Below are positions 1-64,000 of a stretch of DNA of 64,000 nt, in pieces. The translations under genes and the position numbers were made by a program. The notes under the pieces are model-generated. The model had not been told where the DNA came from and searched no databases. It saw nothing but the letters and a program-made list of their open reading frames with translations. This DNA is from Victivallales bacterium (GTDB taxonomy: Bacteria > Verrucomicrobiota > Lentisphaeria > Oligosphaerales > Oligosphaeraceae), in contig JAFXUD010000034.1 in the NCBI GenBank assembly GCA_017535315.1, positions 1 to 64,000 of the forward strand, in the 5' to 3' direction. The first letter of the stretch is position 1; each line of letters begins with the position of its first letter.

Positions 1-14
1 CGCACCCACCAAGG

Positions 15-224
15 TTTTCAAGCGGCGTAGCCGCGGCAGAATATAGCCGTGGGTGAGCGCAGCGGCGAAGCCGCAAGCGTAACCCACGGTAGGCAAGGTA
101 TATATATTTTTCAAGCGGCGTAGCCGCGGCAGAATATAGACGTGGGCAAGCGCAGCGGCGTAGCCGCAAGCGCAACCCACGGGTCATGCGTAACCAACGG
201 TACGCGAGGTATATATGTTTTTCA
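15..224. repeat. two tandem copies of a dispersed GC-rich intergenic repeat
   Basis: Two direct copies of about 100 bp (about 15-107 and 108-224) share the order TTCAAGCGGCGTAGCCGCGG, then CGTGGG, a GC-rich hairpin core, then ACCCACGG and GGTATATAT. The CCGTGGGT...ACCCACGG inverted pair recurs near 11545, 24104, 32123 and 51905. Bases 225-393 continue into a sequence that resembles 48340-48490 (GAGGCG, CTAGAAAA, GCTACAC, TTTTCTG in the same order). No gene is seen in 1-393. Confidence 0.8.
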
Positions 225-393
225 GGAGGCGCCGTAGGATTTCTTTCACCCTAGAAAACACAACTATTCTCCCTACTGTGGGCTTCGTTTGTCGCTACAC
301 TGCTTTGCTTGCCCACGGCAATTTTCTGTCTGGCTCTACACTACTTACTCTTTGAGAACATAGCGAAAAAAGTGGCGTAAATCAGACGCTGTT

Positions 394-1878
394 CTATCTC
401 CTCGCAGCCTCCTTCTCGAACTCCATTACAGCAACAGCGGCGGCTGGAAGAGTGTAGGCGTCGGTAGGGGTGACGTCGTGCGGAGCAAAAATTTCCGCGC
501 ACATGCTGGAGACTTCGTCTTCGGGATTCGGGTTAATCTCTAGGATACGGGAAGGTGTAGAATTGAAGCCAGGGATGGTGAAATCCAGGCGTTTTGCCTG
601 AGTGCGGTTTAGATTGACGATGTGCAGGAAAACCTTCTCCTCCGTGCGGCTGGCGGCAACATCAATGCCATCAGGCGCGTTCACAGCTAAGGCTTGCGTC
701 CCCATGTGGTGGCTGAAAAGCCCCATGATCGTGCCGACGGGCAGGAAATAGGCGACGTCATTCGTCCAGATGGGCGTGGGCAGCATAATGGCATTATTCT
801 GCCAGCGGTTGCCCATAAAGTCGGCCAGCGTCGCGATTTTGACAACATCGCCATGGCGTTCAAGCATGTTGGCGCAGCGTGCGTAAGCGATGCCTGCGTA
901 CCATGAGGAGAGGAGGTCGCCGCGGTGGCGTCCACGCAACGAATAATGTCCCTCCGTAATGGCCAGTTTCTGCCCGTAGGGGGCCACGGATTTCTTCATA
1001 TAGAGGATGCGGTCTTCGAAGTCGCGCGTCGTCTCCAAAATCTTCTCCCAGGTCAGGTCTGGGTCCTTGCGGTACTCGGTGCCATGGAGGGTTGCATAGC
1101 GTGGACCGCCGCCAAAGTGGTTGTGGAAGGCCACCATGTCGGCAGTATCCCCTACTGCCTCGCAGATATCCTTCGTCCAATCACAGGTCTTTCCAGACAG
1201 ATAGTTTCCCTGCCAGGCGTCATTGGGACCGTCGCCCCACACTATCAGCTTGAGGCTCGGGTCAGCGTTGCGCATCGCCTTGATGAACTCGACTGCCTTC
1301 GCCGCATTCTGTTCACTGGTAAAGCCACGTTTGTCGTAACTCGTCTCATTGCCAATCTGCCAGTAGTGTATGCCGTATGGCTGATCGTGGCCGTGGCTCT
1401 TGCGCAGCTTGTCATCGGGATCATTGCAGTAGCGCACCCACTCGGCGGCCTCATCGGCAGTGCCAAGGCGGTCTTCGCCAAGAGCAGGGTGCGCCCAGTG
1501 CATCCGCCCATCTGATTCGAAATTAACGCAGAAAAGCAGTTCGCTGCCGACCTCCTTGGCCAGCTCCGCCAGCTCGGCAGTGCCGACATGGTTAAGGTAG
1601 ATGCCGTCCCAGCACATGTTGTGCATGGGCACACGCTCGGCCATCGGTCCGACGGCCTCCTTCCAATGGTAGTATGAGGAGAAGCAACCGCCCCAGCGCA
1701 GCATTGGTGGAGCAAGTCGCTTCACCATCTCCACAGCCTTGGGCTGCCACTTCTCCGCGCGGAAGTCCCATGAGGCGTCGATGGAGGAGTCCGCATTGCC
1801 GAGAGGCTCCGCAAACTGCATGTAAAGGAAAGGGGAAAGATCGTACTTCGGTGTAGTGTCAACACTGATGATGTTCAT
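394..1878 (-). CDS. GH51-like alpha-L-arabinofuranosidase, cytoplasmic
   Basis: 494 residues with no signal peptide. The motif WQIGNE (E178 the likely acid/base) and ITEGHYS (E309 the likely nucleophile) lie about 130 residues apart, as in clan GH-A; LRWGGC near residue 60 resembles the RWPGG signature of GH51. The C-terminal 100 residues look like the beta-sandwich of that family. The likely role is release of arabinofuranose or a related pentose from imported oligosaccharides. It is the last gene of a minus-strand set after the lyase and the MFS transporter, separated from the lyase by 96 bp that hold a nonamer repeat. ATG 1878 has GAAAGG about 8 bases upstream. GH51 is assigned from motifs only; substrate is unknown. 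Confidence 0.75.
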   Translation of the reverse strand: MNIISVDTTPKYDLSPFLYMQFAEPLGNADSSIDASWDFRAEKWQPKAVEMVKRLAPPMLRWGGCFSSYYHWKEAVGPMAERVPMHNMCWDGIYLNHVGTAELAELAKEVGSELLFCVNFESDGRMHWAHPALGEDRLGTADEAAEWVRYCNDPDDKLRKSHGHDQPYGIHYWQIGNETSYDKRGFTSEQNAAKAVEFIKAMRNADPSLKLIVWGDGPNDAWQGNYLSGKTCDWTKDICEAVGDTADMVAFHNHFGGGPRYATLHGTEYRKDPDLTWEKILETTRDFEDRILYMKKSVAPYGQKLAITEGHYSLRGRHRGDLLSSWYAGIAYARCANMLERHGDVVKIATLADFMGNRWQNNAIMLPTPIWTNDVAYFLPVGTIMGLFSHHMGTQALAVNAPDGIDVAASRTEEKVFLHIVNLNRTQAKRLDFTIPGFNSTPSRILEINPNPEDEVSSMCAEIFAPHDVTPTDAYTLPAAAVAVMEFEKEAARR

Positions 1879-1899
1879 GGGATGGGCCTTTCATGGGAC

Positions 1900-1962
1900 T
1901 AGAGGGACGGGAGAGACAAGAGAGACGGGAGGGACAGGAGAGACGGAAAAGACGGGAGAGAC
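1900..1962. repeat. purine-rich nonamer tandem repeat
   Basis: Seven consecutive 9-base units with consensus GGGAGAGAC (variants TAGAGGGAC, AAGAGAGAC, GGGAGGGAC, AGGAGAGAC, GGAAAAGAC) fill most of the 96 bp gap between the lyase and the arabinofuranosidase. One strand is almost pure purine. Confidence 0.9.
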
Positions 1963-1974
1963 GCAAGAGCCACT

Positions 1975-3705
1975 TTACTCCATCGCGAAGGAAATAGTCA
2001 AGCAGCCGTCGCTGGCGGGGGTGCCTGTGAGAATCGTCCTGTAAAGGGTTTTGCCCCAGGCGTTCTGTAGGCCAGGGTCATCCAGAGGATACGCTTCGGT
2101 CTGGGAAGCAAGAAGGCTGGTGAAGTTGATGGTCGGTGTCTGGTGCAGAAGGGTCATGGTGGGTGTCAGCGAACGTTCTGCCTGCCACTCGTCCTTGACG
2201 ACGAGCGTGTGTCCATCAAACAAAAAGCTTCTCCAATAGGAGCGCAGTCCCAGTTCCTTCGGGTAGCAGCTGCTGATTTCCATACGACAGGTAAAGGCGT
2301 TTTCATCGCCAGAGACCTCGAAGTGTTCGGCGTGACCGTCTCCTGCCTGCTGGGGGATTCCGTCAAAGACCAGCGGATTGTGGCTGAGGCCGCTCTGCGG
2401 GTAGTTCTTGTAGCGGTCTGCCGAAAAACTGCTTCGCGTATAGGTGGCCGTCCCCATGTCCAGCACGTTAAAGAGCCCCTCTTTTCCAATGACAAAATGC
2501 CCAACGTCGTTGTGGTTGTGCGGCTCGTGGTTGGAGCCGCCCTTAACGGCAATGAGTTGCCTGCCGCGCTTCCAGAAAAGCTGCTGCGACTGCCCATAGA
2601 TACGGAAAGAACGTTCTGGACGCGTTATCTCAGGATGCCGATGCGTGAAAAACGCATAGAGGTAGGGGAGAATCGGCGTGTGTACACGCGGGTAATTGGC
2701 ATCCAAGTCGTCCAGCATGTCCGCCACTACAATGGTTTCAGGCACGTTGGCGCACTCCGCCATGGCACGCACTACTCCCGTGGCAACATTATGCCTGCTG
2801 CCGCAGTCCGCAAAGCGGACGTACATTTCGCCGTCGTACCAGGCATCGGCCAAATAGCGGCACATGTTCTGGAACTTAGGCTCCTGACTGCATGAAATGA
2901 TGCCATCCGATGCCTGGCGCATCGCCTCCATAAACAGGAAGTACTTGGGGACGGAGAGATTCCAGTAGGCTGGCCCCTCCAGGCAGGCCCCGTCATCAGG
3001 GTAGCCGTTGTAATAGAGTTCGATAGAACGGGAGAGCAGTCTGGCGAAAGCATCAAAGCGAGCACTGTCCCCCGCAAGCATGGTGTTAGCGGTCCAGATA
3101 AGGTTGGAGCAGATCCATGCATTCCAGTTGTGGGTGGCCTTGCTCCAATAGAAGCGCGAAATATCTGCCTCGATGGGCACTATCAGCCGTTCAATCACCT
3201 CCTTGCGGATGCGGGCGACCAAGTTGTGTGAAACCGCCTCCAGCCTACTGGAAAGGAGTTCTAATGTCTGTGCCAAATACATGCCTGTTTCGGCTGCGAA
3301 GAGATCCACCATGGGATAGTCAATAAATGGGAAGGGGTCGGGCAAGGCCCTTGTGTGCGCGGGCACGCACCAGGTTGGTTCACCGAGAATATCCCAGACA
3401 TGACAGATGATAGCGTCAAGGAACCGCCCACTGCCCTCGATGCATTCAGCCAGCACGAGTGAGGCAAGATTGGTGCGCCGCTTAAAATAGTTTGTCTCGT
3501 AGCGGATGCGATTCCCGTTGCGCGCATGGTCCATGTAGTTCAACGCGGACAGGACGGGAACTGGCTCAACAAGTACCTTCTCTGCATCCATCAGAATGGC
3601 GGAGACAAGTCTGCGCTTCTCGTCGGAGGCCGCCACCGCCTCCCAGACAGGGCGTTCGTCAATCGTGGAAAAGGCCTTGAATGTGTGGAGACTATTCATT
3701 TTCAC
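1975..3705 (-). CDS. heparinase II/III family polysaccharide lyase-like protein
   Basis: 576 residues, no export signal. An all-alpha N-terminal half (Trp/Tyr-rich helices such as HNWNAWICSN, about residues 200-215) is followed by a beta-rich half with GGSNHEPHNHNDVGHF (about 400), the hallmark His/Asn block of the heparinase II/III superfamily. Such enzymes cleave uronate-containing polysaccharides by beta-elimination. The absence of a signal peptide and the adjoining MFS gene suggest action on imported oligosaccharides. The start is GTG at 3705, overlapping the TGA of the transporter (GTGA), so the two are translationally coupled. Exact substrate cannot be told from sequence. Confidence 0.8.
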   Translation of the reverse strand: MKMNSLHTFKAFSTIDERPVWEAVAASDEKRRLVSAILMDAEKVLVEPVPVLSALNYMDHARNGNRIRYETNYFKRRTNLASLVLAECIEGSGRFLDAIICHVWDILGEPTWCVPAHTRALPDPFPFIDYPMVDLFAAETGMYLAQTLELLSSRLEAVSHNLVARIRKEVIERLIVPIEADISRFYWSKATHNWNAWICSNLIWTANTMLAGDSARFDAFARLLSRSIELYYNGYPDDGACLEGPAYWNLSVPKYFLFMEAMRQASDGIISCSQEPKFQNMCRYLADAWYDGEMYVRFADCGSRHNVATGVVRAMAECANVPETIVVADMLDDLDANYPRVHTPILPYLYAFFTHRHPEITRPERSFRIYGQSQQLFWKRGRQLIAVKGGSNHEPHNHNDVGHFVIGKEGLFNVLDMGTATYTRSSFSADRYKNYPQSGLSHNPLVFDGIPQQAGDGHAEHFEVSGDENAFTCRMEISSCYPKELGLRSYWRSFLFDGHTLVVKDEWQAERSLTPTMTLLHQTPTINFTSLLASQTEAYPLDDPGLQNAWGKTLYRTILTGTPASDGCLTISFAME

Positions 3706-4982
3706 CCCTTTGTCTCGCCAGGCTCGGCGGTTGCCAGCAATTGGAAAATCAGCCCGATGGCAGTCATGATGAAGCAGAAGAAAAAGATGGTGTGATAATG
3801 AGTGAAAGTTCCATGCTTCGTTGTCCAGAACGGCGCAAGCGCGCCTGAGGCAAGCACAAGGGTGACACCGCTACGTCCAATAAAGGTGCCCAGGCTCTGC
3901 ATGGAGGTGACAAATGCCATCGAAATTACGGCGTTGTCAGGCTGCCCCAACGACAATTGGCGCGTGGAGCCCAGACACATCAGCGAGGCGGAAACCACGC
4001 CATTCAGCAGGAATGCCGCAAAGAGCAGCGGCAGGTTTGCGGCATTTCCCTTGTGTACAAACAGAAGCAGGCCGATGACGAGCAGTCCAAGCAGATGGGT
4101 CAGCACCTGGAAGCCAAACAGCCCCAGGCGTTTCACCAGAATCTTCAGCAGCGCGTTTCCCAAGATGACGCCCGCCAAGTTGCAGGAGGTGGCGTACATG
4201 ATGACAGAGGCGGCTATGCCAAGCTCCGTCTTCATATAGACGGTCGCCACGGGAATCACGGCTAACACAAACAGGTCAAGGTAGAAAATGAGGCAGCAGA
4301 AACCGATGAGCTTCGGGCTCTTGCGCAAGGCAAGAATGGATGATGGGAAGTGTACCTTCTCCCGCTTGGCATTGGGGTCGATGGGCAGCTTGTCAAGGTA
4401 GATTTTGCGTCCAATCAAGGTGATCCCCGCAAAGGCGATGGCCGCCTGCATGAGCCAGACGGGCGGATTCGCCCCCATGAGCTTGCCCAAAACAAATATC
4501 AGGATGGTGTTGAACAGCATGTAAAGAACGCGCATTCGTCCAAAAAAGGGGACACGGTCCTGCGGACGCAGAAAGTTGTTGAGCATGGGATACCAGGTTG
4601 CGGAATAAAGGGGCCGCGTTGCAGAGTAGCAAAGACAAGAGAGAATGACGACGTATTTGCCAGCCGCTCCCATATACGGTGCCAAAGCCATTACCAGAAA
4701 CATCGCCGTGCCTGCATACACTGCAACAGAATAGCTCCTGCGCAGGCCAATGTGGGCGATGAGATAGGCGAACGGGATGGAGCAGAAGGCATGGGCAAAC
4801 GCGCTTATCGCAGAAGAAAACAGCGAGAAGGAGGCACTGCCTCCCAACATCATCAAGTAGAGGATGACAATGGTGTTGCTGTCTATGAACTGCTCTGAAA
4901 CACATCCGTATATGGCGGACCATATGGCGGATTTACAACTTTTCCTGCGTACTGCCTCTGGCAGTGTCGCCGCGAAACTCAT
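3702..4982 (-). CDS. MFS family transporter
   Basis: 426 residues with about 12 hydrophobic segments and a central cytoplasmic loop near residue 210 (DKLPIDPNAKREK). It is the first gene of a three-gene minus-strand set with a lyase and an arabinofuranosidase, so an oligosaccharide or uronide is the likely cargo; this is inferred from context. The final TGA overlaps the GTG start of the lyase. Upstream, 5026-5043 carries a perfect 9 bp tandem repeat that could be its operator. Confidence 0.8.
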   Translation of the reverse strand: MSFAATLPEAVRRKSCKSAIWSAIYGCVSEQFIDSNTIVILYLMMLGGSASFSLFSSAISAFAHAFCSIPFAYLIAHIGLRRSYSVAVYAGTAMFLVMALAPYMGAAGKYVVILSCLCYSATRPLYSATWYPMLNNFLRPQDRVPFFGRMRVLYMLFNTILIFVLGKLMGANPPVWLMQAAIAFAGITLIGRKIYLDKLPIDPNAKREKVHFPSSILALRKSPKLIGFCCLIFYLDLFVLAVIPVATVYMKTELGIAASVIMYATSCNLAGVILGNALLKILVKRLGLFGFQVLTHLLGLLVIGLLLFVHKGNAANLPLLFAAFLLNGVVSASLMCLGSTRQLSLGQPDNAVISMAFVTSMQSLGTFIGRSGVTLVLASGALAPFWTTKHGTFTHYHTIFFFCFIMTAIGLIFQLLATAEPGETKG

Positions 4983-5025
4983 GTCGAATATCTCCTGCTA
5001 ACTAGTGCATAATGACAGTCTTTAA

Positions 5026-5043
5026 ACAATCTAGACAATCTAG
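5026..5043. promoter_or_regulatory. candidate operator: tandem ACAATCTAG repeat
   Basis: Two perfect abutting copies of ACAATCTAG lie 44-61 bp upstream of the MFS start, in the divergent region between the glycan operon (minus) and prfB (plus). Position and symmetry (two TCTAGA-like half sites) fit a regulator site; no regulator is identified. Confidence 0.35.
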
Positions 5044-5181
5044 AATGAATTTAAACCACATTTCACAATTCGCAAGCGCATTAGCCCCTCTTGCTAGAAA
5101 AACCTACGAAGTGGGTTATATTATAGAGGAAATTTCATATCGGCGCAAGAAGACGCCTTCACCCACGGGAAACCACATATC

Positions 5182-6298
5182 ATGACGAAAGAAGAACTTC
5201 AAAACAAAGTGCGAGAGGCTGAAGAGCGTCTTGAGCATTTGAGGGGGTTTCTTTGACGTCCCTGCCAAGCAGGAACGACTGGACCTTCTGGAAGCGCAGA
5301 TGACGCGCAATGATTTCTGGGACCGCAAGGAGCAGGCGCAGGAGACTGTCAGCGAAGTCAGCATGCTAAAAAACCTCCTGGAGCCATTTAGACGCAATGT
5401 CAACCAGCTTGATGACTTCAAAGTGATGGCTGAATTGGCCGAGGCGGAAGGAGAGGACTCCCCCTTCTATCAGGAGGCTGACGAACAGGCTGAAAAGCTT
5501 TTCAAGGGGTTGGACGAACTGGAGTTCCTCTGTTTCCTTTCGGGCAAGATGGACCACAACAACGCCATCGTCACCATCCATGCGGGCGCAGGCGGCACGG
5601 AGGCGTGCGACTGGTGCGGGATGCTCTACAGAATGTACACGCACTGGTGCGACAAGCGCGGCTTCAGCTATGACATCGTCGATATGCAGCCTGGCGACGA
5701 GGCAGGAACCAAATCCGTCAACTTCATCGTCCAGGGTGAGTTTGCATATGGTTACATGAAGGCGGAGAAAGGCGTCCATCGCCTGGTCAGAATCTCCCCC
5801 TTTGACGCAAACAAGCGCCGCCACACCTCCTTTGCGTCCGTCGATGTCCTCCCTGAAATCAACGACGACATCGTCATCGACATCGCGGAGAGTGACTTGC
5901 GCATTGACACCTTCCGTGCCTCGGGCGCAGGCGGCCAGCATATCAACAGGACGGACAGCGCGGTCCGCATCACCCACCTGCCCACAGGCATCGTGGTCAC
6001 CTGCCAGAGCGAACGTTCCCAACACAAGAACAAGGCAAATGCCATGCGCATCCTGAAGGCACGACTCTTCGACTTGGAGGAATCCAAGCGCAGGGCCGAG
6101 CACGCAGCCGAATCCGCCGCCAAGGGCGACAACGCCTTTGGCAACCAGATTCGCTCGTATGTTTTCCAGCCCTACCAGATGGTAAAAGACCTCCGCACGG
6201 AGGAGGAGACCAGCAACATCTCCGCCGTCCTCGACGGGGATCTGGACCCTTTCATCATCGCCTGGCTCAAGGCAGGCCAGCCGCAATCAAGAGTTTAA
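5182..6298 (+). CDS. prfB: peptide chain release factor 2 (programmed +1 frameshift)
   Basis: Translation starts at ATG 5182, runs 24 codons to CTT (5251-5253), meets in-frame TGA (5254-5256), and continues in the +1 frame from GAC 5255. This gives a 371-residue protein. The stop-recognition motif SPF falls at residues 205-207 and the catalytic GGQ at 250-252, the same numbering as E. coli RF2. It releases peptides at UGA and UAA. The frameshift provides autoregulation: low RF2 lets ribosomes slip past UGA. A caller that begins at ATG 5300 would lose the first 39 residues. Confidence 0.97.
5242..5257 (+). promoter_or_regulatory. RF2 programmed frameshift signal
   Basis: AGGGGG (internal Shine-Dalgarno-like) is followed by TTT and then CTTTGAC. 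This matches the canonical bacterial prfB site AGGGGGTATCTTTGAC with a single change (TTT for TAT). Confidence 0.97.
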
Positions 6299-6349
6299 AT
6301 GTCTTTTACATAGCAACATCCAATCAACAACCCAAAGGAGCAATTTACA

Positions 6350-8344
6350 ATGCAATGCTGCTGCAAAACCGTGAAGAAAGCCATTGACACAGTCCGCCTG
6401 CTGGCCGCCGACGGCGTCCAGAAAGCCAATTCGGGACATCCAGGGATGCCGATGGGCTGCGCCGACTATGCGTTCACGCTGTGGAACGAGTTCCTCCGCT
6501 TCAACCCCGCCGACCCCGAATGGATTGGCAGAGACCGCTTTGTCCTCTCCGCAGGGCACGGCTCGATGCTCATCTACTCGCTGCTCCACCTCTTCGGCTA
6601 TGGGCTGACCATCGACGACCTCAAGAGCTTCCGCCAGAAAGGCAGCAAGTGCCCAGGCCATCCCGAATACGGCCATACGAAGGGTGTTGAAGTCACCACT
6701 GGCCCGCTGGCCTCTGGTCTCGCATCCGCAGTCGGCATGGCCATTGGCCTGAAGCAACTCAAGGCACGCATCGGCGCCTGTGACTGCCTTTTCAACCAGA
6801 AGGTCTATGTCATCTCTGGTGATGGCTGCATCATGGAAGGCACCTCCCACGAGGCGTGCGCCCTGGCTGGCCACCTCAAACTGGACAACCTGATCCTCTT
6901 CTATGACGACAACGGCATCACCATCGAAGGCGAGACCAAGATCGCCTTCAGCGAAAACGTTGCCGAGCGCTATGCCGCCTACGGTTGGAATGTCATCCGC
7001 ATCAATGGGCAGGATGTGAAACAGATCCGTGCCGCCATCTCCCTGGCGAAGGTCACCGAAGGCAAGCCCACCATCATCATCGGCAAGACCGTCATCGGCA
7101 AGGGTTCGCCCAACAAGGCTGGCAAGGAAGAGTGCCACGGCGCACCGCTTGGAGCCGACGAGCTCGCCCTCACCAAGACCAACCTGGGATTCGACCCCAA
7201 TGAATCCTTCGTCGTCCCCGAAGAGGTCCGCAAGCTCTGCGACGACACCATCGCAGCCAAGAAGGCCGCTGCCGCCGAGTGGAACGCCAAGTTCGAAGAG
7301 TTCAAGTCCAAGATGGACGCGGACACCGCCAAGCTTTTCAAGGCACTCATCAACAAGGAAGTCCCCGCTGACATCGAGGCGCAGCTGATGGCCGCTGTTC
7401 CCGAAAAGGCCACGGCCACCCGCAGCAGCGGCGGCACCATCATGCAGAAGGCCGCAGCCCTGGTTCCCGCGCTCGTCGGCGGCTCCGCCGACCTGAACCC
7501 CAGCACCAAGACCTATCTTAAGGGTCTGGGCGATTTCAGCGTAGAAGACCGCGCAGGGCGCAACGTCCACTACGGCATCCGCGAACTGGGCATGGGCATG
7601 ATCAGCAACGGTCTCGCTCTGACTGGTGCCATTCCATTCAGCTCCACCTTCATGGTCTTCTCCGACTACATGAAGCCCGCCATTCGCCTGGCCGCCCTGC
7701 AGAAACTCCATGAAATCTACGTTTTCACGCACGACTCCATCTTCGTCGGCGAAGACGGCCCGACCCACCAGCCCATCGAGCAGCTGGCGATGTTCCGCTC
7801 GATTCCTGGTCTGACCACCATCCGCCCTGCGGAATCCAACGAGACCGCGCAGGCATGGGCGGCGGCCCTGCAGGCGGACGGCCCCGTGGTCCTCTGCCTC
7901 ACCCGCCAGAACCTCCCGAACCTTGACGCGACAATCGTCAAGGAGAAGATGGCCGTCTCCAAGGGTGCATACATCGTTGACTGCGAGGAAGGCTTCGAGG
8001 TCATCCTCATCGGCACAGGCTCCGAGCTTCACTGCGCTCTGGGCGCCGCCAAGCTGCTCCGCGAGAAGGGTGTCAAGGTTCGCGTGGTCTCCATGCCCAG
8101 CTGGGAACTCTTCGACAAGCAGGATGCCGCCTACAAGGAGAAGGTCCTGCCCACTGCCGTCACCAAGCGCGTCGCCGTCGAGGCTGGCTCCACTTTCGGC
8201 TGGGGCAAGTACGTTGGCAGCAATGGCCTCGTCATGGGCATCGACCACTTCGGCGAATCCGCCCCGTGCGAGCTCCTCGCCAAGGAATACGGCTTCACCG
8301 CTGAAGGCGTCGCTGAACACACCCTCAAGTACCTGGGGAAGTAA
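6350..8344 (+). CDS. tkt: transketolase
   Basis: 664 residues, the normal family length. The N-terminal thiamine-diphosphate domain has SGHPGMPMG, GHGSMLIYSLLHL and the cofactor signature GDGCIMEGTSHEA with DDNGITI. The middle Pyr domain has GIRELGMG and FVGEDGPTHQP, and a C-terminal domain follows. It transfers two-carbon ketol units in the non-oxidative pentose phosphate pathway. AAAGGAG lies about 12 bases before ATG 6350. A GCGGGG/CCCCGC hairpin (8352-8368) follows the stop but lacks a T run. It is 51 bp downstream of prfB; the two may be co-transcribed. Confidence 0.97.
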   Translation: MQCCCKTVKKAIDTVRLLAADGVQKANSGHPGMPMGCADYAFTLWNEFLRFNPADPEWIGRDRFVLSAGHGSMLIYSLLHLFGYGLTIDDLKSFRQKGSKCPGHPEYGHTKGVEVTTGPLASGLASAVGMAIGLKQLKARIGACDCLFNQKVYVISGDGCIMEGTSHEACALAGHLKLDNLILFYDDNGITIEGETKIAFSENVAERYAAYGWNVIRINGQDVKQIRAAISLAKVTEGKPTIIIGKTVIGKGSPNKAGKEECHGAPLGADELALTKTNLGFDPNESFVVPEEVRKLCDDTIAAKKAAAAEWNAKFEEFKSKMDADTAKLFKALINKEVPADIEAQLMAAVPEKATATRSSGGTIMQKAAALVPALVGGSADLNPSTKTYLKGLGDFSVEDRAGRNVHYGIRELGMGMISNGLALTGAIPFSSTFMVFSDYMKPAIRLAALQKLHEIYVFTHDSIFVGEDGPTHQPIEQLAMFRSIPGLTTIRPAESNETAQAWAAALQADGPVVLCLTRQNLPNLDATIVKEKMAVSKGAYIVDCEEGFEVILIGTGSELHCALGAAKLLREKGVKVRVVSMPSWELFDKQDAAYKEKVLPTAVTKRVAVEAGSTFGWGKYVGSNGLVMGIDHFGESAPCELLAKEYGFTAEGVAEHTLKYLGK

Positions 8345-8386
8345 ATGAAACGCGGGGCTGATCCCCGCACACAAAATAGGGATTGG

Positions 8387-8450
8387 TGGTTAGTGGATAG
8401 TGGTTAGAGCTCTGTGGCAATACTAACCACTAACCACTAACCACCAACCA
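8387..8450. repeat. inverted heptamer repeat (TGGTTAG)n / (CTAACCA)n
   Basis: Three tandem heptamers (TGGTTAG, TGGATAG, TGGTTAG; 8387-8407) face four complementary heptamers (CTAACCA x3, CCAACCA; 8423-8450) across a 15-base spacer. The transcript would fold into a long hairpin between tkt and the CstA-type gene. Confidence 0.9.
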
Positions 8451-8473
8451 CTTTCAAAAGGAGAAGACCGTTT

Positions 8474-10168
8474 ATGAACGGAATGCTGTTGCTGGTTGGT
8501 TCAATCGTCTATTTTCTGCTGGCTTATTTCCTGTATGGGAGGTTTGTGGCGAAGCGCTTTGGGGTTGACCCGAAACGAGCCACGCCTGCACACACACAAG
8601 AGGATGGCATCGACTACGTGCCCACGCCCCCAGCGGTGCTGTTCGGGCATCATTTCGCCTCCATCGCAGGGGCGGGGCCCATCATCGGGCCGATTGTAGC
8701 CGCCTCCTTCGGCTGGCTGCCCGCCTTCCTGTGGATAGTTCTCGGCTGCGTCTTCATTGGTTCGATGCATGACTTCGCCGCCATGTTCCTCTCAGTCCGA
8801 AACCAGGGGCGCTCCATCGCCTACGCCATTGAAGAGGAGTTAGGCTACTGGGGACGCCAGCTATTCCTCTTTTTTTGCATCGCGGCCTTGCTGCTGGTCG
8901 TCGCGGTCTTCACGCTTCAAGTGGTAAGTGGCTTCATCGCCAATCCTGGTGTCGCCACCTCCTCCATCCTGTTCATTTTTTTGGCCCCCTTCTTCGGCAT
9001 CGCCACCAATCGCAAAATCCTAACCCTGACCGAGGCCTCCCTAGTCTTCGTGCCCCTGCTCTTTGTCTTCGTCTGGTTCGGCACCGTCGTCCCCTTTGAC
9101 ATGGTCGCCATCGTCGGCAACGAAAAGACCGCGCGCACCATCTGGACCATTGCCCTGCTCTACTATGCGGCCATCGCCTCCATCATTCCCGTCTGGATTT
9201 TGCTCCAGCCCCGCGACTACCTCAACTCCTATCTGCTCTATGCCATGATGGGACTGGGCATCATCAGCGTCGTCGTCGCCCAGCCCGCCATCAATATGCC
9301 TGCCATGGATATTCCCGATGGCAAGAGCTTCGTCCCGAACATCCTTCCGTTGCTCTTCGTCACCATCGCCTGCGGTGCCTGCTCGGGTTTCCATGCCCTG
9401 GTCGCATCTGGCACCTCCGCCAAGCAGATTGACAGCGAAAAGCACATTCTCCCCGTCGGCTACGGCGGAATGCTGGTAGAGGGTGCACTCGCCATCCTTG
9501 CCCTGCTCAGCGTCGCCTACCTTGCACCACAGGATGCCGCTGGTGTCATGAAAGGCGCCCCAGCTGTCTCTTTTGCGAAGGGCATGGCGCACTTTGCTGA
9601 AGCGGTCGGCATCAAATACAACATCGGCTACAGCTTCATAAGCCTCGCCATCTCCGCTTTCCTGCTGACCAGCCTAGACACGGCCACGCGCCTGGCACGC
9701 TTTGTCCTGCAAGAGCTTGTGCTCCCCAGTGAGAAATCCCTTAACAAGATTGCCATCTCCGCCAAGGTGAATGTCTCCCGTCCTGCCCCGCAGCAGAAGC
9801 ACCCGATTCGCCATCTCATCGGCAGCCGCTGGATGGCCACCATCATCGTGGTCGTGCTTTCTGGCTACCTGGCGCTCAGTGGTGAAGGGATGACCATGTG
9901 GCCCGTGTTCGGCTCCTCCAACCAACTACTGGCAGCCCTCACGCTGCTGGCCGTCTCCCTGTGGCTGCTGCGCAGGAAGTACAAGGCACTGTTTGCCCTG
10001 CTCCCGATGGGCTTCATGATGGTCATCAGTCTCTGGGCGCTGATTAACCTGATTATCCAGAATAGAGACAAACCCGCACTGCTCTCCATCAGTGTCTTCC
10101 TGCTGGTTCTGGCCATTTTGCTCGTCTGCCTGGCAGTCAAAACTTTGATGAACAGAAAAAAGAACTAA
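8474..10168 (+). CDS. carbon starvation protein A family transporter (CstA-like)
   Basis: 564 residues with about 14-16 hydrophobic segments. The N-terminal block DYVPTPPAVLFGHHFASIAG, followed by GAGPIIGP and GSMHDFAAMFLSVRNQGRS, is diagnostic of the CstA family. Members import peptides or pyruvate in E. coli; the substrate here is unknown. AAGGAGAAG precedes ATG 8474. It may share a transcript with tkt, with the heptamer hairpin between them. Confidence 0.93.
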   Translation: MNGMLLLVGSIVYFLLAYFLYGRFVAKRFGVDPKRATPAHTQEDGIDYVPTPPAVLFGHHFASIAGAGPIIGPIVAASFGWLPAFLWIVLGCVFIGSMHDFAAMFLSVRNQGRSIAYAIEEELGYWGRQLFLFFCIAALLLVVAVFTLQVVSGFIANPGVATSSILFIFLAPFFGIATNRKILTLTEASLVFVPLLFVFVWFGTVVPFDMVAIVGNEKTARTIWTIALLYYAAIASIIPVWILLQPRDYLNSYLLYAMMGLGIISVVVAQPAINMPAMDIPDGKSFVPNILPLLFVTIACGACSGFHALVASGTSAKQIDSEKHILPVGYGGMLVEGALAILALLSVAYLAPQDAAGVMKGAPAVSFAKGMAHFAEAVGIKYNIGYSFISLAISAFLLTSLDTATRLARFVLQELVLPSEKSLNKIAISAKVNVSRPAPQQKHPIRHLIGSRWMATIIVVVLSGYLALSGEGMTMWPVFGSSNQLLAALTLLAVSLWLLRRKYKALFALLPMGFMMVISLWALINLIIQNRDKPALLSISVFLLVLAILLVCLAVKTLMNRKKN

Positions 10169-10182
10169 TTTTCAAAGGGTAT

Positions 10183-10210
10183 TTGACTACTCCTCGAATC
10201 CAATTATATT
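10183..10210 (+). promoter_or_regulatory. candidate promoter of ferredoxin gene
   Basis: TTGACT (10183-10188) and TATATT (10205-10210) are 16 bp apart and sit 70 bp upstream of the ferredoxin start. This resembles a sigma-70-type promoter and is untested. Confidence 0.45.
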
Positions 10211-10280
10211 AAGAGGTATCCTCTTATTGCTGGCTCTTATGCCAAAAAAACATGAACCCCAATTGAAAGGAAAACGAAAA

Positions 10281-10454
10281 ATGGCAGCAAAAGTTGACAA
10301 AGAGAAATGCGTTGGATGCGGTGCCTGCAAGGATGCCTGCCCAGCCGAGGCAATCGAAATAAAGGACGACAAAGCCACTGTCGATGCCGACAAGTGCCTC
10401 AGCTGCGGCGCCTGCGAAGGCGAATGCCCCCAGGAAGCAATCAAGGTTGAGTAA
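10281..10454 (+). CDS. 2[4Fe-4S] ferredoxin
   Basis: 57 residues with two CxxCxxCxxxCP clusters: CVGCGACKDACP (about 11-22) and CLSCGACEGECP (about 39-50). This is a clostridial-type ferredoxin carrying two low-potential [4Fe-4S] clusters as a cytoplasmic electron carrier. ATG 10281 has AAAGGAAAA upstream and gives the usual compact length; an upstream in-frame start at 10227 would add a non-conserved Lys-rich leader. It is flanked by its own promoter-like site and an intrinsic terminator, so probably monocistronic. Confidence 0.95.
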   Translation: MAAKVDKEKCVGCGACKDACPAEAIEIKDDKATVDADKCLSCGACEGECPQEAIKVE

Positions 10455-10483
10455 TCTACCGAGGCCTTTCCACAAACGCATTG

Positions 10484-10523
10484 AACGCCGAACCCTGCCC
10501 ACGCAGCCGTTCGGCGTTTTTTT
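10484..10523 (+). terminator. intrinsic terminator of ferredoxin gene
   Basis: A 10 bp perfect stem AACGCCGAAC / GTTCGGCGTT with a 15-base loop is followed immediately by a T run. Confidence 0.92.
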
Positions 10524-10569
10524 AGAGGTAATTTCAAAACCAGCGCGCGCTGGTTTTGAAATTATCTCT
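10524..10569. repeat. 46 bp near-perfect palindrome
   Basis: The centre lies between 10546 and 10547. Bases 10530-10563 are a perfect 34 bp palindrome (left half AATTTCAAAACCAGCGC) with no loop, extending to 46 bp with one mismatch (10528 G / 10565 T, a G-U pair in RNA). It lies between the ferredoxin terminator and ispE, ending 12 bases before the ispE start. Confidence 0.95.
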
Positions 10570-10581
10570 TTAGTTGCAACC

Positions 10582-11433
10582 ATGAAAACCTGCGCAAAAG
10601 TCAATCTCTTCCTGAAAATCACGGGCAAACGCCCTGATGGTTACCATGAGCTTGAAAACATCTTCTGGCCCCTTCCATGGCTTCAAGACACGGTCACGGT
10701 GACCATGAAGACCTCTGGCGGCATTTCAATGGAGTGCGAGGCGCCAGGCGTTCCCGTCGATGAAACCAACCTCTGCTGGAAGGCTGCGAAGGTATTTCTG
10801 GAGACGAGTGCCCTGCCCCTCTCCCCCCATATTGCCCTTACGAAGCGCATCCCCATTGCAGCAGGACTTGGCGGTGGCAGTTCGGATGCGGCAGCCACAC
10901 TGCTGGAATTGAACAGGCTGACTGGCAACCCACTTGACAGCGCAAAACTTCACGCCATAGCTGCCAATCTAGGAGCGGACGTGCCCTTCTTCCTGAATCC
11001 AATCCCATCGCTCGCCACAGGCATTGGCGAAGTTCTCTCACCTGTGTCTTCAAAAGGCAGCTGCCATATCTTCCTGGCCAATCCCCAGTTTCCCGTCCCT
11101 GCCTCCTGGGCCTACAAGCACTGGCATGAGGATTTCATCGACAAAAAGGTTTCCTGTGAAGAGATACTGGCCTTTATGAAATCTGGAGAATGGGGAAATG
11201 TTTTCAGCAGAATCCGCAACGACCTGGAATACTGCATCTTCAGGAAGTTTCAAATACTAGGTATCGTTCGCGAGCGCATGGAAGAAGTTGGGATATCCAA
11301 TGTACACGTCTCGGGCAGCGGCCCGACACTGTTCGGCCTCTCATCGCCTGAGATTTCCGCAAAAGCCAAGCCCCTGCTTGAAGAGGAGTTTAGCGGCTTC
11401 CTGAAATGCTATTGTGAGAATAGAGGTATGTAG
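10582..11433 (+). CDS. ispE: 4-diphosphocytidyl-2-C-methyl-D-erythritol kinase
   Basis: 283 residues, normal for IspE. N-terminal KVNLFLKITGKRPDGYHEL, the GHMP-kinase ATP loop PIAAGLGGGSSDAAA (about residues 93-107) and the C-terminal VSGSGPTLFGL are all present. It phosphorylates CDP-ME in the MEP pathway of isoprenoid synthesis. ATG 10582 is chosen because homology starts there; a longer in-frame ORF from 10384 runs through the ferredoxin gene and the terminator and is not plausible. No clear ribosome binding site is seen; the large palindrome lies directly upstream and could affect initiation. Confidence 0.95.
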   Translation: MKTCAKVNLFLKITGKRPDGYHELENIFWPLPWLQDTVTVTMKTSGGISMECEAPGVPVDETNLCWKAAKVFLETSALPLSPHIALTKRIPIAAGLGGGSSDAAATLLELNRLTGNPLDSAKLHAIAANLGADVPFFLNPIPSLATGIGEVLSPVSSKGSCHIFLANPQFPVPASWAYKHWHEDFIDKKVSCEEILAFMKSGEWGNVFSRIRNDLEYCIFRKFQILGIVRERMEEVGISNVHVSGSGPTLFGLSSPEISAKAKPLLEEEFSGFLKCYCENRGM

Positions 11434-11480
11434 AACTACCTCACTTCAGAAGGGGCAAATTGGCATAATCCGCTACTTGT

Positions 11481-11614
11481 TCTGCGCCTTGCCGCTCCGC
11501 TTCGCTACGCGGCACGGCGTAAAAGAAATGAATGGGTCGTCTGTCCGTGGGTTTCGCTCGCGCCAAAGGCGCTTGCTTCACCCACGGCTACATTCCTGCC
11601 GCCGCTAACGCGGC
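11481..11614. repeat. dispersed intergenic repeat, inverted orientation
   Basis: The segment TGCGCCTTGCCGCT...TACGCGGCACGG, followed by CCGTGGGT (11545) and ACCCACGG (11580-11587), is the reverse complement of the arrangement at 32099-32230. It fills the gap between ispE and the FxsA-family gene. Confidence 0.85.
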
Positions 11615-11645
11615 TTATCATCATGAATATCAAACACTTAATAAC

Positions 11646-12137
11646 ATGAAAATCTTCTTATATCTCTTCCTTTTCTTTGTACTAGTGGCCAACGTGGAGT
11701 TGTTCACCTTCCTGTACCTTGGAGCAGCCATCGGACTGTTGCCAACGCTGGTCATCATCATCGGCACAGGAATGCTGGGCGCCTATCTCGCCAAGCAGGA
11801 AGGGCTGAAAAGTTGGAACCGCATCCAGGCAGCACTCGCACGTGGGCAGAATCCCTCCCGCGAGATGATTAACGGGCTATGCATCCTCTTGGCTGGCATT
11901 GCGCTGTGCATTCCTGGCTTCATCAGCGACATCTGCGGCCTGCTTCTTCTTGTTCCATTCGTGCGCACTCTCCTCGTGGACTTTGTCGGCAAGCGATGGA
12001 AGCCCATCTCTATTTTCAACTTGCACACCCAAGCTGACGACGAAGTGGACGACTCTACAACGCAAGACGGCCCTACCCCTTTCAGACACACGGGCGACGA
12101 TTCAGATATCATTGACGTGGAGCCTATTGAGCACTAA
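11646..12137 (+). CDS. fxsA: FxsA family membrane protein
   Basis: 163 residues. N-terminal hydrophobic helices with VELFTFLYLGAAIG, then GTGMLGAYLAKQEGL, and a second pair around PGFISDICGLLLLVPFVR match the FxsA cytoplasmic membrane protein family (in E. coli, overproduction relieves F exclusion of phage T7). The acidic C-terminal tail is typical. ATG 11646 starts the first membrane helix; an in-frame extension upstream lies in the dispersed repeat. The end overlaps the convergent 300-residue gene by 14 bp. Confidence 0.85.
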   Translation: MKIFLYLFLFFVLVANVELFTFLYLGAAIGLLPTLVIIIGTGMLGAYLAKQEGLKSWNRIQAALARGQNPSREMINGLCILLAGIALCIPGFISDICGLLLLVPFVRTLLVDFVGKRWKPISIFNLHTQADDEVDDSTTQDGPTPFRHTGDDSDIIDVEPIEH

Positions 12138-13026
12138 ACGGAGAGGTAATCATCTCCCAATCTGCTTCTTTGCGGTACTGCGCCATCTGAATGGCGATTT
12201 GGTTTTTCTCGCCTAGAAGCTGGCAATCGGCACGATAACGGAAGCACATTCTCCCGATTTCCTCAAATTGCCCAACAAAATAGCGCTTTTTGCGTGTATA
12301 AACAACCTTTTCCTCCCCATCAGGCCTCCAAAATGGCACTGGAAACAGCTTTGTGGCATTCAGGAAATCAGCCGTATATTCGGCAAGTGTCTTCTCACGC
12401 AATGCCATGTCCGCTAGAGAGATGAAGCATAGGAAAAGACGGCGCAGCCGCCACTCAAAGATGAGCGTCTTGCGGCCAGCCTGAAGCGAGGTTGAACTCA
12501 GTTTCAGTTCCCGCGGCAACAGGGAAAAGACATCGTAGAACGACCACGGGGCCAACCCCTCTGAAAACCAGCTAAAGGATTGGACTATCTGCCGAAAACA
12601 TAGTGCAGGCATTTCCTTGGAGCGGGCGTCAAAATGAAGCCTAAAGAAAGGGAATGGTTCTTGCTGTGTGTTAGGAACGCGATAGCCGACAACCAGCACC
12701 CGCCCATCCGCCATGCGGTATTCATGCGCAGTCCATTCAGGCGGAAGTTCCAATATCGGTGTCACCTTTTCTGCGGTTTCCGTCAGTTCCCGCGCCTGTT
12801 TCTGGCAATTCTTATGCACCTTTTCTGCATTGAGAGCCTCCTTCGGCTCCAGCCAGTCAAGCTCCAAGCGCGGCGCATAATCGTCCTCCAGGACGACACG
12901 GTTCAACCCCTTGCTCAATTCCGTCAGAGCAAGTTCCCAGGAGGCAGGCGTCAAGAAGGCGAGTCCATTCCAGGCAAAGAGTTTCTGGGATGGACTGGCT
13001 ACGAGTTTTTGCGGTAGTTCAAGCAA
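12124..13026 (-). CDS. conserved-looking protein of unknown function
   Basis: 300 residues, not recognised. The N-terminal part has FAWNGLAFLTPASWEL (about 18-33) and LEDDYAPRLELDW, suggesting a small beta-rich domain; the rest is mixed alpha/beta and rich in aromatic and basic residues (RKKRYFVGQFEEIGRMCFR). There is no signal peptide or membrane helix. The start appears to be TTG 13026 with GGAAAA upstream; no earlier ATG exists in frame. It overlaps fxsA convergently and lies 56 bp downstream of the secreted hydrolase gene on the same strand, so the two may be co-transcribed. Confidence 0.6.
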   Translation of the reverse strand: MLELPQKLVASPSQKLFAWNGLAFLTPASWELALTELSKGLNRVVLEDDYAPRLELDWLEPKEALNAEKVHKNCQKQARELTETAEKVTPILELPPEWTAHEYRMADGRVLVVGYRVPNTQQEPFPFFRLHFDARSKEMPALCFRQIVQSFSWFSEGLAPWSFYDVFSLLPRELKLSSTSLQAGRKTLIFEWRLRRLFLCFISLADMALREKTLAEYTADFLNATKLFPVPFWRPDGEEKVVYTRKKRYFVGQFEEIGRMCFRYRADCQLLGEKNQIAIQMAQYRKEADWEMITSPFSAQ

Positions 13027-13081
13027 GGGGATTTTCCGTGTTTTTGTGGCGGCACATTGCCTACGCCAGTTTTTTGCGATG

Positions 13082-15073
13082 CTACTTCACCTTGATAAAA
13101 ACGGTTTCAAGGGGCTTGAGGGTTCCGACGAGCTGCTTGCCGTTCACCTTCACATCCGCCTCGCTCAGAGTCAGCCCCTCCAAAACCATGACCTTCTTAA
13201 ACTCAAGCGAGAAGGAGTACGGCTTTTCGTTGGAAGTGTTCACGGCAAGTATCCAGGTGGTTCCGTTCAGTGCATAGGAACGAAGGGCAATCATGCCCCC
13301 CGTGTTGCCAACAACGGTGTATTTCGCTGGTTCTTCGATGGAAAGAAGCACCTCCTCGTGCGACATGATGCGCTCAGCAACTCTCTTGAGTTCGCCAAAG
13401 TGTTCCTCAAACGGGATACGCGGAAGGATGCCTTCCTTGTCGCGCCTCTGCAAGTCCGTGTAGGAATAGTAGATAAGGCCATTGGCGCCGCCCGCGATGC
13501 ACATCCAGGACATGGCGTCCATCTCCTCGTAGGAGGGGCGGCGGCATGCCTTGCATTTCTCAATCGGGTAGCCATACCTCACCCAGTAGTGGCCCCAGCA
13601 GAAGGCCTGCGGAACCATGAGAAGCATCTTTGAGCCCATGACAGCGTCGTCCATCAGCCGCGTCCAGCGATAGGCCTGCTGCGGCTTGCCACTTGGAATC
13701 GGATAGGGATCGCCTCCGTGGATGTCCGAGCCATTCAGAAAGGCACGGAATTCGGAGGGGCGGCAGAGCACTGTCCAGGTGGGATGGTCGGGATCCAGTT
13801 CCTCGCAGGCCTGGCGGTACTGGATTGCATCGCCCACAAACTCCTCTGCAAGTTCGTCATTGATGTACCACGCTGCCACGGCGGGGTGGTTCTTCCACTC
13901 CTTCAGCCGTGCAAGTCCCTTTTCCTGCATCTCCTTTGTAGCCGCCGCATCGTGCTTCTTGGCGCTGACACTATCCTTGATGGAGTAGAAGATGCGGATG
14001 TTGTGCTCTTGCAGGAAGTCCATCAACGCCTTGTCTTTCGGCGAATTGTAGGGCATTACGCAGTTGAACTTGCTGTCCATATAGATTTCCATCTCCTTCG
14101 GGACGATGGAGCTCATATACATCCCCAGCGGGAAGAAGGGCTTGCCATCCACAATCATGCGACGGTGCGTATCGATGGTGGTCTTGTAATGCGGTTCCTC
14201 GGCCAGTTTCGTGAAGGTGCCGTCCTGCGTGTATGCCTTGCCGTCTGGGGCCGTAATCACCACGCGCATGGTATATTTCCCGACTGGCAAATTACCTGCG
14301 TCAAAGGAATAGACGAGCCTGTCGGAGAGCACCTTCTCGGAGGGGACCGTCAAGATGACCTTCTCGCCAGCAATAAGTTGCAGACGAGAGTCAGCAAAAG
14401 TTGCCTCGGGGAACGGGGAAAGCCCCTGGCCACGCCCGCAATATACCGTGACCTTCCCAGCAACAGCCTGGTCGCGGTAGTGGTCTGTGGCAAGCCCGCC
14501 CGTGAAAACGTCCGCGACAGCCTCGACCAGTTCGCACTTGTCAAACCAGACCTTGGCGTCGCCTGTGCCATTCGGGGTGACTCGAAAACCGAGGCTGACG
14601 CCCTTCACACCTGGAGGAACGGTCGCCTTTCCCGTCACCTTCACCCAATCCGTGTTCAGACCAACAATCATGGAACCGTATTCGCCGCCCATGTACTTGC
14701 CGTCCGACCAAAACTCCAAGAAGATGTTCGGTTTTACCTTGCAAGGCTGGTCGCCGTTGACGGGGACCACCTTCGCCAGGATGCTGTAGCGGTAGAATTT
14801 GCCTGGCTCCGCAGGCACCGTCTGGGTGACGAAGCGGTACTTCTTCGGTTCGTTGTTGTACATGATGCTCCGTTCGCCATCCTGCACATTTTCCGTGGTG
14901 GATATCCAGACGGCATCGGTAGCCGCCTCGTTTCCGTCGATGCGCAAATTCCACGCCTCGGGCACTCCCCTGGCGTCCAGTTCCTCGAAACTCCCGTTCT
15001 TGATCAGATTCGTCTCCGCCGCACCCGCCAGCGCACAGGCTGCCAGCAGACCAATCCACGATTTCTTCAGCAT
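13082..15073 (-). CDS. secreted carbohydrate-binding / TIM-barrel hydrolase-like protein
   Basis: 663 residues. A Sec signal peptide (MLKKSWIGLLAACALAGAA) is followed by a CBM4/9-like galactose-binding fold (NLIKNGSFEE to DKCELVE, about 25-190), a beta-sandwich, and a TIM-barrel region (about 300-580) with HPAVAAWYINDELAEEF, GGDPYP and GGANGLIYYSY. A small C-terminal beta domain closes the protein. The overall plan is that of GH2/GH5-like glycosidases, but the exact family is not recognised. ATG 15073 has AAAGGGACG upstream and starts the signal peptide, so it is preferred over an in-frame ATG nine codons earlier. Confidence 0.7.
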   Translation of the reverse strand: MLKKSWIGLLAACALAGAAETNLIKNGSFEELDARGVPEAWNLRIDGNEAATDAVWISTTENVQDGERSIMYNNEPKKYRFVTQTVPAEPGKFYRYSILAKVVPVNGDQPCKVKPNIFLEFWSDGKYMGGEYGSMIVGLNTDWVKVTGKATVPPGVKGVSLGFRVTPNGTGDAKVWFDKCELVEAVADVFTGGLATDHYRDQAVAGKVTVYCGRGQGLSPFPEATFADSRLQLIAGEKVILTVPSEKVLSDRLVYSFDAGNLPVGKYTMRVVITAPDGKAYTQDGTFTKLAEEPHYKTTIDTHRRMIVDGKPFFPLGMYMSSIVPKEMEIYMDSKFNCVMPYNSPKDKALMDFLQEHNIRIFYSIKDSVSAKKHDAAATKEMQEKGLARLKEWKNHPAVAAWYINDELAEEFVGDAIQYRQACEELDPDHPTWTVLCRPSEFRAFLNGSDIHGGDPYPIPSGKPQQAYRWTRLMDDAVMGSKMLLMVPQAFCWGHYWVRYGYPIEKCKACRRPSYEEMDAMSWMCIAGGANGLIYYSYTDLQRRDKEGILPRIPFEEHFGELKRVAERIMSHEEVLLSIEEPAKYTVVGNTGGMIALRSYALNGTTWILAVNTSNEKPYSFSLEFKKVMVLEGLTLSEADVKVNGKQLVGTLKPLETVFIKVK

Positions 15074-15231
15074 TTTTCGTCCCTTTTTATCGTTGTCCAC
15101 AAAAAAAAACTCATTTGCAGTTTTTTGCGTGTAACCGTCTTGCTTTTATAGATTATGTGTGTAGAATTAATATAACTAGTAGAATTGTAAAATAAAACGC
15201 AAATCACCAAAAAATAAATAAGAACACAAAA

Positions 15232-15930
15232 ATGAAAAAAGCCTTCACCCTAATCGAGCTGCTGGTCGTCATCGCCATCATTGCCATCCTGGCCGCCATG
15301 CTGCTGCCCGCATTGAGCAAGGCCCGTGAAAAGTCTCGCGCCATCTCCTGCGTGAACAACCTGAAGCAGTTGGGCATCGGCCTTGCTCTCTACTGCGACG
15401 ACTACGATGACTACATCGTTCCTGAAGACACATCCACAACCTCAAACCACCGTCCGTTCTGGCCAGAAGTCATGATGGGCGTCGCGTATTCCTCCGACAA
15501 CAGCTCTGGCATTGATGGCCCCTACATCTCCTCCAAGATTCTGGCCTGCCCGAGCGCAATGGCCTCAAATGTCTGGTTTAATCGTGTCTATGGTCTAAAC
15601 TGGTGCCTCACCAACCGCAGCTTCAGCTACAAGCGCAGCGCACTGAAGGCACACAGCCAGAAAATCATCGCCTGCTGCTCAACTCAGAACGACGCTTCCA
15701 CTGGTTTGCCCAATGGCTACATGTACCAGCGCTTCAACCCCAAATGGACCACGCTGACGGACACGGGCTGGGGTTTCCCCGTTGGCCGCCATCTGGACGC
15801 CTGTACCACGCTTCACCTGGACGGGCATGTTCAGAGTTTCAAGATGCCCGTCAAGTCCAATCCATGGGCGGCCTTCCCATTCAACTACAACCAGGCCGAC
15901 AGCAAGCCATATCTCCTGCCTGAATACTAA
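15232..15930 (+). CDS. prepilin-like protein (DUF1559/H-X9-DG type), array member 1
   Basis: 232 residues. Class III leader [20 protein letters not shown] gives a single N-terminal helix for assembly or anchoring after prepilin peptidase cleavage. The globular part has paired Cys residues and ends with [15 protein letters not shown], an exact H-X9-DG motif. It is closely related to the next two genes (shared CDDYxDY and [12 protein letters not shown]). The -1 residue is Ala rather than the usual Gly. No clear Shine-Dalgarno. First gene of a six-gene tandem array; function unknown beyond pseudopilin-like surface role. Confidence 0.85.
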
Positions 15931-15970
15931 CTCTCCTCCATGCAAAGCAAAATATTAAAGGATTGAACTG

Positions 15971-16669
15971 ATGAAAAAGAAACATTTCACGCTAATCGAG
16001 CTGCTGGTCGTGATCGCCATCATCGCCATCCTCGCCGCCATGCTGCTGCCTGCATTGAGCAAAGCCCGTGAAAAGTCTCGCGCCATCTCCTGCGTGAACA
16101 ACATGAAGCAACTGGGCATCGGCGTCGCGCTCTACTGCGACGACTATGAAGACTATATCGTTCCGTCCGATCATACTTCGCCTGCAAGTCATCGCCCCTT
16201 CTGGCCAGAAGTCATGGTTGGTGTCGCCTATTCGTCCGACAACATCAATGGAGTTGATGGTACCTACATCTCCACCAAGGTTCTGACCTGCCCAAGCGCA
16301 ACAATAACAACTGGCTGGTACTACCGCACGTATGGCCTCAACTGGTGCCTTTCCAACCGCAGCTTCAGCTACAAGCGCAGTGCCCTGAAGTCCCACAGCC
16401 AGAAGATTCTCTTCTGCGACACGACCCAGAATGACTCAAGCGGCAATCCCAATGGCGGTATGTACAACCGATTCTATCCCAAGTACTCCACCTTGACCGA
16501 CACGGGTTGGGGTTGGCCTATTGGTCGCCACCTGGACGCCTGCAACACACTTCATCTGGACGGACATGTCCAAAGCTTCAAGATTCCCAACAAGGCCAAT
16601 CCTCAAGCAGCGTTCCCATTCAATTACAACCTGACTGACAGCAAACCATACCTCTTGCCTGAATACTAA
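15971..16669 (+). CDS. prepilin-like protein, array member 2
   Basis: 232 residues and a near copy of member 1: same leader with His at -1 (KKKH|FTLIE), same CDDYEDY segment, same [12 protein letters not shown] block, same H-X9-DG ([15 protein letters not shown]) and the same end [15 protein letters not shown] precedes ATG 15971, 40 bp after member 1. This is a recent tandem duplication. Confidence 0.85.
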
Positions 16670-16716
16670 GCCAGTTTATCAACACCAAATAAAATATCAA
16701 AGGAGATCCTCAGCAA

Positions 16717-17418
16717 ATGAAGAAACACTTCACCCTGATTGAGCTTCTGGTCGTCATCGCCATCATTGCCATTCTGGCCGCCATGCTGCTGCCTGCACTG
16801 GCCAAGGCACGCGAGAAGTCCCGCCAAATCTCCTGCGTGAACAACATGAAGCAGCTGGGTATCGGAGTCGCGCTCTACTGCGACGACTATAAAGACTATC
16901 TGCCCCCTGCAGACACCGCAGAAACCTCAAACAGGCGTCCAAACTGGACGGAAATAATGATGGGAACCGCGTGCACTTCCGCCAACCAGTACAACTGTGA
17001 GGGGGATTACATCTCCTCCAAGATTCTGTCATGCCCGAGCGCAACGGTTACGGGTGCCTGGTACTTTCGCGTCTATGGTATCAATTGGTATCTCGCCAAT
17101 CGCAGCTTCAGTTACAAGCGTAGCGCCTTGAAGTCGCACAGTTTGAAAATCATCTTCTGTGACACTGCTCAACATGACTCAAACGGCAATCCAACTGGCG
17201 GAATGTACCAGAGATTCACTCCCAACTGGCCTGGTATTCCTTACACCGACACAGGCTGGGGCTTCCCCAATGGCCGCCATATGGACGCCTGCAATACCCT
17301 TCATCTGGACGGGCATGTCCAGAACTTCAAAATTCCTGTCAGGGGCGCTCCCTACGCCTCTTTCCCATTCAACAAGAACGACGACAACAGCAAGCCGTAC
17401 ATTGATCCAAAATTCTAA
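16717..17418 (+). CDS. prepilin-like protein, array member 3
   Basis: 233 residues. It shares the leader (KKH|FTLIE), [21 protein letters not shown] and [15 protein letters not shown] with members 1 and 2 but is the most diverged of the three in the middle ([18 protein letters not shown]). AAAGGAG lies 12 bases before the start. Confidence 0.85.
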
Positions 17419-17491
17419 CCAGATGTTGCCTGTCTTTCTCTGGAAACACCAAAAAACAATATCACCTAATACCATCTAAAAAAAGAACACA

Positions 17492-18118
17492 ATGAAAAAA
17501 AGCTTCACACTGATTGAATTGCTGGTCGTGATCGCCATCATCGCCATTCTCGCCGCCATGCTCTTGCCTGCACTTGCCAAGGCACGCGAGAAGGCGCGCC
17601 AGATTTCCTGCGCCAGCAACCTGAAGCAGTTCGGCCTCGCAGTCACCATGTACACCGATGAAAACCAGGACTGGTTCCCCATTCAGAAAATCACAAGCAA
17701 GGAAGGCTGGATTTTCGGCACCAACATCGAAGGAGCCAAATACGACCTCTCCCCGAAGGACGGCGCCCTCTATCCATACATCAATGACGAGAAAATGTAC
17801 TTGTGCAAAAGCGACACTAACAAGGTAAACGCCACCTACGCTCGCAATACCAATCTCAGTACCGCCAAGACCAACGTCGTGGTGAAAAAGCCTTCCACAT
17901 TCGTAACCTTCGTCGAGGACAACAACAATGACGATGGTAATTTCGCCACAGCCTCCTGGAACTACACCGAAGACACCTTCAACAGCGACACCTCCACCAA
18001 TAAAGTCGGCAGGTTCCACACCAACAAATCCACCAACCTGCTCTTCACGGACGGCCACGTCGAAAACACCAGCAAGCCAGAAGACGAAATCCGTAAGCTC
18101 TGCGCACAGTACAAGTAA
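17492..18118 (+). CDS. prepilin-like protein, array member 4
   Basis: 208 residues; founder of a second sub-family. Leader [19 protein letters not shown], then [29 protein letters not shown], and near the end [17 protein letters not shown], in which the His-to-DG spacing is ten rather than nine. The absence of cysteine pairing seen in members 1-3 marks a different globular fold surface. No obvious Shine-Dalgarno. Confidence 0.83.
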
Positions 18119-18158
18119 TACCCAATCAACTCCATACAAGTCCAAGGGGAGAAAAAAC

Positions 18159-18794
18159 ATGAAAAAGAGCTTCACGTTAATTGAACTTTTGGTCGTCATC
18201 GCCATCATTGCCATCCTGGCGGCAATGCTCTTGCCCGCGCTGAGCAAAGCACGCGAAAAGGCCCAGCAGATTGCCTGCGTCAACAACCTCAAGCAGTTCG
18301 GCATCGGCAACACCATGTACAGCCAGGACAACAAGAACTGGTTCTGCGCATCCGCCCCTCAAGCAAAGTATGGCTGGATCTACGGCGGAACCCCTGTTTC
18401 GGAAGGCTCCTCCACATATAACTTGAAACCAGCTGAAGGTGCCCTCTTCCAGTACATCGGCGACGAAAAGACCTATCTCTGCGACAGCGCTTTGACTGAT
18501 AACAACGCAACTTACGCCCGCAATTCCCAACTTAGTACAGCTAAAAAGATCAATATGGTGAAGAAACCCTCCACGTTCGTCACCTTTGTCGAGGACAATC
18601 AGAACGACGATGGCAACTTTAACACTCCTGCCTGGAATTACTCGGCAGATCCCCAGACTTTGGGGGAAGATACTAACAATACGTTCGGCTACTGGCACAA
18701 CGGAGCCACCAACCTTCTTTTCTTCGATGCACACGTCGAGTCAACCAACAAACCCAAAGCAGACCTTCGCGTGCTTTGCGCCAAATACAAATAA
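18159..18794 (+). CDS. prepilin-like protein, array member 5
   Basis: 211 residues, leader KKS|FTLIE. It shares [28 protein letters not shown] and [18 protein letters not shown] with member 6. The terminal motif reads [16 protein letters not shown], with DA in place of DG. AAGGGGAG precedes ATG 18159; an in-frame ORF starting at 17928 overlaps member 4 and is not the real start. Confidence 0.83.
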
Positions 18795-18827
18795 TCCGCT
18801 TCCACGCATAGCCCCTCCAAAAGAACC

Positions 18828-19460
18828 ATGAAAAAACACTTCACTTTAATTGAACTTCTCGTCGTCATCGCCATCATCGCCATCCTCGCAGCCATGCTAC
18901 TGCCTGCCTTGAGCAAGGCACGCGACAAGGCGCAACAGATTGCCTGCGTCAACAACCTCAAGCAGTTCGGCATCGGCAACACTATGTACAGCCAGGACAA
19001 CAAGAACTGGTTCTGCGCAAACAAGCCAGAGTCTAAAGATGGCTGGATCTTTGGCGTAAGCAAGAACGGAGACGGAAATCCATACAATTTGTACCCTGCC
19101 GAAGGCGCGCTCTTCCAGTACATTGGAGACGAGAAGACCTATCTTTGCGACAGCGACCCGAACGACGTCAACGCCACCTACGCCCGCAACGCCCAACTTA
19201 GTACAGCCAAGAAAATCAACATGGTGAAGAAGCCCTCCTCCTTCATCACATTCCTAGAGGAAATAAGCAGCGACGACGGCAACTTCTCTGCTCCCAAATG
19301 GGACTACTCTGCCAATCCCCCAGCCTTGACCACTGGAAATTTCAATAACGTCGGAAGATTCCACGGGGATTCCACCAACATCCTCTTCACCGATTCCCAT
19401 GTAGAGTCAACCAACAAGCCCATCGAAGAGATCCGCTTGCTTTGTGCAAAATACAAATAA
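18828..19460 (+). CDS. prepilin-like protein, array member 6
   Basis: 210 residues, leader KKH|FTLIE, close paralogue of member 5. The terminal motif reads [16 protein letters not shown] (DS instead of DG). Members 5 and 6 end with a similar L-C-A-K-Y-K tail, also close to member 4. An intrinsic terminator (19489-19521) follows, closing the six-gene array. Confidence 0.83.
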
Positions 19461-19488
19461 ACACTTTTCATGACCATTTGACAGCTAT

Positions 19489-19521
19489 AGACCCCAGGCC
19501 TTTCTCCCTGGGGTCTTGTTT
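19489..19521 (+). terminator. intrinsic terminator of the prepilin array
   Basis: AGACCCCAGG / CCTGGGGTCT forms a perfect 10 bp stem with an 8-base loop, followed by TGTTTT. Confidence 0.88.
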
Positions 19522-19548
19522 TCATTTATAAGCCAATACAATACTGCC

Positions 19549-21291
19549 ATGGACAAAACCCTGCAACTAGCCTTTGACGAGGCTAAAAAATACGGTGTCG
19601 AGGCGGATTTCGTCACCGAGAAAACCCTGCCATCTTTTGAAATCAGACGCGCAAAAGGTCGTCTGGTCATCGCCGCGCCCAATTCCATCGAGACCCTCTA
19701 CGGCGTCTATGAGTGCGCGGAGCTCTTCTACGGTTACACCTTCTTCGAGCCAGGGCGCGACCGCTTCGACGCCAGTCTGAAGGTTGACTTCACCGCTCCA
19801 GGCGTGCCGAACGGACGCCTCGCCTTCGCGCGTCGCCCCCTCTTGAAACGGCGCGGCTTTATCCAGGAGTTCCCCTTCAATCATGAAACCCCGATGCTCT
19901 TTGACTGGATGGCAAAGAACAAGCTCAACTACCTACTCGTCTGGATGAAGTACTATGACGAACTCTCCGATGAACTCAAGGAGATGGCCGCCGTGCGTGG
20001 CATCACCATTGAAAGCGGCCACCATAACTTCAACTACTGGATACCTGGCAAGGTCTATGGCAAGACACATCCCGAGTTCTTCGCGGAAATCAACGGCAAG
20101 CGCATCACCCCCAGCAGTAACGCAGAGCTCCTGTTAAGCGAACAACTATGCACGACAAATCCCGAACTGCGCGCAGAAATCGCACGGCGGATGCTCGAAT
20201 ACTGCGACCAGCACCCCGAAGTCCACACCATCTCACTCGTCCCCAACGACGGCTTCGGGTGGTGCGAGTGCGATAACTGCTCCAAGTTCTACGACAAGAA
20301 TAAGAAGGGCGATTTCTACAGCCTATCCGAACACGTATATAAGGCGGACAAAATCTACCACGACCTCGTGCAGGACATCGCGGCCCGCGTCAACAAGGTA
20401 CGGCCCGACATCCAGATCACGATGGTCGCCTACATCAACTACTGCGCACCCTCGGAGGGCTTCACCCTCAAGCAGGGCATGGCCGTCCATTTCGCTGACT
20501 ACTGGCGCTGCATCAACCACGAAATCAGCGACCCGTCCTGCCCCATCAATTCCCACTATGCCGACGACATCCGCAAGTGGTGCAGCGTCAAGCGTGGAGG
20601 CGACGTCAACATCTACGAATATTTCATGGGGGTAAATTTCTACTTGTCGCTGCCAATGATCCACTTCCACGAGATGTTCCACGAGATGCTCTGGTACCGC
20701 AACACGGGCGTCGATGGTATTCTGACGCAGTTCCATATCCCGCACTGGTCTGTCTATGGGCTCAACTACTACTTCATGGCAAAGGCCGCACGCGGCGATG
20801 CGGAAGACGGCGTCATCTTCGATACGATGCGCCGTCTCTTCGGTGCCGACGAACACAAGGCATACGCCTTCTACAGCAACATCAAGAAGCTGCTCCTCAC
20901 GATGGGCACCTGCCACATCCCATACCCCTACTCCCTCTTCAGACGTACAAAGCAAGAAGACTACCAGACCCTTCTCATGCAGGCAAAGGAGCTCGTCTCC
21001 CTCGCCCCCGACGACCGTTTTCGCCAGGAGCTTGTCATCTGGATGGAGTACCTCTGTCGTTTCAAGGCATTCTTCGATCTCGCGCACGCAGACAAGGCGA
21101 CTGTCGCAGACGCACAGGCACTTCTCGACTGGGTTCACACACATCGCAATACGCGCGTGTTCGTGCATTCGCGCTTCGATTCCTACTTCAAGGCCATCAA
21201 GGAGGCTCTCCAAAGTGGTCGTAAGTGGATTCACTTCAACCTCGACTGGGAGGACAACTACATCCTACGCCACATCGAACTTCTGAGGTGA
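19549..21291 (+). CDS. DUF4838 / GH20-like hydrolase-family protein
   Basis: 580 residues without signal peptide. The N-terminal domain (NSIETLYGVYECAELFYGY) resembles the domain-2 fold in front of GH20/GH67-type barrels; the barrel region holds VPNDGFGWCECDNCSKF, a Cys-rich motif I associate with DUF4838 proteins. A glycosidase acting on uronides or amino sugars is possible but unproven. ATG 19549 is chosen because the in-frame TTG at 19516 falls inside the terminator stem. No Shine-Dalgarno is visible; TACAAT at 19537-19542 would place a transcript start on the ATG, so a leaderless message is possible. Confidence 0.65.
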   Translation: MDKTLQLAFDEAKKYGVEADFVTEKTLPSFEIRRAKGRLVIAAPNSIETLYGVYECAELFYGYTFFEPGRDRFDASLKVDFTAPGVPNGRLAFARRPLLKRRGFIQEFPFNHETPMLFDWMAKNKLNYLLVWMKYYDELSDELKEMAAVRGITIESGHHNFNYWIPGKVYGKTHPEFFAEINGKRITPSSNAELLLSEQLCTTNPELRAEIARRMLEYCDQHPEVHTISLVPNDGFGWCECDNCSKFYDKNKKGDFYSLSEHVYKADKIYHDLVQDIAARVNKVRPDIQITMVAYINYCAPSEGFTLKQGMAVHFADYWRCINHEISDPSCPINSHYADDIRKWCSVKRGGDVNIYEYFMGVNFYLSLPMIHFHEMFHEMLWYRNTGVDGILTQFHIPHWSVYGLNYYFMAKAARGDAEDGVIFDTMRRLFGADEHKAYAFYSNIKKLLLTMGTCHIPYPYSLFRRTKQEDYQTLLMQAKELVSLAPDDRFRQELVIWMEYLCRFKAFFDLAHADKATVADAQALLDWVHTHRNTRVFVHSRFDSYFKAIKEALQSGRKWIHFNLDWEDNYILRHIELLR

Positions 21292-21375
21292 AAATCGCCT
21301 TGCCAAATGGCAACTTGCCTTCTAGAGTGTATATTATCTTGTTGTTTTTCTGCATAAGCCCCAAAAGGAATTCCC

Positions 21376-22083
21376 ATGAAAAAGCATTTCACCTTGATAG
21401 AATTGCTGGTCGTCATCGCCATCATCGCTATACTGGCGGCCATGCTGCTACCCGCGCTTGCAAAGGCTCGTGAAAAGTCTCGCGCTGTCTCCTGCTCCTC
21501 CAACCTGAAGCAGATTGCCCTGGCTTCCGCCATGTACATGGATGACTTTGACGATTACATGCCCAGTTTCGAGCACTATTGGAAACAAACCAGCAAGGAT
21601 ACAATCCCCTATCAAAATCTGGTCCAAGGAAAAACAACCGCTGACCTTTCCTTCTGGATGGATGAAACCATGCGCTATACTGGCGACGTAAAACTCTACA
21701 GATGCCCCTCCTACGCTGATCAACCCTGGTATGGAGGTTATGGTTGGGGTGTCTATACGGCTGGTTACATAATGAACTATACAAGTCGCTGCCGTGCATC
21801 AGGCTACTACAGCAGTACCGACCGCTACATCTACGACGGCATCTCCCTCTCCATGCTGGAACACTCTCCCTCTGTCAACATTCTTGTCAGCGACCTCGGC
21901 CCTACTCATACCTCCCCTGCCGTCTGGACGACCCACTTCACGCCAACCAGCACCACCTACTTCGAGCAATATGCTCCGAAAACTCACAGCGAGGGTGCAA
22001 ACATCGCCTTCACTGACGGACATGTGCAATATTACAAGAAGCCAACTTATATGTCCCTGCCACTGCGCTACTACTTGAAGTAA
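21376..22083 (+). CDS. prepilin-like protein (H-X9-DG type)
   Basis: 235 residues; leader [30 protein letters not shown], and exact H-X9-DG ([15 protein letters not shown]). Rich in Tyr and Ser in the middle. AAAAGGA precedes ATG 21376. It lies between the DUF4838 gene and the oxidoreductase gene, a separate lineage from the six-gene array. Confidence 0.85.
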
Positions 22084-22124
22084 TTTTTTACCAACAACAT
22101 ACAACAAAACCATTGGAGACAAAG

Positions 22125-23165
22125 ATGAAAAAGGTTAAAATCGGTGTCATCGGCGCTGGCGGCATTGCCAGAAGGCGCACAATCCCTGGGATGCTCCTTG
22201 CAGACAACATTGAGCTGACCGCTGTCATGGATATTATGAAAATCGACGAGATAGCCGCCGAATTCAAGGTCAAGAAGGCCTATGACAAGGTAGAAGACCT
22301 GTTGGCCGACCCCAATGTGGAGGCCGTCTATATTGCCACTCCCGCCAGCAAGCACCTGGAGCAGATTCAGATGGCCGCTGCGGCTGGGAAGCACATTCTC
22401 TGCGAAAAGCCCCTCACGATGAAGGTCGAGGAGGCCATCCAGGCGGTCGCTGCCTGCAAGAAAGCTGGCGTTTATCTGCAGGAAGGGTACATGATGACCT
22501 TCCATGCCGCCCACCAGGCCATCCGCAAGGCGATTGACGAAGGCAAGATTGGCAAGCCCGTTTATATGCGTGCGCAGCTCTCCTGCTGGTATCCGCCGAT
22601 TCCAGGCGCCTGGCGCCAAGACCCCGCAAAAGGCGGCGGCGGTTCCCTCATCGACATGGCCACCCATCTTTACGACTTGCTTGAGTTCTTCAACGGCCCC
22701 ATCCGCAAGATTGTCGCCTTGACGGGCAACCAGGTGCAGAACTACAAGTCCGAGGACTCCTCCACCAGCTTGCTGGAATTCGCAAATGGCACCCACGCCA
22801 CCGTTGACGCCTTCTTCTGCGTTCCTGACGAGGCCACCAAGACCCGCCTGGAAATCTACGGCTCCAAGGGCGCCATCTTCACGGAAGGCACCATCGGCCA
22901 GAGCCAGGCTGGCGTGGCCGAGATCATCAGTGGACTTGGCGACGGCGGCTATGATGCACAGCAGTCCAAGGACGTTGTCCGCACCTTCCAGCCCCTCCCC
23001 TTCACGCCCAAGAACCCCTATACGGCGGAATGCGAGTACTTCGCCAACTGTATCCTCACTGGCAAAGCCCCCGAGGTCAATACGGGTGAAAACGCCATCC
23101 GCATCATGCGCATCACCCAGAAGGCATACGAATCCGCCAACGACGGCGTCGTGAAAACCATCTAA
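22125..23165 (+). CDS. Gfo/Idh/MocA family oxidoreductase
   Basis: 346 residues. The NAD(P)-binding Rossmann fold starts at IGVIGAGGIARRR; the family signature CEKPLTM follows near residue 92 and the C-terminal domain carries GGGGSLIDMATHLYDL (catalytic His region). It probably oxidises or reduces a sugar or inositol derivative in the cytoplasm. GGAG lies about 7 bases before ATG 22125; an in-frame TTG at 22113 overlaps that site and is rejected. Confidence 0.92.
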   Translation: MKKVKIGVIGAGGIARRRTIPGMLLADNIELTAVMDIMKIDEIAAEFKVKKAYDKVEDLLADPNVEAVYIATPASKHLEQIQMAAAAGKHILCEKPLTMKVEEAIQAVAACKKAGVYLQEGYMMTFHAAHQAIRKAIDEGKIGKPVYMRAQLSCWYPPIPGAWRQDPAKGGGGSLIDMATHLYDLLEFFNGPIRKIVALTGNQVQNYKSEDSSTSLLEFANGTHATVDAFFCVPDEATKTRLEIYGSKGAIFTEGTIGQSQAGVAEIISGLGDGGYDAQQSKDVVRTFQPLPFTPKNPYTAECEYFANCILTGKAPEVNTGENAIRIMRITQKAYESANDGVVKTI

Positions 23166-23168
23166 ACA

Positions 23169-23266
23169 ATTAGCAATTAGTAATGAGCAATTAGTAATTA
23201 GCAATTTCAATTTTAAATTTTTAATTTCTAATTGCTAATTTCTAATTTCTAATTTCAAATTGCTAA
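23169..23266. repeat. inverted heptamer repeat (ATTAGCA)n / (TTGCTAA)n
   Basis: Five left heptamers (ATTAGCA, ATTAGTA, ATGAGCA, ATTAGTA, ATTAGCA; 23169-23203) are followed by an AT-rich spacer and six right heptamers (TTTCTAA and TTGCTAA types; 23225-23266) in inverted sense. Architecture is the same as at 8387-8450 with a different unit. Confidence 0.88.
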
Positions 23267-23297
23267 TAGGAATGTCCACCCCAAAGGACCCCTGCCA

Positions 23298-23969
23298 ATG
23301 AAGAAGCAAAAACATTTTACGCTGATTGAGCTCCTGGTTGTCATAGCCATCATCGCCATCCTGGCTGCCATGCTGCTTCCTGCGCTTGCCAAGGCACGCG
23401 AGAAGGCACGCACCATCTCCTGCACCTCCAATCTAAAGCAAATCCTGCTGGGTACCCAGCTTTATGCAGATGACCACAACGACCTGATGATGGCCCTCTA
23501 CTACAACCGCCCAGGTGGTTATGACCTCCCCAATGGGACCAAAACCACCAACACGGCTTATCTTTGGTACATCGGAATTCACCCCTATGTGGGCGACCTC
23601 AAGACCTTCGACTGCCCCTCGTCGGTTGAAAGGTGGGATGGCTCCTACTCGGGCAGATTTGACTATGGCATGAGCGTCAAACTCCACAATAGCTGCAAAG
23701 GTTTTACGCGGGGAGAACTCAAGCGCCCAAGCAGTCTCTGCCACTACATCGAATGCGTCAGTTCGTCTGGCGACAGCTACAACGCCGACAATGACACCTC
23801 CACTGCCGCCAGTGCCGTCAATGGCTTGGAGTATGAAGCCCGCCATGGCGGTATGATTCAGGTTGGCTGGTCTGACGCCCATGTTGCCCCGATCCAAAAA
23901 CAGGGCTTGCCGACTTTCAGCGACTCCAGCACCTTCTGGCATCCAACCTACACAGGTTCCAATCCGTAA
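23298..23969 (+). CDS. prepilin-like protein (H-X9-D type)
   Basis: 223 residues; leader [20 protein letters not shown], then [16 protein letters not shown]. The terminal motif is [15 protein letters not shown] (H-X9-DA). AAAGGA precedes ATG 23298. Own terminator downstream (23998-24029). Confidence 0.85.
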
Positions 23970-23997
23970 CCACTATTTTCAAGAATAGCTTTCCAAG

Positions 23998-24029
23998 TGG
24001 CACTGGTTCAAACCAGTGCCATATTTTTT
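23998..24029 (+). terminator. intrinsic terminator
   Basis: TGGCACTGGTT / AACCAGTGCCA is a perfect 11 bp stem with a 2-base loop, followed by ATATTTTTT. The MITE-like element begins at the next base. Confidence 0.92.
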
Positions 24030-24270
24030 GAGAATTATATACTTTAGTTGCCGATTGGACTTTACCCACAGAGAAGAGCCGCGTAAGCGGCGGCAAGAGC
24101 ATAGCCGTGGGTAGAGCGAAGCCGCGACAGCGGCGAAGCGAAACCCACGGTCAGATGCCCCCCCCATTCCCCGTGCGCCGTGCCGCGTAGCGTAGCGAAG
24201 CGGCAAGACGCATCCAGGCCATCGACCAATGAAGGATAATGTCATCAGGAAACTCAAGTATATAATTCCC
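24030..24270. mobile_element. MITE-like element, copy 1
   Basis: 241 bp bounded by inverted ends: left GAGAATTATATACTTTAGTT and the complement of the right end GGGAATTATATACTTGAGTT differ at 2 of 20 positions. The interior contains the CCGTGGGT...ACCCACGG hairpin and a GTGCCGCGTAGCGTAGCGAA segment. A near-identical copy is at 51838-52071. No coding capacity. Confidence 0.8.
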
Positions 24271-24341
24271 TATTTTTAGCAGTTGTAGGGCAGCCCTAAA
24301 AAGACAATCGCTTTTATCGTTTTTTCAGGAGAAAGAGAATT

Positions 24342-25640
24342 ATGGAAAATGTGATGTTCGAACATCCACGTGACCAGATTGTGGAGATTATGCAGCGGAT
24401 ATATGGCTATGGGATGACCACGACCAGCGGCGGAAACCTGTCGGTCCTGGACTCCTCTGGCAACATCTGGATCAGCCCTGCAAGCATTGACAAGGGGACA
24501 CTGCAGCGCGACGACATCGTCTGCATGACATCCTCTGGCGAATGCATTGGCAGGCACCGTCCCTCCAGCGAATACCCCTTCCACAGGGCCATCTACAAGC
24601 ACCGTCCAGACATCAAGGCCATCCTGCACGCACATCCGCCAGCGCTCGTCTCCTTCAGTGTGGCTGGACAAATTCCCAATACCTCTGTGCATTCCACCAT
24701 CAAGCAGGTCTGTGGCACCGTTGGTTATGCCTCCTATGAGGTGCCTGGAAGTGAGGCTCTTGGCAAAAGCGTCTCGGATGCTTTTGCACAGGGGCACAGC
24801 ACTATTCTCCTTGAAAACCATGGGGCCTGCTGCGTCGGTGCAACCCTCCTGCGCGCCTTCCAGCGCTTCGAGACGCTTGACTTCTGCGCCAGGCTTATCT
24901 GCAGCTCCATTCAACTAGGCAAAAAGCCTTTTTACCTCTCCGAAACGGACATCGAGTTCAACCAAGTTGACAGAAACCTTGAGTTCCACCCGTTCATACC
25001 CGACATCCGCACAAGCGACGAAATGGAGTTACGCTACCAAATGGCGTTACTCATCCGACGTGCCTACAAGCAGAAGCTCTTCACCAGTACCGAAGGTACC
25101 TTCGCCGTGCGTATCGACAAGGAAAGCTTCCTTATCACCCCGCGCGACATCGACCGCGGGACTCTGCAGGCGGAAGACCTGGTGCTAGTCAAGGGCAATG
25201 CATACGAAAATGGGAAAAACATCAGTCGTGCCACCTGGTTCTTCAAGGCAATATTCGAGGAGCAGCCTGAAATCAACTCCCTCATCATCTCGAATCCACC
25301 CAACATCATGGGCTATGCGGTTTCCCACGAAACGTTCGACCCGCGCGTGATTCCCGAAAGCTACATTCTGCTGCGCGAAGTGCCTGTTTTCCCTTACGGC
25401 ACGCATTTCAGAAACCTTGACGAGGTGACCAAGACAATTTCACCTAGATATCCCGTCATTCTCATCCAAAATGATTGCCTGATAACAAGCGGCTCCAACC
25501 TACTACAGGCCTTTGACCGCATGGAAGTCGCCGAATACAGCGCCAAGGCCACCATCAGCGCGAAAGCCCTGGGCGGCTTAAAGCCCATCACCGATGCGCA
25601 GATAGCAGATTTGGTCAAGGCATTCAACCTTTTGCCATAA
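24342..25640 (+). CDS. tandem class II aldolase/adducin-domain protein, second domain degenerate
   Basis: 432 residues, about twice the usual family length. Domain 1 (about 5-200) has the expected features: SGGNLS, E77 in SSEYPFH, H96/H98 in HAHPP and H160 in ENHG, the zinc-binding set of fuculose- or ribulose-phosphate aldolases. Domain 2 (about 225-425) aligns with the same blocks but has ISNPP for HAHPP (Ile/Asn) and QNDC for ENHG (Asp), so all metal ligands are lost. The likely role is aldol cleavage of a sugar phosphate by domain 1. AGGAGAAAG precedes ATG 24342. No kinase or isomerase partner is adjacent. Confidence 0.88.
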   Translation: MENVMFEHPRDQIVEIMQRIYGYGMTTTSGGNLSVLDSSGNIWISPASIDKGTLQRDDIVCMTSSGECIGRHRPSSEYPFHRAIYKHRPDIKAILHAHPPALVSFSVAGQIPNTSVHSTIKQVCGTVGYASYEVPGSEALGKSVSDAFAQGHSTILLENHGACCVGATLLRAFQRFETLDFCARLICSSIQLGKKPFYLSETDIEFNQVDRNLEFHPFIPDIRTSDEMELRYQMALLIRRAYKQKLFTSTEGTFAVRIDKESFLITPRDIDRGTLQAEDLVLVKGNAYENGKNISRATWFFKAIFEEQPEINSLIISNPPNIMGYAVSHETFDPRVIPESYILLREVPVFPYGTHFRNLDEVTKTISPRYPVILIQNDCLITSGSNLLQAFDRMEVAEYSAKATISAKALGGLKPITDAQIADLVKAFNLLP

Positions 25641-25646
25641 GCTTTT

Positions 25647-25686
25647 TGCTCAGGATGCATTTTCACCTGAAAATGCATCCTGAGCA
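25647..25686. terminator. 19 bp perfect hairpin after aldolase gene
   Basis: A perfect 19 bp inverted repeat (left arm TGCTCAGGATGCATTTTCA) with a 2-base loop CC begins 7 bases after the stop. The following ATTTG is not a strong U tract, while TTTTT precedes the hairpin, so it could act bidirectionally or as an mRNA 3-prime end stabiliser. Confidence 0.7.
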
Positions 25687-25737
25687 TTTGCCAGAGTCTT
25701 TTTTCGCATTATATTATTTCATATTTATTTTTGCAAA

Positions 25738-25825
25738 GGAGAGATGGCTGAGTGGTCTATGGCAGCGGTCTTGAAAACCGCCGTACAGCAATGTACCGAG
25801 GGTTCGAATCCCTCTCTCTCCGCCA
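25738..25825 (+). tRNA. tRNA-Ser(UGA)
   Basis: 88 bases including encoded CCA. Acceptor GGAGAGA / TCTCTCC, anticodon stem GCGGT / ACCGC around TGA, long variable arm with GTAC / GTAC stem, and T-loop GGTTCGAATCC. Confidence 0.97.
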
Positions 25826-25839
25826 GATTTGATCTTTAG

Positions 25840-25874
25840 AAGGCAGTGTCCCAAGGGTGGACGCTGCCTTTTTT
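25840..25874 (+). terminator. intrinsic terminator of tRNA-Ser
   Basis: AGGCAGTGTCC / GGACGCTGCCT stem (one G-U pair), 7-base loop, T6 run. Confidence 0.88.
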
Positions 25875-25897
25875 GGTCTTATGGCTGTGCAAAGCTT

Positions 25898-25928
25898 ACA
25901 CAAAACTAGCACAAAACAGACACAAAAC
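25898..25928. promoter_or_regulatory. three ACACAAAAC repeats at 11 bp period
   Basis: ACACAAAAC, GCACAAAAC, ACACAAAAC start at 25898, 25909 and 25920, about one helical turn apart, 40 bp upstream of a TTGACA box. This is a plausible activator site for the FHA-GTPase gene cluster. Confidence 0.4.
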
Positions 25929-25967
25929 AAACTCAACGGGGGAAAAAATAAAAAACTGGCTTTAACT

Positions 25968-25997
25968 TTGACATTTCAATATTATATTGCCTAGATT
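25968..25997 (+). promoter_or_regulatory. candidate promoter of the FHA-GTPase cluster
   Basis: TTGACA (25968-25973) is separated by 18 bp from TAGATT (25992-25997), about 44 bp before ATG 26041. Confidence 0.5.
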
Positions 25998-26040
25998 ATC
26001 ATGATTGTGAAAACAGCATTATAAATAGCAGGGTCTTAGA

Positions 26041-27951
26041 ATGAGTCAAACGGAAGAAATAAAGGGTTGCCTTTTACGCGCATATGTTCCTGGTCAAGCG
26101 ACGATTACACGACGGATCAAGTATTTCCCATGTCGTATAGGACGGCTTGACAGCAATGACGTGGTTCTTGGAGACAGCTCGGTTTCAGGGCTTCATGCCG
26201 TGCTGGCTCTGGATGACAAGGACAACATCTATCTGGAAGACCAGTGGAGCACAAATGGCATCTATCTAGAAGGGCAGAGGGTTACGCAGTTACTGATTGA
26301 CCATCCTGTGCGATTGGTTCTGGGAAGGGTGACCCTTGATTTGGGTCTGACCGAAGACGACCTCTTTGTACTTCCGCCTTTTGTGCCCAAAAACAACAAT
26401 GCCCGACAGCCATTACCCGAGGAGGCTGTTTCATCTGAAAAAAAGATTGACATCATCCAGCAGGAGGAGCCGAAAAAGAAGACTGCTTCACGTCAACGGT
26501 CCACTGCGGAAACAGATATCTATGATGACAACATCGTCACGACAACCACGAGAGGCGGAAGCAAGGGGATTATCTGCCCGCACTGCTGGCACCGCTTCGA
26601 CGTTGGCGAATTCCTGTTCATTGCTCGCCACCAGAGCCTGATAGGGGATTCCGTTTTAGGCGCGGATGCCGCGCAGCGTTTCCTACCGTCACGCTTTACG
26701 CCAGAGGGAAATGCAATTGATGCGGCGGGAATGAGCTGTCCTGACATGGCCTGTCCCCGCTGCCACCTGCGGATACCGCAGGCTGCCAGTGAAATGCCGC
26801 CGCTGTTCCTCTCCATTGTCGGCGCGACGGCCAGCGGAAAATCCTATTTCCTGACGAGCATGACTTGGGACTTGCGTAATACTCTTTCCCGCAACTTTGC
26901 CATCTCCTTTACGGATACGGATGCAGTCAACAACCAGATACTCAATGACTTCGAGGAGACCATCTTTCTTTCCTCTGATCCAGACGAACTGGTTGCCCTG
27001 CGGAAAACCGAACTCCAGGGCGAACTTTACAACCAGGTTCTGTTGGACAACATGCTCATCAATCTTCCCAAGCCCTTCATGTTTACCGTCATGCCTGCGG
27101 AGCACCACCCTCGTTATGCGGAGGTATTGGACAAGATGTCACGCACGCTGGTGCTTTACGACAATGCAGGCGAGCACTTTGAGCCTGGCATGGATTCGGT
27201 TGACAACCCCACGACGCAGCACCTGCTTCATTCGGATACCATCTTCTTCCTCTTTGATCCCACAAAGGATGTGCGCTTCCGCAAGCGTCTCCGTGGCAGC
27301 GAAGATCCTCAGCTTGCCGCCCATGCCAGAGTGCAGCGACAGGAGATTATTCTGACAGAGATGATCAACCGCATCAAGAAGTATTCTGGCATGCGTTCGG
27401 GACGCAAGACCGCCAAGACCCTGATTCTCATGGTTTCCAAGTTCGATGTATGGAAGCAATTGCTGGACTTCGAACTGCCCGCGGAACCCTGGCAATGGGA
27501 ATCCGAATACAACACGAATGCCCTGGATGTGGATTTGATAAAGAACGTCTCCTTTGCCGTAAGGCAGCTGCTGGACGAAATATGCCCTGAAGTGGTCACG
27601 ACCGCCGAATCGTTTGCAGGCGAGGTCCTATATCTGCCAAACAGCGCGTTGGGGCATAGCCCCGAGGTTGGTGAAAATGGGATGGTTGGCATACGTCCCA
27701 TCGATGTGGAGCCGTTCTGGGTTTCCGTTCCCATGCTCTACTTCTTCTTTGAGCGCGGATTCATCCAGCCTATTCCAGAGCATTCGCGTCAAAAATACAA
27801 GGAGACTCCCTGCGAGTGCACGCTTTCAGGTGATATCTTCTTCATCAAACTGCCAGGGCGTCCAAAGCCTTTGCAAGTACCGATTTCCTTTGCTGGGCAT
27901 CAGCTTCGCTGTCCAGGAACGGACCTTTGGTTTACGGTTCCGACGCTTTAA
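26041..27951 (+). CDS. FHA / zinc-ribbon / P-loop GTPase protein (double-GTPase-like)
   Basis: 636 residues. The FHA domain spans about 28-100 (GRLDSND, SVSGLH, STNG), a phosphothreonine reader. A disordered charged linker (about 115-170) follows. A split zinc ribbon has C179/C182 and C238/C241. The P-loop domain has Walker A GATASGKS (261-268), a DxxG-type switch DNAGE (374-378) and SKFD (466-469) in the place of NKxD, so a GTPase of the TRAFAC type resembling the DO-GTPase2 family described in predicted bacterial conflict systems. Soluble and cytoplasmic. It lies 11 bp before the GAP1-like gene, a pairing known for these GTPases. Family name recalled from memory, not searched. Confidence 0.75.
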   Translation: MSQTEEIKGCLLRAYVPGQATITRRIKYFPCRIGRLDSNDVVLGDSSVSGLHAVLALDDKDNIYLEDQWSTNGIYLEGQRVTQLLIDHPVRLVLGRVTLDLGLTEDDLFVLPPFVPKNNNARQPLPEEAVSSEKKIDIIQQEEPKKKTASRQRSTAETDIYDDNIVTTTTRGGSKGIICPHCWHRFDVGEFLFIARHQSLIGDSVLGADAAQRFLPSRFTPEGNAIDAAGMSCPDMACPRCHLRIPQAASEMPPLFLSIVGATASGKSYFLTSMTWDLRNTLSRNFAISFTDTDAVNNQILNDFEETIFLSSDPDELVALRKTELQGELYNQVLLDNMLINLPKPFMFTVMPAEHHPRYAEVLDKMSRTLVLYDNAGEHFEPGMDSVDNPTTQHLLHSDTIFFLFDPTKDVRFRKRLRGSEDPQLAAHARVQRQEIILTEMINRIKKYSGMRSGRKTAKTLILMVSKFDVWKQLLDFELPAEPWQWESEYNTNALDVDLIKNVSFAVRQLLDEICPEVVTTAESFAGEVLYLPNSALGHSPEVGENGMVGIRPIDVEPFWVSVPMLYFFFERGFIQPIPEHSRQKYKETPCECTLSGDIFFIKLPGRPKPLQVPISFAGHQLRCPGTDLWFTVPTL

Positions 27952-27962
27952 GAGGAGGGACC

Positions 27963-28892
27963 ATGGCGCACGAACTGATATACACATCGGCGGAGCGGGG
28001 GCTTCGTCCTGGGACGCGAGGGTTCTGCACGGTGGCGCATACACAGGGGATGACACCGCAGAACATACAACTGCTGGAGGCTTTGAGTGCCTACAAGAAC
28101 CTCTACAGTGTGCATGATGCCCAGGAAAAGGCGGAGCCGATTGCCTGGAGTCATATTACCAGCAATCTCATCGGGCGTTCCGCCAGCATTGTTTCGCGGG
28201 TTGGCTCCACGGCTGCCGACCATACGGGGCGAAGCAACAAGCTGGCCCATCATGTCCTGCTGCCCGCGCGGGAGCGTCCGCAGGGTGGGCCAGCCTGGCT
28301 TTGCCAGCAGATTGGATTCCTGCGGGATGCGTGGGATGAACAGCCTCATATCATCAGCAATCAGAAAGAGATACCAGCAGGGGATTATGAGCCCAAGCCT
28401 GCAACGGCATGGGAGGCGTTGACAGGCGACCCCGCCTACGCGGCGTTCCTTCCCAATGCCTTCAAGACAAACAGCGATTCAATCGTCCTGATAGCCTTTG
28501 CTCCAGGGACGGACATGCTTTCCCTTATATCAGAATCCCTTGCCATCATGGAGCCGTCGCAACGCTGGAATGTCACCTTCACGACATATTTTACGCAGCT
28601 GGCAGTCGGTGCGACCTGTGCCTGGCGCTGTTGCGTGGCGGATTCGGAGGTGCTACGGGAGGCGCGGCGGAATCCCAGAACGATTGTCTTCGATTTGACG
28701 GAGACGCTGCCACCTGTCCCCACGGGGCCGCTGGCGGAGCTAGCAAGAAGTGGACAGAGTCCCGTTGTTCCAAAGATTCAAGTCAATGTGCCCCCTGATC
28801 CCAACAAGCCAAAGAAGTTCATCTTGATGGACAACAGAAACATCAACCAGCTTACGCTGAAGCCCCGCAATCCAAACGCTCCCAGAAAATAG
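27963..28892 (+). CDS. GTPase-associated protein 1 (GAP1-N2)-like protein
   Basis: 309 residues. The N-terminus (HELIYTSAERGLRPGTRGFC, then TVAHTQGM) matches what I recall of the GAP1-N2 domain, which occurs beside double-GTPase proteins. VGSTAADHTGRSNKLAHHV near residue 85 continues that domain. The C-terminal tail (Pro/Asn/Lys-rich, about 265-309) looks disordered. This protein is shorter than full GAP1 proteins, which usually carry middle and C-terminal domains. GAGGAGGG precedes ATG 27963. It is probably the direct partner or regulator of the preceding GTPase. Confidence 0.7.
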   Translation: MAHELIYTSAERGLRPGTRGFCTVAHTQGMTPQNIQLLEALSAYKNLYSVHDAQEKAEPIAWSHITSNLIGRSASIVSRVGSTAADHTGRSNKLAHHVLLPARERPQGGPAWLCQQIGFLRDAWDEQPHIISNQKEIPAGDYEPKPATAWEALTGDPAYAAFLPNAFKTNSDSIVLIAFAPGTDMLSLISESLAIMEPSQRWNVTFTTYFTQLAVGATCAWRCCVADSEVLREARRNPRTIVFDLTETLPPVPTGPLAELARSGQSPVVPKIQVNVPPDPNKPKKFILMDNRNINQLTLKPRNPNAPRK

Positions 28893-28984
28893 CAGTTTCT
28901 GCCGCATTGTTTTTCTGGCCTCCACGCACTCTCTTGCCAAACGGAATGTCGGTGTCAAAAGCAGCATAACCTAGGGTATTGAAA

Positions 28985-31900
28985 ATGACTCCCGAACAAT
29001 TATTGGTTCAGCAGATACAGCAGACATTGAACGCAGACCAGCTGGAACGCACATCTTCGATAGAGGATTTGGCGTTGCAGTTTGCGGAGATGTGTATTGC
29101 CGCCAACACACGTCTGGCGAACTGTGCAGACTACATCTCCAAGGGGCGCCGTTCGGAAGCGGTGAATGAGGCGCACAACCTGCCAGATCTGCTTCAATTG
29201 GCCCAGCTTTTGGAGTTTGAGGGCATCAAGAAATGGCGGAATCTTTGTTCGGACATGGAATTGGCAGTTGCCCCGCCACTTAATTCCGAAAACTTAGAGA
29301 AGTTGCGTGCCGCCGTTACTGCAGAGGAGGAACTCACTCCGCTTTTGAAAGAATATAGACGGTGCGTTTACCAGGGCGACCACCGCGGATGCATTGTCCT
29401 TCTTCGTAAAATCATAGAGCTTGATTCTGGCAATCCCAGTTGGAAGGACAACCTTCGTCCTCTGGAGGAAGAGGCGATGCCTGAGTTGCTTCAGCAAGCG
29501 GAAAGGGCCTTGTCTTCGGGAAATCATGCCCGCCTGAAGACGGTTTTTGAGGAGCTGAATGCACCTCATCGAGTTGTGCAGCCACCAGAGGAGTTGATGG
29601 GCCGTATCAAGCGGGAGCTGCTTTCGGAGCGGGCGGATGATGTGAAGGTGGAGGCGGAGGCGTTGCTTGTCAAGATTCGTTCTGCCTTGGATAGTTCTGA
29701 CGGCACGCTGGTTGAAGCTCTTTTGGAGAAGAGCTCGGCTATTGAGCAGAATGACGCCTTCTTGAACAAGCCCGAAAGCTGGGACGGCATTTTGTCAGAA
29801 GCGCGTGAATTTCTGGACATGCAGCGTCGTCGCCGTGAGAAGCAAGCAGATTTTCTGAAAGCGATTGATGAAATGCAGGCGATGCTTGCCCGAGGAGATT
29901 ATACGGAGATGGAGCTTCGCCATGAATGGGAGCGTCTTCTTGCGTGGGAGTTGCCAGTGTCGGATATGCTGCGCCACCAGGTCAAGGAGATTTTCGAGGA
30001 TATACGGCAGCGTAAGCGCCGTAAGGTCCGCATGGTAACCATTTCTATTGTGTCGGGAATCATCATTCTCCTGCTGGTGGGGAGTGTTGTTGCGTATATT
30101 AAGGCAAAGCAGCTGAGCAATGATGCCAAGGTGGCGGAAGTCGAGCGGCTTTGGCAGGAGGGAAAGTATGGCGAACTGGAACTCTATCTGGATAATTTGT
30201 CCAAAAGTGATTTGACCGTCGTTAGAATGCCGAAGGTGGAAGATATAGCGCGACAGCTACAGGAGCACAGGAAGAAAACGGCGAAATACAAAGAGACCTT
30301 TGATTTTGCGATGGACAATCTTTCGACGATTCGCAGCAACAAATATGACGGTGCAACCACCGAGGAGATTCTCCAGCATCTGAAGGATGCGGAGCTTGCC
30401 GCGAAACAGCTTTCAGACGAAGCTGGTCTGGCGCGCATAAAGGCCTGGCGCGGTGGATGGGAGGATTGGAAGGCAAGGCGCAGCCTTCAGGCGAACACAA
30501 TATTGAAAAGCGCTGTGGCCACGTTGAGTGCAGCTCTTGAAGAGCAGAAGCGGAGCCCTTTCACGGATTTTGAGAATGAAAAAGAGAAAATAGATAGTTT
30601 GATGACGACGGCGGATGAGGCGAGGCCGTTTGCAGGGTTGGCTGACGAGATGGAGCGTCAGCGGTTTCTTGATGTCGTGGAACGTTTGGCGACTTGGCAG
30701 CGCGAGTTTGATCAACGCTACAAGGCATTCCAGTCGGTCAGTTCTGAATTGGAGAAGCTCCGTCTCTCCATTCCTGCGGCCATAACGGACTTGTCTCGCT
30801 ACAAGAGCCTGATGGAACGTTATATTGAGCTAGCCCCTGAACTGGATGAGCAGCGGAAAGGATACCAGGAAATCTTGAAAGATTTTCCCTGTTATGAAGG
30901 CGCAATGTTACGGGCCTCCTCAATGATGATGAGTGTTCCCCCCACTCCTGAGATGGCGAAGGAACTTAAGGCGCAACTTGCTACGGAAGGCGAAGGCGCC
31001 ACTCTGACAGGCAGTATCTGGGAGACGGATGTGCGGGCTGCGCTTTACCTTTATGATCTTCATACGGAATTGAGGAAAAAACTAAACAATCTTCTGAATG
31101 CCAGTCCCGAGCTTTTCAACCTCTATTATGCGAGATACCGCAGGATTGGTGAAGAAAAATGGCATAAACTCTATTCTCCGCGACCGCTGATGAGCGCTCT
31201 GGACAAGGACGATGCTACTGTCAAGCTCTATTGGGGAAATGTCTATTTTGCGGACAATCCCCAGGGCAAACCGACTTTGGTTCATACAAAGGTTGCTTTC
31301 CCTGACCGCCTGAGTTCGAAGGACTACGAGGTGGAGATGCATATTCGCAAGGAGGATGACCGCTGTGAATATGCAAAGTTCCTGTTGCGTTTTATTTCCG
31401 AGGGCTCAGAGGCAAAGAACATGCCTGTGTATCTTCTCAATGGAATACAGCAGCTTTTTGAGGATAACAAGATTGAGCCTGTGTTGCGTGCGCTGCTCAT
31501 CAAACGTATCTTGGCCATGTTGGTTGACGGTCTGGGGGATATCATCCCCGAAATAGGCAGAATGGCCAGGGACTTTGCCTTGATTCCCACGGATGTCCCG
31601 TGGATGAACGAGGAGCATTCCGAGGTCAGGGCGGCAGAACGCAAACTGCGAGAAACAGTGAAGACCACCATTCGTCCAGAGGTGGTCATCTCCAGGCTGG
31701 AGCTCCATTGTGCGCTTTTGGAGGCTACGCTGAACAGCAAGGTACGTTGTGTTGGCTCCTGCGTCTGGGGGCAGGATGGTCGTCTGGTATTCGACTTGCG
31801 TGGTGGGCAGTATAACGAGTTGTGGGGGTGTTTTGTCTCTGCGGCGGGTATGATGCCTCATTTCAGTGTTGTTTCCAGAGATGGAAAGAGTATCCTTTCT

Positions 31901-32050
31901 GGAAATGCGGACACATGCCGTTTTGCCATGCCGCTCTTTGCGCCTGCGCCTGGTTATTCTGCCTTTGATATTTTGGATTCGCTGAAGAAGAATACGGAAT
32001 TACTGCAGGGCATACGATTCCCGTATGCCTGGCCAAGGAATGTAAAATAG
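28985..32050 (+). CDS. large bitopic coiled-coil membrane protein, unknown function
   Basis: 1021 residues. About 350 residues of charged helices (cytoplasmic if topology is N-in) precede one membrane helix (about 350-372, TISIVSGIIILLLVGSVVAY) flanked by RKRRKVR. A helical, coiled-coil-rich region of about 300 residues follows, then a mixed domain of about 300 residues. It is not recognised as a known family. ATG 28985 is preferred over the in-frame TTG at 28979. It lies 92 bp after the GAP1-like gene and 250 bp before the PilM-like gene. It probably serves as a scaffold linking the cytoplasmic GTPase to the envelope; this is inferred from topology only. Confidence 0.65.
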   Translation: MTPEQLLVQQIQQTLNADQLERTSSIEDLALQFAEMCIAANTRLANCADYISKGRRSEAVNEAHNLPDLLQLAQLLEFEGIKKWRNLCSDMELAVAPPLNSENLEKLRAAVTAEEELTPLLKEYRRCVYQGDHRGCIVLLRKIIELDSGNPSWKDNLRPLEEEAMPELLQQAERALSSGNHARLKTVFEELNAPHRVVQPPEELMGRIKRELLSERADDVKVEAEALLVKIRSALDSSDGTLVEALLEKSSAIEQNDAFLNKPESWDGILSEAREFLDMQRRRREKQADFLKAIDEMQAMLARGDYTEMELRHEWERLLAWELPVSDMLRHQVKEIFEDIRQRKRRKVRMVTISIVSGIIILLLVGSVVAYIKAKQLSNDAKVAEVERLWQEGKYGELELYLDNLSKSDLTVVRMPKVEDIARQLQEHRKKTAKYKETFDFAMDNLSTIRSNKYDGATTEEILQHLKDAELAAKQLSDEAGLARIKAWRGGWEDWKARRSLQANTILKSAVATLSAALEEQKRSPFTDFENEKEKIDSLMTTADEARPFAGLADEMERQRFLDVVERLATWQREFDQRYKAFQSVSSELEKLRLSIPAAITDLSRYKSLMERYIELAPELDEQRKGYQEILKDFPCYEGAMLRASSMMMSVPPTPEMAKELKAQLATEGEGATLTGSIWETDVRAALYLYDLHTELRKKLNNLLNASPELFNLYYARYRRIGEEKWHKLYSPRPLMSALDKDDATVKLYWGNVYFADNPQGKPTLVHTKVAFPDRLSSKDYEVEMHIRKEDDRCEYAKFLLRFISEGSEAKNMPVYLLNGIQQLFEDNKIEPVLRALLIKRILAMLVDGLGDIIPEIGRMARDFALIPTDVPWMNEEHSEVRAAERKLRETVKTTIRPEVVISRLELHCALLEATLNSKVRCVGSCVWGQDGRLVFDLRGGQYNELWGCFVSAAGMMPHFSVVSRDGKSILSGNADTCRFAMPLFAPAPGYSAFDILDSLKKNTELLQGIRFPYAWPRNVK

Positions 32051-32098
32051 GCTTCTGACCTAAATGACCCAAAAAGGGTAACTAATCAGAAGGGAAAA

Positions 32099-32230
32099 CC
32101 GCGTTAGCGACTGCAGAGTATAGCCGTGGGTGGAGCGAGCGCCTCTGGCGCGAGCAAAAACCACGGGATTAGCAAAATCCCCCAAAAACTTTGCACCGTG
32201 CCGCGTAGCGTAGCGAAGCGGCAAGGCGCA
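32099..32230. repeat. dispersed intergenic repeat
   Basis: The order CCGCGTTAGCG, AGCCGTGGGTGGAGCGAGC, CCACGGG, GTGCCGCGTAGCGTAGCGAA, GCAAGGCGCA matches the interior of the MITE-like elements at 24030 and 51838 but no TIRs are apparent. It separates the coiled-coil gene from the PilM-like gene. Confidence 0.85.
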
Positions 32231-32301
32231 GAAGTGCCAACAAGCAATATCAATCGTTGAGGCATTACAAAATAGAGCAAAAAAAGTTCCCATCTGAAAG
32301 C

Positions 32302-34140
32302 ATGAGAAAGAATGGACGATATTTAGGATTGGATATTGGTGCGGCGGGCGTCAAGGCCGTGGTGCTGAAGCGAACAGGGAAAGAAGTTTCACTTGAAGCA
32401 ACCGACGAGCTTCATACGCTGGAGGAGGGCATCCTGAACGAACAGGAGCTCCACAGCTCCATTGCCCAATGGCTTCATGGAAAGAAGTGGGACAAGTTGC
32501 CTACTGTGATTGGCCTTCCACAGTATCTTGCACAGACGATGCTGAAGGAATTTCCTGTCATCAAGAACGCGGCAAAACTGGATGTTCTGGTCAACAGCGA
32601 GATATCCCAGGTGGCAGGGCTTTCGGAGGAGACTTTGGTGCATGACTACTGTCAACTTCATGAAGGCGGAGGACGGAAAAACGGTTTTCTTATCGGGCTT
32701 TGCCGCGAGCAGACCATACGGGAGCGCCTGACAGGATATGAGGTGGCGGGCATTCGGACGGATGCTATTGCGCTTGGGGGAATGGCCGTTGCAAATGCAT
32801 ACCTGACACTGAAATATAATGCGAGTGAGAACGGCGATGCTTCAAAGCCAGTGCTTTTGTTGGATTTGGGGAGAGAGAACGCTGTCGCCGTGATTATGGC
32901 AGGCAAAGTTCCGCTTTTTGTCAGTTCCCTGATGGTTTCAGGGGAGCGTTTTGAGCAGGCCGTGAAAAGCGCAAACCAGCCTGTTGAAGGGAAGAAAAAG
33001 GTAAGTCTCTCCGCCAAAAGCGTGGAGGAGATTAACCTCCTGGATGAAATCGGCACGTCGCCAGTCATGCTGGCCGCGAATCTCCTGGAATCCGAAATAC
33101 AGGGAGTTGTGGAGAACTGGCGTGCGCAGGAGGATTATGAGGTCGGAAAAACCCCCATTGCCAAGGTGATGGTTTGCGGTGGCATCGCAAAGATGAAAGG
33201 GTTGTGTGAATGGCTGACAGAACGTCTGGAAACGCCAGTTGAAGTGTTTGGCCCCGAAGTGGACGGTATGGTGCGCCCTGAATTGACGATGGCATACGGT
33301 CTGGCAGCGCAATGTGCTGAAGATGAGAAGGCCGCTTTGTCACTCTCCATGCTTCCTGCCGACATTCGCTGGCGGAAGTTGCGTGAGGCCAATTATCCTT
33401 TCCTTGTCGCCGCTTTAGCCCTTTGGGTGGTTGTCATGGCGGTATTGGGCATTCTCTGGTATGTCAGGACTACTTCTCTTATAGGAGCATATATGGAACA
33501 ACAAGAGAAACTGGAGAAGTGCGGCAATTTGATTGGGCGCATAGAGAGTGCACAGAATGCCCTTTATGATCGCGAGGCGAAGGTTGTTCCTCTAGTGGAG
33601 GCGGGCTGTCAGCCAGTGAGATTGAAAAATGCCCTTGAGGAAATTGGAAAGGCATGTGCCGCAGACGACTGGATTGTCTATCTTGCTGACGAGACCAGTT
33701 ATCATCAAGCCAAGGAGGACGAAAGGCGGGATGAGAGGCGATCCAGTTCTTCTTTGGACATGTTTGGTGGAGCAAAGGGGACGGACTACGGAGATGCCTC
33801 AGGGGTGCCAGAGTTCCCGATTCGTATGCTGCCAAGGGATATTTCTGTGACGACAAGGTTCATCACGGCGAGTTATGCCCCACTTAAGCCGTCGCAGCGA
33901 TTTGCGCCTGCTACGGAATTCGCGAAAAAACTGAATGAAGGAGGGCTTTTCAAAGGGGTGGACACCCTGCAGGGACAGGAAAGCAGAGTTGATATTTTTG
34001 CCCCGTGGGCTCAATGGTTGAAAGGCGTGAGGGGACAGTTCGTTTGCTTTTCTTTTGCGTTGCCATTTGCAGATGCTGATGTGCGTAAGGAACTCCTCCC
34101 AATTCCTGTTGTCAAAGGGAAGGGCAAATCCAAGAAGTAG
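32302..34140 (+). CDS. PilM-PilN-like fusion protein
   Basis: 612 residues. Residues 1-350 are an actin-like ATPase fold of the PilM type: GLDIGAAGVKAVVLK (phosphate-1 loop) and a second loop LLLDLGRENAVAVI, with KVMVCGGIAKMKGL as the adenosine motif. A membrane helix at about 367-390 (FLVAALALWVVVMAVLGILW) leads to a periplasmic coiled coil and alpha/beta domain as in PilN. In type IV pilus systems PilM binds the cytoplasmic tail of PilN; here they are one chain. ATG 32302 is chosen because the fold starts there. The next two genes encode PilO- and PilP-like proteins. Confidence 0.75.
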   Translation: MRKNGRYLGLDIGAAGVKAVVLKRTGKEVSLEATDELHTLEEGILNEQELHSSIAQWLHGKKWDKLPTVIGLPQYLAQTMLKEFPVIKNAAKLDVLVNSEISQVAGLSEETLVHDYCQLHEGGGRKNGFLIGLCREQTIRERLTGYEVAGIRTDAIALGGMAVANAYLTLKYNASENGDASKPVLLLDLGRENAVAVIMAGKVPLFVSSLMVSGERFEQAVKSANQPVEGKKKVSLSAKSVEEINLLDEIGTSPVMLAANLLESEIQGVVENWRAQEDYEVGKTPIAKVMVCGGIAKMKGLCEWLTERLETPVEVFGPEVDGMVRPELTMAYGLAAQCAEDEKAALSLSMLPADIRWRKLREANYPFLVAALALWVVVMAVLGILWYVRTTSLIGAYMEQQEKLEKCGNLIGRIESAQNALYDREAKVVPLVEAGCQPVRLKNALEEIGKACAADDWIVYLADETSYHQAKEDERRDERRSSSSLDMFGGAKGTDYGDASGVPEFPIRMLPRDISVTTRFITASYAPLKPSQRFAPATEFAKKLNEGGLFKGVDTLQGQESRVDIFAPWAQWLKGVRGQFVCFSFALPFADADVRKELLPIPVVKGKGKSKK

Positions 34141-34155
34141 TAGAGGGTCGTGAAA

Positions 34156-35022
34156 ATGAAAAACTGGATGAAGATACATCAGATTCTTTTGGCGGCTCTA
34201 GTGTTTGCTGTATTGGGGCTTCTGGTTGTTTATTTTCTAGTGTTTTCCCCGAAGAAGCAGGAACTTGAGGAGGTGCAGAGCGAGGTTTCGAGGCTTCAGG
34301 AGCGTTTGCGTGGCAGCGTCTGGCCGCTTGATGCAGACAGGCTGGAGCGTTTTCTGGTGGAACTTGAGAAAGAGTACAAAGGAGATCAGAAAAGCTCTGC
34401 CTTGACGGCACATTCCGCAGAGGCTTTGCGCAAGGCCTCTGCTACTTTTCTTTCCAAAATCACCAGTGAATATGGTAATTTGGAGGATTTCATGGCGGCT
34501 GTTTCGCGCCTTGACTACCAGTCGGAGTACAATCGAGTGCTGACAACGCTTTCGGAAAAGGGCGTCAAGCTGGAGCCTTCTGTTTTGAACATGAACGAGG
34601 ACATGCCCACTCCCTATATGTATCAGTGCATGATTCAGATCTGGACGGTGGAGAAGTTGGCGGAGATTGCGTTGAAAAGTGGCGTCGAGTTGTCAACGTA
34701 TCCAGAACGCAAGCGAGGCCAGGGGCAGATAGCGCGAATCAGCGTGGAGCCAATGCGTGCTTTTTTCGCGTCTCCGAGCAATGAGCGTCCATATTTGCTG
34801 GAGTTTCCCGTGAAGCTCAGCATCGAAGGCACGCTGGATTCATGCATGGGCTTCATCGACCGTTTGTGCGGAGATGACGTTTTCATTCCTCCCAAGCAAT
34901 TTGAGATATTTTCGTTTCCCCCAATGAAGAATGAAAGGGGTGAAGATGGATTCTTCAAGGGCGGACAACTCCGCATGAATCTGACTTGTGCCTCTTTTCT
35001 TGTTCTTGGCAAGGTGAACTGA
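34156..35022 (+). CDS. PilO-like bitopic membrane protein
   Basis: 288 residues. A short cytoplasmic N-terminus, one membrane helix (about 8-29, LAALVFAVLGLLVVYFLVF), a coiled coil (KKQELEEVQSEVSRLQERL) and a periplasmic alpha/beta domain give the PilO/GspM plan. GAGGG lies 8 bases before ATG 34156. It lies 15 bp after the PilM-PilN-like gene. The assignment rests on topology and gene order; sequence similarity is weak to the eye. Confidence 0.6.
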   Translation: MKNWMKIHQILLAALVFAVLGLLVVYFLVFSPKKQELEEVQSEVSRLQERLRGSVWPLDADRLERFLVELEKEYKGDQKSSALTAHSAEALRKASATFLSKITSEYGNLEDFMAAVSRLDYQSEYNRVLTTLSEKGVKLEPSVLNMNEDMPTPYMYQCMIQIWTVEKLAEIALKSGVELSTYPERKRGQGQIARISVEPMRAFFASPSNERPYLLEFPVKLSIEGTLDSCMGFIDRLCGDDVFIPPKQFEIFSFPPMKNERGEDGFFKGGQLRMNLTCASFLVLGKVN

Positions 35023-35032
35023 GGTGAGAATG

Positions 35033-35677
35033 ATGAAATACCTGCTTTTATATTTTCAAAAGAACTGGGAGATGGCGATCTTGGCTGCCACCATTATCCT
35101 TTTACTGTTCATTGTATTGCCGTTTTTTGTGTCGGGAACAACATTGGATGAGATTATGGGGAGTGGAAAGGCGGCCCTAAAACGCGAAAGTGCGCTTTCA
35201 AAGAACTCTTTTGCATTTTTGGATGATGGTGCCCCTGCATTGGAATTAGAACGGGATCCCTTCAAGCTGACGGTTAAGGCTCCAGAACCGCCAAAACCGA
35301 AGCCAGCGCCTCCTAAAACTGAACCGAAACCAGTCGAAAAGCCCAAGGAGCCGCCAAAGAAGGCACCTGCTCCCGAGCCAGAGCAACCAGCCAAGGGCCC
35401 CGTTAGGCCCCAGGTGGTTTTCCAATACGTTCCTGGTGTGATTGCCTTCACGTTTCAGCAGATGAACAGCACGGGTAAGACCGTTGCCATCATTTCTGCA
35501 CAAAGCAAGGGAACACAGCCGCAGAACTACACGGTTGGCGTCGGCGAAGAGGTGAACGGGGCCATAATACAGTCCATCTCAGATGAGACGCTGATTGTGC
35601 AGGATGCGCAGAAGCGACGCGTCGCGATTCCCATCGGGAGCAAACGGCAGCTTTGGATGAGGATTAAAAAAGAATAG
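35033..35677 (+). CDS. PilP/GspC-like bitopic protein with Pro-rich linker
   Basis: 214 residues. One membrane helix (about 12-33), then a long Pro/Lys/Glu-rich linker (about 85-130, PPKPKPAPPKTEPKPVEKP), then a small beta domain (about 135-210) with GEEVNGAIIQSISDETLIVQ, the pattern of the PilP and GspC homology region. Such proteins connect the inner-membrane platform to an outer-membrane secretin. GAGGTGAG lies just before. GTG 35024 and ATG 35030 are alternative starts. Confidence 0.6.
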   Translation: MKYLLLYFQKNWEMAILAATIILLLFIVLPFFVSGTTLDEIMGSGKAALKRESALSKNSFAFLDDGAPALELERDPFKLTVKAPEPPKPKPAPPKTEPKPVEKPKEPPKKAPAPEPEQPAKGPVRPQVVFQYVPGVIAFTFQQMNSTGKTVAIISAQSKGTQPQNYTVGVGEEVNGAIIQSISDETLIVQDAQKRRVAIPIGSKRQLWMRIKKE

Positions 35678-35685
35678 AGGTTAGC

Positions 35686-37170
35686 ATGGCAGAATCACGC
35701 ATTTACACCCAGTTAAAGGGGGCTTTCATCGGTAAAAGCCCGTTGGTTTATGTTTATAGTCCCGAAGAAGTGCGTGTCATGCGTACGCTGACAAGGCTGG
35801 CGGAGGAGTTTGGCGTACCATTGCGCAGTTGGTCCAGCGTGCGTGGACTTGATGGTGCGGGGACGGAGACGATGGAGCCAGTGGCGGCCCTGATGTCCAT
35901 CCTGCAAAGCGGCGAGGATGGAGCCTACGTCTTCAAGGACTTGCCAGCTCATTTCAGCGACCCCAGGGTGGTTCGTGCGCTTCGTGAGGTTTACAATGAT
36001 GGCCAGGCACATGAGAAGCGTGTCGTATTCATCACCAGTCCAGAGTTCAACATACCTGAAACGCTGAAAAAGGAGCTGCACACGCTGGAGATTTCCACGC
36101 CTGATGACGGTGAAATCGCCATTCAACTGCATGATGTTTCCAAGAATAATCCTGATTACACGATTCCAGAGGATGCCATCCATGAAGTCACGCTTGCATT
36201 GAAGGGGCTGACGGAAAACGAAATCGCCTATGTTTTGCATCGGGCATGCCGCATCCCGAACGCCACCAAGGACCAGTTGCTTGACGAGATATTCGCGGAG
36301 AAAAAGAGCGTGGTCAAGAAGTCTGGTTTTCTGGAGTTTTCCCCGCCTCGCTGGGATATCAACAGCCTGGGGGGGCTTGGCAATCTGAAGGAGTGGCTTC
36401 AGAAGCGCTCGCACATGTTTACGCGTGAGGCGCTGGAGGCGGGCGTGCCAATCCCCAAGGGACTGCTTATGATGGGGGTCAGCGGGTGCGGAAAGAGCCT
36501 TGCGGTGAAAACCATCTCCGCGCTTTGGAACATCCCCATGTTCCGCCTGGATATGAACCTTGTATTTTCAGGCATGTACGGCTCTCCTGAAGAGGCGTTT
36601 CACAGGGCCTTGCAGACGATTGAGGCGGTCTCCCCCGCCGTGCTCTGGATAGATGAAATCGAGAATGCGCTGGGGCTGGATGATTCAGGCCAGCGCATCG
36701 CCTCCCACATCTTCTCGTCGTTTCTGACCTGGATGCAGGAAAAGCCGCCGCTGGTCTTCATCGCCGCCACGGCCAACAAGATTCAGGCTCTTCCAGCCGA
36801 GGTTCTTCGAAAGGGGCGTTTTGACGAGGTCTTCTTCTGCGACCTTCCTTCAGGTCCTGAACGTGTTGAAATTATGAAGATCCATCTGCTGAAAAACGGC
36901 GCCAATCCCGATGACTTTGATTTCAAGATGCTACAGATTATGACGGAGGGATGGAACGGCGCTGAAATTGAGCAGGCCATTATCTCAGCACGCACGGAAG
37001 CCTTCTACGAAAACCGCATGTTCACGCAGAGGGACCTTTCCTCCGTCATGGGAAGAATCGTCCCGCTTTCGGATACGATGGAGCAGCAGATTAAGGCCAT
37101 CCGCAGTTGGGCCTTCTCCAGGGCAACCCCTGCGTCAAAGTTCGGAAAGTCTGCTGCCAAGACAAAATAA
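35686..37170 (+). CDS. Ycf46-like AAA+ ATPase
   Basis: 494 residues. A degenerate N-terminal P-loop-like domain (about 1-200, with LAEEFGVPLRSWSSVRGL) is followed by a canonical AAA+ module: Walker A GVSGCGKS (about 262-269), Walker B VLWIDEIE (D323/E324), sensor 1 FIAATAN, and a C-terminal helical lid. This is the plan of the cyanobacterial/plastid Ycf46 family. It lies 8 bp after the PilP-like gene, so it belongs to that operon; it may provide the mechanical ATPase that a PilB would otherwise supply. That role is inferred. Confidence 0.82.
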   Translation: MAESRIYTQLKGAFIGKSPLVYVYSPEEVRVMRTLTRLAEEFGVPLRSWSSVRGLDGAGTETMEPVAALMSILQSGEDGAYVFKDLPAHFSDPRVVRALREVYNDGQAHEKRVVFITSPEFNIPETLKKELHTLEISTPDDGEIAIQLHDVSKNNPDYTIPEDAIHEVTLALKGLTENEIAYVLHRACRIPNATKDQLLDEIFAEKKSVVKKSGFLEFSPPRWDINSLGGLGNLKEWLQKRSHMFTREALEAGVPIPKGLLMMGVSGCGKSLAVKTISALWNIPMFRLDMNLVFSGMYGSPEEAFHRALQTIEAVSPAVLWIDEIENALGLDDSGQRIASHIFSSFLTWMQEKPPLVFIAATANKIQALPAEVLRKGRFDEVFFCDLPSGPERVEIMKIHLLKNGANPDDFDFKMLQIMTEGWNGAEIEQAIISARTEAFYENRMFTQRDLSSVMGRIVPLSDTMEQQIKAIRSWAFSRATPASKFGKSAAKTK

Positions 37171-37185
37171 GAAGGAGATTGATAG

Positions 37186-37761
37186 ATGGATATCGAAAAG
37201 GCATTGTTGGAAAGGCGTACCATTCGCCTCTATCAGCAGAAACCTGTTCCCGTGGAGGATTTGCGCTTCATGATTGATGCGGCACGCCAGACCTCATCGG
37301 CTTCAAATCTGCAGCGTCTGCGTTTCGTGGTGGCCACGTCGCCGTCAGTCGTCAATGAAATGCTGGCCAAAACGGCCTGGGCGGCTTTGGTCAAGCCGCG
37401 TCGCACGCCTGTTGCGGGGGAGACTGGCCCTGCAGCATTCATCGCCGTGACAGTTCCTGCTGGTTTCAACCACATTGTCGCCGCAGATGCTGGGGCCGCC
37501 ATCCAAAGTATGCAACTGGCGGCCTGGAGCAGGGGACTGGGATGCTGCTGGATTGCGTCCATTGACAAGGCTGCCATGAAGCAGATTCTCCGTGTGCCAG
37601 AGGAGAGGGAGGTCCTGTTTGTCGTTTCGGTAGGTTATCCTGCGGAAGCCCCCCGTTCAGAGGAGGTGCATTCCGTTGACCAGCTGGCCTACTATCTAGA
37701 TGAAAGCAACCGTCTCCATGTCCCCAAATTGGCCTTGGAGGAAATCTCCGTCTGGATGTAG
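37186..37761 (+). CDS. nitroreductase family protein
   Basis: 191 residues. The N-terminal LLERRTIRLYQQKPV and SSASNLQRLRF blocks are the FMN-phosphate region of the nitroreductase fold; DAGAAIQSMQLAAWSRGLGC is the central helix motif, and VGYPAE follows. It would use FMN and NAD(P)H in the cytoplasm. It lies 15 bp downstream of the AAA+ gene, so it appears co-transcribed, although no functional link is evident. Confidence 0.88.
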   Translation: MDIEKALLERRTIRLYQQKPVPVEDLRFMIDAARQTSSASNLQRLRFVVATSPSVVNEMLAKTAWAALVKPRRTPVAGETGPAAFIAVTVPAGFNHIVAADAGAAIQSMQLAAWSRGLGCCWIASIDKAAMKQILRVPEEREVLFVVSVGYPAEAPRSEEVHSVDQLAYYLDESNRLHVPKLALEEISVWM

Positions 37762-37835
37762 TTTTGAAGGGAGACAATTGTTTTTTTGTGCGGGTGAAAT
37801 ATATTAGAGAATCATTCATTTAGTATAGGAGTATT

Positions 37836-38549
37836 ATGATGAAAAAGAGTGTTCTGTTATTGTTTGTCTTGTTTGTTGCATCTGCGTTTTGCGGTCAGGT
37901 GAAGTTGATCAATGGCCAGAGTTATGAAGGTGAAGTCAAGCAGGTCAACCAGGTCCTTACCGTCATCAAGGACGGAGCTGTGTTCCAGTTCCCGATGCGG
38001 GAAGTGGCTGAGATAGACGGAAAGGCGGTCGAACGCGAGGCAAATCCAGTGGCACGGATCGCCACCAGCAAGGGGGATATTTTCGTGGAGTTGTTTGAGG
38101 ATGATGCTCCGAACACGGTTGCCAATTTCATCGAATTGGCGGAAAAGGGGTTCTATAAAGGCCACGCCTTCCACCGTGTCATCAAAGGGTTTATGGCGCA
38201 GGGTGGATGCCCTAACTCCAAGCGTGGTGCTGTCGGCAGGCCTGGAACAGGCGGGCCTGGCTATGCCTTTGACGATGAGATATCTTCTCGCCACCATGAC
38301 AGCCGTGGCATCCTCTCAATGGCCAATTCGGGGAAGAATACCAATGGCAGCCAGTTCTTCATCTGCTTCGCGGCTACTCCTTGGCTTGACGGCAAGCACA
38401 CGGTCTTTGGCAAGGTGACCAAGGGGATGGAGGTTCTGGATAAGCTGGAGGCTATTGCAGGCGGAGAGGACAAGCCCAAGGAGGAGGTTCGCTTCAACGT
38501 TGAGATCATCTCCAAGCGCAATCACGAATACAAGGTCAAGAAGAATTGA
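37836..38549 (+). CDS. exported cyclophilin-type peptidyl-prolyl isomerase
   Basis: 237 residues. The signal peptide spans about 1-20 ([14 protein letters not shown]); a small SH3-like stretch follows ([11 protein letters not shown], about 24-66), then the cyclophilin domain (about 68-230) with [13 protein letters not shown] (catalytic Arg), GSQFFICFA and [12 protein letters not shown]. It catalyses proline isomerisation in the periplasm. AGGAG is 4-7 bases before ATG 37836/37839. The gene lies between the AAA+/nitroreductase pair and the lipoprotein, so it may fold envelope components of the cluster. Confidence 0.92.
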
Positions 38550-38587
38550 TTGTGGCAATGATATTCAAACAGGGAATAACAGTGCGA

Positions 38588-40999
38588 ATGAAGAAGATTG
38601 TGCTTGCCTTGGCATTGCTATCCTCTCCCTTTGTGCTTGTTTCCTGTCTTTCAACTGGCATGCCGCCAGGTTTCCGCAAGATCAATAGTCATGCCAGGGC
38701 CGCATACTCGGCGGATGTCAGCGACAGGGTGGTGTTTTCTGTTTTGACTTGGTACGGGCATGAGTACGGTCCACAGATGTCAGCAGATGTCCGTATGGGC
38801 TATGACGAGCAGTTGAAGGCGACCAACGAGAGTCTTTTCCGAGCTTGGTCAAAAGATGTTTTGGCGTCTTGTTCGCCGTTGGTTCGCCTGAGCAATTCCA
38901 GCATTGAGCTGGTTCCAGGTTGCTTTACACAGACGGCAGAGGTCGATAACAACCTGTCGAAACTGAAGTTGCTGCGTGAACTTGTGGATGTCCCGCTTGC
39001 GTTTGACATCCCCGTTGAAAGTTGCTTGAGTACAGATATCTGGAAAGGTTCAAAGGGTGCGTTCAGAGAGCAGTTTGTTCTCTGGGCAAACTCCAAAAAG
39101 CAGATAACAGTTCCTGACATCGAGGGATTTGACAGGGAGGCTTTCAAGGAGACGCTTGACAAGCTGAAGCTGGTAGTGGAGAACCGCAAGAAGGTTCTGG
39201 CATATTTGGATGCGTTCAGTAAAGCCAAGATGGAAAGCGCCGCCGATTGGAAAAAGGCTTTGCAAGAGGCCACGGCCCTGAAGAATGCGCTACCAGAGGC
39301 AATTGCCTTCGATATCATCGGGGATACCTCGACCTTGATGGAGTTTGAACAGAAGACGGAAACCCTCCCATATGAGTATCTGAATGTCTCCTTGAAGGGA
39401 ATCGCGCAGCAGCTTGACCAGGAAAAGGCGAGGTTGGCCAAGATTGAGCTCAGCACCGATGCTGGCACCTCGAATCTTCTGGAAAAATGTGAAACAGAGA
39501 TTTCGACCCTGCTTCAAGAGGTTTCCAATGACGAACGTTTTTCCCCTTCGCTTGCCAAACTTCAGAAGGAGCTTGAGGAGTTGGTGGCGATTTGTGCGGA
39601 TTTCAGAAGCCAAGTTTGGAAGGACAGGCTGGATGCTCAGGTGAAGCAAGGCTTCTTCTGGGAGGCAAGCCTCCTTTTCAAGGAATTTTGGAATGAACTG
39701 GAAGCCAAAGCCAACAAGGAGTTTGAACTCTATTTCATGGTTTCCACCCAGGGGGATGTCCACAGGCATTTTGCCAGCATCCTTCGCGATAGGCTGCTTG
39801 AAAAGTATTATGACATCCTGCCTCTAGCCTTCAATGAGTACATGAAGAAGGCGGAAACGGCGGCAAACGTTCAGGGAAAATACGGCATCAGCCTTGCATT
39901 TACAACCATGATCCGTGAAATGGCCACCATGCCTAAAGGTGTGGCTCTTTCCGAGGAGCTGACGCAGAAACTTGCCCAGGCGATGGATCTTCGCAAAAAA
40001 ATGGAGGACACCATACGCGAGAAGGTTTTACGCCGAACTATCTTTCTTTCAGACATGACATCTGCGACGCCAGGCATAGGACTGACCTATGGCAAGGACC
40101 TGGAGAATGAGTTGAAGGCGATGCTGGCCTCCTTCGGCATGGCACAGTTGGTTGTATTTCCAGAGCAGCCTGGAACAGCCTCCCAATGGGACTACTTTAC
40201 CTACGATGGACGCGTTGCCAATTTCGACGGCCAGGATATGACGGAACGTCAGACGACGCGTATGCTGCGCATGTTCGGGGAGAGCCGTCGCGTCGCGAAC
40301 CCCTCATACGTCAAGGATGCGGGACGCGATGCCCCGCAGTCCCAGACGGCGACCATGAAGTACATTCAGGAAGAGTCCATGCGCATTATCCATGTCAAGG
40401 AGTTGGAACGACAGGCGCATTTGAGGCTTTTCATGACAATTCGCGGTCCAGGCTTCAGCAATCGCATTGAAATCAATGAGTTTTACAAGAAAATCTTCTA
40501 CATTGAGGAATCCCATCCATTTGCAGATTCCAAGGTGGTGAATCTCCATGAATACTATGACGCCATGAAGGTCGCCCCTGTGACACCTGAGCCTGAACTG
40601 CGATACGACCGAATCTGGACTCCTGGGGAGATACTGGATTGGGCACGCAGGGACAGCCTCAAGGTTGTTGCACTCAAACTTTTCTATTATATTGACGGCT
40701 ATCCGCTTTTCCTTGAGGACAAGGTGCGGAAACTCAAGTCCAATGCCGATGACATTTCCGAGGCCCTGGACTGCATGGCGCACCTTTACATCCTCTGTCA
40801 GACAATTGACGTGGACAGTGACATCAGCAAATTCATCACGGCCAACGAGGCGCCTGTTGCCGCTTCGTATGTGAAAAGCCTTGAGCAACTTCGCCGACAG
40901 CGCAAGAGAATATCCTCCATCAAGCAGCAGTCCCTCCCCAATATGCTGGAAATGACCGATATGCTGTTGCGGCAGTGGCTCGCCAAGAACGAGCAATAG
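38588..40999 (+). CDS. large lipoprotein of unknown function
   Basis: 803 residues. The lipoprotein signal ends in LVSC (Cys at about 20) after a hydrophobic helix. The body is mostly charged helices, with a likely coiled-coil section (about 170-350), and no recognised domain. ATG 38588 starts the signal peptide; a 14-codon longer reading starting at 38546 overlaps the cyclophilin gene. Being the last gene, 38 bp after the cyclophilin, it may provide the outer-membrane-side component of the cluster. A weak terminator overlaps its stop. Confidence 0.75.
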   Translation: MKKIVLALALLSSPFVLVSCLSTGMPPGFRKINSHARAAYSADVSDRVVFSVLTWYGHEYGPQMSADVRMGYDEQLKATNESLFRAWSKDVLASCSPLVRLSNSSIELVPGCFTQTAEVDNNLSKLKLLRELVDVPLAFDIPVESCLSTDIWKGSKGAFREQFVLWANSKKQITVPDIEGFDREAFKETLDKLKLVVENRKKVLAYLDAFSKAKMESAADWKKALQEATALKNALPEAIAFDIIGDTSTLMEFEQKTETLPYEYLNVSLKGIAQQLDQEKARLAKIELSTDAGTSNLLEKCETEISTLLQEVSNDERFSPSLAKLQKELEELVAICADFRSQVWKDRLDAQVKQGFFWEASLLFKEFWNELEAKANKEFELYFMVSTQGDVHRHFASILRDRLLEKYYDILPLAFNEYMKKAETAANVQGKYGISLAFTTMIREMATMPKGVALSEELTQKLAQAMDLRKKMEDTIREKVLRRTIFLSDMTSATPGIGLTYGKDLENELKAMLASFGMAQLVVFPEQPGTASQWDYFTYDGRVANFDGQDMTERQTTRMLRMFGESRRVANPSYVKDAGRDAPQSQTATMKYIQEESMRIIHVKELERQAHLRLFMTIRGPGFSNRIEINEFYKKIFYIEESHPFADSKVVNLHEYYDAMKVAPVTPEPELRYDRIWTPGEILDWARRDSLKVVALKLFYYIDGYPLFLEDKVRKLKSNADDISEALDCMAHLYILCQTIDVDSDISKFITANEAPVAASYVKSLEQLRRQRKRISSIKQQSLPNMLEMTDMLLRQWLAKNEQ

Positions 41000-41017
41000 A
41001 AGTGATTGCTTTTTTTT
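40992..41017 (+). terminator. probable terminator of the PilM-AAA-lipoprotein operon
   Basis: AGCAAT / ATTGCT (6 bp stem, 7-base loop) is followed by a run of eight T. The stem overlaps the TAG stop. Confidence 0.55.
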
Positions 41018-41741
41018 GGGGAAAAAACTTTCTGGAAAGCTGTAATAGATGACAAGATTACTGCGTGGCGGCTATTGTTTGCAATAAGATTCTATAAGGT
41101 TTCAGGCGTGCCCGATGAACACATATGAATGATTGGTTGTTCATTACGGAGAGGTTGTTTTCTCCAGTGTTAAGCTATTTTTCTTAGAAATAAGACATTA
41201 ATCTGTTGCTATTTAGCATTCCGCCATCTGACCAACGCACTAATTTTAGTGTGCAGGACAGATTTATAGTATGCAGGACAGATGACCGAATACAAATCAC
41301 CTCTTTCGACATTTTCGATACGGTCTCGGGTGGCGGGGGCTAAGGCCAGACGACTTTTTTCGCCTCGTGTCTGCAAGGCTTCTGGAATAGCATCCCGATA
41401 TCCCGCACGATGAGGAGATTGATTTGAAAAAGGCGGTTAACGTGGTAGTTTATTGGCGTTCTCGTTACGCTATTTCCCCCAGAAGGTAGTTTGCGGAGGC
41501 CGCGAAGTGGCAGCGCACGGAGTGCGCAACCATGCGTAACCCCAAAAAAGTGCCCGTAAGGGCGCGCAGCGTGGGGGAGGGATGCCCCCTGAACTTAACG
41601 CCCGCAAGGGCGCAACAAAAGACGTTGCAATTACCTACTCTCTTGGGGAACAAAGCGTTTCGTTAATGAAACCCCTATGAATGATAATGTTATATTTCAG
41701 TTTCTCATGAACGAAAAATGATACAAAACAACGAGGTGAAT
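41018..41741. other. 724 bp intergenic region with repeats
   Basis: No gene is seen. It contains a 16 bp imperfect direct repeat AGTGTGCAGGACAGAT / AGTATGCAGGACAGAT (41248-41283, period 20) and several small GC hairpins from 41490 to 41620 (GCGCACGGAGTGCGC, GCCCGTAAGGGC, GCCCGCAAGGGC). A segment from about 41602 to 41656 recurs in the 3-prime end of the following gene. Confidence 0.7.
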
Positions 41742-42155
41742 ATGAACGATTATATTGCTTGTTGCGGACTGGATTGCGAGGCTTGCGAAGCACGTATCGC
41801 GACTTTGAACAATGACGATGCACTGCGCAGGAAAGTCGCGAAATACTGGAGCGAACTGAACAAGGTGGAGATTACGCCTGAAATGATCAACTGCACAGGC
41901 TGTCGCATACAAGGCGTGAAGACACCATATGCTAAATCACTTTGCCCAATTAGAAAGTGCTCCATGGAACATCACTACGAAACATGCGGAAACTGTGGTG
42001 AAATGATTACGTGTCCCAAAGTCGGCATGATTATTGGAAACAATTCAATGGCAAAGGATAATCTGAAAGCACAAGCTTCTGCCTGCAAAGGCGCAACAAA
42101 AACGTTGCCGTTGTGCTCTTTGGGAACAAAGAGTACTGATAACAACCGTCCTTGA
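41742..42155 (+). CDS. DUF3795 family Cys-rich protein
   Basis: 137 residues with ten or more Cys. ACCGLDCEACEA at the N-terminus, INCTGCR and CGNCGEMITCP place it with DUF3795 (putative metal or zinc-binding, function unknown). GAGGTG precedes ATG 41742, better than the in-frame ATG at 41718. The last ~25 codons (from about 42086) derive from a sequence that also occurs upstream at about 41602-41656, so the C-terminus may have been extended by a repeat insertion. Confidence 0.8.
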   Translation: MNDYIACCGLDCEACEARIATLNNDDALRRKVAKYWSELNKVEITPEMINCTGCRIQGVKTPYAKSLCPIRKCSMEHHYETCGNCGEMITCPKVGMIIGNNSMAKDNLKAQASACKGATKTLPLCSLGTKSTDNNRP

Positions 42156-42167
42156 AAGGGGAGAAAG

Positions 42168-45100
42168 ATGAAGAAGATTATTGTATGGCTGTTTCTAACT
42201 CTCTTTTTGCTGTCTGCTGGTGAGTTGCGTTTGCTGGATGCACGAAATTTGAGAATCCACTTTAACGGAATGGAAGTAATCTCCTCGGAGCGATGCAATG
42301 CGCTGGGAGAAAAAGGTTACGTTGACGCACCGCATTTCATGGAAGAGGAGATTGAAGGGGCCAGGGTTTTCAATGCATACGGCGAGGCGGGAAGTTTCAG
42401 GTATCGCCGTGAGATTTCCTGGAAAAACGGTGAGATCGAGGTGAGTGTCCAGACAGTTGCGCCGCCGTATTCCGAGAATATACCAGAAGAGGGAATTGGC
42501 TATAGCATGCTGCTTCCCTGGAAATCCCTTCAAGGCGCGAGTTTTGTGGCCGTAGTAGGGCGTGCACGAGCGACCAGTGAAATCCGAGGCGTCTTTGAAG
42601 ACGACCGTATTGACGAATTGCTCAAAAACAAAATCCAGGCGTTGTTCATTTCTTTCAAAGAAGGGAATGTGGCGATTGACTGCAATCCACGAGGTATCAA
42701 CTGCAGGGGAGATTACGGCCCCAATCATGTTGTGGGCTTGTGGAACGTTTCAAGGCGCGGGGATTTCCTTGAACTTGCCATCCCATATACGCCCAAACTC
42801 TACGGCGGGGACAATGTGGGGAAAGTCGTGATCTACGAGGGAACCTCCGCAAGTTATGATATCAGGCATTCCCATCGGAAATACCCCTATTTCAGTCCTC
42901 TGCTCCCCGAACGGAACTACTCATTTGGCAAGATTCCCTGTGGAAAGGAATACACCCAGGCAGGTAGCCAGGTGTTTCAACCAGAGGCTGCTTTCGGGTG
43001 GAATCACAACAAGCAGTTCTCGTTTGAAACGTTTGGCGAGCGTGGGGCACTCTATGGGGGATTATTGGGTCAAGGGGCTAATTTCTTCCGCATGTCGTCA
43101 CTGCGCAATGGCTTGTATCTATTGACAGTTGCCTGTTCTGCGGGGGAAAAGCTCATTGGTCCTTTTCGTCTGACCTGCAACGGAAAGACCATTGCAGAAG
43201 ACCTGACTGTCGAGGCGAACACGGTCAAGACCATCACGTTTTCTGCGTGGGTGGAAGAAGGCACCGCTGAAATAGGCTTCGAGGGCAATGCCTGGTGCGT
43301 CTCCACGATTGGTGCGCAGTTGCTTCAGACCTGCCATGAAGACTATACCTTCAGGCGTGGCTTCTGGGTCAGTTCCCAGGCCCCGTCCCCATCCGTGATT
43401 CTCCGCAATGAACATTATGCGGAAGAGCCGCACTATGCTGTCAAAATCGACACAATTCCGCGTCATCCTTGGGGGCAGGAGATGGCCTCCCCTCTGAAAC
43501 CTTATACCTTTCCGAGTTGCCATGCGGAATTCGACTCCCCTGGGGAGGATTGGCGTTATGAAGGCGATGTCACCTCCATTGGCGCAGGTAACCAGGGGTA
43601 TCTGGGAGAGATTTCGGACGAGGTTTCGGCCAGGCGCATCATTGAGGAACTCAAGCAGACAAATGCCAAGGTTTTGATGTGCAATGGACTTTTGAGCCGT
43701 CACACCTTCCCCGCGCAGCTGCCACGCGTTAAAAAGGCATTGCAGGAGTTTTCCAGAATGGCCCACGACAACGGAATGTTGATCATGGACCACATCGACT
43801 GCACACTTCTTTGGAACATGGATTCGGGCTTTCGCGTGTTGACCGAGGAGATGGCCATGCTCCAGATGAGCTTGGATACTCATCTTCCCGCCAGAGGCTA
43901 CTGCATCGGCAATGAGGCGTTCATCAATAGATTTCTTGACAAGGTCGAAGAGTATGTGGTCGATTGCAAACTGGATGGAATTATGATAGATGAACTATGC
44001 TATCACGACAGCATGTTCTGCGGCTGCGAGCACTGCCGAAGGCTCTTCTTCGAGGAGACTGGCTGGCGTCTGCCTTTGGATGAGACCAGCGAACACCTGT
44101 ATAACCGTGATTCCATCCTGTGGCGCAAATGGAACGCCTGGCGCCAGAAGCGTGTCGGCGACATCTGGTTTGACCTCAAGACACGAATGAAACGCCACAA
44201 CAAACGCTTCGTCGGCATGGGCTACACGACGCACACTGGTTTGACGACCACATACGGTACCCTGAACCATGGCGTTGCCCTGGAGCAATTGGCCCGCGGG
44301 TGGGACTACATCGGCACGGAAATCATGCCTCGCAACGTCTTTGCCGTCTATCGTGGAGTGGCGGCGTTTCGTCGTCTGAAAAACTACTTCCACCACTCGA
44401 TGGGACTTCCCGTCTTCGGCGAGGTCTATACATCTGGCGACAACTGGAATGTACTCTATTTCGGCTGGGCACTCAACAGTTTGAACGGGCAGTCTTCCTG
44501 GGGAATCAATGCCAGTGCTTCCGTACGCAAGGAGGGTGATGCTGATTTTATGAGGTTTACGGAAAAAGAAGGACGGATGAACCTTCGTCTGGCGAAGACG
44601 CAGAGCAAAGTCGCCACCTATTTTTCACCAATATGCAGGGACTGGCCGCAGTTCTGCTCATACATCGACGGTCTTCTTGGCGGCATACAGATGATGAACG
44701 ACATGCACCTTGAAGTGGATGTCCTGACGAATGTCAATTTCAACGCTGAACGTCTTTCCAAATATGACGTACTTCTCCTTGAAAACACCCTTTGCATCTC
44801 GGACGAGGAGATTGCTGTCGCCCTCGCATTTGCGAAAGCGGGCGGGACGCTGGTTCTGACGCACCGTACGGGGATGAAAGACGGCAACTGTATTGTCAGA
44901 AAGGAATGGCCTTTCAAGGAGTTGTTCAAAGGCTTGGAGCCAACCATGGGTAAAAACCGCCAGTATTCTCTGTTCGAGTTTGACGGCAAAAACTATGAAT
45001 GCGAGGCACCTCTGTTGGGGGTGGCCGTTCGGAAGCCGAAAGGAAATCTCACAGTGAAAGGCAAGGCCCGCCTTGATGACAAGAGTTCTGAAGAAGCCAT

Positions 45101-45599
45101 TTTTTATGAAACTGAATATGGAAAGGGGCGTCTCATCTATACACCTTTTGTCTTTGGACATTCCATCTGGAATGACGAGCAGATGGTTGGCACTGTTTTC
45201 AAAGGTGAGCGACGACCTGTTTGCGAAGCCCTTTTTCAGGCCGTTATAAGTGAATATGCTGGCAATTCCAATGCATGGGAGCCTGGTAATACACCTGAAG
45301 GGGTGCTGACAGGAGTATTTGACGTGTCTGGAAAGAGCGTCATTCATTTCTTGAACGCGACGGGTTCGAAAATCAAGAAAGGGGAGATTGTTCCACCAAA
45401 TCCGCCAGAAGATATGTTCCCTATGTTGCAGGATGACATCCGTTTTGCCATATTCAAGGAGAATGCTGCACAAGCCTATGCTGTTTCCCCCGACTTTTCT
45501 GGTCATCGCTCCCTTCAATTTGAAAGCAAAGATGGAAGAGTAAATGTGGTTTTGCCGAAAGAATTCCTGAAGTCATATACCATTGTTTATGTGGAATAG
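42168..45599 (+). CDS. large secreted glycosidase-like protein
   Basis: 1143 residues. A signal peptide (about 1-18, VWLFLTLFLLSAG) precedes a beta-rich N-terminal half. A TIM-barrel region (about 470-800) has DGIMIDELCYHDS and the Cys-rich CGCEHCRRLFFEETG. Then a class-I-amidotransferase-like domain (about 830-1010, KYDVLLLENTLCISDEEI), as in the trimerisation domain of GH42-type enzymes, and a small C-terminal beta domain. Glycan hydrolysis in the periplasm or outside is likely; the family is not certain. It starts 12 bp after the DUF3795 gene, with AAGGGGAG upstream. Confidence 0.7.
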   Translation: MKKIIVWLFLTLFLLSAGELRLLDARNLRIHFNGMEVISSERCNALGEKGYVDAPHFMEEEIEGARVFNAYGEAGSFRYRREISWKNGEIEVSVQTVAPPYSENIPEEGIGYSMLLPWKSLQGASFVAVVGRARATSEIRGVFEDDRIDELLKNKIQALFISFKEGNVAIDCNPRGINCRGDYGPNHVVGLWNVSRRGDFLELAIPYTPKLYGGDNVGKVVIYEGTSASYDIRHSHRKYPYFSPLLPERNYSFGKIPCGKEYTQAGSQVFQPEAAFGWNHNKQFSFETFGERGALYGGLLGQGANFFRMSSLRNGLYLLTVACSAGEKLIGPFRLTCNGKTIAEDLTVEANTVKTITFSAWVEEGTAEIGFEGNAWCVSTIGAQLLQTCHEDYTFRRGFWVSSQAPSPSVILRNEHYAEEPHYAVKIDTIPRHPWGQEMASPLKPYTFPSCHAEFDSPGEDWRYEGDVTSIGAGNQGYLGEISDEVSARRIIEELKQTNAKVLMCNGLLSRHTFPAQLPRVKKALQEFSRMAHDNGMLIMDHIDCTLLWNMDSGFRVLTEEMAMLQMSLDTHLPARGYCIGNEAFINRFLDKVEEYVVDCKLDGIMIDELCYHDSMFCGCEHCRRLFFEETGWRLPLDETSEHLYNRDSILWRKWNAWRQKRVGDIWFDLKTRMKRHNKRFVGMGYTTHTGLTTTYGTLNHGVALEQLARGWDYIGTEIMPRNVFAVYRGVAAFRRLKNYFHHSMGLPVFGEVYTSGDNWNVLYFGWALNSLNGQSSWGINASASVRKEGDADFMRFTEKEGRMNLRLAKTQSKVATYFSPICRDWPQFCSYIDGLLGGIQMMNDMHLEVDVLTNVNFNAERLSKYDVLLLENTLCISDEEIAVALAFAKAGGTLVLTHRTGMKDGNCIVRKEWPFKELFKGLEPTMGKNRQYSLFEFDGKNYECEAPLLGVAVRKPKGNLTVKGKARLDDKSSEEAIFYETEYGKGRLIYTPFVFGHSIWNDEQMVGTVFKGERRPVCEALFQAVISEYAGNSNAWEPGNTPEGVLTGVFDVSGKSVIHFLNATGSKIKKGEIVPPNPPEDMFPMLQDDIRFAIFKENAAQAYAVSPDFSGHRSLQFESKDGRVNVVLPKEFLKSYTIVYVE

Positions 45600-45858
45600 T
45601 AGCTTTTTCCATTTTTTTCGCCTTTATAATGAACTGAACATTCTATTGATTCTAAAAATGAATTTTAATTGCAATAAAAGATTTATCCATAAAATTGTGT
45701 ATTTTTCACGCATAAGTATATAGAAAAATGCAAAAAAAATAAAAAATGCAAGTCGTTGATTGGTAATTTCGGATAAACAATATATATTAGCAACTCTTCA
45801 AAAAACATGTTATAAAAATTGAAAAGCATAAAAAAGGCTTAAACGAAAGTGAGGAGTT

Positions 45859-46332
45859 ATGAGCAAGATGAAGCGCGATGATTATGATTTGGTTGCAATT
45901 GGTCAAAGAATGAAACTGGTTCGTGCCCGCCTGCGTAAAACACAGGCCCTGATGGCGCAGGATTTAGGGGTTTCTCTAAGTCATTATTCCAAATTGGAAG
46001 TTGGCATTGGGGGAATGAGCCATGGGTTGATATATACCTTCTGCCGTCTGTTCGGTGTTTCTCAGGACTGGTTTTGCTTTGGCCAGGGTGAGACACCCGA
46101 CCCCATTGACCCCGCCATCACCGATGAAGATGAGAAGAATCAGAAGAACAACGATAGAATCACTGACGAAATCCTTGAGAAGATTATTGAACTAGCGCAA
46201 AATGAGGCTACAAATGAGTTGGCAAAGCAGATTGCCAATGCAACCCAAATTCCCAAAGCGCGTGCTCTTTCTATTTTGATTCGCGAAAAACTCCAATCGG
46301 AGGCAAAGGAATCTTCGGAAAGAAAAAACTGA
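45859..46332 (+). CDS. XRE-family HTH regulator
   Basis: 157 residues. Helix-turn-helix domain at about 14-70 (IGQRMKLVRARLRKTQALMA, then LGVSLSHYSKLEVG). The C-terminal half is acidic and helical. GAGGAG precedes ATG 45859. The 259 bp upstream is AT-rich with TTAGCA-18-TATAAA (about 45789-45818) as a weak promoter and an AACATGTT palindrome that could be an autoregulatory site. An 8 bp stem hairpin overlaps the stop. Confidence 0.85.
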   Translation: MSKMKRDDYDLVAIGQRMKLVRARLRKTQALMAQDLGVSLSHYSKLEVGIGGMSHGLIYTFCRLFGVSQDWFCFGQGETPDPIDPAITDEDEKNQKNNDRITDEILEKIIELAQNEATNELAKQIANATQIPKARALSILIREKLQSEAKESSERKN

Positions 46333-46351
46333 AATAATTGAGGTTATTTCA
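46330..46351 (+). terminator. hairpin overlapping the regulator stop codon
   Basis: TGAAATAA / TTATTTCA is a perfect 8 bp stem with loop TTGAGG. It is AT-rich and lacks a good U tract, so termination is uncertain. Confidence 0.4.
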
Positions 46352-46460
46352 AAACTATTATCGAAGTGCTCGCCGATATGAACACAATGGCGTTGACAAC
46401 GTGTCCTAGCACTTTTTTTTTTATTCGAATATATATTTTGCATTGTAGTTTTGGAGATGT

Positions 46461-46513
46461 TTTTTGCGAATGGCGATGCGCATGCCTTCGTATGTGGGAG
46501 CCATTCGCGGAAA
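46461..46513 (+). ncRNA. long structured hairpin upstream of the SIS gene
   Basis: GCGAATGGC (46466-46474) pairs perfectly with GCCATTCGC (46500-46508). Inside, CGCATG pairs with TATGTG around a CCTTCG loop, and outside TTTTT pairs with GGAAA using G-U pairs. It lies 80 bp before the SIS-protein start. It may be a regulatory leader or a small RNA; not matched to a known family. Confidence 0.4.
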
Positions 46514-46592
46514 CGCAGCCCAAAAGAACAATGCAGATGTATTCGAATTAGTTCAATTAAGTACTAGATAACATCAAGAAGGATTTCGCCAA

Positions 46593-48197
46593 ATGAACCT
46601 GAAATCGGCACATGCACGTGCTCTATCTTTTTTGAAAAACGAGACGCAGTATAGGCTCGGTTTTCTCCCCAGCGAAGCGGCCAATCCCCTGACGTTGCAA
46701 CTGGACAGGGACTATTCTATATCGGCGGCTAATGGCGCAGATACACTGCTATCTTGTGACAGTGCGTTGTTTCCTCTTGTCAAATCAACGCTCTCAGGCA
46801 TTTTGTTCGGCAAAATGGTGGCTGCGGTCAAGCGCGCGCTTGCTGCAGGGCGTAAGATTGCGATTTCGAGTTGTGGTGCACCTGGGCGCATGGCGGTTAT
46901 TTTAGAGGCGAGTTGGTTGAAGATTCATCCGAGAAGTCGGCAAGTGGTTTCTATAATGACGGGCGGCGACTATGCTCTTGTGCGGTCTGTGGAAAAATTT
47001 GAGGACTATGCGGAAACAGGACGACGACAGGTTGTAGAACTCAATTTGGGGCAGGGAGATGTGCTGATTGGAATGACTGCCACTGGTGAAACGACGGCAG
47101 TGCTTGGCAGTGCGATGGAAGCGGCGGAGCGAGGTGCGGAGGTCTTCATGCTCATCTGTGTGCCAGTTGAAATCCCCGTATCGCGCCTTGAAAGATGCCG
47201 TTATCTTTATGGACTGCCGAATGTGAATGTCATCGCCATGCCATGCGGTGGAATGGCGTTGACTGGTTCGACGCGAATGCAATCGAGTACCCTTGAATAT
47301 ATGATGGCGGCTGCCGCGCTTGAAATCGCATCGGGCGAAGGACTCGGACTGGACGGCTATTCCGTTGCCTTTGAAAAAACGGTCAACGGTCTTCGGCAGA
47401 GGGAAAGCCTTGAGGCATTGGGATGGGCGACCTCTTTCGAGGCTGATGCCTATCGCCGTCATCAGTTGATTGATTATGTCGCATCCGATTTCTTGCTGGA
47501 CATTCTTAGTGACACGACAGAGCGTTCGCCCACCTTCATGGTTCCACCCTATCATGCATTGGATGATGTTCAAGCGGCAGAGCCGTGGGCCTTGGCACGT
47601 CATCCTTCGCTGTCTGTACAGGATGCCTGGCATGATGTTTTGTGCCGTGAACCGCGTTGCATCGAATGGTCAAAGGGAACATACGAAGCTATTGGAGCAG
47701 GTACGTTGTTGAAGAACGGGCTTCCGCCGATTTCAAGAAAGGAGCTCTACAAGATACCCATTGGCTGCGAGGAACAGCCAAGGCGTCGTGATGCGTTGAG
47801 TGTTGCCTTGGAAAACGGGGAAGAGGGCGTTGGGTATGCTTTGCCTGCCTCTTTTGGTGGAGAACGGCTGCTTATCGGCGGAAAAGTCCCCGAAACGCCG
47901 CTTCAGTTGTTTCACCATCTTCGCTTGAAGTTAATGCTCAATACATTGTCAACAGGAACCATGGTGTTGCTTGGGCGGGTACAGGGCAACTGGATGACAC
48001 ATTTGAACATCACCAACAAGAAACTGATTGACCGCGCCTGCCGTATCATATCGTCGCTTTGCAGTGTGTCATACGAGGATGCTTGCGAGGAATTGTTCAA
48101 GACAATCGAAGTACCTGCTAAGGCAGATGAATCACCTGTCCAACGGACAATTGATCGTCTTGGAAGAAAAAAAGATGCTTCCAATACATTTGGGTGA
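46593..48197 (+). CDS. SIS-domain protein, MurQ/GKRP-like
   Basis: 534 residues, much longer than MurQ (about 300) and nearer glucokinase regulatory proteins. An N-terminal SIS domain has SSCGAPGRMAV and GMTATGETTAVLGSAMEAA with ALTGSTRMQSST, the MurQ-type substrate motif. The C-terminus has LNTLSTGTMVLLGRVQGNWM and a MurQ-like end (NKKLIDRACRIIS). It probably binds a phosphorylated hexose derivative such as MurNAc-6-phosphate; etherase activity is uncertain. It lies alone after the regulator and the hairpin. Confidence 0.72.
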   Translation: MNLKSAHARALSFLKNETQYRLGFLPSEAANPLTLQLDRDYSISAANGADTLLSCDSALFPLVKSTLSGILFGKMVAAVKRALAAGRKIAISSCGAPGRMAVILEASWLKIHPRSRQVVSIMTGGDYALVRSVEKFEDYAETGRRQVVELNLGQGDVLIGMTATGETTAVLGSAMEAAERGAEVFMLICVPVEIPVSRLERCRYLYGLPNVNVIAMPCGGMALTGSTRMQSSTLEYMMAAAALEIASGEGLGLDGYSVAFEKTVNGLRQRESLEALGWATSFEADAYRRHQLIDYVASDFLLDILSDTTERSPTFMVPPYHALDDVQAAEPWALARHPSLSVQDAWHDVLCREPRCIEWSKGTYEAIGAGTLLKNGLPPISRKELYKIPIGCEEQPRRRDALSVALENGEEGVGYALPASFGGERLLIGGKVPETPLQLFHHLRLKLMLNTLSTGTMVLLGRVQGNWMTHLNITNKKLIDRACRIISSLCSVSYEDACEELFKTIEVPAKADESPVQRTIDRLGRKKDASNTFG

Positions 48198-48255
48198 ACG
48201 CATTGGTCCCAAGGGTAGGAATCTGCTTTACCAGCACATTTTCGCTTCAACCAGA

Positions 48256-48490
48256 CAAGCTGCGTAGCCGCTGCAGAGACTAGCCGTGGGCAATGTAAGG
48301 GGGGCGAGCATAGTCCACGGAAAGAAAGCTGTTTTTTGTTTCAAGAGGCGGTAGAAATTCTTTGCAGCCTAAGCTAGAAAAATCCAGGAACAAGAACCAG
48401 GGGCACTCTTGCCGCTACACGGCTTCGCGTACCCACGCTTTTTTCTGCATCCCCACTTAGACCCTACTTGTTCTTGGAAAAATACAACGT
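48256..48490. repeat. dispersed intergenic repeat, long form
   Basis: GCTGCGTAGCCGCTGCAGAG, AGCCGTGGGC and TAGTCCACGG are the degenerate version of the common core; bases 48340-48490 match bases 229-390 in order and spacing (GAGGCGG, CTAGAAAAA, GCTACAC, CCCACG, TTTTCTG). No gene is seen from 48198 to 48551. Confidence 0.75.
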
Positions 48491-48551
48491 TCTTATTTTG
48501 ACCACTTTTTTTGCCAAAATCTATTAGTGTCATTTTTTCATTTTGGCTACA

Positions 48552-51503
48552 TCATGCCAGTATTCCTGTGTTTCTGTCATCGAAAACCTCAAAAATCTTC
48601 TCGCTGGTAAACTCATTGAATGCACCGATTGCAAGCAGGTGGGTGTATTGTTCATCTTCGTCACCGAATTTAAGTGAGATGCTCTCTATTCCAACACCTG
48701 TTACCTTCACTGATTTGTCGCCATCGATGTAGGTCAGCGTTTCATGATTCCACTTGGCTTCACTACCCTCCGCAAACCACAGCGTGACCTTGCCGTCAAT
48801 TAGTTGTTCCACGGAGTCATGTCCCCAGTCACCGCCGAAAACGAAAATGTCATTGCCGCCACCGCCATGCAAAGAATCGTTTCCAGCACCACCGACAATG
48901 AGATCGTTGCCTGATGCGCCGACAATACGATCATTCCCAGCATCGCCGAAAAGGTTGTTGTTGCCATTATTTGCCCAGATGATGTCGTCGCCAAGTCCCC
49001 CCCTCACAGTCATGTTGTTTCCAACATACGTGAATTGCTGGCTAGTCAAATCAACGATATCATTGCCATCGCCTGCGCGGATTTCATCAATTCTTGCAAG
49101 ACGCGACTGTTGTTTGAAGATGTTCACAGGAAGGGAGGAGAAGGTGTCATCGACGAATAGCGCGTCGCCGTTGGAATCATCGGTCAATAAGAGAAGGTTG
49201 GCATCTTCTGACCCCTCGATAATGTCTGCGAGTTTGTTTTTGCCAAAGAGAGAGACCTCCTCATTTGTCCCTTGCCAGCTATCGACACTTCCTAGATGTA
49301 ATGCACTGTATTTGTCTTCCCAGGTCCCATATTTTTGGGCAAAAAAGACATCGGCAACACCATTTGCAATAGAATGAAGGTATTGGGGTAGCCCATTGTC
49401 GCTGATTGGAAGAACATTACCTGTTGTCCATGTACTGCCCTCCTGAGAGCGTGCACGCCACTGGCATTCTGTTGGTGGGGCAAATGTGTCCATGGCGTTG
49501 GAAAACACATTCATGCAGACTGTCGTTTGGAAATTGTCGGTGCTGTATTCGACTACATAGCCACTGGAACCGTCTGGTGCCCAAGCTTGTGTGACATATG
49601 GCGTTTTTCCCGCCCCAATGGATTCTTCTTTGTCCACAATCAACAGAAGTTTCCCTTCGCTTGTCACCAGTTTAAAGGTATAATTCTCGTATCTTAATGC
49701 CTCATCATCTATCTCAATTGTTCCGTAGTTTGTTTCTGTCGTGCAGATTGTGAAATCTGGTAGAAACTCATTAGATAAACTATCTGCCAAAGTATAACAA
49801 CCCGCTGTTTGGGAGGCGGAAACAGTTATGGTGAATATCGGTCCTCCGATCAAGGGAAGATTATTAATACGTGCAGGAGAGTTGACACTGAAACAGGAAA
49901 TATCGAAATCAATAATAGCACCACGTTCTAATGAGAAAGTCGTATCTTCAGATTGGTATATTTCCATTTTTCCAGTTACTTTCCCTCCACTAGAGACATA
50001 CAAGCCCCCACCCTCCTTGACATTTATATTTTTAAGCTGACCAGCGCTGAAGATTTCCATCGAGCCGCCACTATTGATTATTGCATCGACCGCGACCGTT
50101 CCTGAATGCAAGGTTGCGAGGGATTCATCTTGGATATTAAGACTTCTAATAGTATGTGGTATGAATACCACATTTGCTCCAGAACTAATATAGACTGCTC
50201 CTCCATTCTCAACAACCTCTTTTGCAGTACCTCCTTTATAAACTCGGATTTGTCCATTGGGATTGACCGAGATACCAGCTGCAATTCCACCGTTGTAAAC
50301 ATACAAAAAGCCCGAGTCATTTATTGTAGTGTCGTTTGCCGTGGCATCTTTGTAAACACACATTTCTCCACCAGAATAGATATTTGTATGGTTTACAGTT
50401 CCTCCTTCTTTAACCAACAAACGACCATAAGATGCTGTTTCGTTTCCATTTGCGCCATCTGGGTAATATACAGTATGATCCTGATGGTTGTCAATGCTGG
50501 TGTCATTTGCAGTACCACCACTATAAACGTACATTTCCCCCAAATTATTAATAACAGTGGCAGTTGCCGTGGTCCCTGAGTTAACGGTGGCAGAAGCAGA
50601 GGCAAGGACCAGCTTACTGAACTCGTTTGGTGCAAATGTTACATTCCGATTATCATACCCCGTTATACCATAAACATAGCCTCCATTTTCCTTAATCAGA
50701 AGCGCTGTTCCTCCCTGCTCAACTTTTAGTATTCCACCTGGATTGACCGTAATGTCATCAAGCGTTTCTCCCTTGCCAATGCTCAACACTGCTCCTGAAT
50801 TGATGGTGGTATCATATACCGTTCCTTCATTCGCCACAAACAAGCTTCCACCAGAATTGATCTCGATCACGTGAGCAATACCCCCGTTATAAATCGTCAT
50901 TCGGCCGCCAGAGTTGATTGTGGTGAATTGTGCTAGTCCATCACAGGAAACGTAAATATCTCCGTAGTTATTCACTGTGGTGGAGGTTGCCTTACCCCCA
51001 CTTACGACAGTTAGGAGACCATCGTCAATAGTGGCCAGATCTGCTGAACCTCCACAGACCTCTAGGCAGCCACATAGAATCCAAGTGGAAGTCATTGTCG
51101 TCCCCGAGTGTGCTGTTGCAACATCATTCGATGACAATACCAATCCATATAGAGCATTTGGTACAAATGATGCTGATGCACCATAATAGTCCGTAACTTG
51201 TACCCAACCACCGTTTTCTTTTATTCGCCTCGCACCCGTTCCATAAACCACCATGTGCCCGCCGTGATTGACTGTTGTATTGTTGGTTACGGCTCCATAA
51301 TCATTCACCATACTTCCGTATGAATTAATAATGGTATCATTCGCGGTTCCACCGCTGTAAACAGTCAAGCTTGCACCAGAATTAATAATGGTATTGTTCG
51401 CGATTCCCCCCTTGGAAACATTCATGAAATCAAAACAGTTCAAAACAATTCCAGTCAATACGCTCCCGTTGCTTAATAATGATGGCACAGTATACCAGCT
51501 CAT
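48552..51503 (-). CDS. AIDA-repeat and RTX calcium-binding secreted protein
   Basis: 983 residues. About 600 N-terminal residues are degenerate AIDA-type beta-helix repeats with the theme TxINSGGxxxVYSGGTANDT. A middle region of about 240 residues follows. At about 841-895 there are RTX nonapeptides (GGLGDDIIW, GASGNDLIVGGAGNDSLHGG) that bind calcium. There is no Sec signal peptide and no C-terminal autotransporter barrel, so type I secretion through a C-terminal signal (end STGILA) is likely. Adhesin or surface matrix function is inferred. AAGGAG lies before ATG 51503. No ABC/HlyD/TolC genes are nearby. Confidence 0.88.
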   Translation of the reverse strand: MSWYTVPSLLSNGSVLTGIVLNCFDFMNVSKGGIANNTIINSGASLTVYSGGTANDTIINSYGSMVNDYGAVTNNTTVNHGGHMVVYGTGARRIKENGGWVQVTDYYGASASFVPNALYGLVLSSNDVATAHSGTTMTSTWILCGCLEVCGGSADLATIDDGLLTVVSGGKATSTTVNNYGDIYVSCDGLAQFTTINSGGRMTIYNGGIAHVIEINSGGSLFVANEGTVYDTTINSGAVLSIGKGETLDDITVNPGGILKVEQGGTALLIKENGGYVYGITGYDNRNVTFAPNEFSKLVLASASATVNSGTTATATVINNLGEMYVYSGGTANDTSIDNHQDHTVYYPDGANGNETASYGRLLVKEGGTVNHTNIYSGGEMCVYKDATANDTTINDSGFLYVYNGGIAAGISVNPNGQIRVYKGGTAKEVVENGGAVYISSGANVVFIPHTIRSLNIQDESLATLHSGTVAVDAIINSGGSMEIFSAGQLKNINVKEGGGLYVSSGGKVTGKMEIYQSEDTTFSLERGAIIDFDISCFSVNSPARINNLPLIGGPIFTITVSASQTAGCYTLADSLSNEFLPDFTICTTETNYGTIEIDDEALRYENYTFKLVTSEGKLLLIVDKEESIGAGKTPYVTQAWAPDGSSGYVVEYSTDNFQTTVCMNVFSNAMDTFAPPTECQWRARSQEGSTWTTGNVLPISDNGLPQYLHSIANGVADVFFAQKYGTWEDKYSALHLGSVDSWQGTNEEVSLFGKNKLADIIEGSEDANLLLLTDDSNGDALFVDDTFSSLPVNIFKQQSRLARIDEIRAGDGNDIVDLTSQQFTYVGNNMTVRGGLGDDIIWANNGNNNLFGDAGNDRIVGASGNDLIVGGAGNDSLHGGGGNDIFVFGGDWGHDSVEQLIDGKVTLWFAEGSEAKWNHETLTYIDGDKSVKVTGVGIESISLKFGDEDEQYTHLLAIGAFNEFTSEKIFEVFDDRNTGILA

Positions 51504-51597
51504 ACGTCAAAGAATCTCCTTATTGAGGAAGCTTGAGGAAAACTCTATTTCCGAATGCCCAAAAACGGCAAACTTCGGGGCGTTTTGTACTTAAAAC

Positions 51598-51687
51598 TGG
51601 CGGAGAGAGAGGGATTCGAACCCTCGGTGGGCTATTGCCCACAGCGGTTTTCGAAACCGCCGCCTTAGGCCACTCAGCCATCTCTCC
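51598..51687 (-). tRNA. tRNA-Ser(CGA)
   Basis: 90 bases including encoded CCA (TGG at 51598-51600 on the plus strand). Acceptor GGAGAGA / TCTCTCC, anticodon stem GCGGT / ACCGC with loop TTCGAAA, long variable arm with GTGGGC / GCCCAC. Confidence 0.97.
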
Positions 51688-51837
51688 ACAGCTATCATTG
51701 GGTATAATATCATTCAAAAATCAATTTTGACAAATCGGAAAGCGGAAAATTGTCCTTATTTGATGTGATTTTTACTGAAATAGGGGGGATAGTGCCATCA
51801 CCATCAGAAAAGCACATAGTGTTTTTTAGGGAATAAT

Positions 51838-52071
51838 ATACTTTAGTTGCCGATTAGACTTTACCAACAGAGAAGAGCCGCGTAAGCGGCGGTAAGAGCA
51901 TAGCCGTGGGTGGAGCGAAGCCGCGTAAGCGGCGAAGCGAAACCCACGGTTAGAGGCCGTCCCCCAGCCCCCGTGCGCCGTACCACGTAGCGCAGCGAAG
52001 TGGCACGGCGCATCTTGGCCATCGACCAGTGAGGGATATTGTCCTCAGGAAACTCAAGTAAATAATTCCCT
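51838..52071. mobile_element. MITE-like element, copy 2
   Basis: 234 bp. The left end AGGGAATAATATACTTTAGTT and the complement of the right end AGGGAATTATTTACTTGAGTT differ at about 3 of 21 positions. The interior is nearly identical to 24030-24270. T-rich bases flank both ends. Confidence 0.8.
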
Positions 52072-52166
52072 TTTTTTATCCTTGTAACTGTTTTTTGAAA
52101 AAAAGGGGATTCACCATTTGAATTATTGCAAATATGCTGTAAAGTAAAAGCCATATAAAACAAAGT

Positions 52167-52243
52167 GCGCGCATAGTTCAGTTGGTTAGAACGCTATCTT
52201 CACACGGTAGAGGTCACTGGTTCGAATCCAGTTGCGCGCACCA
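52167..52243 (+). tRNA. tRNA-Val(CAC), probable phage attachment site
   Basis: 77 bases with encoded CCA. Acceptor GCGCGCA / TGCGCGC, anticodon stem CTATC / GGTAG with loop TTCACAC, T-arm CTGGTTCGAATCCAG. Phage late genes begin 264 bp downstream, so the 3-prime half of this gene is the likely att core. Confidence 0.95.
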
Positions 52244-52257
52244 GAAATATTATTCAT

Positions 52258-52298
52258 AAACCACCTTAAATCAAGCATTTAAGGTGGTTTTCTTTTTC
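52258..52298 (+). terminator. intrinsic terminator of tRNA-Val
   Basis: CCACCTTAAAT / ATTTAAGGTGG, perfect 11 bp stem, 5-base loop, then TTTTCTTTTTC. Confidence 0.92.
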
Positions 52299-52360
52299 TA
52301 TGAAAAAAGCTAAAAATTAGACTAATTTTCCCTCCTTTTCGCTCCTTTTTCCTCTCGTTC

Positions 52361-52466
52361 TGCTAATAAATTGCTAATATTTTTCAAGGGGGAAATGGGG
52401 TATTTCGCCTGAAAAGCACTTGTTTTCTCACTCCAATTGCTAATAATTCAGGTCTGATTGCTAATA
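52361..52466. repeat. four TTGCTAATA repeats at the prophage edge
   Basis: TGCTAATA at 52361 and TTGCTAATA at 52371, 52437 and 52458, between the tRNA-Val terminator and the phage late terminator. Arm-type integrase sites near an att core look like this; unproven. Confidence 0.5.
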
Positions 52467-52489
52467 AAAAGCCGCCAGAACTGGCGGCT
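52461..52489 (-). terminator. intrinsic terminator of the prophage late operon
   Basis: On the minus strand AGCCGCCAG / CTGGCGGCT (9 bp stem, 2-base loop) is followed by TTTTTATTAG. Confidence 0.9.
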
Positions 52490-52506
52490 CTATTGTGGTT
52501 CCTTTT

Positions 52507-52881
52507 CTACTCTGCCCAATGGCTTTTACCGAAAAGCCTTATACCTGCATATACGAGCTTGGCTTTTATTCTCTGGTAGCCGTTTTTCAATAGTGCCTCA
52601 TAATACCATTCATCGGCTTCTTCGCGTGTGCAGATTTTTTCACTATAAAGAAAATCGTGTATTATCGATGGTTCCAATGTCACTGCGTCAATCTGGGGAG
52701 AAATCACGCTCCATAAAAAACGGGGTACGCTCATTCCGTCACTCTTAAAGCCAGCAGGTATGGTGTAGGTGGTGCCATTGAAATCGAATTCCAACGGCTC
52801 ATCCAATAGAAGATTGCTGATGATTTTATCGCCTATTTTCCCGTTCTGGAAATAGTTTTCAAGGTGAAATCTCACATTCAT
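52507..52881 (-). CDS. DUF1353 family phage protein
   Basis: 124 residues. TIPAGFKSDGMSVPRFLW and EPSIIHDFLYSEK (His-Asp) are the DUF1353 pattern found in phage late regions. Its role is not established; it overlaps the membrane-protein gene by 4 bp and is the last gene of the late operon. Confidence 0.85.
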   Translation of the reverse strand: MNVRFHLENYFQNGKIGDKIISNLLLDEPLEFDFNGTTYTIPAGFKSDGMSVPRFLWSVISPQIDAVTLEPSIIHDFLYSEKICTREEADEWYYEALLKNGYQRIKAKLVYAGIRLFGKSHWAE

Positions 52882-53096
52882 TTATTACCCCTCAGCTCCT
52901 CTTCCAGCCGTTCCATTTTCAATACGCAAGGGCACCTGCCTTGACGCTCCTTGCAGGTATCGTGGCTCACAAAATCTGTATGCATCTGGGCAATGCTGGC
53001 GTTTATCTTTTCCAGTTTAGAACTAATCCAAGCTATGCCCCCTATAATGGTTGTAATCAATGTAAGCAGAAACTCAATGCTTATTGTAATGCTCAT
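52878..53096 (-). CDS. small phage membrane protein
   Basis: 72 residues: one N-terminal membrane helix (about 6-25, FLLTLITTIIGGIAW), then an amphipathic helical tail with three Cys (CKERQGRCPC). The size, topology and location at the end of the late operon suggest a lysis accessory (holin- or XhlA-like), but there is no distinctive motif. Confidence 0.6.
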   Translation of the reverse strand: MSITISIEFLLTLITTIIGGIAWISSKLEKINASIAQMHTDFVSHDTCKERQGRCPCVLKMERLEEELRGNK

Positions 53097-53136
53097 TTTT
53101 AATTGTCTCCGTGGTTGGTTGGTCTGTTTCTACTCT

Positions 53137-53442
53137 TTACGGCTGTTCTTCCTCATCGGTCTGTTCGTGCGCGTGGTGTTCCATTAGCCATTCATTATGC
53201 AGGTCTAGAAGCTCCTGCTCTGCGCTTACTGGCTCCTGCTCCTCCTTGTACTGCTGTTCTAGTAATTCCTGCTCCATCCATTCTGGTTGCTCGGTCTGCA
53301 AGTACCATTCTGGCGGCTCTGCGTCTGCCGTTGGGTGGTTCTCATCGTACCATTCCCATTCTGGCGGCTCTGGCTCTGCCAATGCCCATTCTTCCATCTG
53401 CTTTTCCAAGTCGTCCTGCTCTTCGTATTCCTGCTTAGTCAT
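53137..53442 (-). CDS. acidic Glu/Pro/Trp-rich hypothetical phage protein
   Basis: 101 residues, very acidic, with repeats around PPEWEW, PPEWYL and QPEWME (EPPEW-type motif at about 17-residue spacing). No known domain. ATG 53442 has AAGGACGGGAA upstream; a longer in-frame start at 53481 lies inside the glycosyltransferase gene. Confidence 0.6.
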   Translation of the reverse strand: MTKQEYEEQDDLEKQMEEWALAEPEPPEWEWYDENHPTADAEPPEWYLQTEQPEWMEQELLEQQYKEEQEPVSAEQELLDLHNEWLMEHHAHEQTDEEEQP

Positions 53443-54505
53443 ATATATTCCCGTCCTTCTTGTCATATACCCAAGTCCCATTCGGTAGCCGTTGCAGTCC
53501 TTCCAGCCTGTCCAGCTTGCCTTTCACTTTCTCCATTATGAGGTCTATTAGTTCTTCCTTGGTGTGCATCCTGCTCTTTTCCATTACGATTTCTTTCAAC
53601 AGAAAATCTGGGTCATTCCAAGCTAAAAGTCCTGCGCTGTCAATGTGACAATATGCCGTTGGCAAACCGAATAATGCTACAACTTCCCTGCCCCACTTAT
53701 AAGCCCTGTCCTCCTTAAAGCCGTGGAAATTGTGCCTCATCGTGATTCCGTATGGTGCAATAGGTTGCAATTGTGGCTGTCCTTGTCTCAAGATGCCTTG
53801 CTGAAATCTCTTGGCTTGGTAGTAGCCGAGCTTAATGCTGGGCAGGTTCTCACATATAAAGGTTGCATCGCCGCCGCCACAGATTGCATAGGGGTTGAAA
53901 CCATCCATATTGTCATAGTCTGCGCGTGTCAAGCAGTAGCCAAATCCAGGAAATGTCTTGGCTCCTGCTGGTAGTCTGTTTTTCTCTGAAAAAACGCTGT
54001 AAAACTCGCTATGCTGGGGGTGCTGTCCTTCGTGTAGCAGGTGAAAGCAAGCGTGAACACATTTCCCGTTTTCACATAGATTGAAAATGGTGCTGAAATA
54101 ATCGGTGGTTTCTACTGGCTGGGAGTCTGCGTCAATGAAAAGCATTTTCTCTGCGTCTGTGAGCTTGGCTCCCAAGTTCCATAATGCCTCTTTCTGGAAA
54201 AGGTTTCTGTTTCGCTCCTTGCCATATATCCTGCAATACCTCATCCAACTAGGAAAATCGGCTTGCTGGAAGCAGGGTTTCTGGTCTGGCAATACCATTT
54301 CCAGAAATAATGCCTCGGTCGGCTTAATGCGTTGCTCATCCCATCCCTGAATTGCTCTCAAGGTCGCTTCGCGCCTTATCTCTGAATACCCCCCAAAGTG
54401 GGCAGAAATCACGGCTGTTTTTCCTGTCGGCTCCTTCTGGGGTGCTGGCTTCGGTGGTTCTGGTATCTTCGCCAGCGCATCTTGAAGTGATTTTATCTTA
54501 ATCAT
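53435..54505 (-). CDS. GT-A-type glycosyltransferase in phage late operon
   Basis: 356 residues. GKTAVISAHFGGYSEIRR starts a GT-A fold; FIDADSQPV has the DxD metal site, and GFGYCLTRADYDNMDGF with ICGGGDATF resembles the galactosyltransferase-type C-terminal motif. A C-terminal helical tail follows. It overlaps the 174-residue gene by 8 bp, so it is expressed with tail genes. It may glycosylate the virion fibre or the host surface (receptor masking). Confidence 0.78.
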   Translation of the reverse strand: MIKIKSLQDALAKIPEPPKPAPQKEPTGKTAVISAHFGGYSEIRREATLRAIQGWDEQRIKPTEALFLEMVLPDQKPCFQQADFPSWMRYCRIYGKERNRNLFQKEALWNLGAKLTDAEKMLFIDADSQPVETTDYFSTIFNLCENGKCVHACFHLLHEGQHPQHSEFYSVFSEKNRLPAGAKTFPGFGYCLTRADYDNMDGFNPYAICGGGDATFICENLPSIKLGYYQAKRFQQGILRQGQPQLQPIAPYGITMRHNFHGFKEDRAYKWGREVVALFGLPTAYCHIDSAGLLAWNDPDFLLKEIVMEKSRMHTKEELIDLIMEKVKGKLDRLEGLQRLPNGTWVYDKKDGNIYD

Positions 54506-55022
54506 TGCTCGGCTCCTCTACGGTAATGGTTCCACCTCCCACATTTACCCAAGAAACATATTGATGGGATGGAGGATAGCTTGGTGTTGTTGTTGCGTAT
54601 GCAATGATATTCTGTCCGTTTCGGCTCGGTCCTATTGCCCAATAATAATGGCTGTCATTGTCCTGTATGTAATAGAGATAATAAATGCCTCCATACAGGC
54701 TGTTTTCCATTATCCAATAATGCTGGTCAATCGTGCCAGTTGTGTTGTATTGCGTATATGTGCCGCCGTGGTTGCCTGTGGAGGTTGTCACGGTTAATGT
54801 CTTGGGCATCCTGATATATTTCTCGTTAAAGGTCGCTGTCTGCCCTGCCGTAATTGTGATATTCATCGGGTATGGGCTGGCATAGTTTCCCCTTGTACCG
54901 TTTACCCCCCTGAAAGTTATCGTGTATGCGCCTGGGGCAAGCTGTATTCTGGAATTCCCATTGTGCCAAGTCTCCCCATTGTCAATGCTCCATAGTGGTG
55001 AATGGTTCGTTGTGCTACTCAT
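54498..55022 (-). CDS. phage beta-rich (fibre/tip-like) protein
   Basis: 174 residues. The N-terminal segment (WSIDNGETWHNGN, about 11-23; LAPGAYTITFRGVNG) looks like an Ig-like or BACON-like beta sandwich; the rest is Tyr- and Ser-rich. It is located directly after the large fibre protein. A receptor-binding or decoration role is possible. Confidence 0.6.
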   Translation of the reverse strand: MSSTTNHSPLWSIDNGETWHNGNSRIQLAPGAYTITFRGVNGTRGNYASPYPMNITITAGQTATFNEKYIRMPKTLTVTTSTGNHGGTYTQYNTTGTIDQHYWIMENSLYGGIYYLYYIQDNDSHYYWAIGPSRNGQNIIAYATTTPSYPPSHQYVSWVNVGGGTITVEEPSND

Positions 55023-55025
55023 ATG

Positions 55026-56549
55026 TTATGCCTCCTTGCTCACGGTTATGCTGTCGCAGTAGTTTTCATAGGGTGTCCAATTGCAATCAAACGGATTTTC
55101 GGAGTTGTCGCCTAATGCAAATCTGATTACTTGCAGATGGTCCCAAGTTCCTGTAAATGTTAAAATCTCCCATCTGTCTGCTGTGCTGTACCCAAGCAAT
55201 GCCGTTACATTGTCTTCAAATGTATTCCCTTTCCAGATATCGTTGCTCTGGTCGGTCATTTTCTCCCAAGTCCTGACGGTGGTCACGCCATTTTTCACGA
55301 ATGTCACTGTAAGATTATAGTTGGCTTCTTCTATGCCTGTTATGTTTACTTGCAATCTTCCCTTGGTGGGGTCTAGTGGTTCCTCACTGCTAGAAGATTC
55401 TGGCTCACTGCTACTGCTAGAAGATTCTGGCTCACTGCTACTGCTAGAAGATTCTGGCTCACTGCTACTGCTAGACGGTTCTGGTTCACTGCTTGAAGAT
55501 GACGGTTCTGGTTCTGGGGTGCTACTGCTAGACGGTTCTGGTTCACTGCTTGAAGATGACGGTTCTGGTTCTGGGGTGCTAGAAGATTCTGGCTCACTGC
55601 ATCGGCATCCCCTGTTTATCAATACAAGTTCCCCATCATCTACTAGCAATATATCCCCTTGTCTATATGTTATGGTGTCGGCTCCTATATAGAGATATAC
55701 CCTGCCTTCTTCGGCTTCGGTCAATTCTGCTGGTATCTGCGCTATTACCTGTAGCGTCTTGGGAAAAGTGAAATTGAAAACTGCGGCTGTGCTGGTGCCT
55801 GAATTGCTCACGGTCACTGCTTCGCCTTCGGTCACGGTGCCAATTGCCACTGTCGCGGCTGTGCCGTCCTGCCCGTCCTGCCCGTCCTGCCCGTCTGCTC
55901 CCTGTGGAATGTGTATTGCATCGCTCCACTGTGCGCCAGAAACAGCACTGTTTTTTATGCGGAAATAGACATCTTCGCCAGTCTGGGTGTCGTGCCACTG
56001 TTCCCCGTCTGCGCTAAAACTGAAAACATATTCACTCGCCAGCAGAGCTTCTACTTGGCTGTTCGTGTAATAATTCCCCTCTATGGCAACTGATTCGCTC
56101 CCCCCTTCAAGGTCAATTCTATTCAGCACATTAAACGAAAATTGACACACGAAAACGGGCACGGTCTCCCCTGCCTCATAGCCCATCAATTCCGCTATAT
56201 ACTCTCCACTCGGTTTCACCCCTAGGGCTGTTATGAGTTTCTGGCTTGATACATTCGGGATATTTACAATGACCGTGCCGTCCTCATCAACAGAAATGCC
56301 CTGCGTATATCTCAATATAGGCTCCGTGGATTGGTTGTAATCCTCGTCAACGCTTAGTCTCCACGCCCCTATTGCTGAAAAGTCCTCTGCTGTCATCTGC
56401 TCGTTTTCATCGCCATTGAAGAAATGCAGATATAATGTGGCACTCATTCCAAGGGCGGCTGTCGGTGGATTCACTGCGGCTGGCATATTCACGGCATCAA
56501 CTAGGGTGCCTTGCGTTCCAACTGCTCTGATATAGGTTTCAATTTTCAT
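55026..56549 (-). CDS. phage tail fibre-like protein with collagen-like and Ser/Glu/Pro repeats
   Basis: 507 residues. An N-terminal beta domain (about 1-160) suggests a baseplate-attachment module; then a short collagen-like GADGQDGQDGQDG (about 217), an immunoglobulin-like stretch, and a long repeat (about 310-395) of EPESSSSS and EPEPSSS units encoded by 27-base DNA repeats. The C-terminal beta domain (about 400-505) may bind receptor. It overlaps the upstream gene by 11 bp. Confidence 0.7.
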   Translation of the reverse strand: MKIETYIRAVGTQGTLVDAVNMPAAVNPPTAALGMSATLYLHFFNGDENEQMTAEDFSAIGAWRLSVDEDYNQSTEPILRYTQGISVDEDGTVIVNIPNVSSQKLITALGVKPSGEYIAELMGYEAGETVPVFVCQFSFNVLNRIDLEGGSESVAIEGNYYTNSQVEALLASEYVFSFSADGEQWHDTQTGEDVYFRIKNSAVSGAQWSDAIHIPQGADGQDGQDGQDGTAATVAIGTVTEGEAVTVSNSGTSTAAVFNFTFPKTLQVIAQIPAELTEAEEGRVYLYIGADTITYRQGDILLVDDGELVLINRGCRCSEPESSSTPEPEPSSSSSEPEPSSSSTPEPEPSSSSSEPEPSSSSSEPESSSSSSEPESSSSSSEPESSSSEEPLDPTKGRLQVNITGIEEANYNLTVTFVKNGVTTVRTWEKMTDQSNDIWKGNTFEDNVTALLGYSTADRWEILTFTGTWDHLQVIRFALGDNSENPFDCNWTPYENYCDSITVSKEA

Positions 56550-57837
56550 TTTTCTCTAGTTCCTTGTCATAATATTTATATGTGTCGCTTATATCTGTTG
56601 TGAAAAGCCCGTTGCCGATTGCCAACCCACAACTTACGCTTGGAATTCTTGTTATCCGTGTTCCATATTGGTATTCGTCAATATATGTTGCTGGGGTGGA
56701 TATAGGCACTTGCTCCCAGTCATAATCGAAAATGATTTCATCACCAACAGCCCTGACTTGGTGCCAGTCCATAGGCACACTGAAAGAAACCTCGTTTTCC
56801 ACTGCCGTGAACCGCCATTCATTCTTACCCTCGAAAAACGGCATAAAGCAGGATGAAAAGTCGTCAAAATAGCTACGGTCTTTCCTCGCTTGGTACTTGA
56901 AAATGAATTCTCGCCCTAGCAGATTATACCCTGGCTCAAACTGCACCTTTATTGATTTCAGCCAATAGACGCTACAGCTTGCGTCTCCTTGCTCTATGTA
57001 TTCATGATTGGGTCCGCTTGTTTTCCAAGGATGCCAGCCACTCCCCAAGCTGATTCTGTAGCCGTGAATTCCCCCTGTCGTTGTTGTGCTGTCTGGGTGC
57101 TTTATCGTCTGCAACAGTATATCCTTGTAGTTGATTTCAGAATAATACTTGCCACTCACATCAACATATTTATGATATTGTGTGCCGTGGAAACTTATTT
57201 TCAACACTCGATATTTCAGCAGGTTCAGAAATCGCCTCCTCTGGTCTGCCCACGCCGCCAGATAGCTGGATAAAACCAATGGCGTTTTTTCGGTTCCCGT
57301 GTTCCTCGCAACTGCCCAGTAACTGGGATTGTCAATCAAGGCAGGATTGCTGGAGTCACCCTCTCCCCAAGTTGTAAAAAGCACTTGCCAAGGAATAAGC
57401 TCCTCACCCTCATAAAGCCCCCGTTCCTCTATTACATTGTGTGTCATTGTCTGCGTGTTGTTGAAAGCAACTGGGCTGCCCAAGTCGCTATATCCCCAGT
57501 AATATGTATTTCCTTCAACTACGGGATTTCCATCGAATGTTTCGGCATCGTAAAAGTAGTTTAGCAGTTCCAGAATGTCTGCGTCAACTACGCTCATAAA
57601 ATCCCAGTTTTCCACCCACCAATAGCTCCCCCCCTTCCACTTGTCGCCCCCCAGTATCTCTGGGCGGTGTATGTTTCCAACATAGCCGTTTTCTTCATAC
57701 TTCTGCTTTTCGCTCTCTGCGAAAAAGTATCTTTCCACAATGGCATCAATGAATGCCCGTGCCACTGCCGTATTGGTCACTAGGTACGGGTTCGGAAAAC
57801 CTGCCTTTTCCCATCCTGTTTTCTCCTCATTCGCCAT
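56539..57837 (-). CDS. phage structural protein, distal tail region
   Basis: 432 residues, beta-rich with many Trp/Tyr residues (GGSYWWVENWDF, SGKYYSEINYK). No recognised domain. ATG 57837 overlaps the TAA of the preceding gene (TAATG) with GGGGAG 10 bases upstream, so it is preferred over ATG 57846. The position between tape measure and fibre suggests a tail-tip component. Confidence 0.65.
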   Translation of the reverse strand: MANEEKTGWEKAGFPNPYLVTNTAVARAFIDAIVERYFFAESEKQKYEENGYVGNIHRPEILGGDKWKGGSYWWVENWDFMSVVDADILELLNYFYDAETFDGNPVVEGNTYYWGYSDLGSPVAFNNTQTMTHNVIEERGLYEGEELIPWQVLFTTWGEGDSSNPALIDNPSYWAVARNTGTEKTPLVLSSYLAAWADQRRRFLNLLKYRVLKISFHGTQYHKYVDVSGKYYSEINYKDILLQTIKHPDSTTTTGGIHGYRISLGSGWHPWKTSGPNHEYIEQGDASCSVYWLKSIKVQFEPGYNLLGREFIFKYQARKDRSYFDDFSSCFMPFFEGKNEWRFTAVENEVSFSVPMDWHQVRAVGDEIIFDYDWEQVPISTPATYIDEYQYGTRITRIPSVSCGLAIGNGLFTTDISDTYKYYDKELEKNEN

Positions 57838-58763
57838 TAAACCCATCTCCCCGTTATCTCTATTGCGCCCCCTCTGCTATGGCTGGTTCTTACTGCTTCA
57901 TAACCATTCTTTTCGGCATCGCCATACCTCGGTCTTATAAATGCAATGGGGTAATACACTTTTCTTTCTGTATAGTCGGCTTCAGGCATTTTCTCCGCGA
58001 ATGAATAGCCACTTGTCAAGCCATTGTATCTGACAAGTGGCTGTCCGTTGTGCGCCATCCAAAGATAAATCCACCCATTGCCTGTAATGGGTACACTCCA
58101 TATAGGCATATACTCAACATGACTGCCCAGTATTACGCGCCCTGAAATATAGTAGCTGTTGGTTCTTCCGTCCTTTTCAGGGTCGCCACTGTTGAAAACG
58201 GTTGCTTTCCATTGTCCGTCTTTTTTTTCACACTTAACATCGAAATAGCCACCCTTCGCGCTGGTGCTTCCAATGATTACAATTCCTTGCTTGCTCTTGC
58301 TGTCCACATATACAACTTCAATGTTTCCTAGGGGTGCGCTTTTCAGCTTCCCCTGCCCATCGGGTACAGCGTATGGGAGTGTAGGGTCATAGGTCGAAAA
58401 AAGGGCATAGCAGGCTCCAGCGATTGTAAGCCGTCCCATATCAACCGATGGCGTGTCCTCTGCCAGTATGCCCAGCTTGCAGTCCGTCTCATCCTCCTGT
58501 GGTAGCACACATTCCATAACCTGCACATCTGCCCAAGTCTCGGGCAGGTCTGCGCCACTCCACATTTCAAACCCCTTTACCTTCACGCACATTCCAGCAA
58601 ACCAGTCTTGCTGGTAGGTGTTAAAGGCATAAATCCCCTTCTGGCGTGGCAGGGATGCCACATCTAGGCTGGTGCTGTTTATATGGTTGGCGATGGCGTT
58701 CCAGTCCTGCGCCCTGATTTTAAGACGGTCTCCACTGTTTACTTTCTGTATCATTCTTTTCAA
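57837..58763 (-). CDS. phage structural protein, tail-tip region
   Basis: 308 residues. The start MIQKVNSGDRLKIRAQDWNA (about residues 4-23) resembles the N-terminal motif of phage proteins with a repeated beta fold; the rest is beta-rich. It overlaps the preceding 285-residue gene by ATGA. Function is inferred from order. Confidence 0.65.
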   Translation of the reverse strand: MKRMIQKVNSGDRLKIRAQDWNAIANHINSTSLDVASLPRQKGIYAFNTYQQDWFAGMCVKVKGFEMWSGADLPETWADVQVMECVLPQEDETDCKLGILAEDTPSVDMGRLTIAGACYALFSTYDPTLPYAVPDGQGKLKSAPLGNIEVVYVDSKSKQGIVIIGSTSAKGGYFDVKCEKKDGQWKATVFNSGDPEKDGRTNSYYISGRVILGSHVEYMPIWSVPITGNGWIYLWMAHNGQPLVRYNGLTSGYSFAEKMPEADYTERKVYYPIAFIRPRYGDAEKNGYEAVRTSHSRGGAIEITGRWV

Positions 58764-59617
58764 CCCTTCGCACTTAATCCCAGACGGTCTTCAAACTTGC
58801 AAGCAGGGTACACCCTTTCAACATAAGCGTATTTCGCAGATGGTGAAAGTTCGTTCTTGTCGCTTATATGCCGCCTGTAATCCACCCATAGATATTCCCA
58901 TCCCGCCTTGCTGACCTTGTAGTCCCACCCTTGGATTTCCACATCGTCTGGGGGTGAGATTTCAAATTGAAAATCCACCTGTGTAATCTTCCTGTCCCCC
59001 GAGTCCACTTCCTGTATATCTGCCCCCACATATAACAGGCTTCTAGCAGGAAAACCCCTGAATTCCTCGCTGTTGATATATCCACCATACAATAAGACAT
59101 TGTTCCTCAATGTGGTGGTGAATTGTGAGGGCTTCCAGTAATGCGTTATGGTCATCGTGATTACTGGTATTTTAATGTCACACCCCTGCGGCACCCCGTC
59201 AACTACATTTATTCCACCCCCTCTGCTGGGTGCCTTCCCACTTCCTGCCGCGCTGTATCTGCCAACAGTAAGCCGCGAAAACTTTATATTGGTGGTGGTG
59301 GTACTCATACTGTACTTGGTGGTCTCTTGGGGTAGGCTCTTGTTATACTCATTTATTCTGTTTACCTTGTACTCGTATGATGCAGAAACAACCCACACAT
59401 TACCAGAAAGCCTGTTGTCAATGGCTAGCCTCTTCAAGTCCATTTTCAGGTATGATTTCGATACCTTCGCCGTGGCGTATTCCAAGGCTTTTTCCTCGTT
59501 CTCCGCGCCTGTCACCTTGTATTTTAATTTTCCGCTTGTGTGCCGTCCTAGGCTGGGGCTATACTCAACATCTGCATTTTCATACAACTGTGTAACTGTG
59601 TAATTCTCCGTTGCCAT
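58760..59617 (-). CDS. phage distal tail-like protein
   Basis: 285 residues, beta-rich. It follows the tape measure directly with a one-base overlap (TAATG-type). In siphoviruses this slot is the distal tail protein (Dit-like). The sequence is not recognised; the call depends on order. Confidence 0.6.
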   Translation of the reverse strand: MATENYTVTQLYENADVEYSPSLGRHTSGKLKYKVTGAENEEKALEYATAKVSKSYLKMDLKRLAIDNRLSGNVWVVSASYEYKVNRINEYNKSLPQETTKYSMSTTTTNIKFSRLTVGRYSAAGSGKAPSRGGGINVVDGVPQGCDIKIPVITMTITHYWKPSQFTTTLRNNVLLYGGYINSEEFRGFPARSLLYVGADIQEVDSGDRKITQVDFQFEISPPDDVEIQGWDYKVSKAGWEYLWVDYRRHISDKNELSPSAKYAYVERVYPACKFEDRLGLSAKG

Positions 59618-61965
59618 TATGCGAATACCTCTTCTTCCTTCTCGGCTTCCGTGTTCTTCTCAATGCCTTTCACCGAGTCCCTTATGCTCCTGACGAGTCC
59701 CCAGTCTGCATTTCCTCCACCTTGGAAACTCCGTGCATTAAAACTACCGCTAGCCTTGTTCAACCCTCCCAGATTCTCGGGCAAAACGGGCTTGGCTTTC
59801 GGCTTCGGGGGTGTCGGGCTGTTGGCTTCCTCCTCCTTCTTCTTCTCCTCTGCCTTCTCCGTTGCCTCTTTCACTGCCGTCTGCATTGCCTCCCTCGCCT
59901 CTGCCGCCATCTCCAGCCAGTAGTTTCTGCTGTCATTGGGTGCGCGTTCCCCTGCGTCCTTCAATATCAGTCTAATTGCGTTGCTGGCATCGTCAATCGC
60001 GCCTTTGCCCTTGTCCTTGTACGCATCTGCTTTCGCCTCGGTCTCTGCGTCAATCTTGCTATTATCCCTCTTGGCATCCTCCATTGTGTAGCCGCTTCCA
60101 GGGGTGAGGGCTTTAACCCAATTCCACGCCTTTTTTGCATTGGCAAGTATTTTAGTAATCTGCGCCATTAGGTCATAAAAAATAGCAATCAGCCCCCCTT
60201 TAATTGCAATAAAACCAATTGCAAGGTTGTCTCCCATTGTTCCCCACGCCTCGCGGATGGTGAAACAGAAACTATCCCACTTAGGAACAAAGCTCGCCAT
60301 AAACTCTGCAAAAACCAGTTTCACGCCAGCCAGCGCAACTTTCCAACTTGCCGCCATATCCCCTGCCGAAAATGTAGTTTTGAGGGCTTCAAATGTTTCC
60401 TGCATTGCTCCCCATCCTCCACCAAACGCATTTGAAACACTGTTTCCCAAATCGTCAAACAGCCCTGCCGCCCAAACTGCGTATGCTCCCAATGCAACCA
60501 GTCCAATCAGCAACAGCGTTGCTGGGTCTGCCGCTATCAATGCATTCAAAACAGCCTTGAAGGCGACAAATGCCGCGCTCATCCCGTGTACTGCCGCTTG
60601 AACTGCCCCAGTTACTCCGACAAATGTAATGGACACGCCCTGTAAAAACCTTATTGCCCCTGCAACGGCAATAACGATGGTTTTAAGAAAAGCGAAAACA
60701 ACCCCTATGCCCGTTAAAACTCCGTGTAAAACACCTATTGCCATTGACGCTATGGTCAATGCCTTTCCAAATGCAAAAATCGCCACTCCTGCGGCTCCTA
60801 TGCCTGCAACAAACTTGATTGCAGTAAGAATGGCTCTCTTATGCCCCTTCACCCATCCTGCAAGGGATGATAGCATTTTCGCCATTCCCTCCAAATACGG
60901 CTGTATGGCATCGCTTATAATCCTGCCGAATGTAATCGCCACTCCCTCTGCCGCGCTGGTCATCCGTCTGAAAGTTCCACCAATGCCAGCATCCTTTTCA
61001 AGGCTCTGTCTGTGCGCTGTTCCGTTGCTGTTTTCCAGCATTTCAAGGAAAGCTTTTAGGTCTGCCGTCTTGGCTCCAAGATTCAGCCCTGCTAATGCCC
61101 CTCGCATATCGAAGATTTCTTCTGCGAATGCCAGTTTCTGTGCGCTGGGCATTTTAGCCATTACTTCCCCTATTTCTGCCATTATCTCTGGCATAGAGCG
61201 TAGCTCCCCTGTTTCGGTGGTGGTTCTTATCCCCACTTCCGCGAGCTTCTTCTGAACTTTCACCTTGGCGAATTGGCTATATGCCTTTTTCAGCATATTT
61301 CCTGCCTGACTGCCCTTTATGCCCATATTGGCAAGTATTCCCAATGATGCCGCGATTGTCTTGATGTTGTCACCTGCGGCGGCTCCCTGTGGTGCCGCCA
61401 TCTTCAATGCCTCGCCCAAGTCGCTTAATGTCTGTGCGCTTCCGTTGGCGGTGGCTGTCAAAATGTCTGCAACGCTGGTCATATCGCTAGCAGTCAAACC
61501 AAACACATTCATATTGTTGGCGGCTATCTCTGCGGCTTCGGCTAGCTCCGTTCCCGTGGCTCTGCTCAAGTCCATAACAGCAGGGATGGCGGCTTCAATC
61601 TGCTCGGGTCTAAACCCCATTCTTCCTAGTGCCGCCATACCCTCTGCAACCTGCTTGGCACTGAAAGATGTTTCCCTTCCCAATTGCTCTGCCGTGGCTG
61701 TCAATTGCTTGAATTCGTCCTCGGTGGCTCCCGTTACGGCTCTGACATCGCGCATCGCGTCATCGAAATCTGCGAAAACCTTAGTGCTGAAAAATGCTGG
61801 CATAGCCCCCAATGAAACTGCGCCTGTAATCTTGGCTCCTATTTTAGATATCCTGCTTCCCCATCTGTTAAGCATAGATTGGGCTTTCGCCAGCCCTTGC
61901 ATCAGCTTGGTGCTGTCGCTGAATAGTTCTACATACGCTCTACCTGCTCTTACGCCACTTGCCAT
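59617..61965 (-). CDS. phage tail tape measure protein (TP901 type)
   Basis: 782 residues. FDDAMRDVRAVTGATEDEF, ETSFSAKQVAEGMAALGRMG and ATGTELAEAAEIAANNMN are the TP901 core-region hallmarks. Long hydrophobic helices follow at about 385-530, as expected for a tape measure that enters the host membrane. The C-terminal third is Lys/Glu-rich. The length sets the tail length (roughly 110-120 nm by the usual 1.5 A per residue rule). GAGG lies before ATG 61965. Confidence 0.95.
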   Translation of the reverse strand: MASGVRAGRAYVELFSDSTKLMQGLAKAQSMLNRWGSRISKIGAKITGAVSLGAMPAFFSTKVFADFDDAMRDVRAVTGATEDEFKQLTATAEQLGRETSFSAKQVAEGMAALGRMGFRPEQIEAAIPAVMDLSRATGTELAEAAEIAANNMNVFGLTASDMTSVADILTATANGSAQTLSDLGEALKMAAPQGAAAGDNIKTIAASLGILANMGIKGSQAGNMLKKAYSQFAKVKVQKKLAEVGIRTTTETGELRSMPEIMAEIGEVMAKMPSAQKLAFAEEIFDMRGALAGLNLGAKTADLKAFLEMLENSNGTAHRQSLEKDAGIGGTFRRMTSAAEGVAITFGRIISDAIQPYLEGMAKMLSSLAGWVKGHKRAILTAIKFVAGIGAAGVAIFAFGKALTIASMAIGVLHGVLTGIGVVFAFLKTIVIAVAGAIRFLQGVSITFVGVTGAVQAAVHGMSAAFVAFKAVLNALIAADPATLLLIGLVALGAYAVWAAGLFDDLGNSVSNAFGGGWGAMQETFEALKTTFSAGDMAASWKVALAGVKLVFAEFMASFVPKWDSFCFTIREAWGTMGDNLAIGFIAIKGGLIAIFYDLMAQITKILANAKKAWNWVKALTPGSGYTMEDAKRDNSKIDAETEAKADAYKDKGKGAIDDASNAIRLILKDAGERAPNDSRNYWLEMAAEAREAMQTAVKEATEKAEEKKKEEEANSPTPPKPKAKPVLPENLGGLNKASGSFNARSFQGGGNADWGLVRSIRDSVKGIEKNTEAEKEEEVFA

Positions 61966-61967
61966 AA

Positions 61968-62285
61968 TTATTTAACCTCTATTCCCCCACTCTCTATAAG
62001 GGGTGAAAATACCTCGTCCAATGTCATTCTCTTTTCTTTCTTCTGCTTCTTAGCAAGCTCTATCGGGTTGAAATCTTCTGGCTTATAATGCTCTTCGTTG
62101 CCGAATGAGAAACTTGCTATCACATACATAATCCAGCTTGCTCTCTCCCATTCTGCCTCTTGCCTTGCCTCTGCCATTAGGTTAAGTTCCCTCATCGTAT
62201 ATTCCCACGGCTCAACCCCCACGATTGCCGCCAGTTTCAGGCAGTCTGAATAGCATTCTTCGCCAGTTCGTTTCTTGCCTTTTCG
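61968..62285 (-). CDS. tail assembly chaperone, T-part (probable -1 frameshift extension)
   Basis: The reading frame is open upstream of the apparent 84-residue start at 62222. Its codons from about 62255 to 62223 read EECYSDCLKLAAIVG and continue into GVEPWEYTMRELNLMAEARQ, the family-like end of lambda GT-type chaperones. The GTG at 62222 has no ribosome binding site. The part is thus best read as a -1 frameshift extension of the 136-residue G-part; the slip would fall near CGAAAAG (62285-62279). An internal start at ATG 62195 cannot be ruled out. Confidence 0.6.
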   Translation of the reverse strand, partial: RKGKKRTGEECYSDCLKLAAIVGVEPWEYTMRELNLMAEARQEAEWERASWIMYVIASFSFGNEEHYKPEDFNPIELAKKQKKEKRMTLDEVFSPLIESGGIEVK

Positions 62286-62647
62286 ATTGCCTTGGCTTCC
62301 TGCTCCTTCGCCTGTTTCATCGCACTCGCCAGCAGTTCCCTCCGCTGGCTGTTGGGGAAAAAATCCACAAGCTCCGCCATTAAAGCGTCTGTCGCTTCCT
62401 CTATGCTGTCACCTGCTAGGCTCTCCCCAAACTGAATATCTGAAATACCCTGCTTTTCGGCTTCGGGCTGGTGGATGGCATAGAGTATATCACACAATAA
62501 GCAAGGGTCGCTCATTACTTCCGTTGCCAGTTCTCCCCCTGCTAGGTCTAGTATGTTCTTACCCGTGAGCCGTTTCACCCTCTTGATGGTTCCAACATTT
62601 ATGCTAGTCGCCCAAGTCCTGCCCGTGGTATCGTGCCAGATTTTCAT
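62237..62647 (-). CDS. tail assembly chaperone, G-part
   Basis: 136 residues, alpha-helical, Ala/Glu/Lys-rich at the C-terminus. It sits between the tail tube protein and the tape measure, the place of lambda gpG. AAGGAG lies before ATG 62647. A slippery TTTTTTC also exists at 62363-62357, but the frame it would open is glycine-rich and unlike coding sequence. Confidence 0.8.
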   Translation of the reverse strand: MKIWHDTTGRTWATSINVGTIKRVKRLTGKNILDLAGGELATEVMSDPCLLCDILYAIHQPEAEKQGISDIQFGESLAGDSIEEATDALMAELVDFFPNSQRRELLASAMKQAKEQEAKAIEKARNELAKNAIQTA

Positions 62648-62672
62648 TATGCCTTTCTCCTTTTATGCTTAT

Positions 62673-62713
62673 GAAAAATGCCCTATACAATCAATTATAC
62701 TGCATAGGGCATT
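62673..62713 (-). terminator. terminator/attenuator between tail tube and chaperone genes
   Basis: On the minus strand AATGCCCTAT / ATAGGGCATT forms a 10 bp stem with a 17-base loop, followed by TTTTTC. It lies in the 105 bp gap after the tail tube gene, which would let the abundant tube protein be made in excess of downstream proteins. Confidence 0.75.
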
Positions 62714-62752
62714 GTGCTTGGGGCTTATATGCCCTGCTGTCTGGTGGTGCGC

Positions 62753-63199
62753 TTAGGCTGGTGTGCTGTTGCTGTTGCTTGATGTGTCGCTAGCCCAGCT
62801 CGGGTTCCTGCTGCCACAATAGGGGACGGCTTCCACATCTGCTGAAATTACCTCTCCATTGCTCTGGTCTTCCTCAAACTTGCTTATCGTCCAATCGGCA
62901 TCAAGTCCACCCCCGTTTCCGTTGCTGGGTTTAAATGCGTATGGGGTGCCACTCATCGCATTACTGCGGATGGTGCTATAATTCGTATCAGCCGAGTCAT
63001 ATACAAGCGTGAAACTCAAGGTAGCGTCTTTCAATGCTGGGAGGTTGTCTTTCCAGCCGCCTGTGCTACGGTCGGTAGCATCAACGATGTCAATATCAAC
63101 AGAAACTTTAACATCCTTGGCGTGCGTGATTTCAGTGCTTGCCGTGGTGCCAGCAGTTCCACCAAACAACTTGGCGGCATATCCTATTTTCTTAGCCAT
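62753..63199 (-). CDS. phage major tail (tube) protein
   Basis: 148 residues. KIGYAAKLFGGTAGTT start, VKVSVDIDIVDATDRSTGG and the FxxxYDSADTNYSTIR region match small siphovirus tail-tube proteins of the TP901-1 type. A strong AAGGAG lies before ATG 63199. Short Ser/Asn-rich C-terminal tail. Confidence 0.85.
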   Translation of the reverse strand: MAKKIGYAAKLFGGTAGTTASTEITHAKDVKVSVDIDIVDATDRSTGGWKDNLPALKDATLSFTLVYDSADTNYSTIRSNAMSGTPYAFKPSNGNGGGLDADWTISKFEEDQSNGEVISADVEAVPYCGSRNPSWASDTSSNSNSTPA

Positions 63200-63213
63200 A
63201 TTCTATTTTCTCC

Positions 63214-63693
63214 TTATCTTATAGCATTAGTCCAAAACTTAGAAATAGTTGTCTTGCTCTTTTCCAATGCTGGTTGCATTGTTGGTCTGGGTGAATAATG
63301 TTTTTCTCTGGTGAAAGTATGCCAGATTCCCTTTCGGTCGATTTCCCGCCATTTTATAAGCCCCGTGCCTCCGTATTCGTGCAAGGGTGGAATTCTGTTT
63401 CTTCCTGCAATTGGTCCGACTGCCACGATTTCTGCCACATTATCAACCTCAAAATGAAAGGTCTTGCGCCAGCCGCTAAAATCGCGTGGTGGCTCTCCTG
63501 CTGGGGAGGAAACATTTTCGACGATGGTCTGGGAAACGCCGAAAGAATTAAAGATAGTGCGCTTAATGGTTCTGCCTTTCTTGATGCTGTTTCGGGCAGT
63601 CCTGCGTAAATATGCACCTGCCTTATATAGCCAGTCTTTCTTGGCTTCCTTTACCTTGCTTAACAGCTCGGTTATTTTCCACTCAATACGCAT
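63214..63693 (-). CDS. HK97 gp10-like tail completion protein
   Basis: 159 residues. The N-terminal helix is followed by LYKAGAYLRRTARNSI and a C-terminal IPPLHEYGGTG and SPRPTMQPALEKS, typical of the HK97 gp10 family (neck/tail completion). ATG 63693 overlaps the TAA of the upstream gene (TAATG). Confidence 0.82.
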   Translation of the reverse strand: MRIEWKITELLSKVKEAKKDWLYKAGAYLRRTARNSIKKGRTIKRTIFNSFGVSQTIVENVSSPAGEPPRDFSGWRKTFHFEVDNVAEIVAVGPIAGRNRIPPLHEYGGTGLIKWREIDRKGIWHTFTREKHYSPRPTMQPALEKSKTTISKFWTNAIR

Positions 63694-64000
63694 TACCTCA
63701 AGTCCTGTACCTGTACCTCTAGAACTCCTACATACTGCTTGCGCTTGGCGTATGCCTCAACAGCATATAAAGCCTTGGTTTCCACCTTGCATATATAGGC
63801 ATTGTCTAGCATCGTCCCCAGTAGGTTTTCCGCGAGTCCTTCAAGGTTTTCAACTTCGGCTTTCAGCCCGTTTTCATCCCTGCACCATTTCAGGAGTCCG
63901 ACTTCGTAGGTATATACCCGTTTCGCGTCTGCCCTGCTTGAAATTGTGCGCTCTGATTCGGTCGGTACTATGTAAATCTGGCTTGAAAACTCGTGTTCGC
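63693..64000 (-). CDS. partial phage neck/tail protein, cut by the window end
   Basis: An open frame of 101 codons enters from the window edge and stops at TAA 63695-63693. The visible C-terminal part (AYAKRKQYVGVLEVQVQDLR end) is mixed alpha/beta. Its position just upstream of the gp10-like gene in transcription suggests a tail terminator or head-tail connector. No start codon is in the window. Confidence 0.7.
   Translation of the reverse strand, partial: EHEFSSQIYIVPTESERTISSRADAKRVYTYEVGLLKWCRDENGLKAEVENLEGLAENLLGTMLDNAYICKVETKALYAVEAYAKRKQYVGVLEVQVQDLR

Follow-up and report, generated by a model that had tools for sequence, protein, structure and literature searches.

Genes for an FHA-bearing DO-GTPase and a short GAP1 protein head a probable six-gene operon shared with a pilus/secretion-type platform across an order of Lentisphaerota

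In this study, we analysed a 64,000-nucleotide stretch of a contig from a Victivallales bacterium (JAFXUD010000034.1; the window) and relate a GTPase/GAP1 gene pair to its genomic surroundings. In line with an earlier note on this DNA, the pair consists of two open reading frames at 26041-27951 (636 amino acids) and 27963-28892 (309 amino acids), 11 bp apart, the first of which encodes an FHA domain and a CxxC...CxxC arrangement ahead of the motifs GATASGKS, DNAGE and SKFD, all at the places given there. The note did not recognise that these two genes open a conserved operon of six, the rest of which includes genes for a pilus/secretion platform. Its features are as follows:

26041..27951, + strand: FHA–split zinc ribbon–DO-GTPase2 reading frame, 636 aa, no transmembrane helix found
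26131..26316, + strand: FHA domain, residues 31-92 (PF00498, E 7e-14; alignment)
26575..26763, + strand: split zinc-ribbon-like segment, CPHC (179-182) to SCPDMACPRC (232-241), assigned from invariant cysteines
26821..26844, + strand: G1/Walker A, GATASGKS (motif, alignment)
27160..27174, + strand: G3, DNAGE, a Walker B with glutamate (motif, alignment)
27436..27447, + strand: G4, SKFD (alignment; K and D invariant)
27643..27651, + strand: G5-like SAL (535-537), invariant, following a predicted strand
27963..28892, + strand: short GAP1 protein, GAP1-N2 (1-128) and GAP1-M (150-246) with a low-confidence tail and without C-terminal module (Pfam, model)
28985..32050, + strand: single-pass membrane protein of ~1021 aa, the third core component (transmembrane helix 346-377 by hydropathy; order-level conservation)
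32302..34140, + strand: PilM-PilN fusion (PilMN) with actin-like domain, transmembrane helix 362-395 and periplasmic part (PF11104, 42 bits)
34156..35022, + strand: PilO/GspM-like protein (secretin-cluster paralogue E 3e-38; PDB PilO E 0.017)
35033..35677, + strand: PilP/GspC-like protein with transmembrane helix, proline-rich linker and C-terminal domain (family HMM E 8.5e-11 to the secretin-cluster gene)

By hydropathy, the GTPase and GAP1 proteins have no transmembrane helix and the other four proteins have one each. Elsewhere in the window, the minus strand encodes a large surface protein with repeats, whose C-terminus carries RTX-like GGxGNDxL motifs (48552-51503), and has a phage-like stretch (53435-64000) including a tape-measure-like reading frame (59617-61965).

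The FHA domain of the GTPase protein scored 52.4 bits in the Pfam search (cut-off 20.7), and FHA proteins of solved structure, among them Rv1747 and GarA, were matched as well. In an alignment of 24 relatives, the basis for residue invariance throughout this protein, the phosphopeptide-site residues S49, H52, N72 and G73 are invariant and R35 is nearly so. C179/C182 and C238/C241, along with C233, are likewise invariant, as for one split ribbon, a segment in which the structural model is of low confidence. Within the P-loop domain, invariance extends to S265, G266, K267 and S268 of GATASGKS (residues 261-268), to all five positions of DNAGE (374-378), whose Walker B glutamate is typical of DO-GTPases (PMC7159879), and to K467 and D469 of SKFD (466-469), the first position of which is S, A or P among relatives. 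SAL, absent from the motif list of the earlier note, is also invariant. A profile search, which that note had proposed as a check, gave the window protein a marginal match to DO-GTPase2 (PF19993), at 27.6 bits with a cut-off of 27 and over profile positions 86-172 only; all 24 relatives matched the same profile at E ≤ 0.01.

The 309-residue partner matched both GAP1-N2 (83.8 bits) and GAP1-M (43.1 bits) in the corresponding search. As the two domains occur together in 24 of 24 orthologues, the suggestion that this protein holds just the N-terminal GAP1 domain was wrong: it comprises N2 and M, and the C-terminal part alone is missing. We found no C-terminal domain after M in this protein, no Pfam GAP1-C match in five long GAP1 proteins scanned either, and no solved structure matching GAP1 by sequence. 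On these profile matches, the assignment to the DO-GTPase with GAP1 family holds.

Searching for relatives of the fused FHA-GTPase gave 27 loci, with titles naming Lentisphaerota/Victivallales, Verrucomicrobia, Kiritimatiellota or uncultured organisms. Most encode a protein 63-70% identical over its whole length, and with this many relatives chance is excluded as the source of the observed features. The flanks of related loci show one order on one strand, namely FHA-GTPase, short GAP1, ~1020-aa protein, PilMN, PilO and PilP, with joints that are short or overlapping, often by 4 bp, as would suit co-transcription. The ~1020-aa protein is kept in the order-level loci with a long enough contig. 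It gave no FN3 match in the Pfam search, and a KRRK ahead of its transmembrane helix suggests that its N-terminus would lie inside. Of the 16 order-level loci with contig room for it, 14 have PilMN after the core, the exceptions being L107 and L108; in two of the 14 (L012, at 8476-9282, and likewise L014) a reading frame for a HAD-like phosphatase stands between the membrane protein and PilMN. At L141 (1-4100), the ~1020-aa protein comes directly after the GTPase, with no GAP1 between. On neither side of the operon, before the GTPase or after PilP, does any gene family recur across most loci. Over six shared loci, mean identity is 79% for the zinc ribbon-GTPase part, 51% for GAP1, 37% for PilMN, 32% for the 1021-aa protein, 30% for PilO and 28% for PilP. 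Identity matrices computed for the six proteins are correlated (r 0.72-0.94, Mantel p ≤ 0.004), as expected under joint inheritance; neither this correlation nor the linkage, both observed among related genomes, is proof of interaction.

To place the last three genes, it helps that the same genome holds a secretin-PilMN-PilO-PilP-GspE cluster (L120): between its secretin and GspE genes lie paralogues of the three operon genes, in the same order. The operon itself has no secretin, assembly ATPase or PilC/GspF, and differs further in having the GTPase, GAP1 and membrane protein genes in front; a secretin and an assembly ATPase are both present in the paralogous cluster. PilMN matches solved PilM structures (E 1e-19) in addition to PF11104, and comes nearest to the NCBIfam Amuc_1101 family (E 4.5e-17, under that model's curated cut-off). 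Amuc_1101 is part of MUL2 (Amuc_1099-1102), an Akkermansia locus tied to mucin handling (PMC13174399). The PilO and PilP assignments owe more to paralogy and gene order than to direct matches, the PDB match being weak for PilO and not significant for PilP. Judged by this homology, PilMN-PilO-PilP is an alignment subcomplex of the type IV pilus/type II secretion kind. The secretin-GspE cluster was also found in relatives fetched for the secretin-linked copy, some of them cut by contig ends. A tree of PilMN groups the secretin-linked copies in a single clade (95/93) that excludes the operon copies, if one distant third PilM (L121) is set aside. One old duplication would be the simplest reading of this tree, which is no proof, the root being unsure. 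Tandem type-IV-pilin-like genes of the PF07596 type also lie in the window (15232-19460, 21376-22083 and 23298-23969). We rejected the upstream pilin-like genes (15232-23969) as dedicated substrates, since about 90 such matches are spread over the genome and nearness to the operon is thus not specific.

Whether the Pil genes are functionally tied to the core or merely share its transcript is a question on which the exceptions bear. Three loci, L107 (a region shared with L027), L108 and L142, have the core without adjacent Pil genes, so that the coupling is not essential to it; they may represent ancestral states or secondary losses. Together with the ExbB-type genes that adjoin the core elsewhere in the phylum, they would fit a free-standing envelope or signalling module. 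We consider this unlikely, given the linkage in 14 of 16 loci, the 4-bp overlaps and the correlated divergence, and genomes that lack the FHA-GTPase also lack the extra Pil copy: at least two PilMN copies were counted, by hand from tables, in about 30 of the 37 genomes with an FHA-GTPase and in none of the 11 without, among 48 genomes of the order that are not independent. A further alternative takes the P-loop protein for an ATPase standing in for the pilus assembly ATPase missing from the operon, and some relatives do show weak ResIII, DUF87 and STAND matches. Nevertheless, the invariant K-x-D at G4 and SAL at G5 are features of a GTPase, and most top fold matches of the model of its GTPase half are Rab, Ras, Rac, SR-beta and elongation-factor G domains, none of them below E 0.001. 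The reading as a GTPase is supported by these motifs and weak fold matches, and the ATPase alternative appears highly improbable.

The core families are those of the GAP1-N2 conflict systems (Kaur et al. 2020; PMC7159879), in which invader sensing would lead through the GTPase to effector release in an immune-like manner. Like those membrane-proximal systems, the operon pairs a DO-GTPase that has the Walker B glutamate, and would carry a zinc ribbon, with a downstream GAP1 containing N2 and M. Here, by contrast, FHA stands ahead of the GTPase, GAP1 ends after M, a ~1020-aa single-pass protein takes the place of their FNIII protein, and constant PilMNOP genes that of their variable effectors. 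Elsewhere in the genome are a paralogous GTPase/GAP1 set and a third DO-GTPase2 (L033, G000:C86:116000-135000, at 9268-10464; 43 bits), the latter with no GAP1-N2 match nearby, and in the window an AAA ATPase gene directly after PilP (35686-37170) matches PADLOC IetA at 53.9 bits, all of which would speak for a conflict system. This AAA family, however, was found near the operon in only two other loci, after PilP in L011 and upstream of the FHA-GTPase, beside a small FHA protein, in L108. As for the downstream AAA, nitroreductase, PPIase and lipoprotein genes as possible parts, AAA alone recurs, at these three loci.

Against a conflict system, six constant genes recur with no variable effector among them. 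Carriers of the operon are gut and sediment bacteria of an order of Lentisphaerota, and a GTPase of the DO-GTPase2 type is present in 40 of 48 genomes of that order, a few of which have a non-FHA paralogue only. None was found in the phage, plasmid and viral collections searched, by which we rejected carriage on mobile elements, and PADLOC gave no match for the GTPase or GAP1, by which we rejected a defence system as PADLOC defines one. A GTPase domain conserved at ~79%, held by most genomes and absent from those collections is unfit for an arms-race effector system, and we regard the conflict reading as distinctly unlikely.

Related systems help put the operon into context. One of them lies in the same genome:

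L032 (G000:C49:153000-172000), 7218-17791: paralogous GYF–zinc ribbon–DO-GTPase2, long GAP1 and ExbB-type system

It encodes a 602-aa GAP1 with a transmembrane tail, a 1059-aa transmembrane protein showing a weak relationship to its 1021-aa counterpart, a MotA/TolQ/ExbB protein (PF01618, E 5e-9) and two small transmembrane proteins, which are ExbD-like by position and N-terminal helix alone, Pfam giving no confirmation. Among 38 loci fetched for GTPase relatives, mostly outside the order (L069-L106), an ExbB relative occurs in 16 and PilMN in none; the stretches differ in length, and absence is not always informative. These ExbB-linked systems of Verrucomicrobiota share the zinc ribbon-GTPase, GAP1-N2/M and a homologous ~1000-aa membrane protein with the operon, and differ in having a long GAP1, a GTPase whose N-terminus bears GYF, FHA or neither, and the ExbB-type gene with two small membrane proteins where the operon has Pil genes. 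Since FHA (L069, L074, L075, L076, L080) and GYF vary across long-GAP1 systems, the N-terminal domain appears to be an exchangeable input. The main text of Kaur et al. 2020 mentions neither pili, PilM and ExbB nor DENN and longin, and the passage on FHA in that text concerns a different system (PMC7159879).

The predicted structures offer a lead, but no test, on how GTPase and GAP1 might relate to eukaryotic proteins. The GAP1 model (pLDDT 79, pTM 0.76) has the topology bbabbba followed by alpha/beta, and its best Foldseek match is C9orf72-SMCR8 (E 0.02, not significant); its top 50 include two more C9orf72-SMCR8 entries and FLCN-FNIP2 (E 0.96), none significant. A DENN module consists of longin, DENN and d-DENN, the first of which is regarded as a relative of the Roadblock GAP MglB (PMC3521125). 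No Pfam DENN or longin match was found in 24 GAP1 proteins up to E 10, which leaves the fold search as the one source of this idea. The GTPase-half model has a mean pLDDT of 63, with residues 1-94 and 112-184 unreliable, and we therefore make no claim from it on the zinc ribbon or switch I. That GAP1 could be a bacterial longin-DENN-type regulator with the DO-GTPase as its Rab/Ras-like partner, a module plugged into an ExbB-type proton channel in many Verrucomicrobiota or into a duplicated pilus alignment platform in this order, is a proposal we put forward as tentative and rather doubtful.

Taken together, we favour, with evenly balanced confidence, a phospho-regulated GTPase switch on a dedicated pilus/secretion-type platform. 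The two genes would form the switch half of an envelope machine, with the cytosolic GTPase and GAP1 docked on a PilM-PilN-PilO-PilP inner-membrane platform, the ~1020-aa protein's cytosolic half and/or PilM being the probable docking site. This platform, which would be a dedicated one, is a paralogue of the secretin-GspE (MUL2/Amuc_1101-like) one in the same cell, and may serve a filament or secretin. GAP1 would tune the GTP/GDP state of the GTPase, which would hydrolyse GTP; this state would switch assembly or activity of the platform, and the periplasmic domains would relay the signal outward. FHA would act as a gate by binding a threonine that a Hanks kinase of the cell has phosphorylated. 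The earlier note had read FHA as a sign of Ser/Thr phosphorylation by a kinase encoded elsewhere; the conserved pocket and about 20 Hanks-type kinase matches in the genome, none inside the window, make such control possible, but no particular kinase can be named. GTPase control of pili exists in Myxococcus, where MglA, MglB and SgmX act on the pilus machine (PMC7519303). The analogy lies in a GTPase with a cognate regulator; MglA itself is small and Ras-like, and the Roadblock protein MglB serves as its GAP.

In conclusion, the description of DO-GTPase/GAP1 systems has been computational, and they were classed as conflict systems. Our analysis suggests that a switch family so far placed under anti-invader conflict here controls a cell-envelope machine. 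If GAP1 were indeed DENN-like, this would also inform the question of a prokaryotic origin for one eukaryotic class of GTPase regulators.
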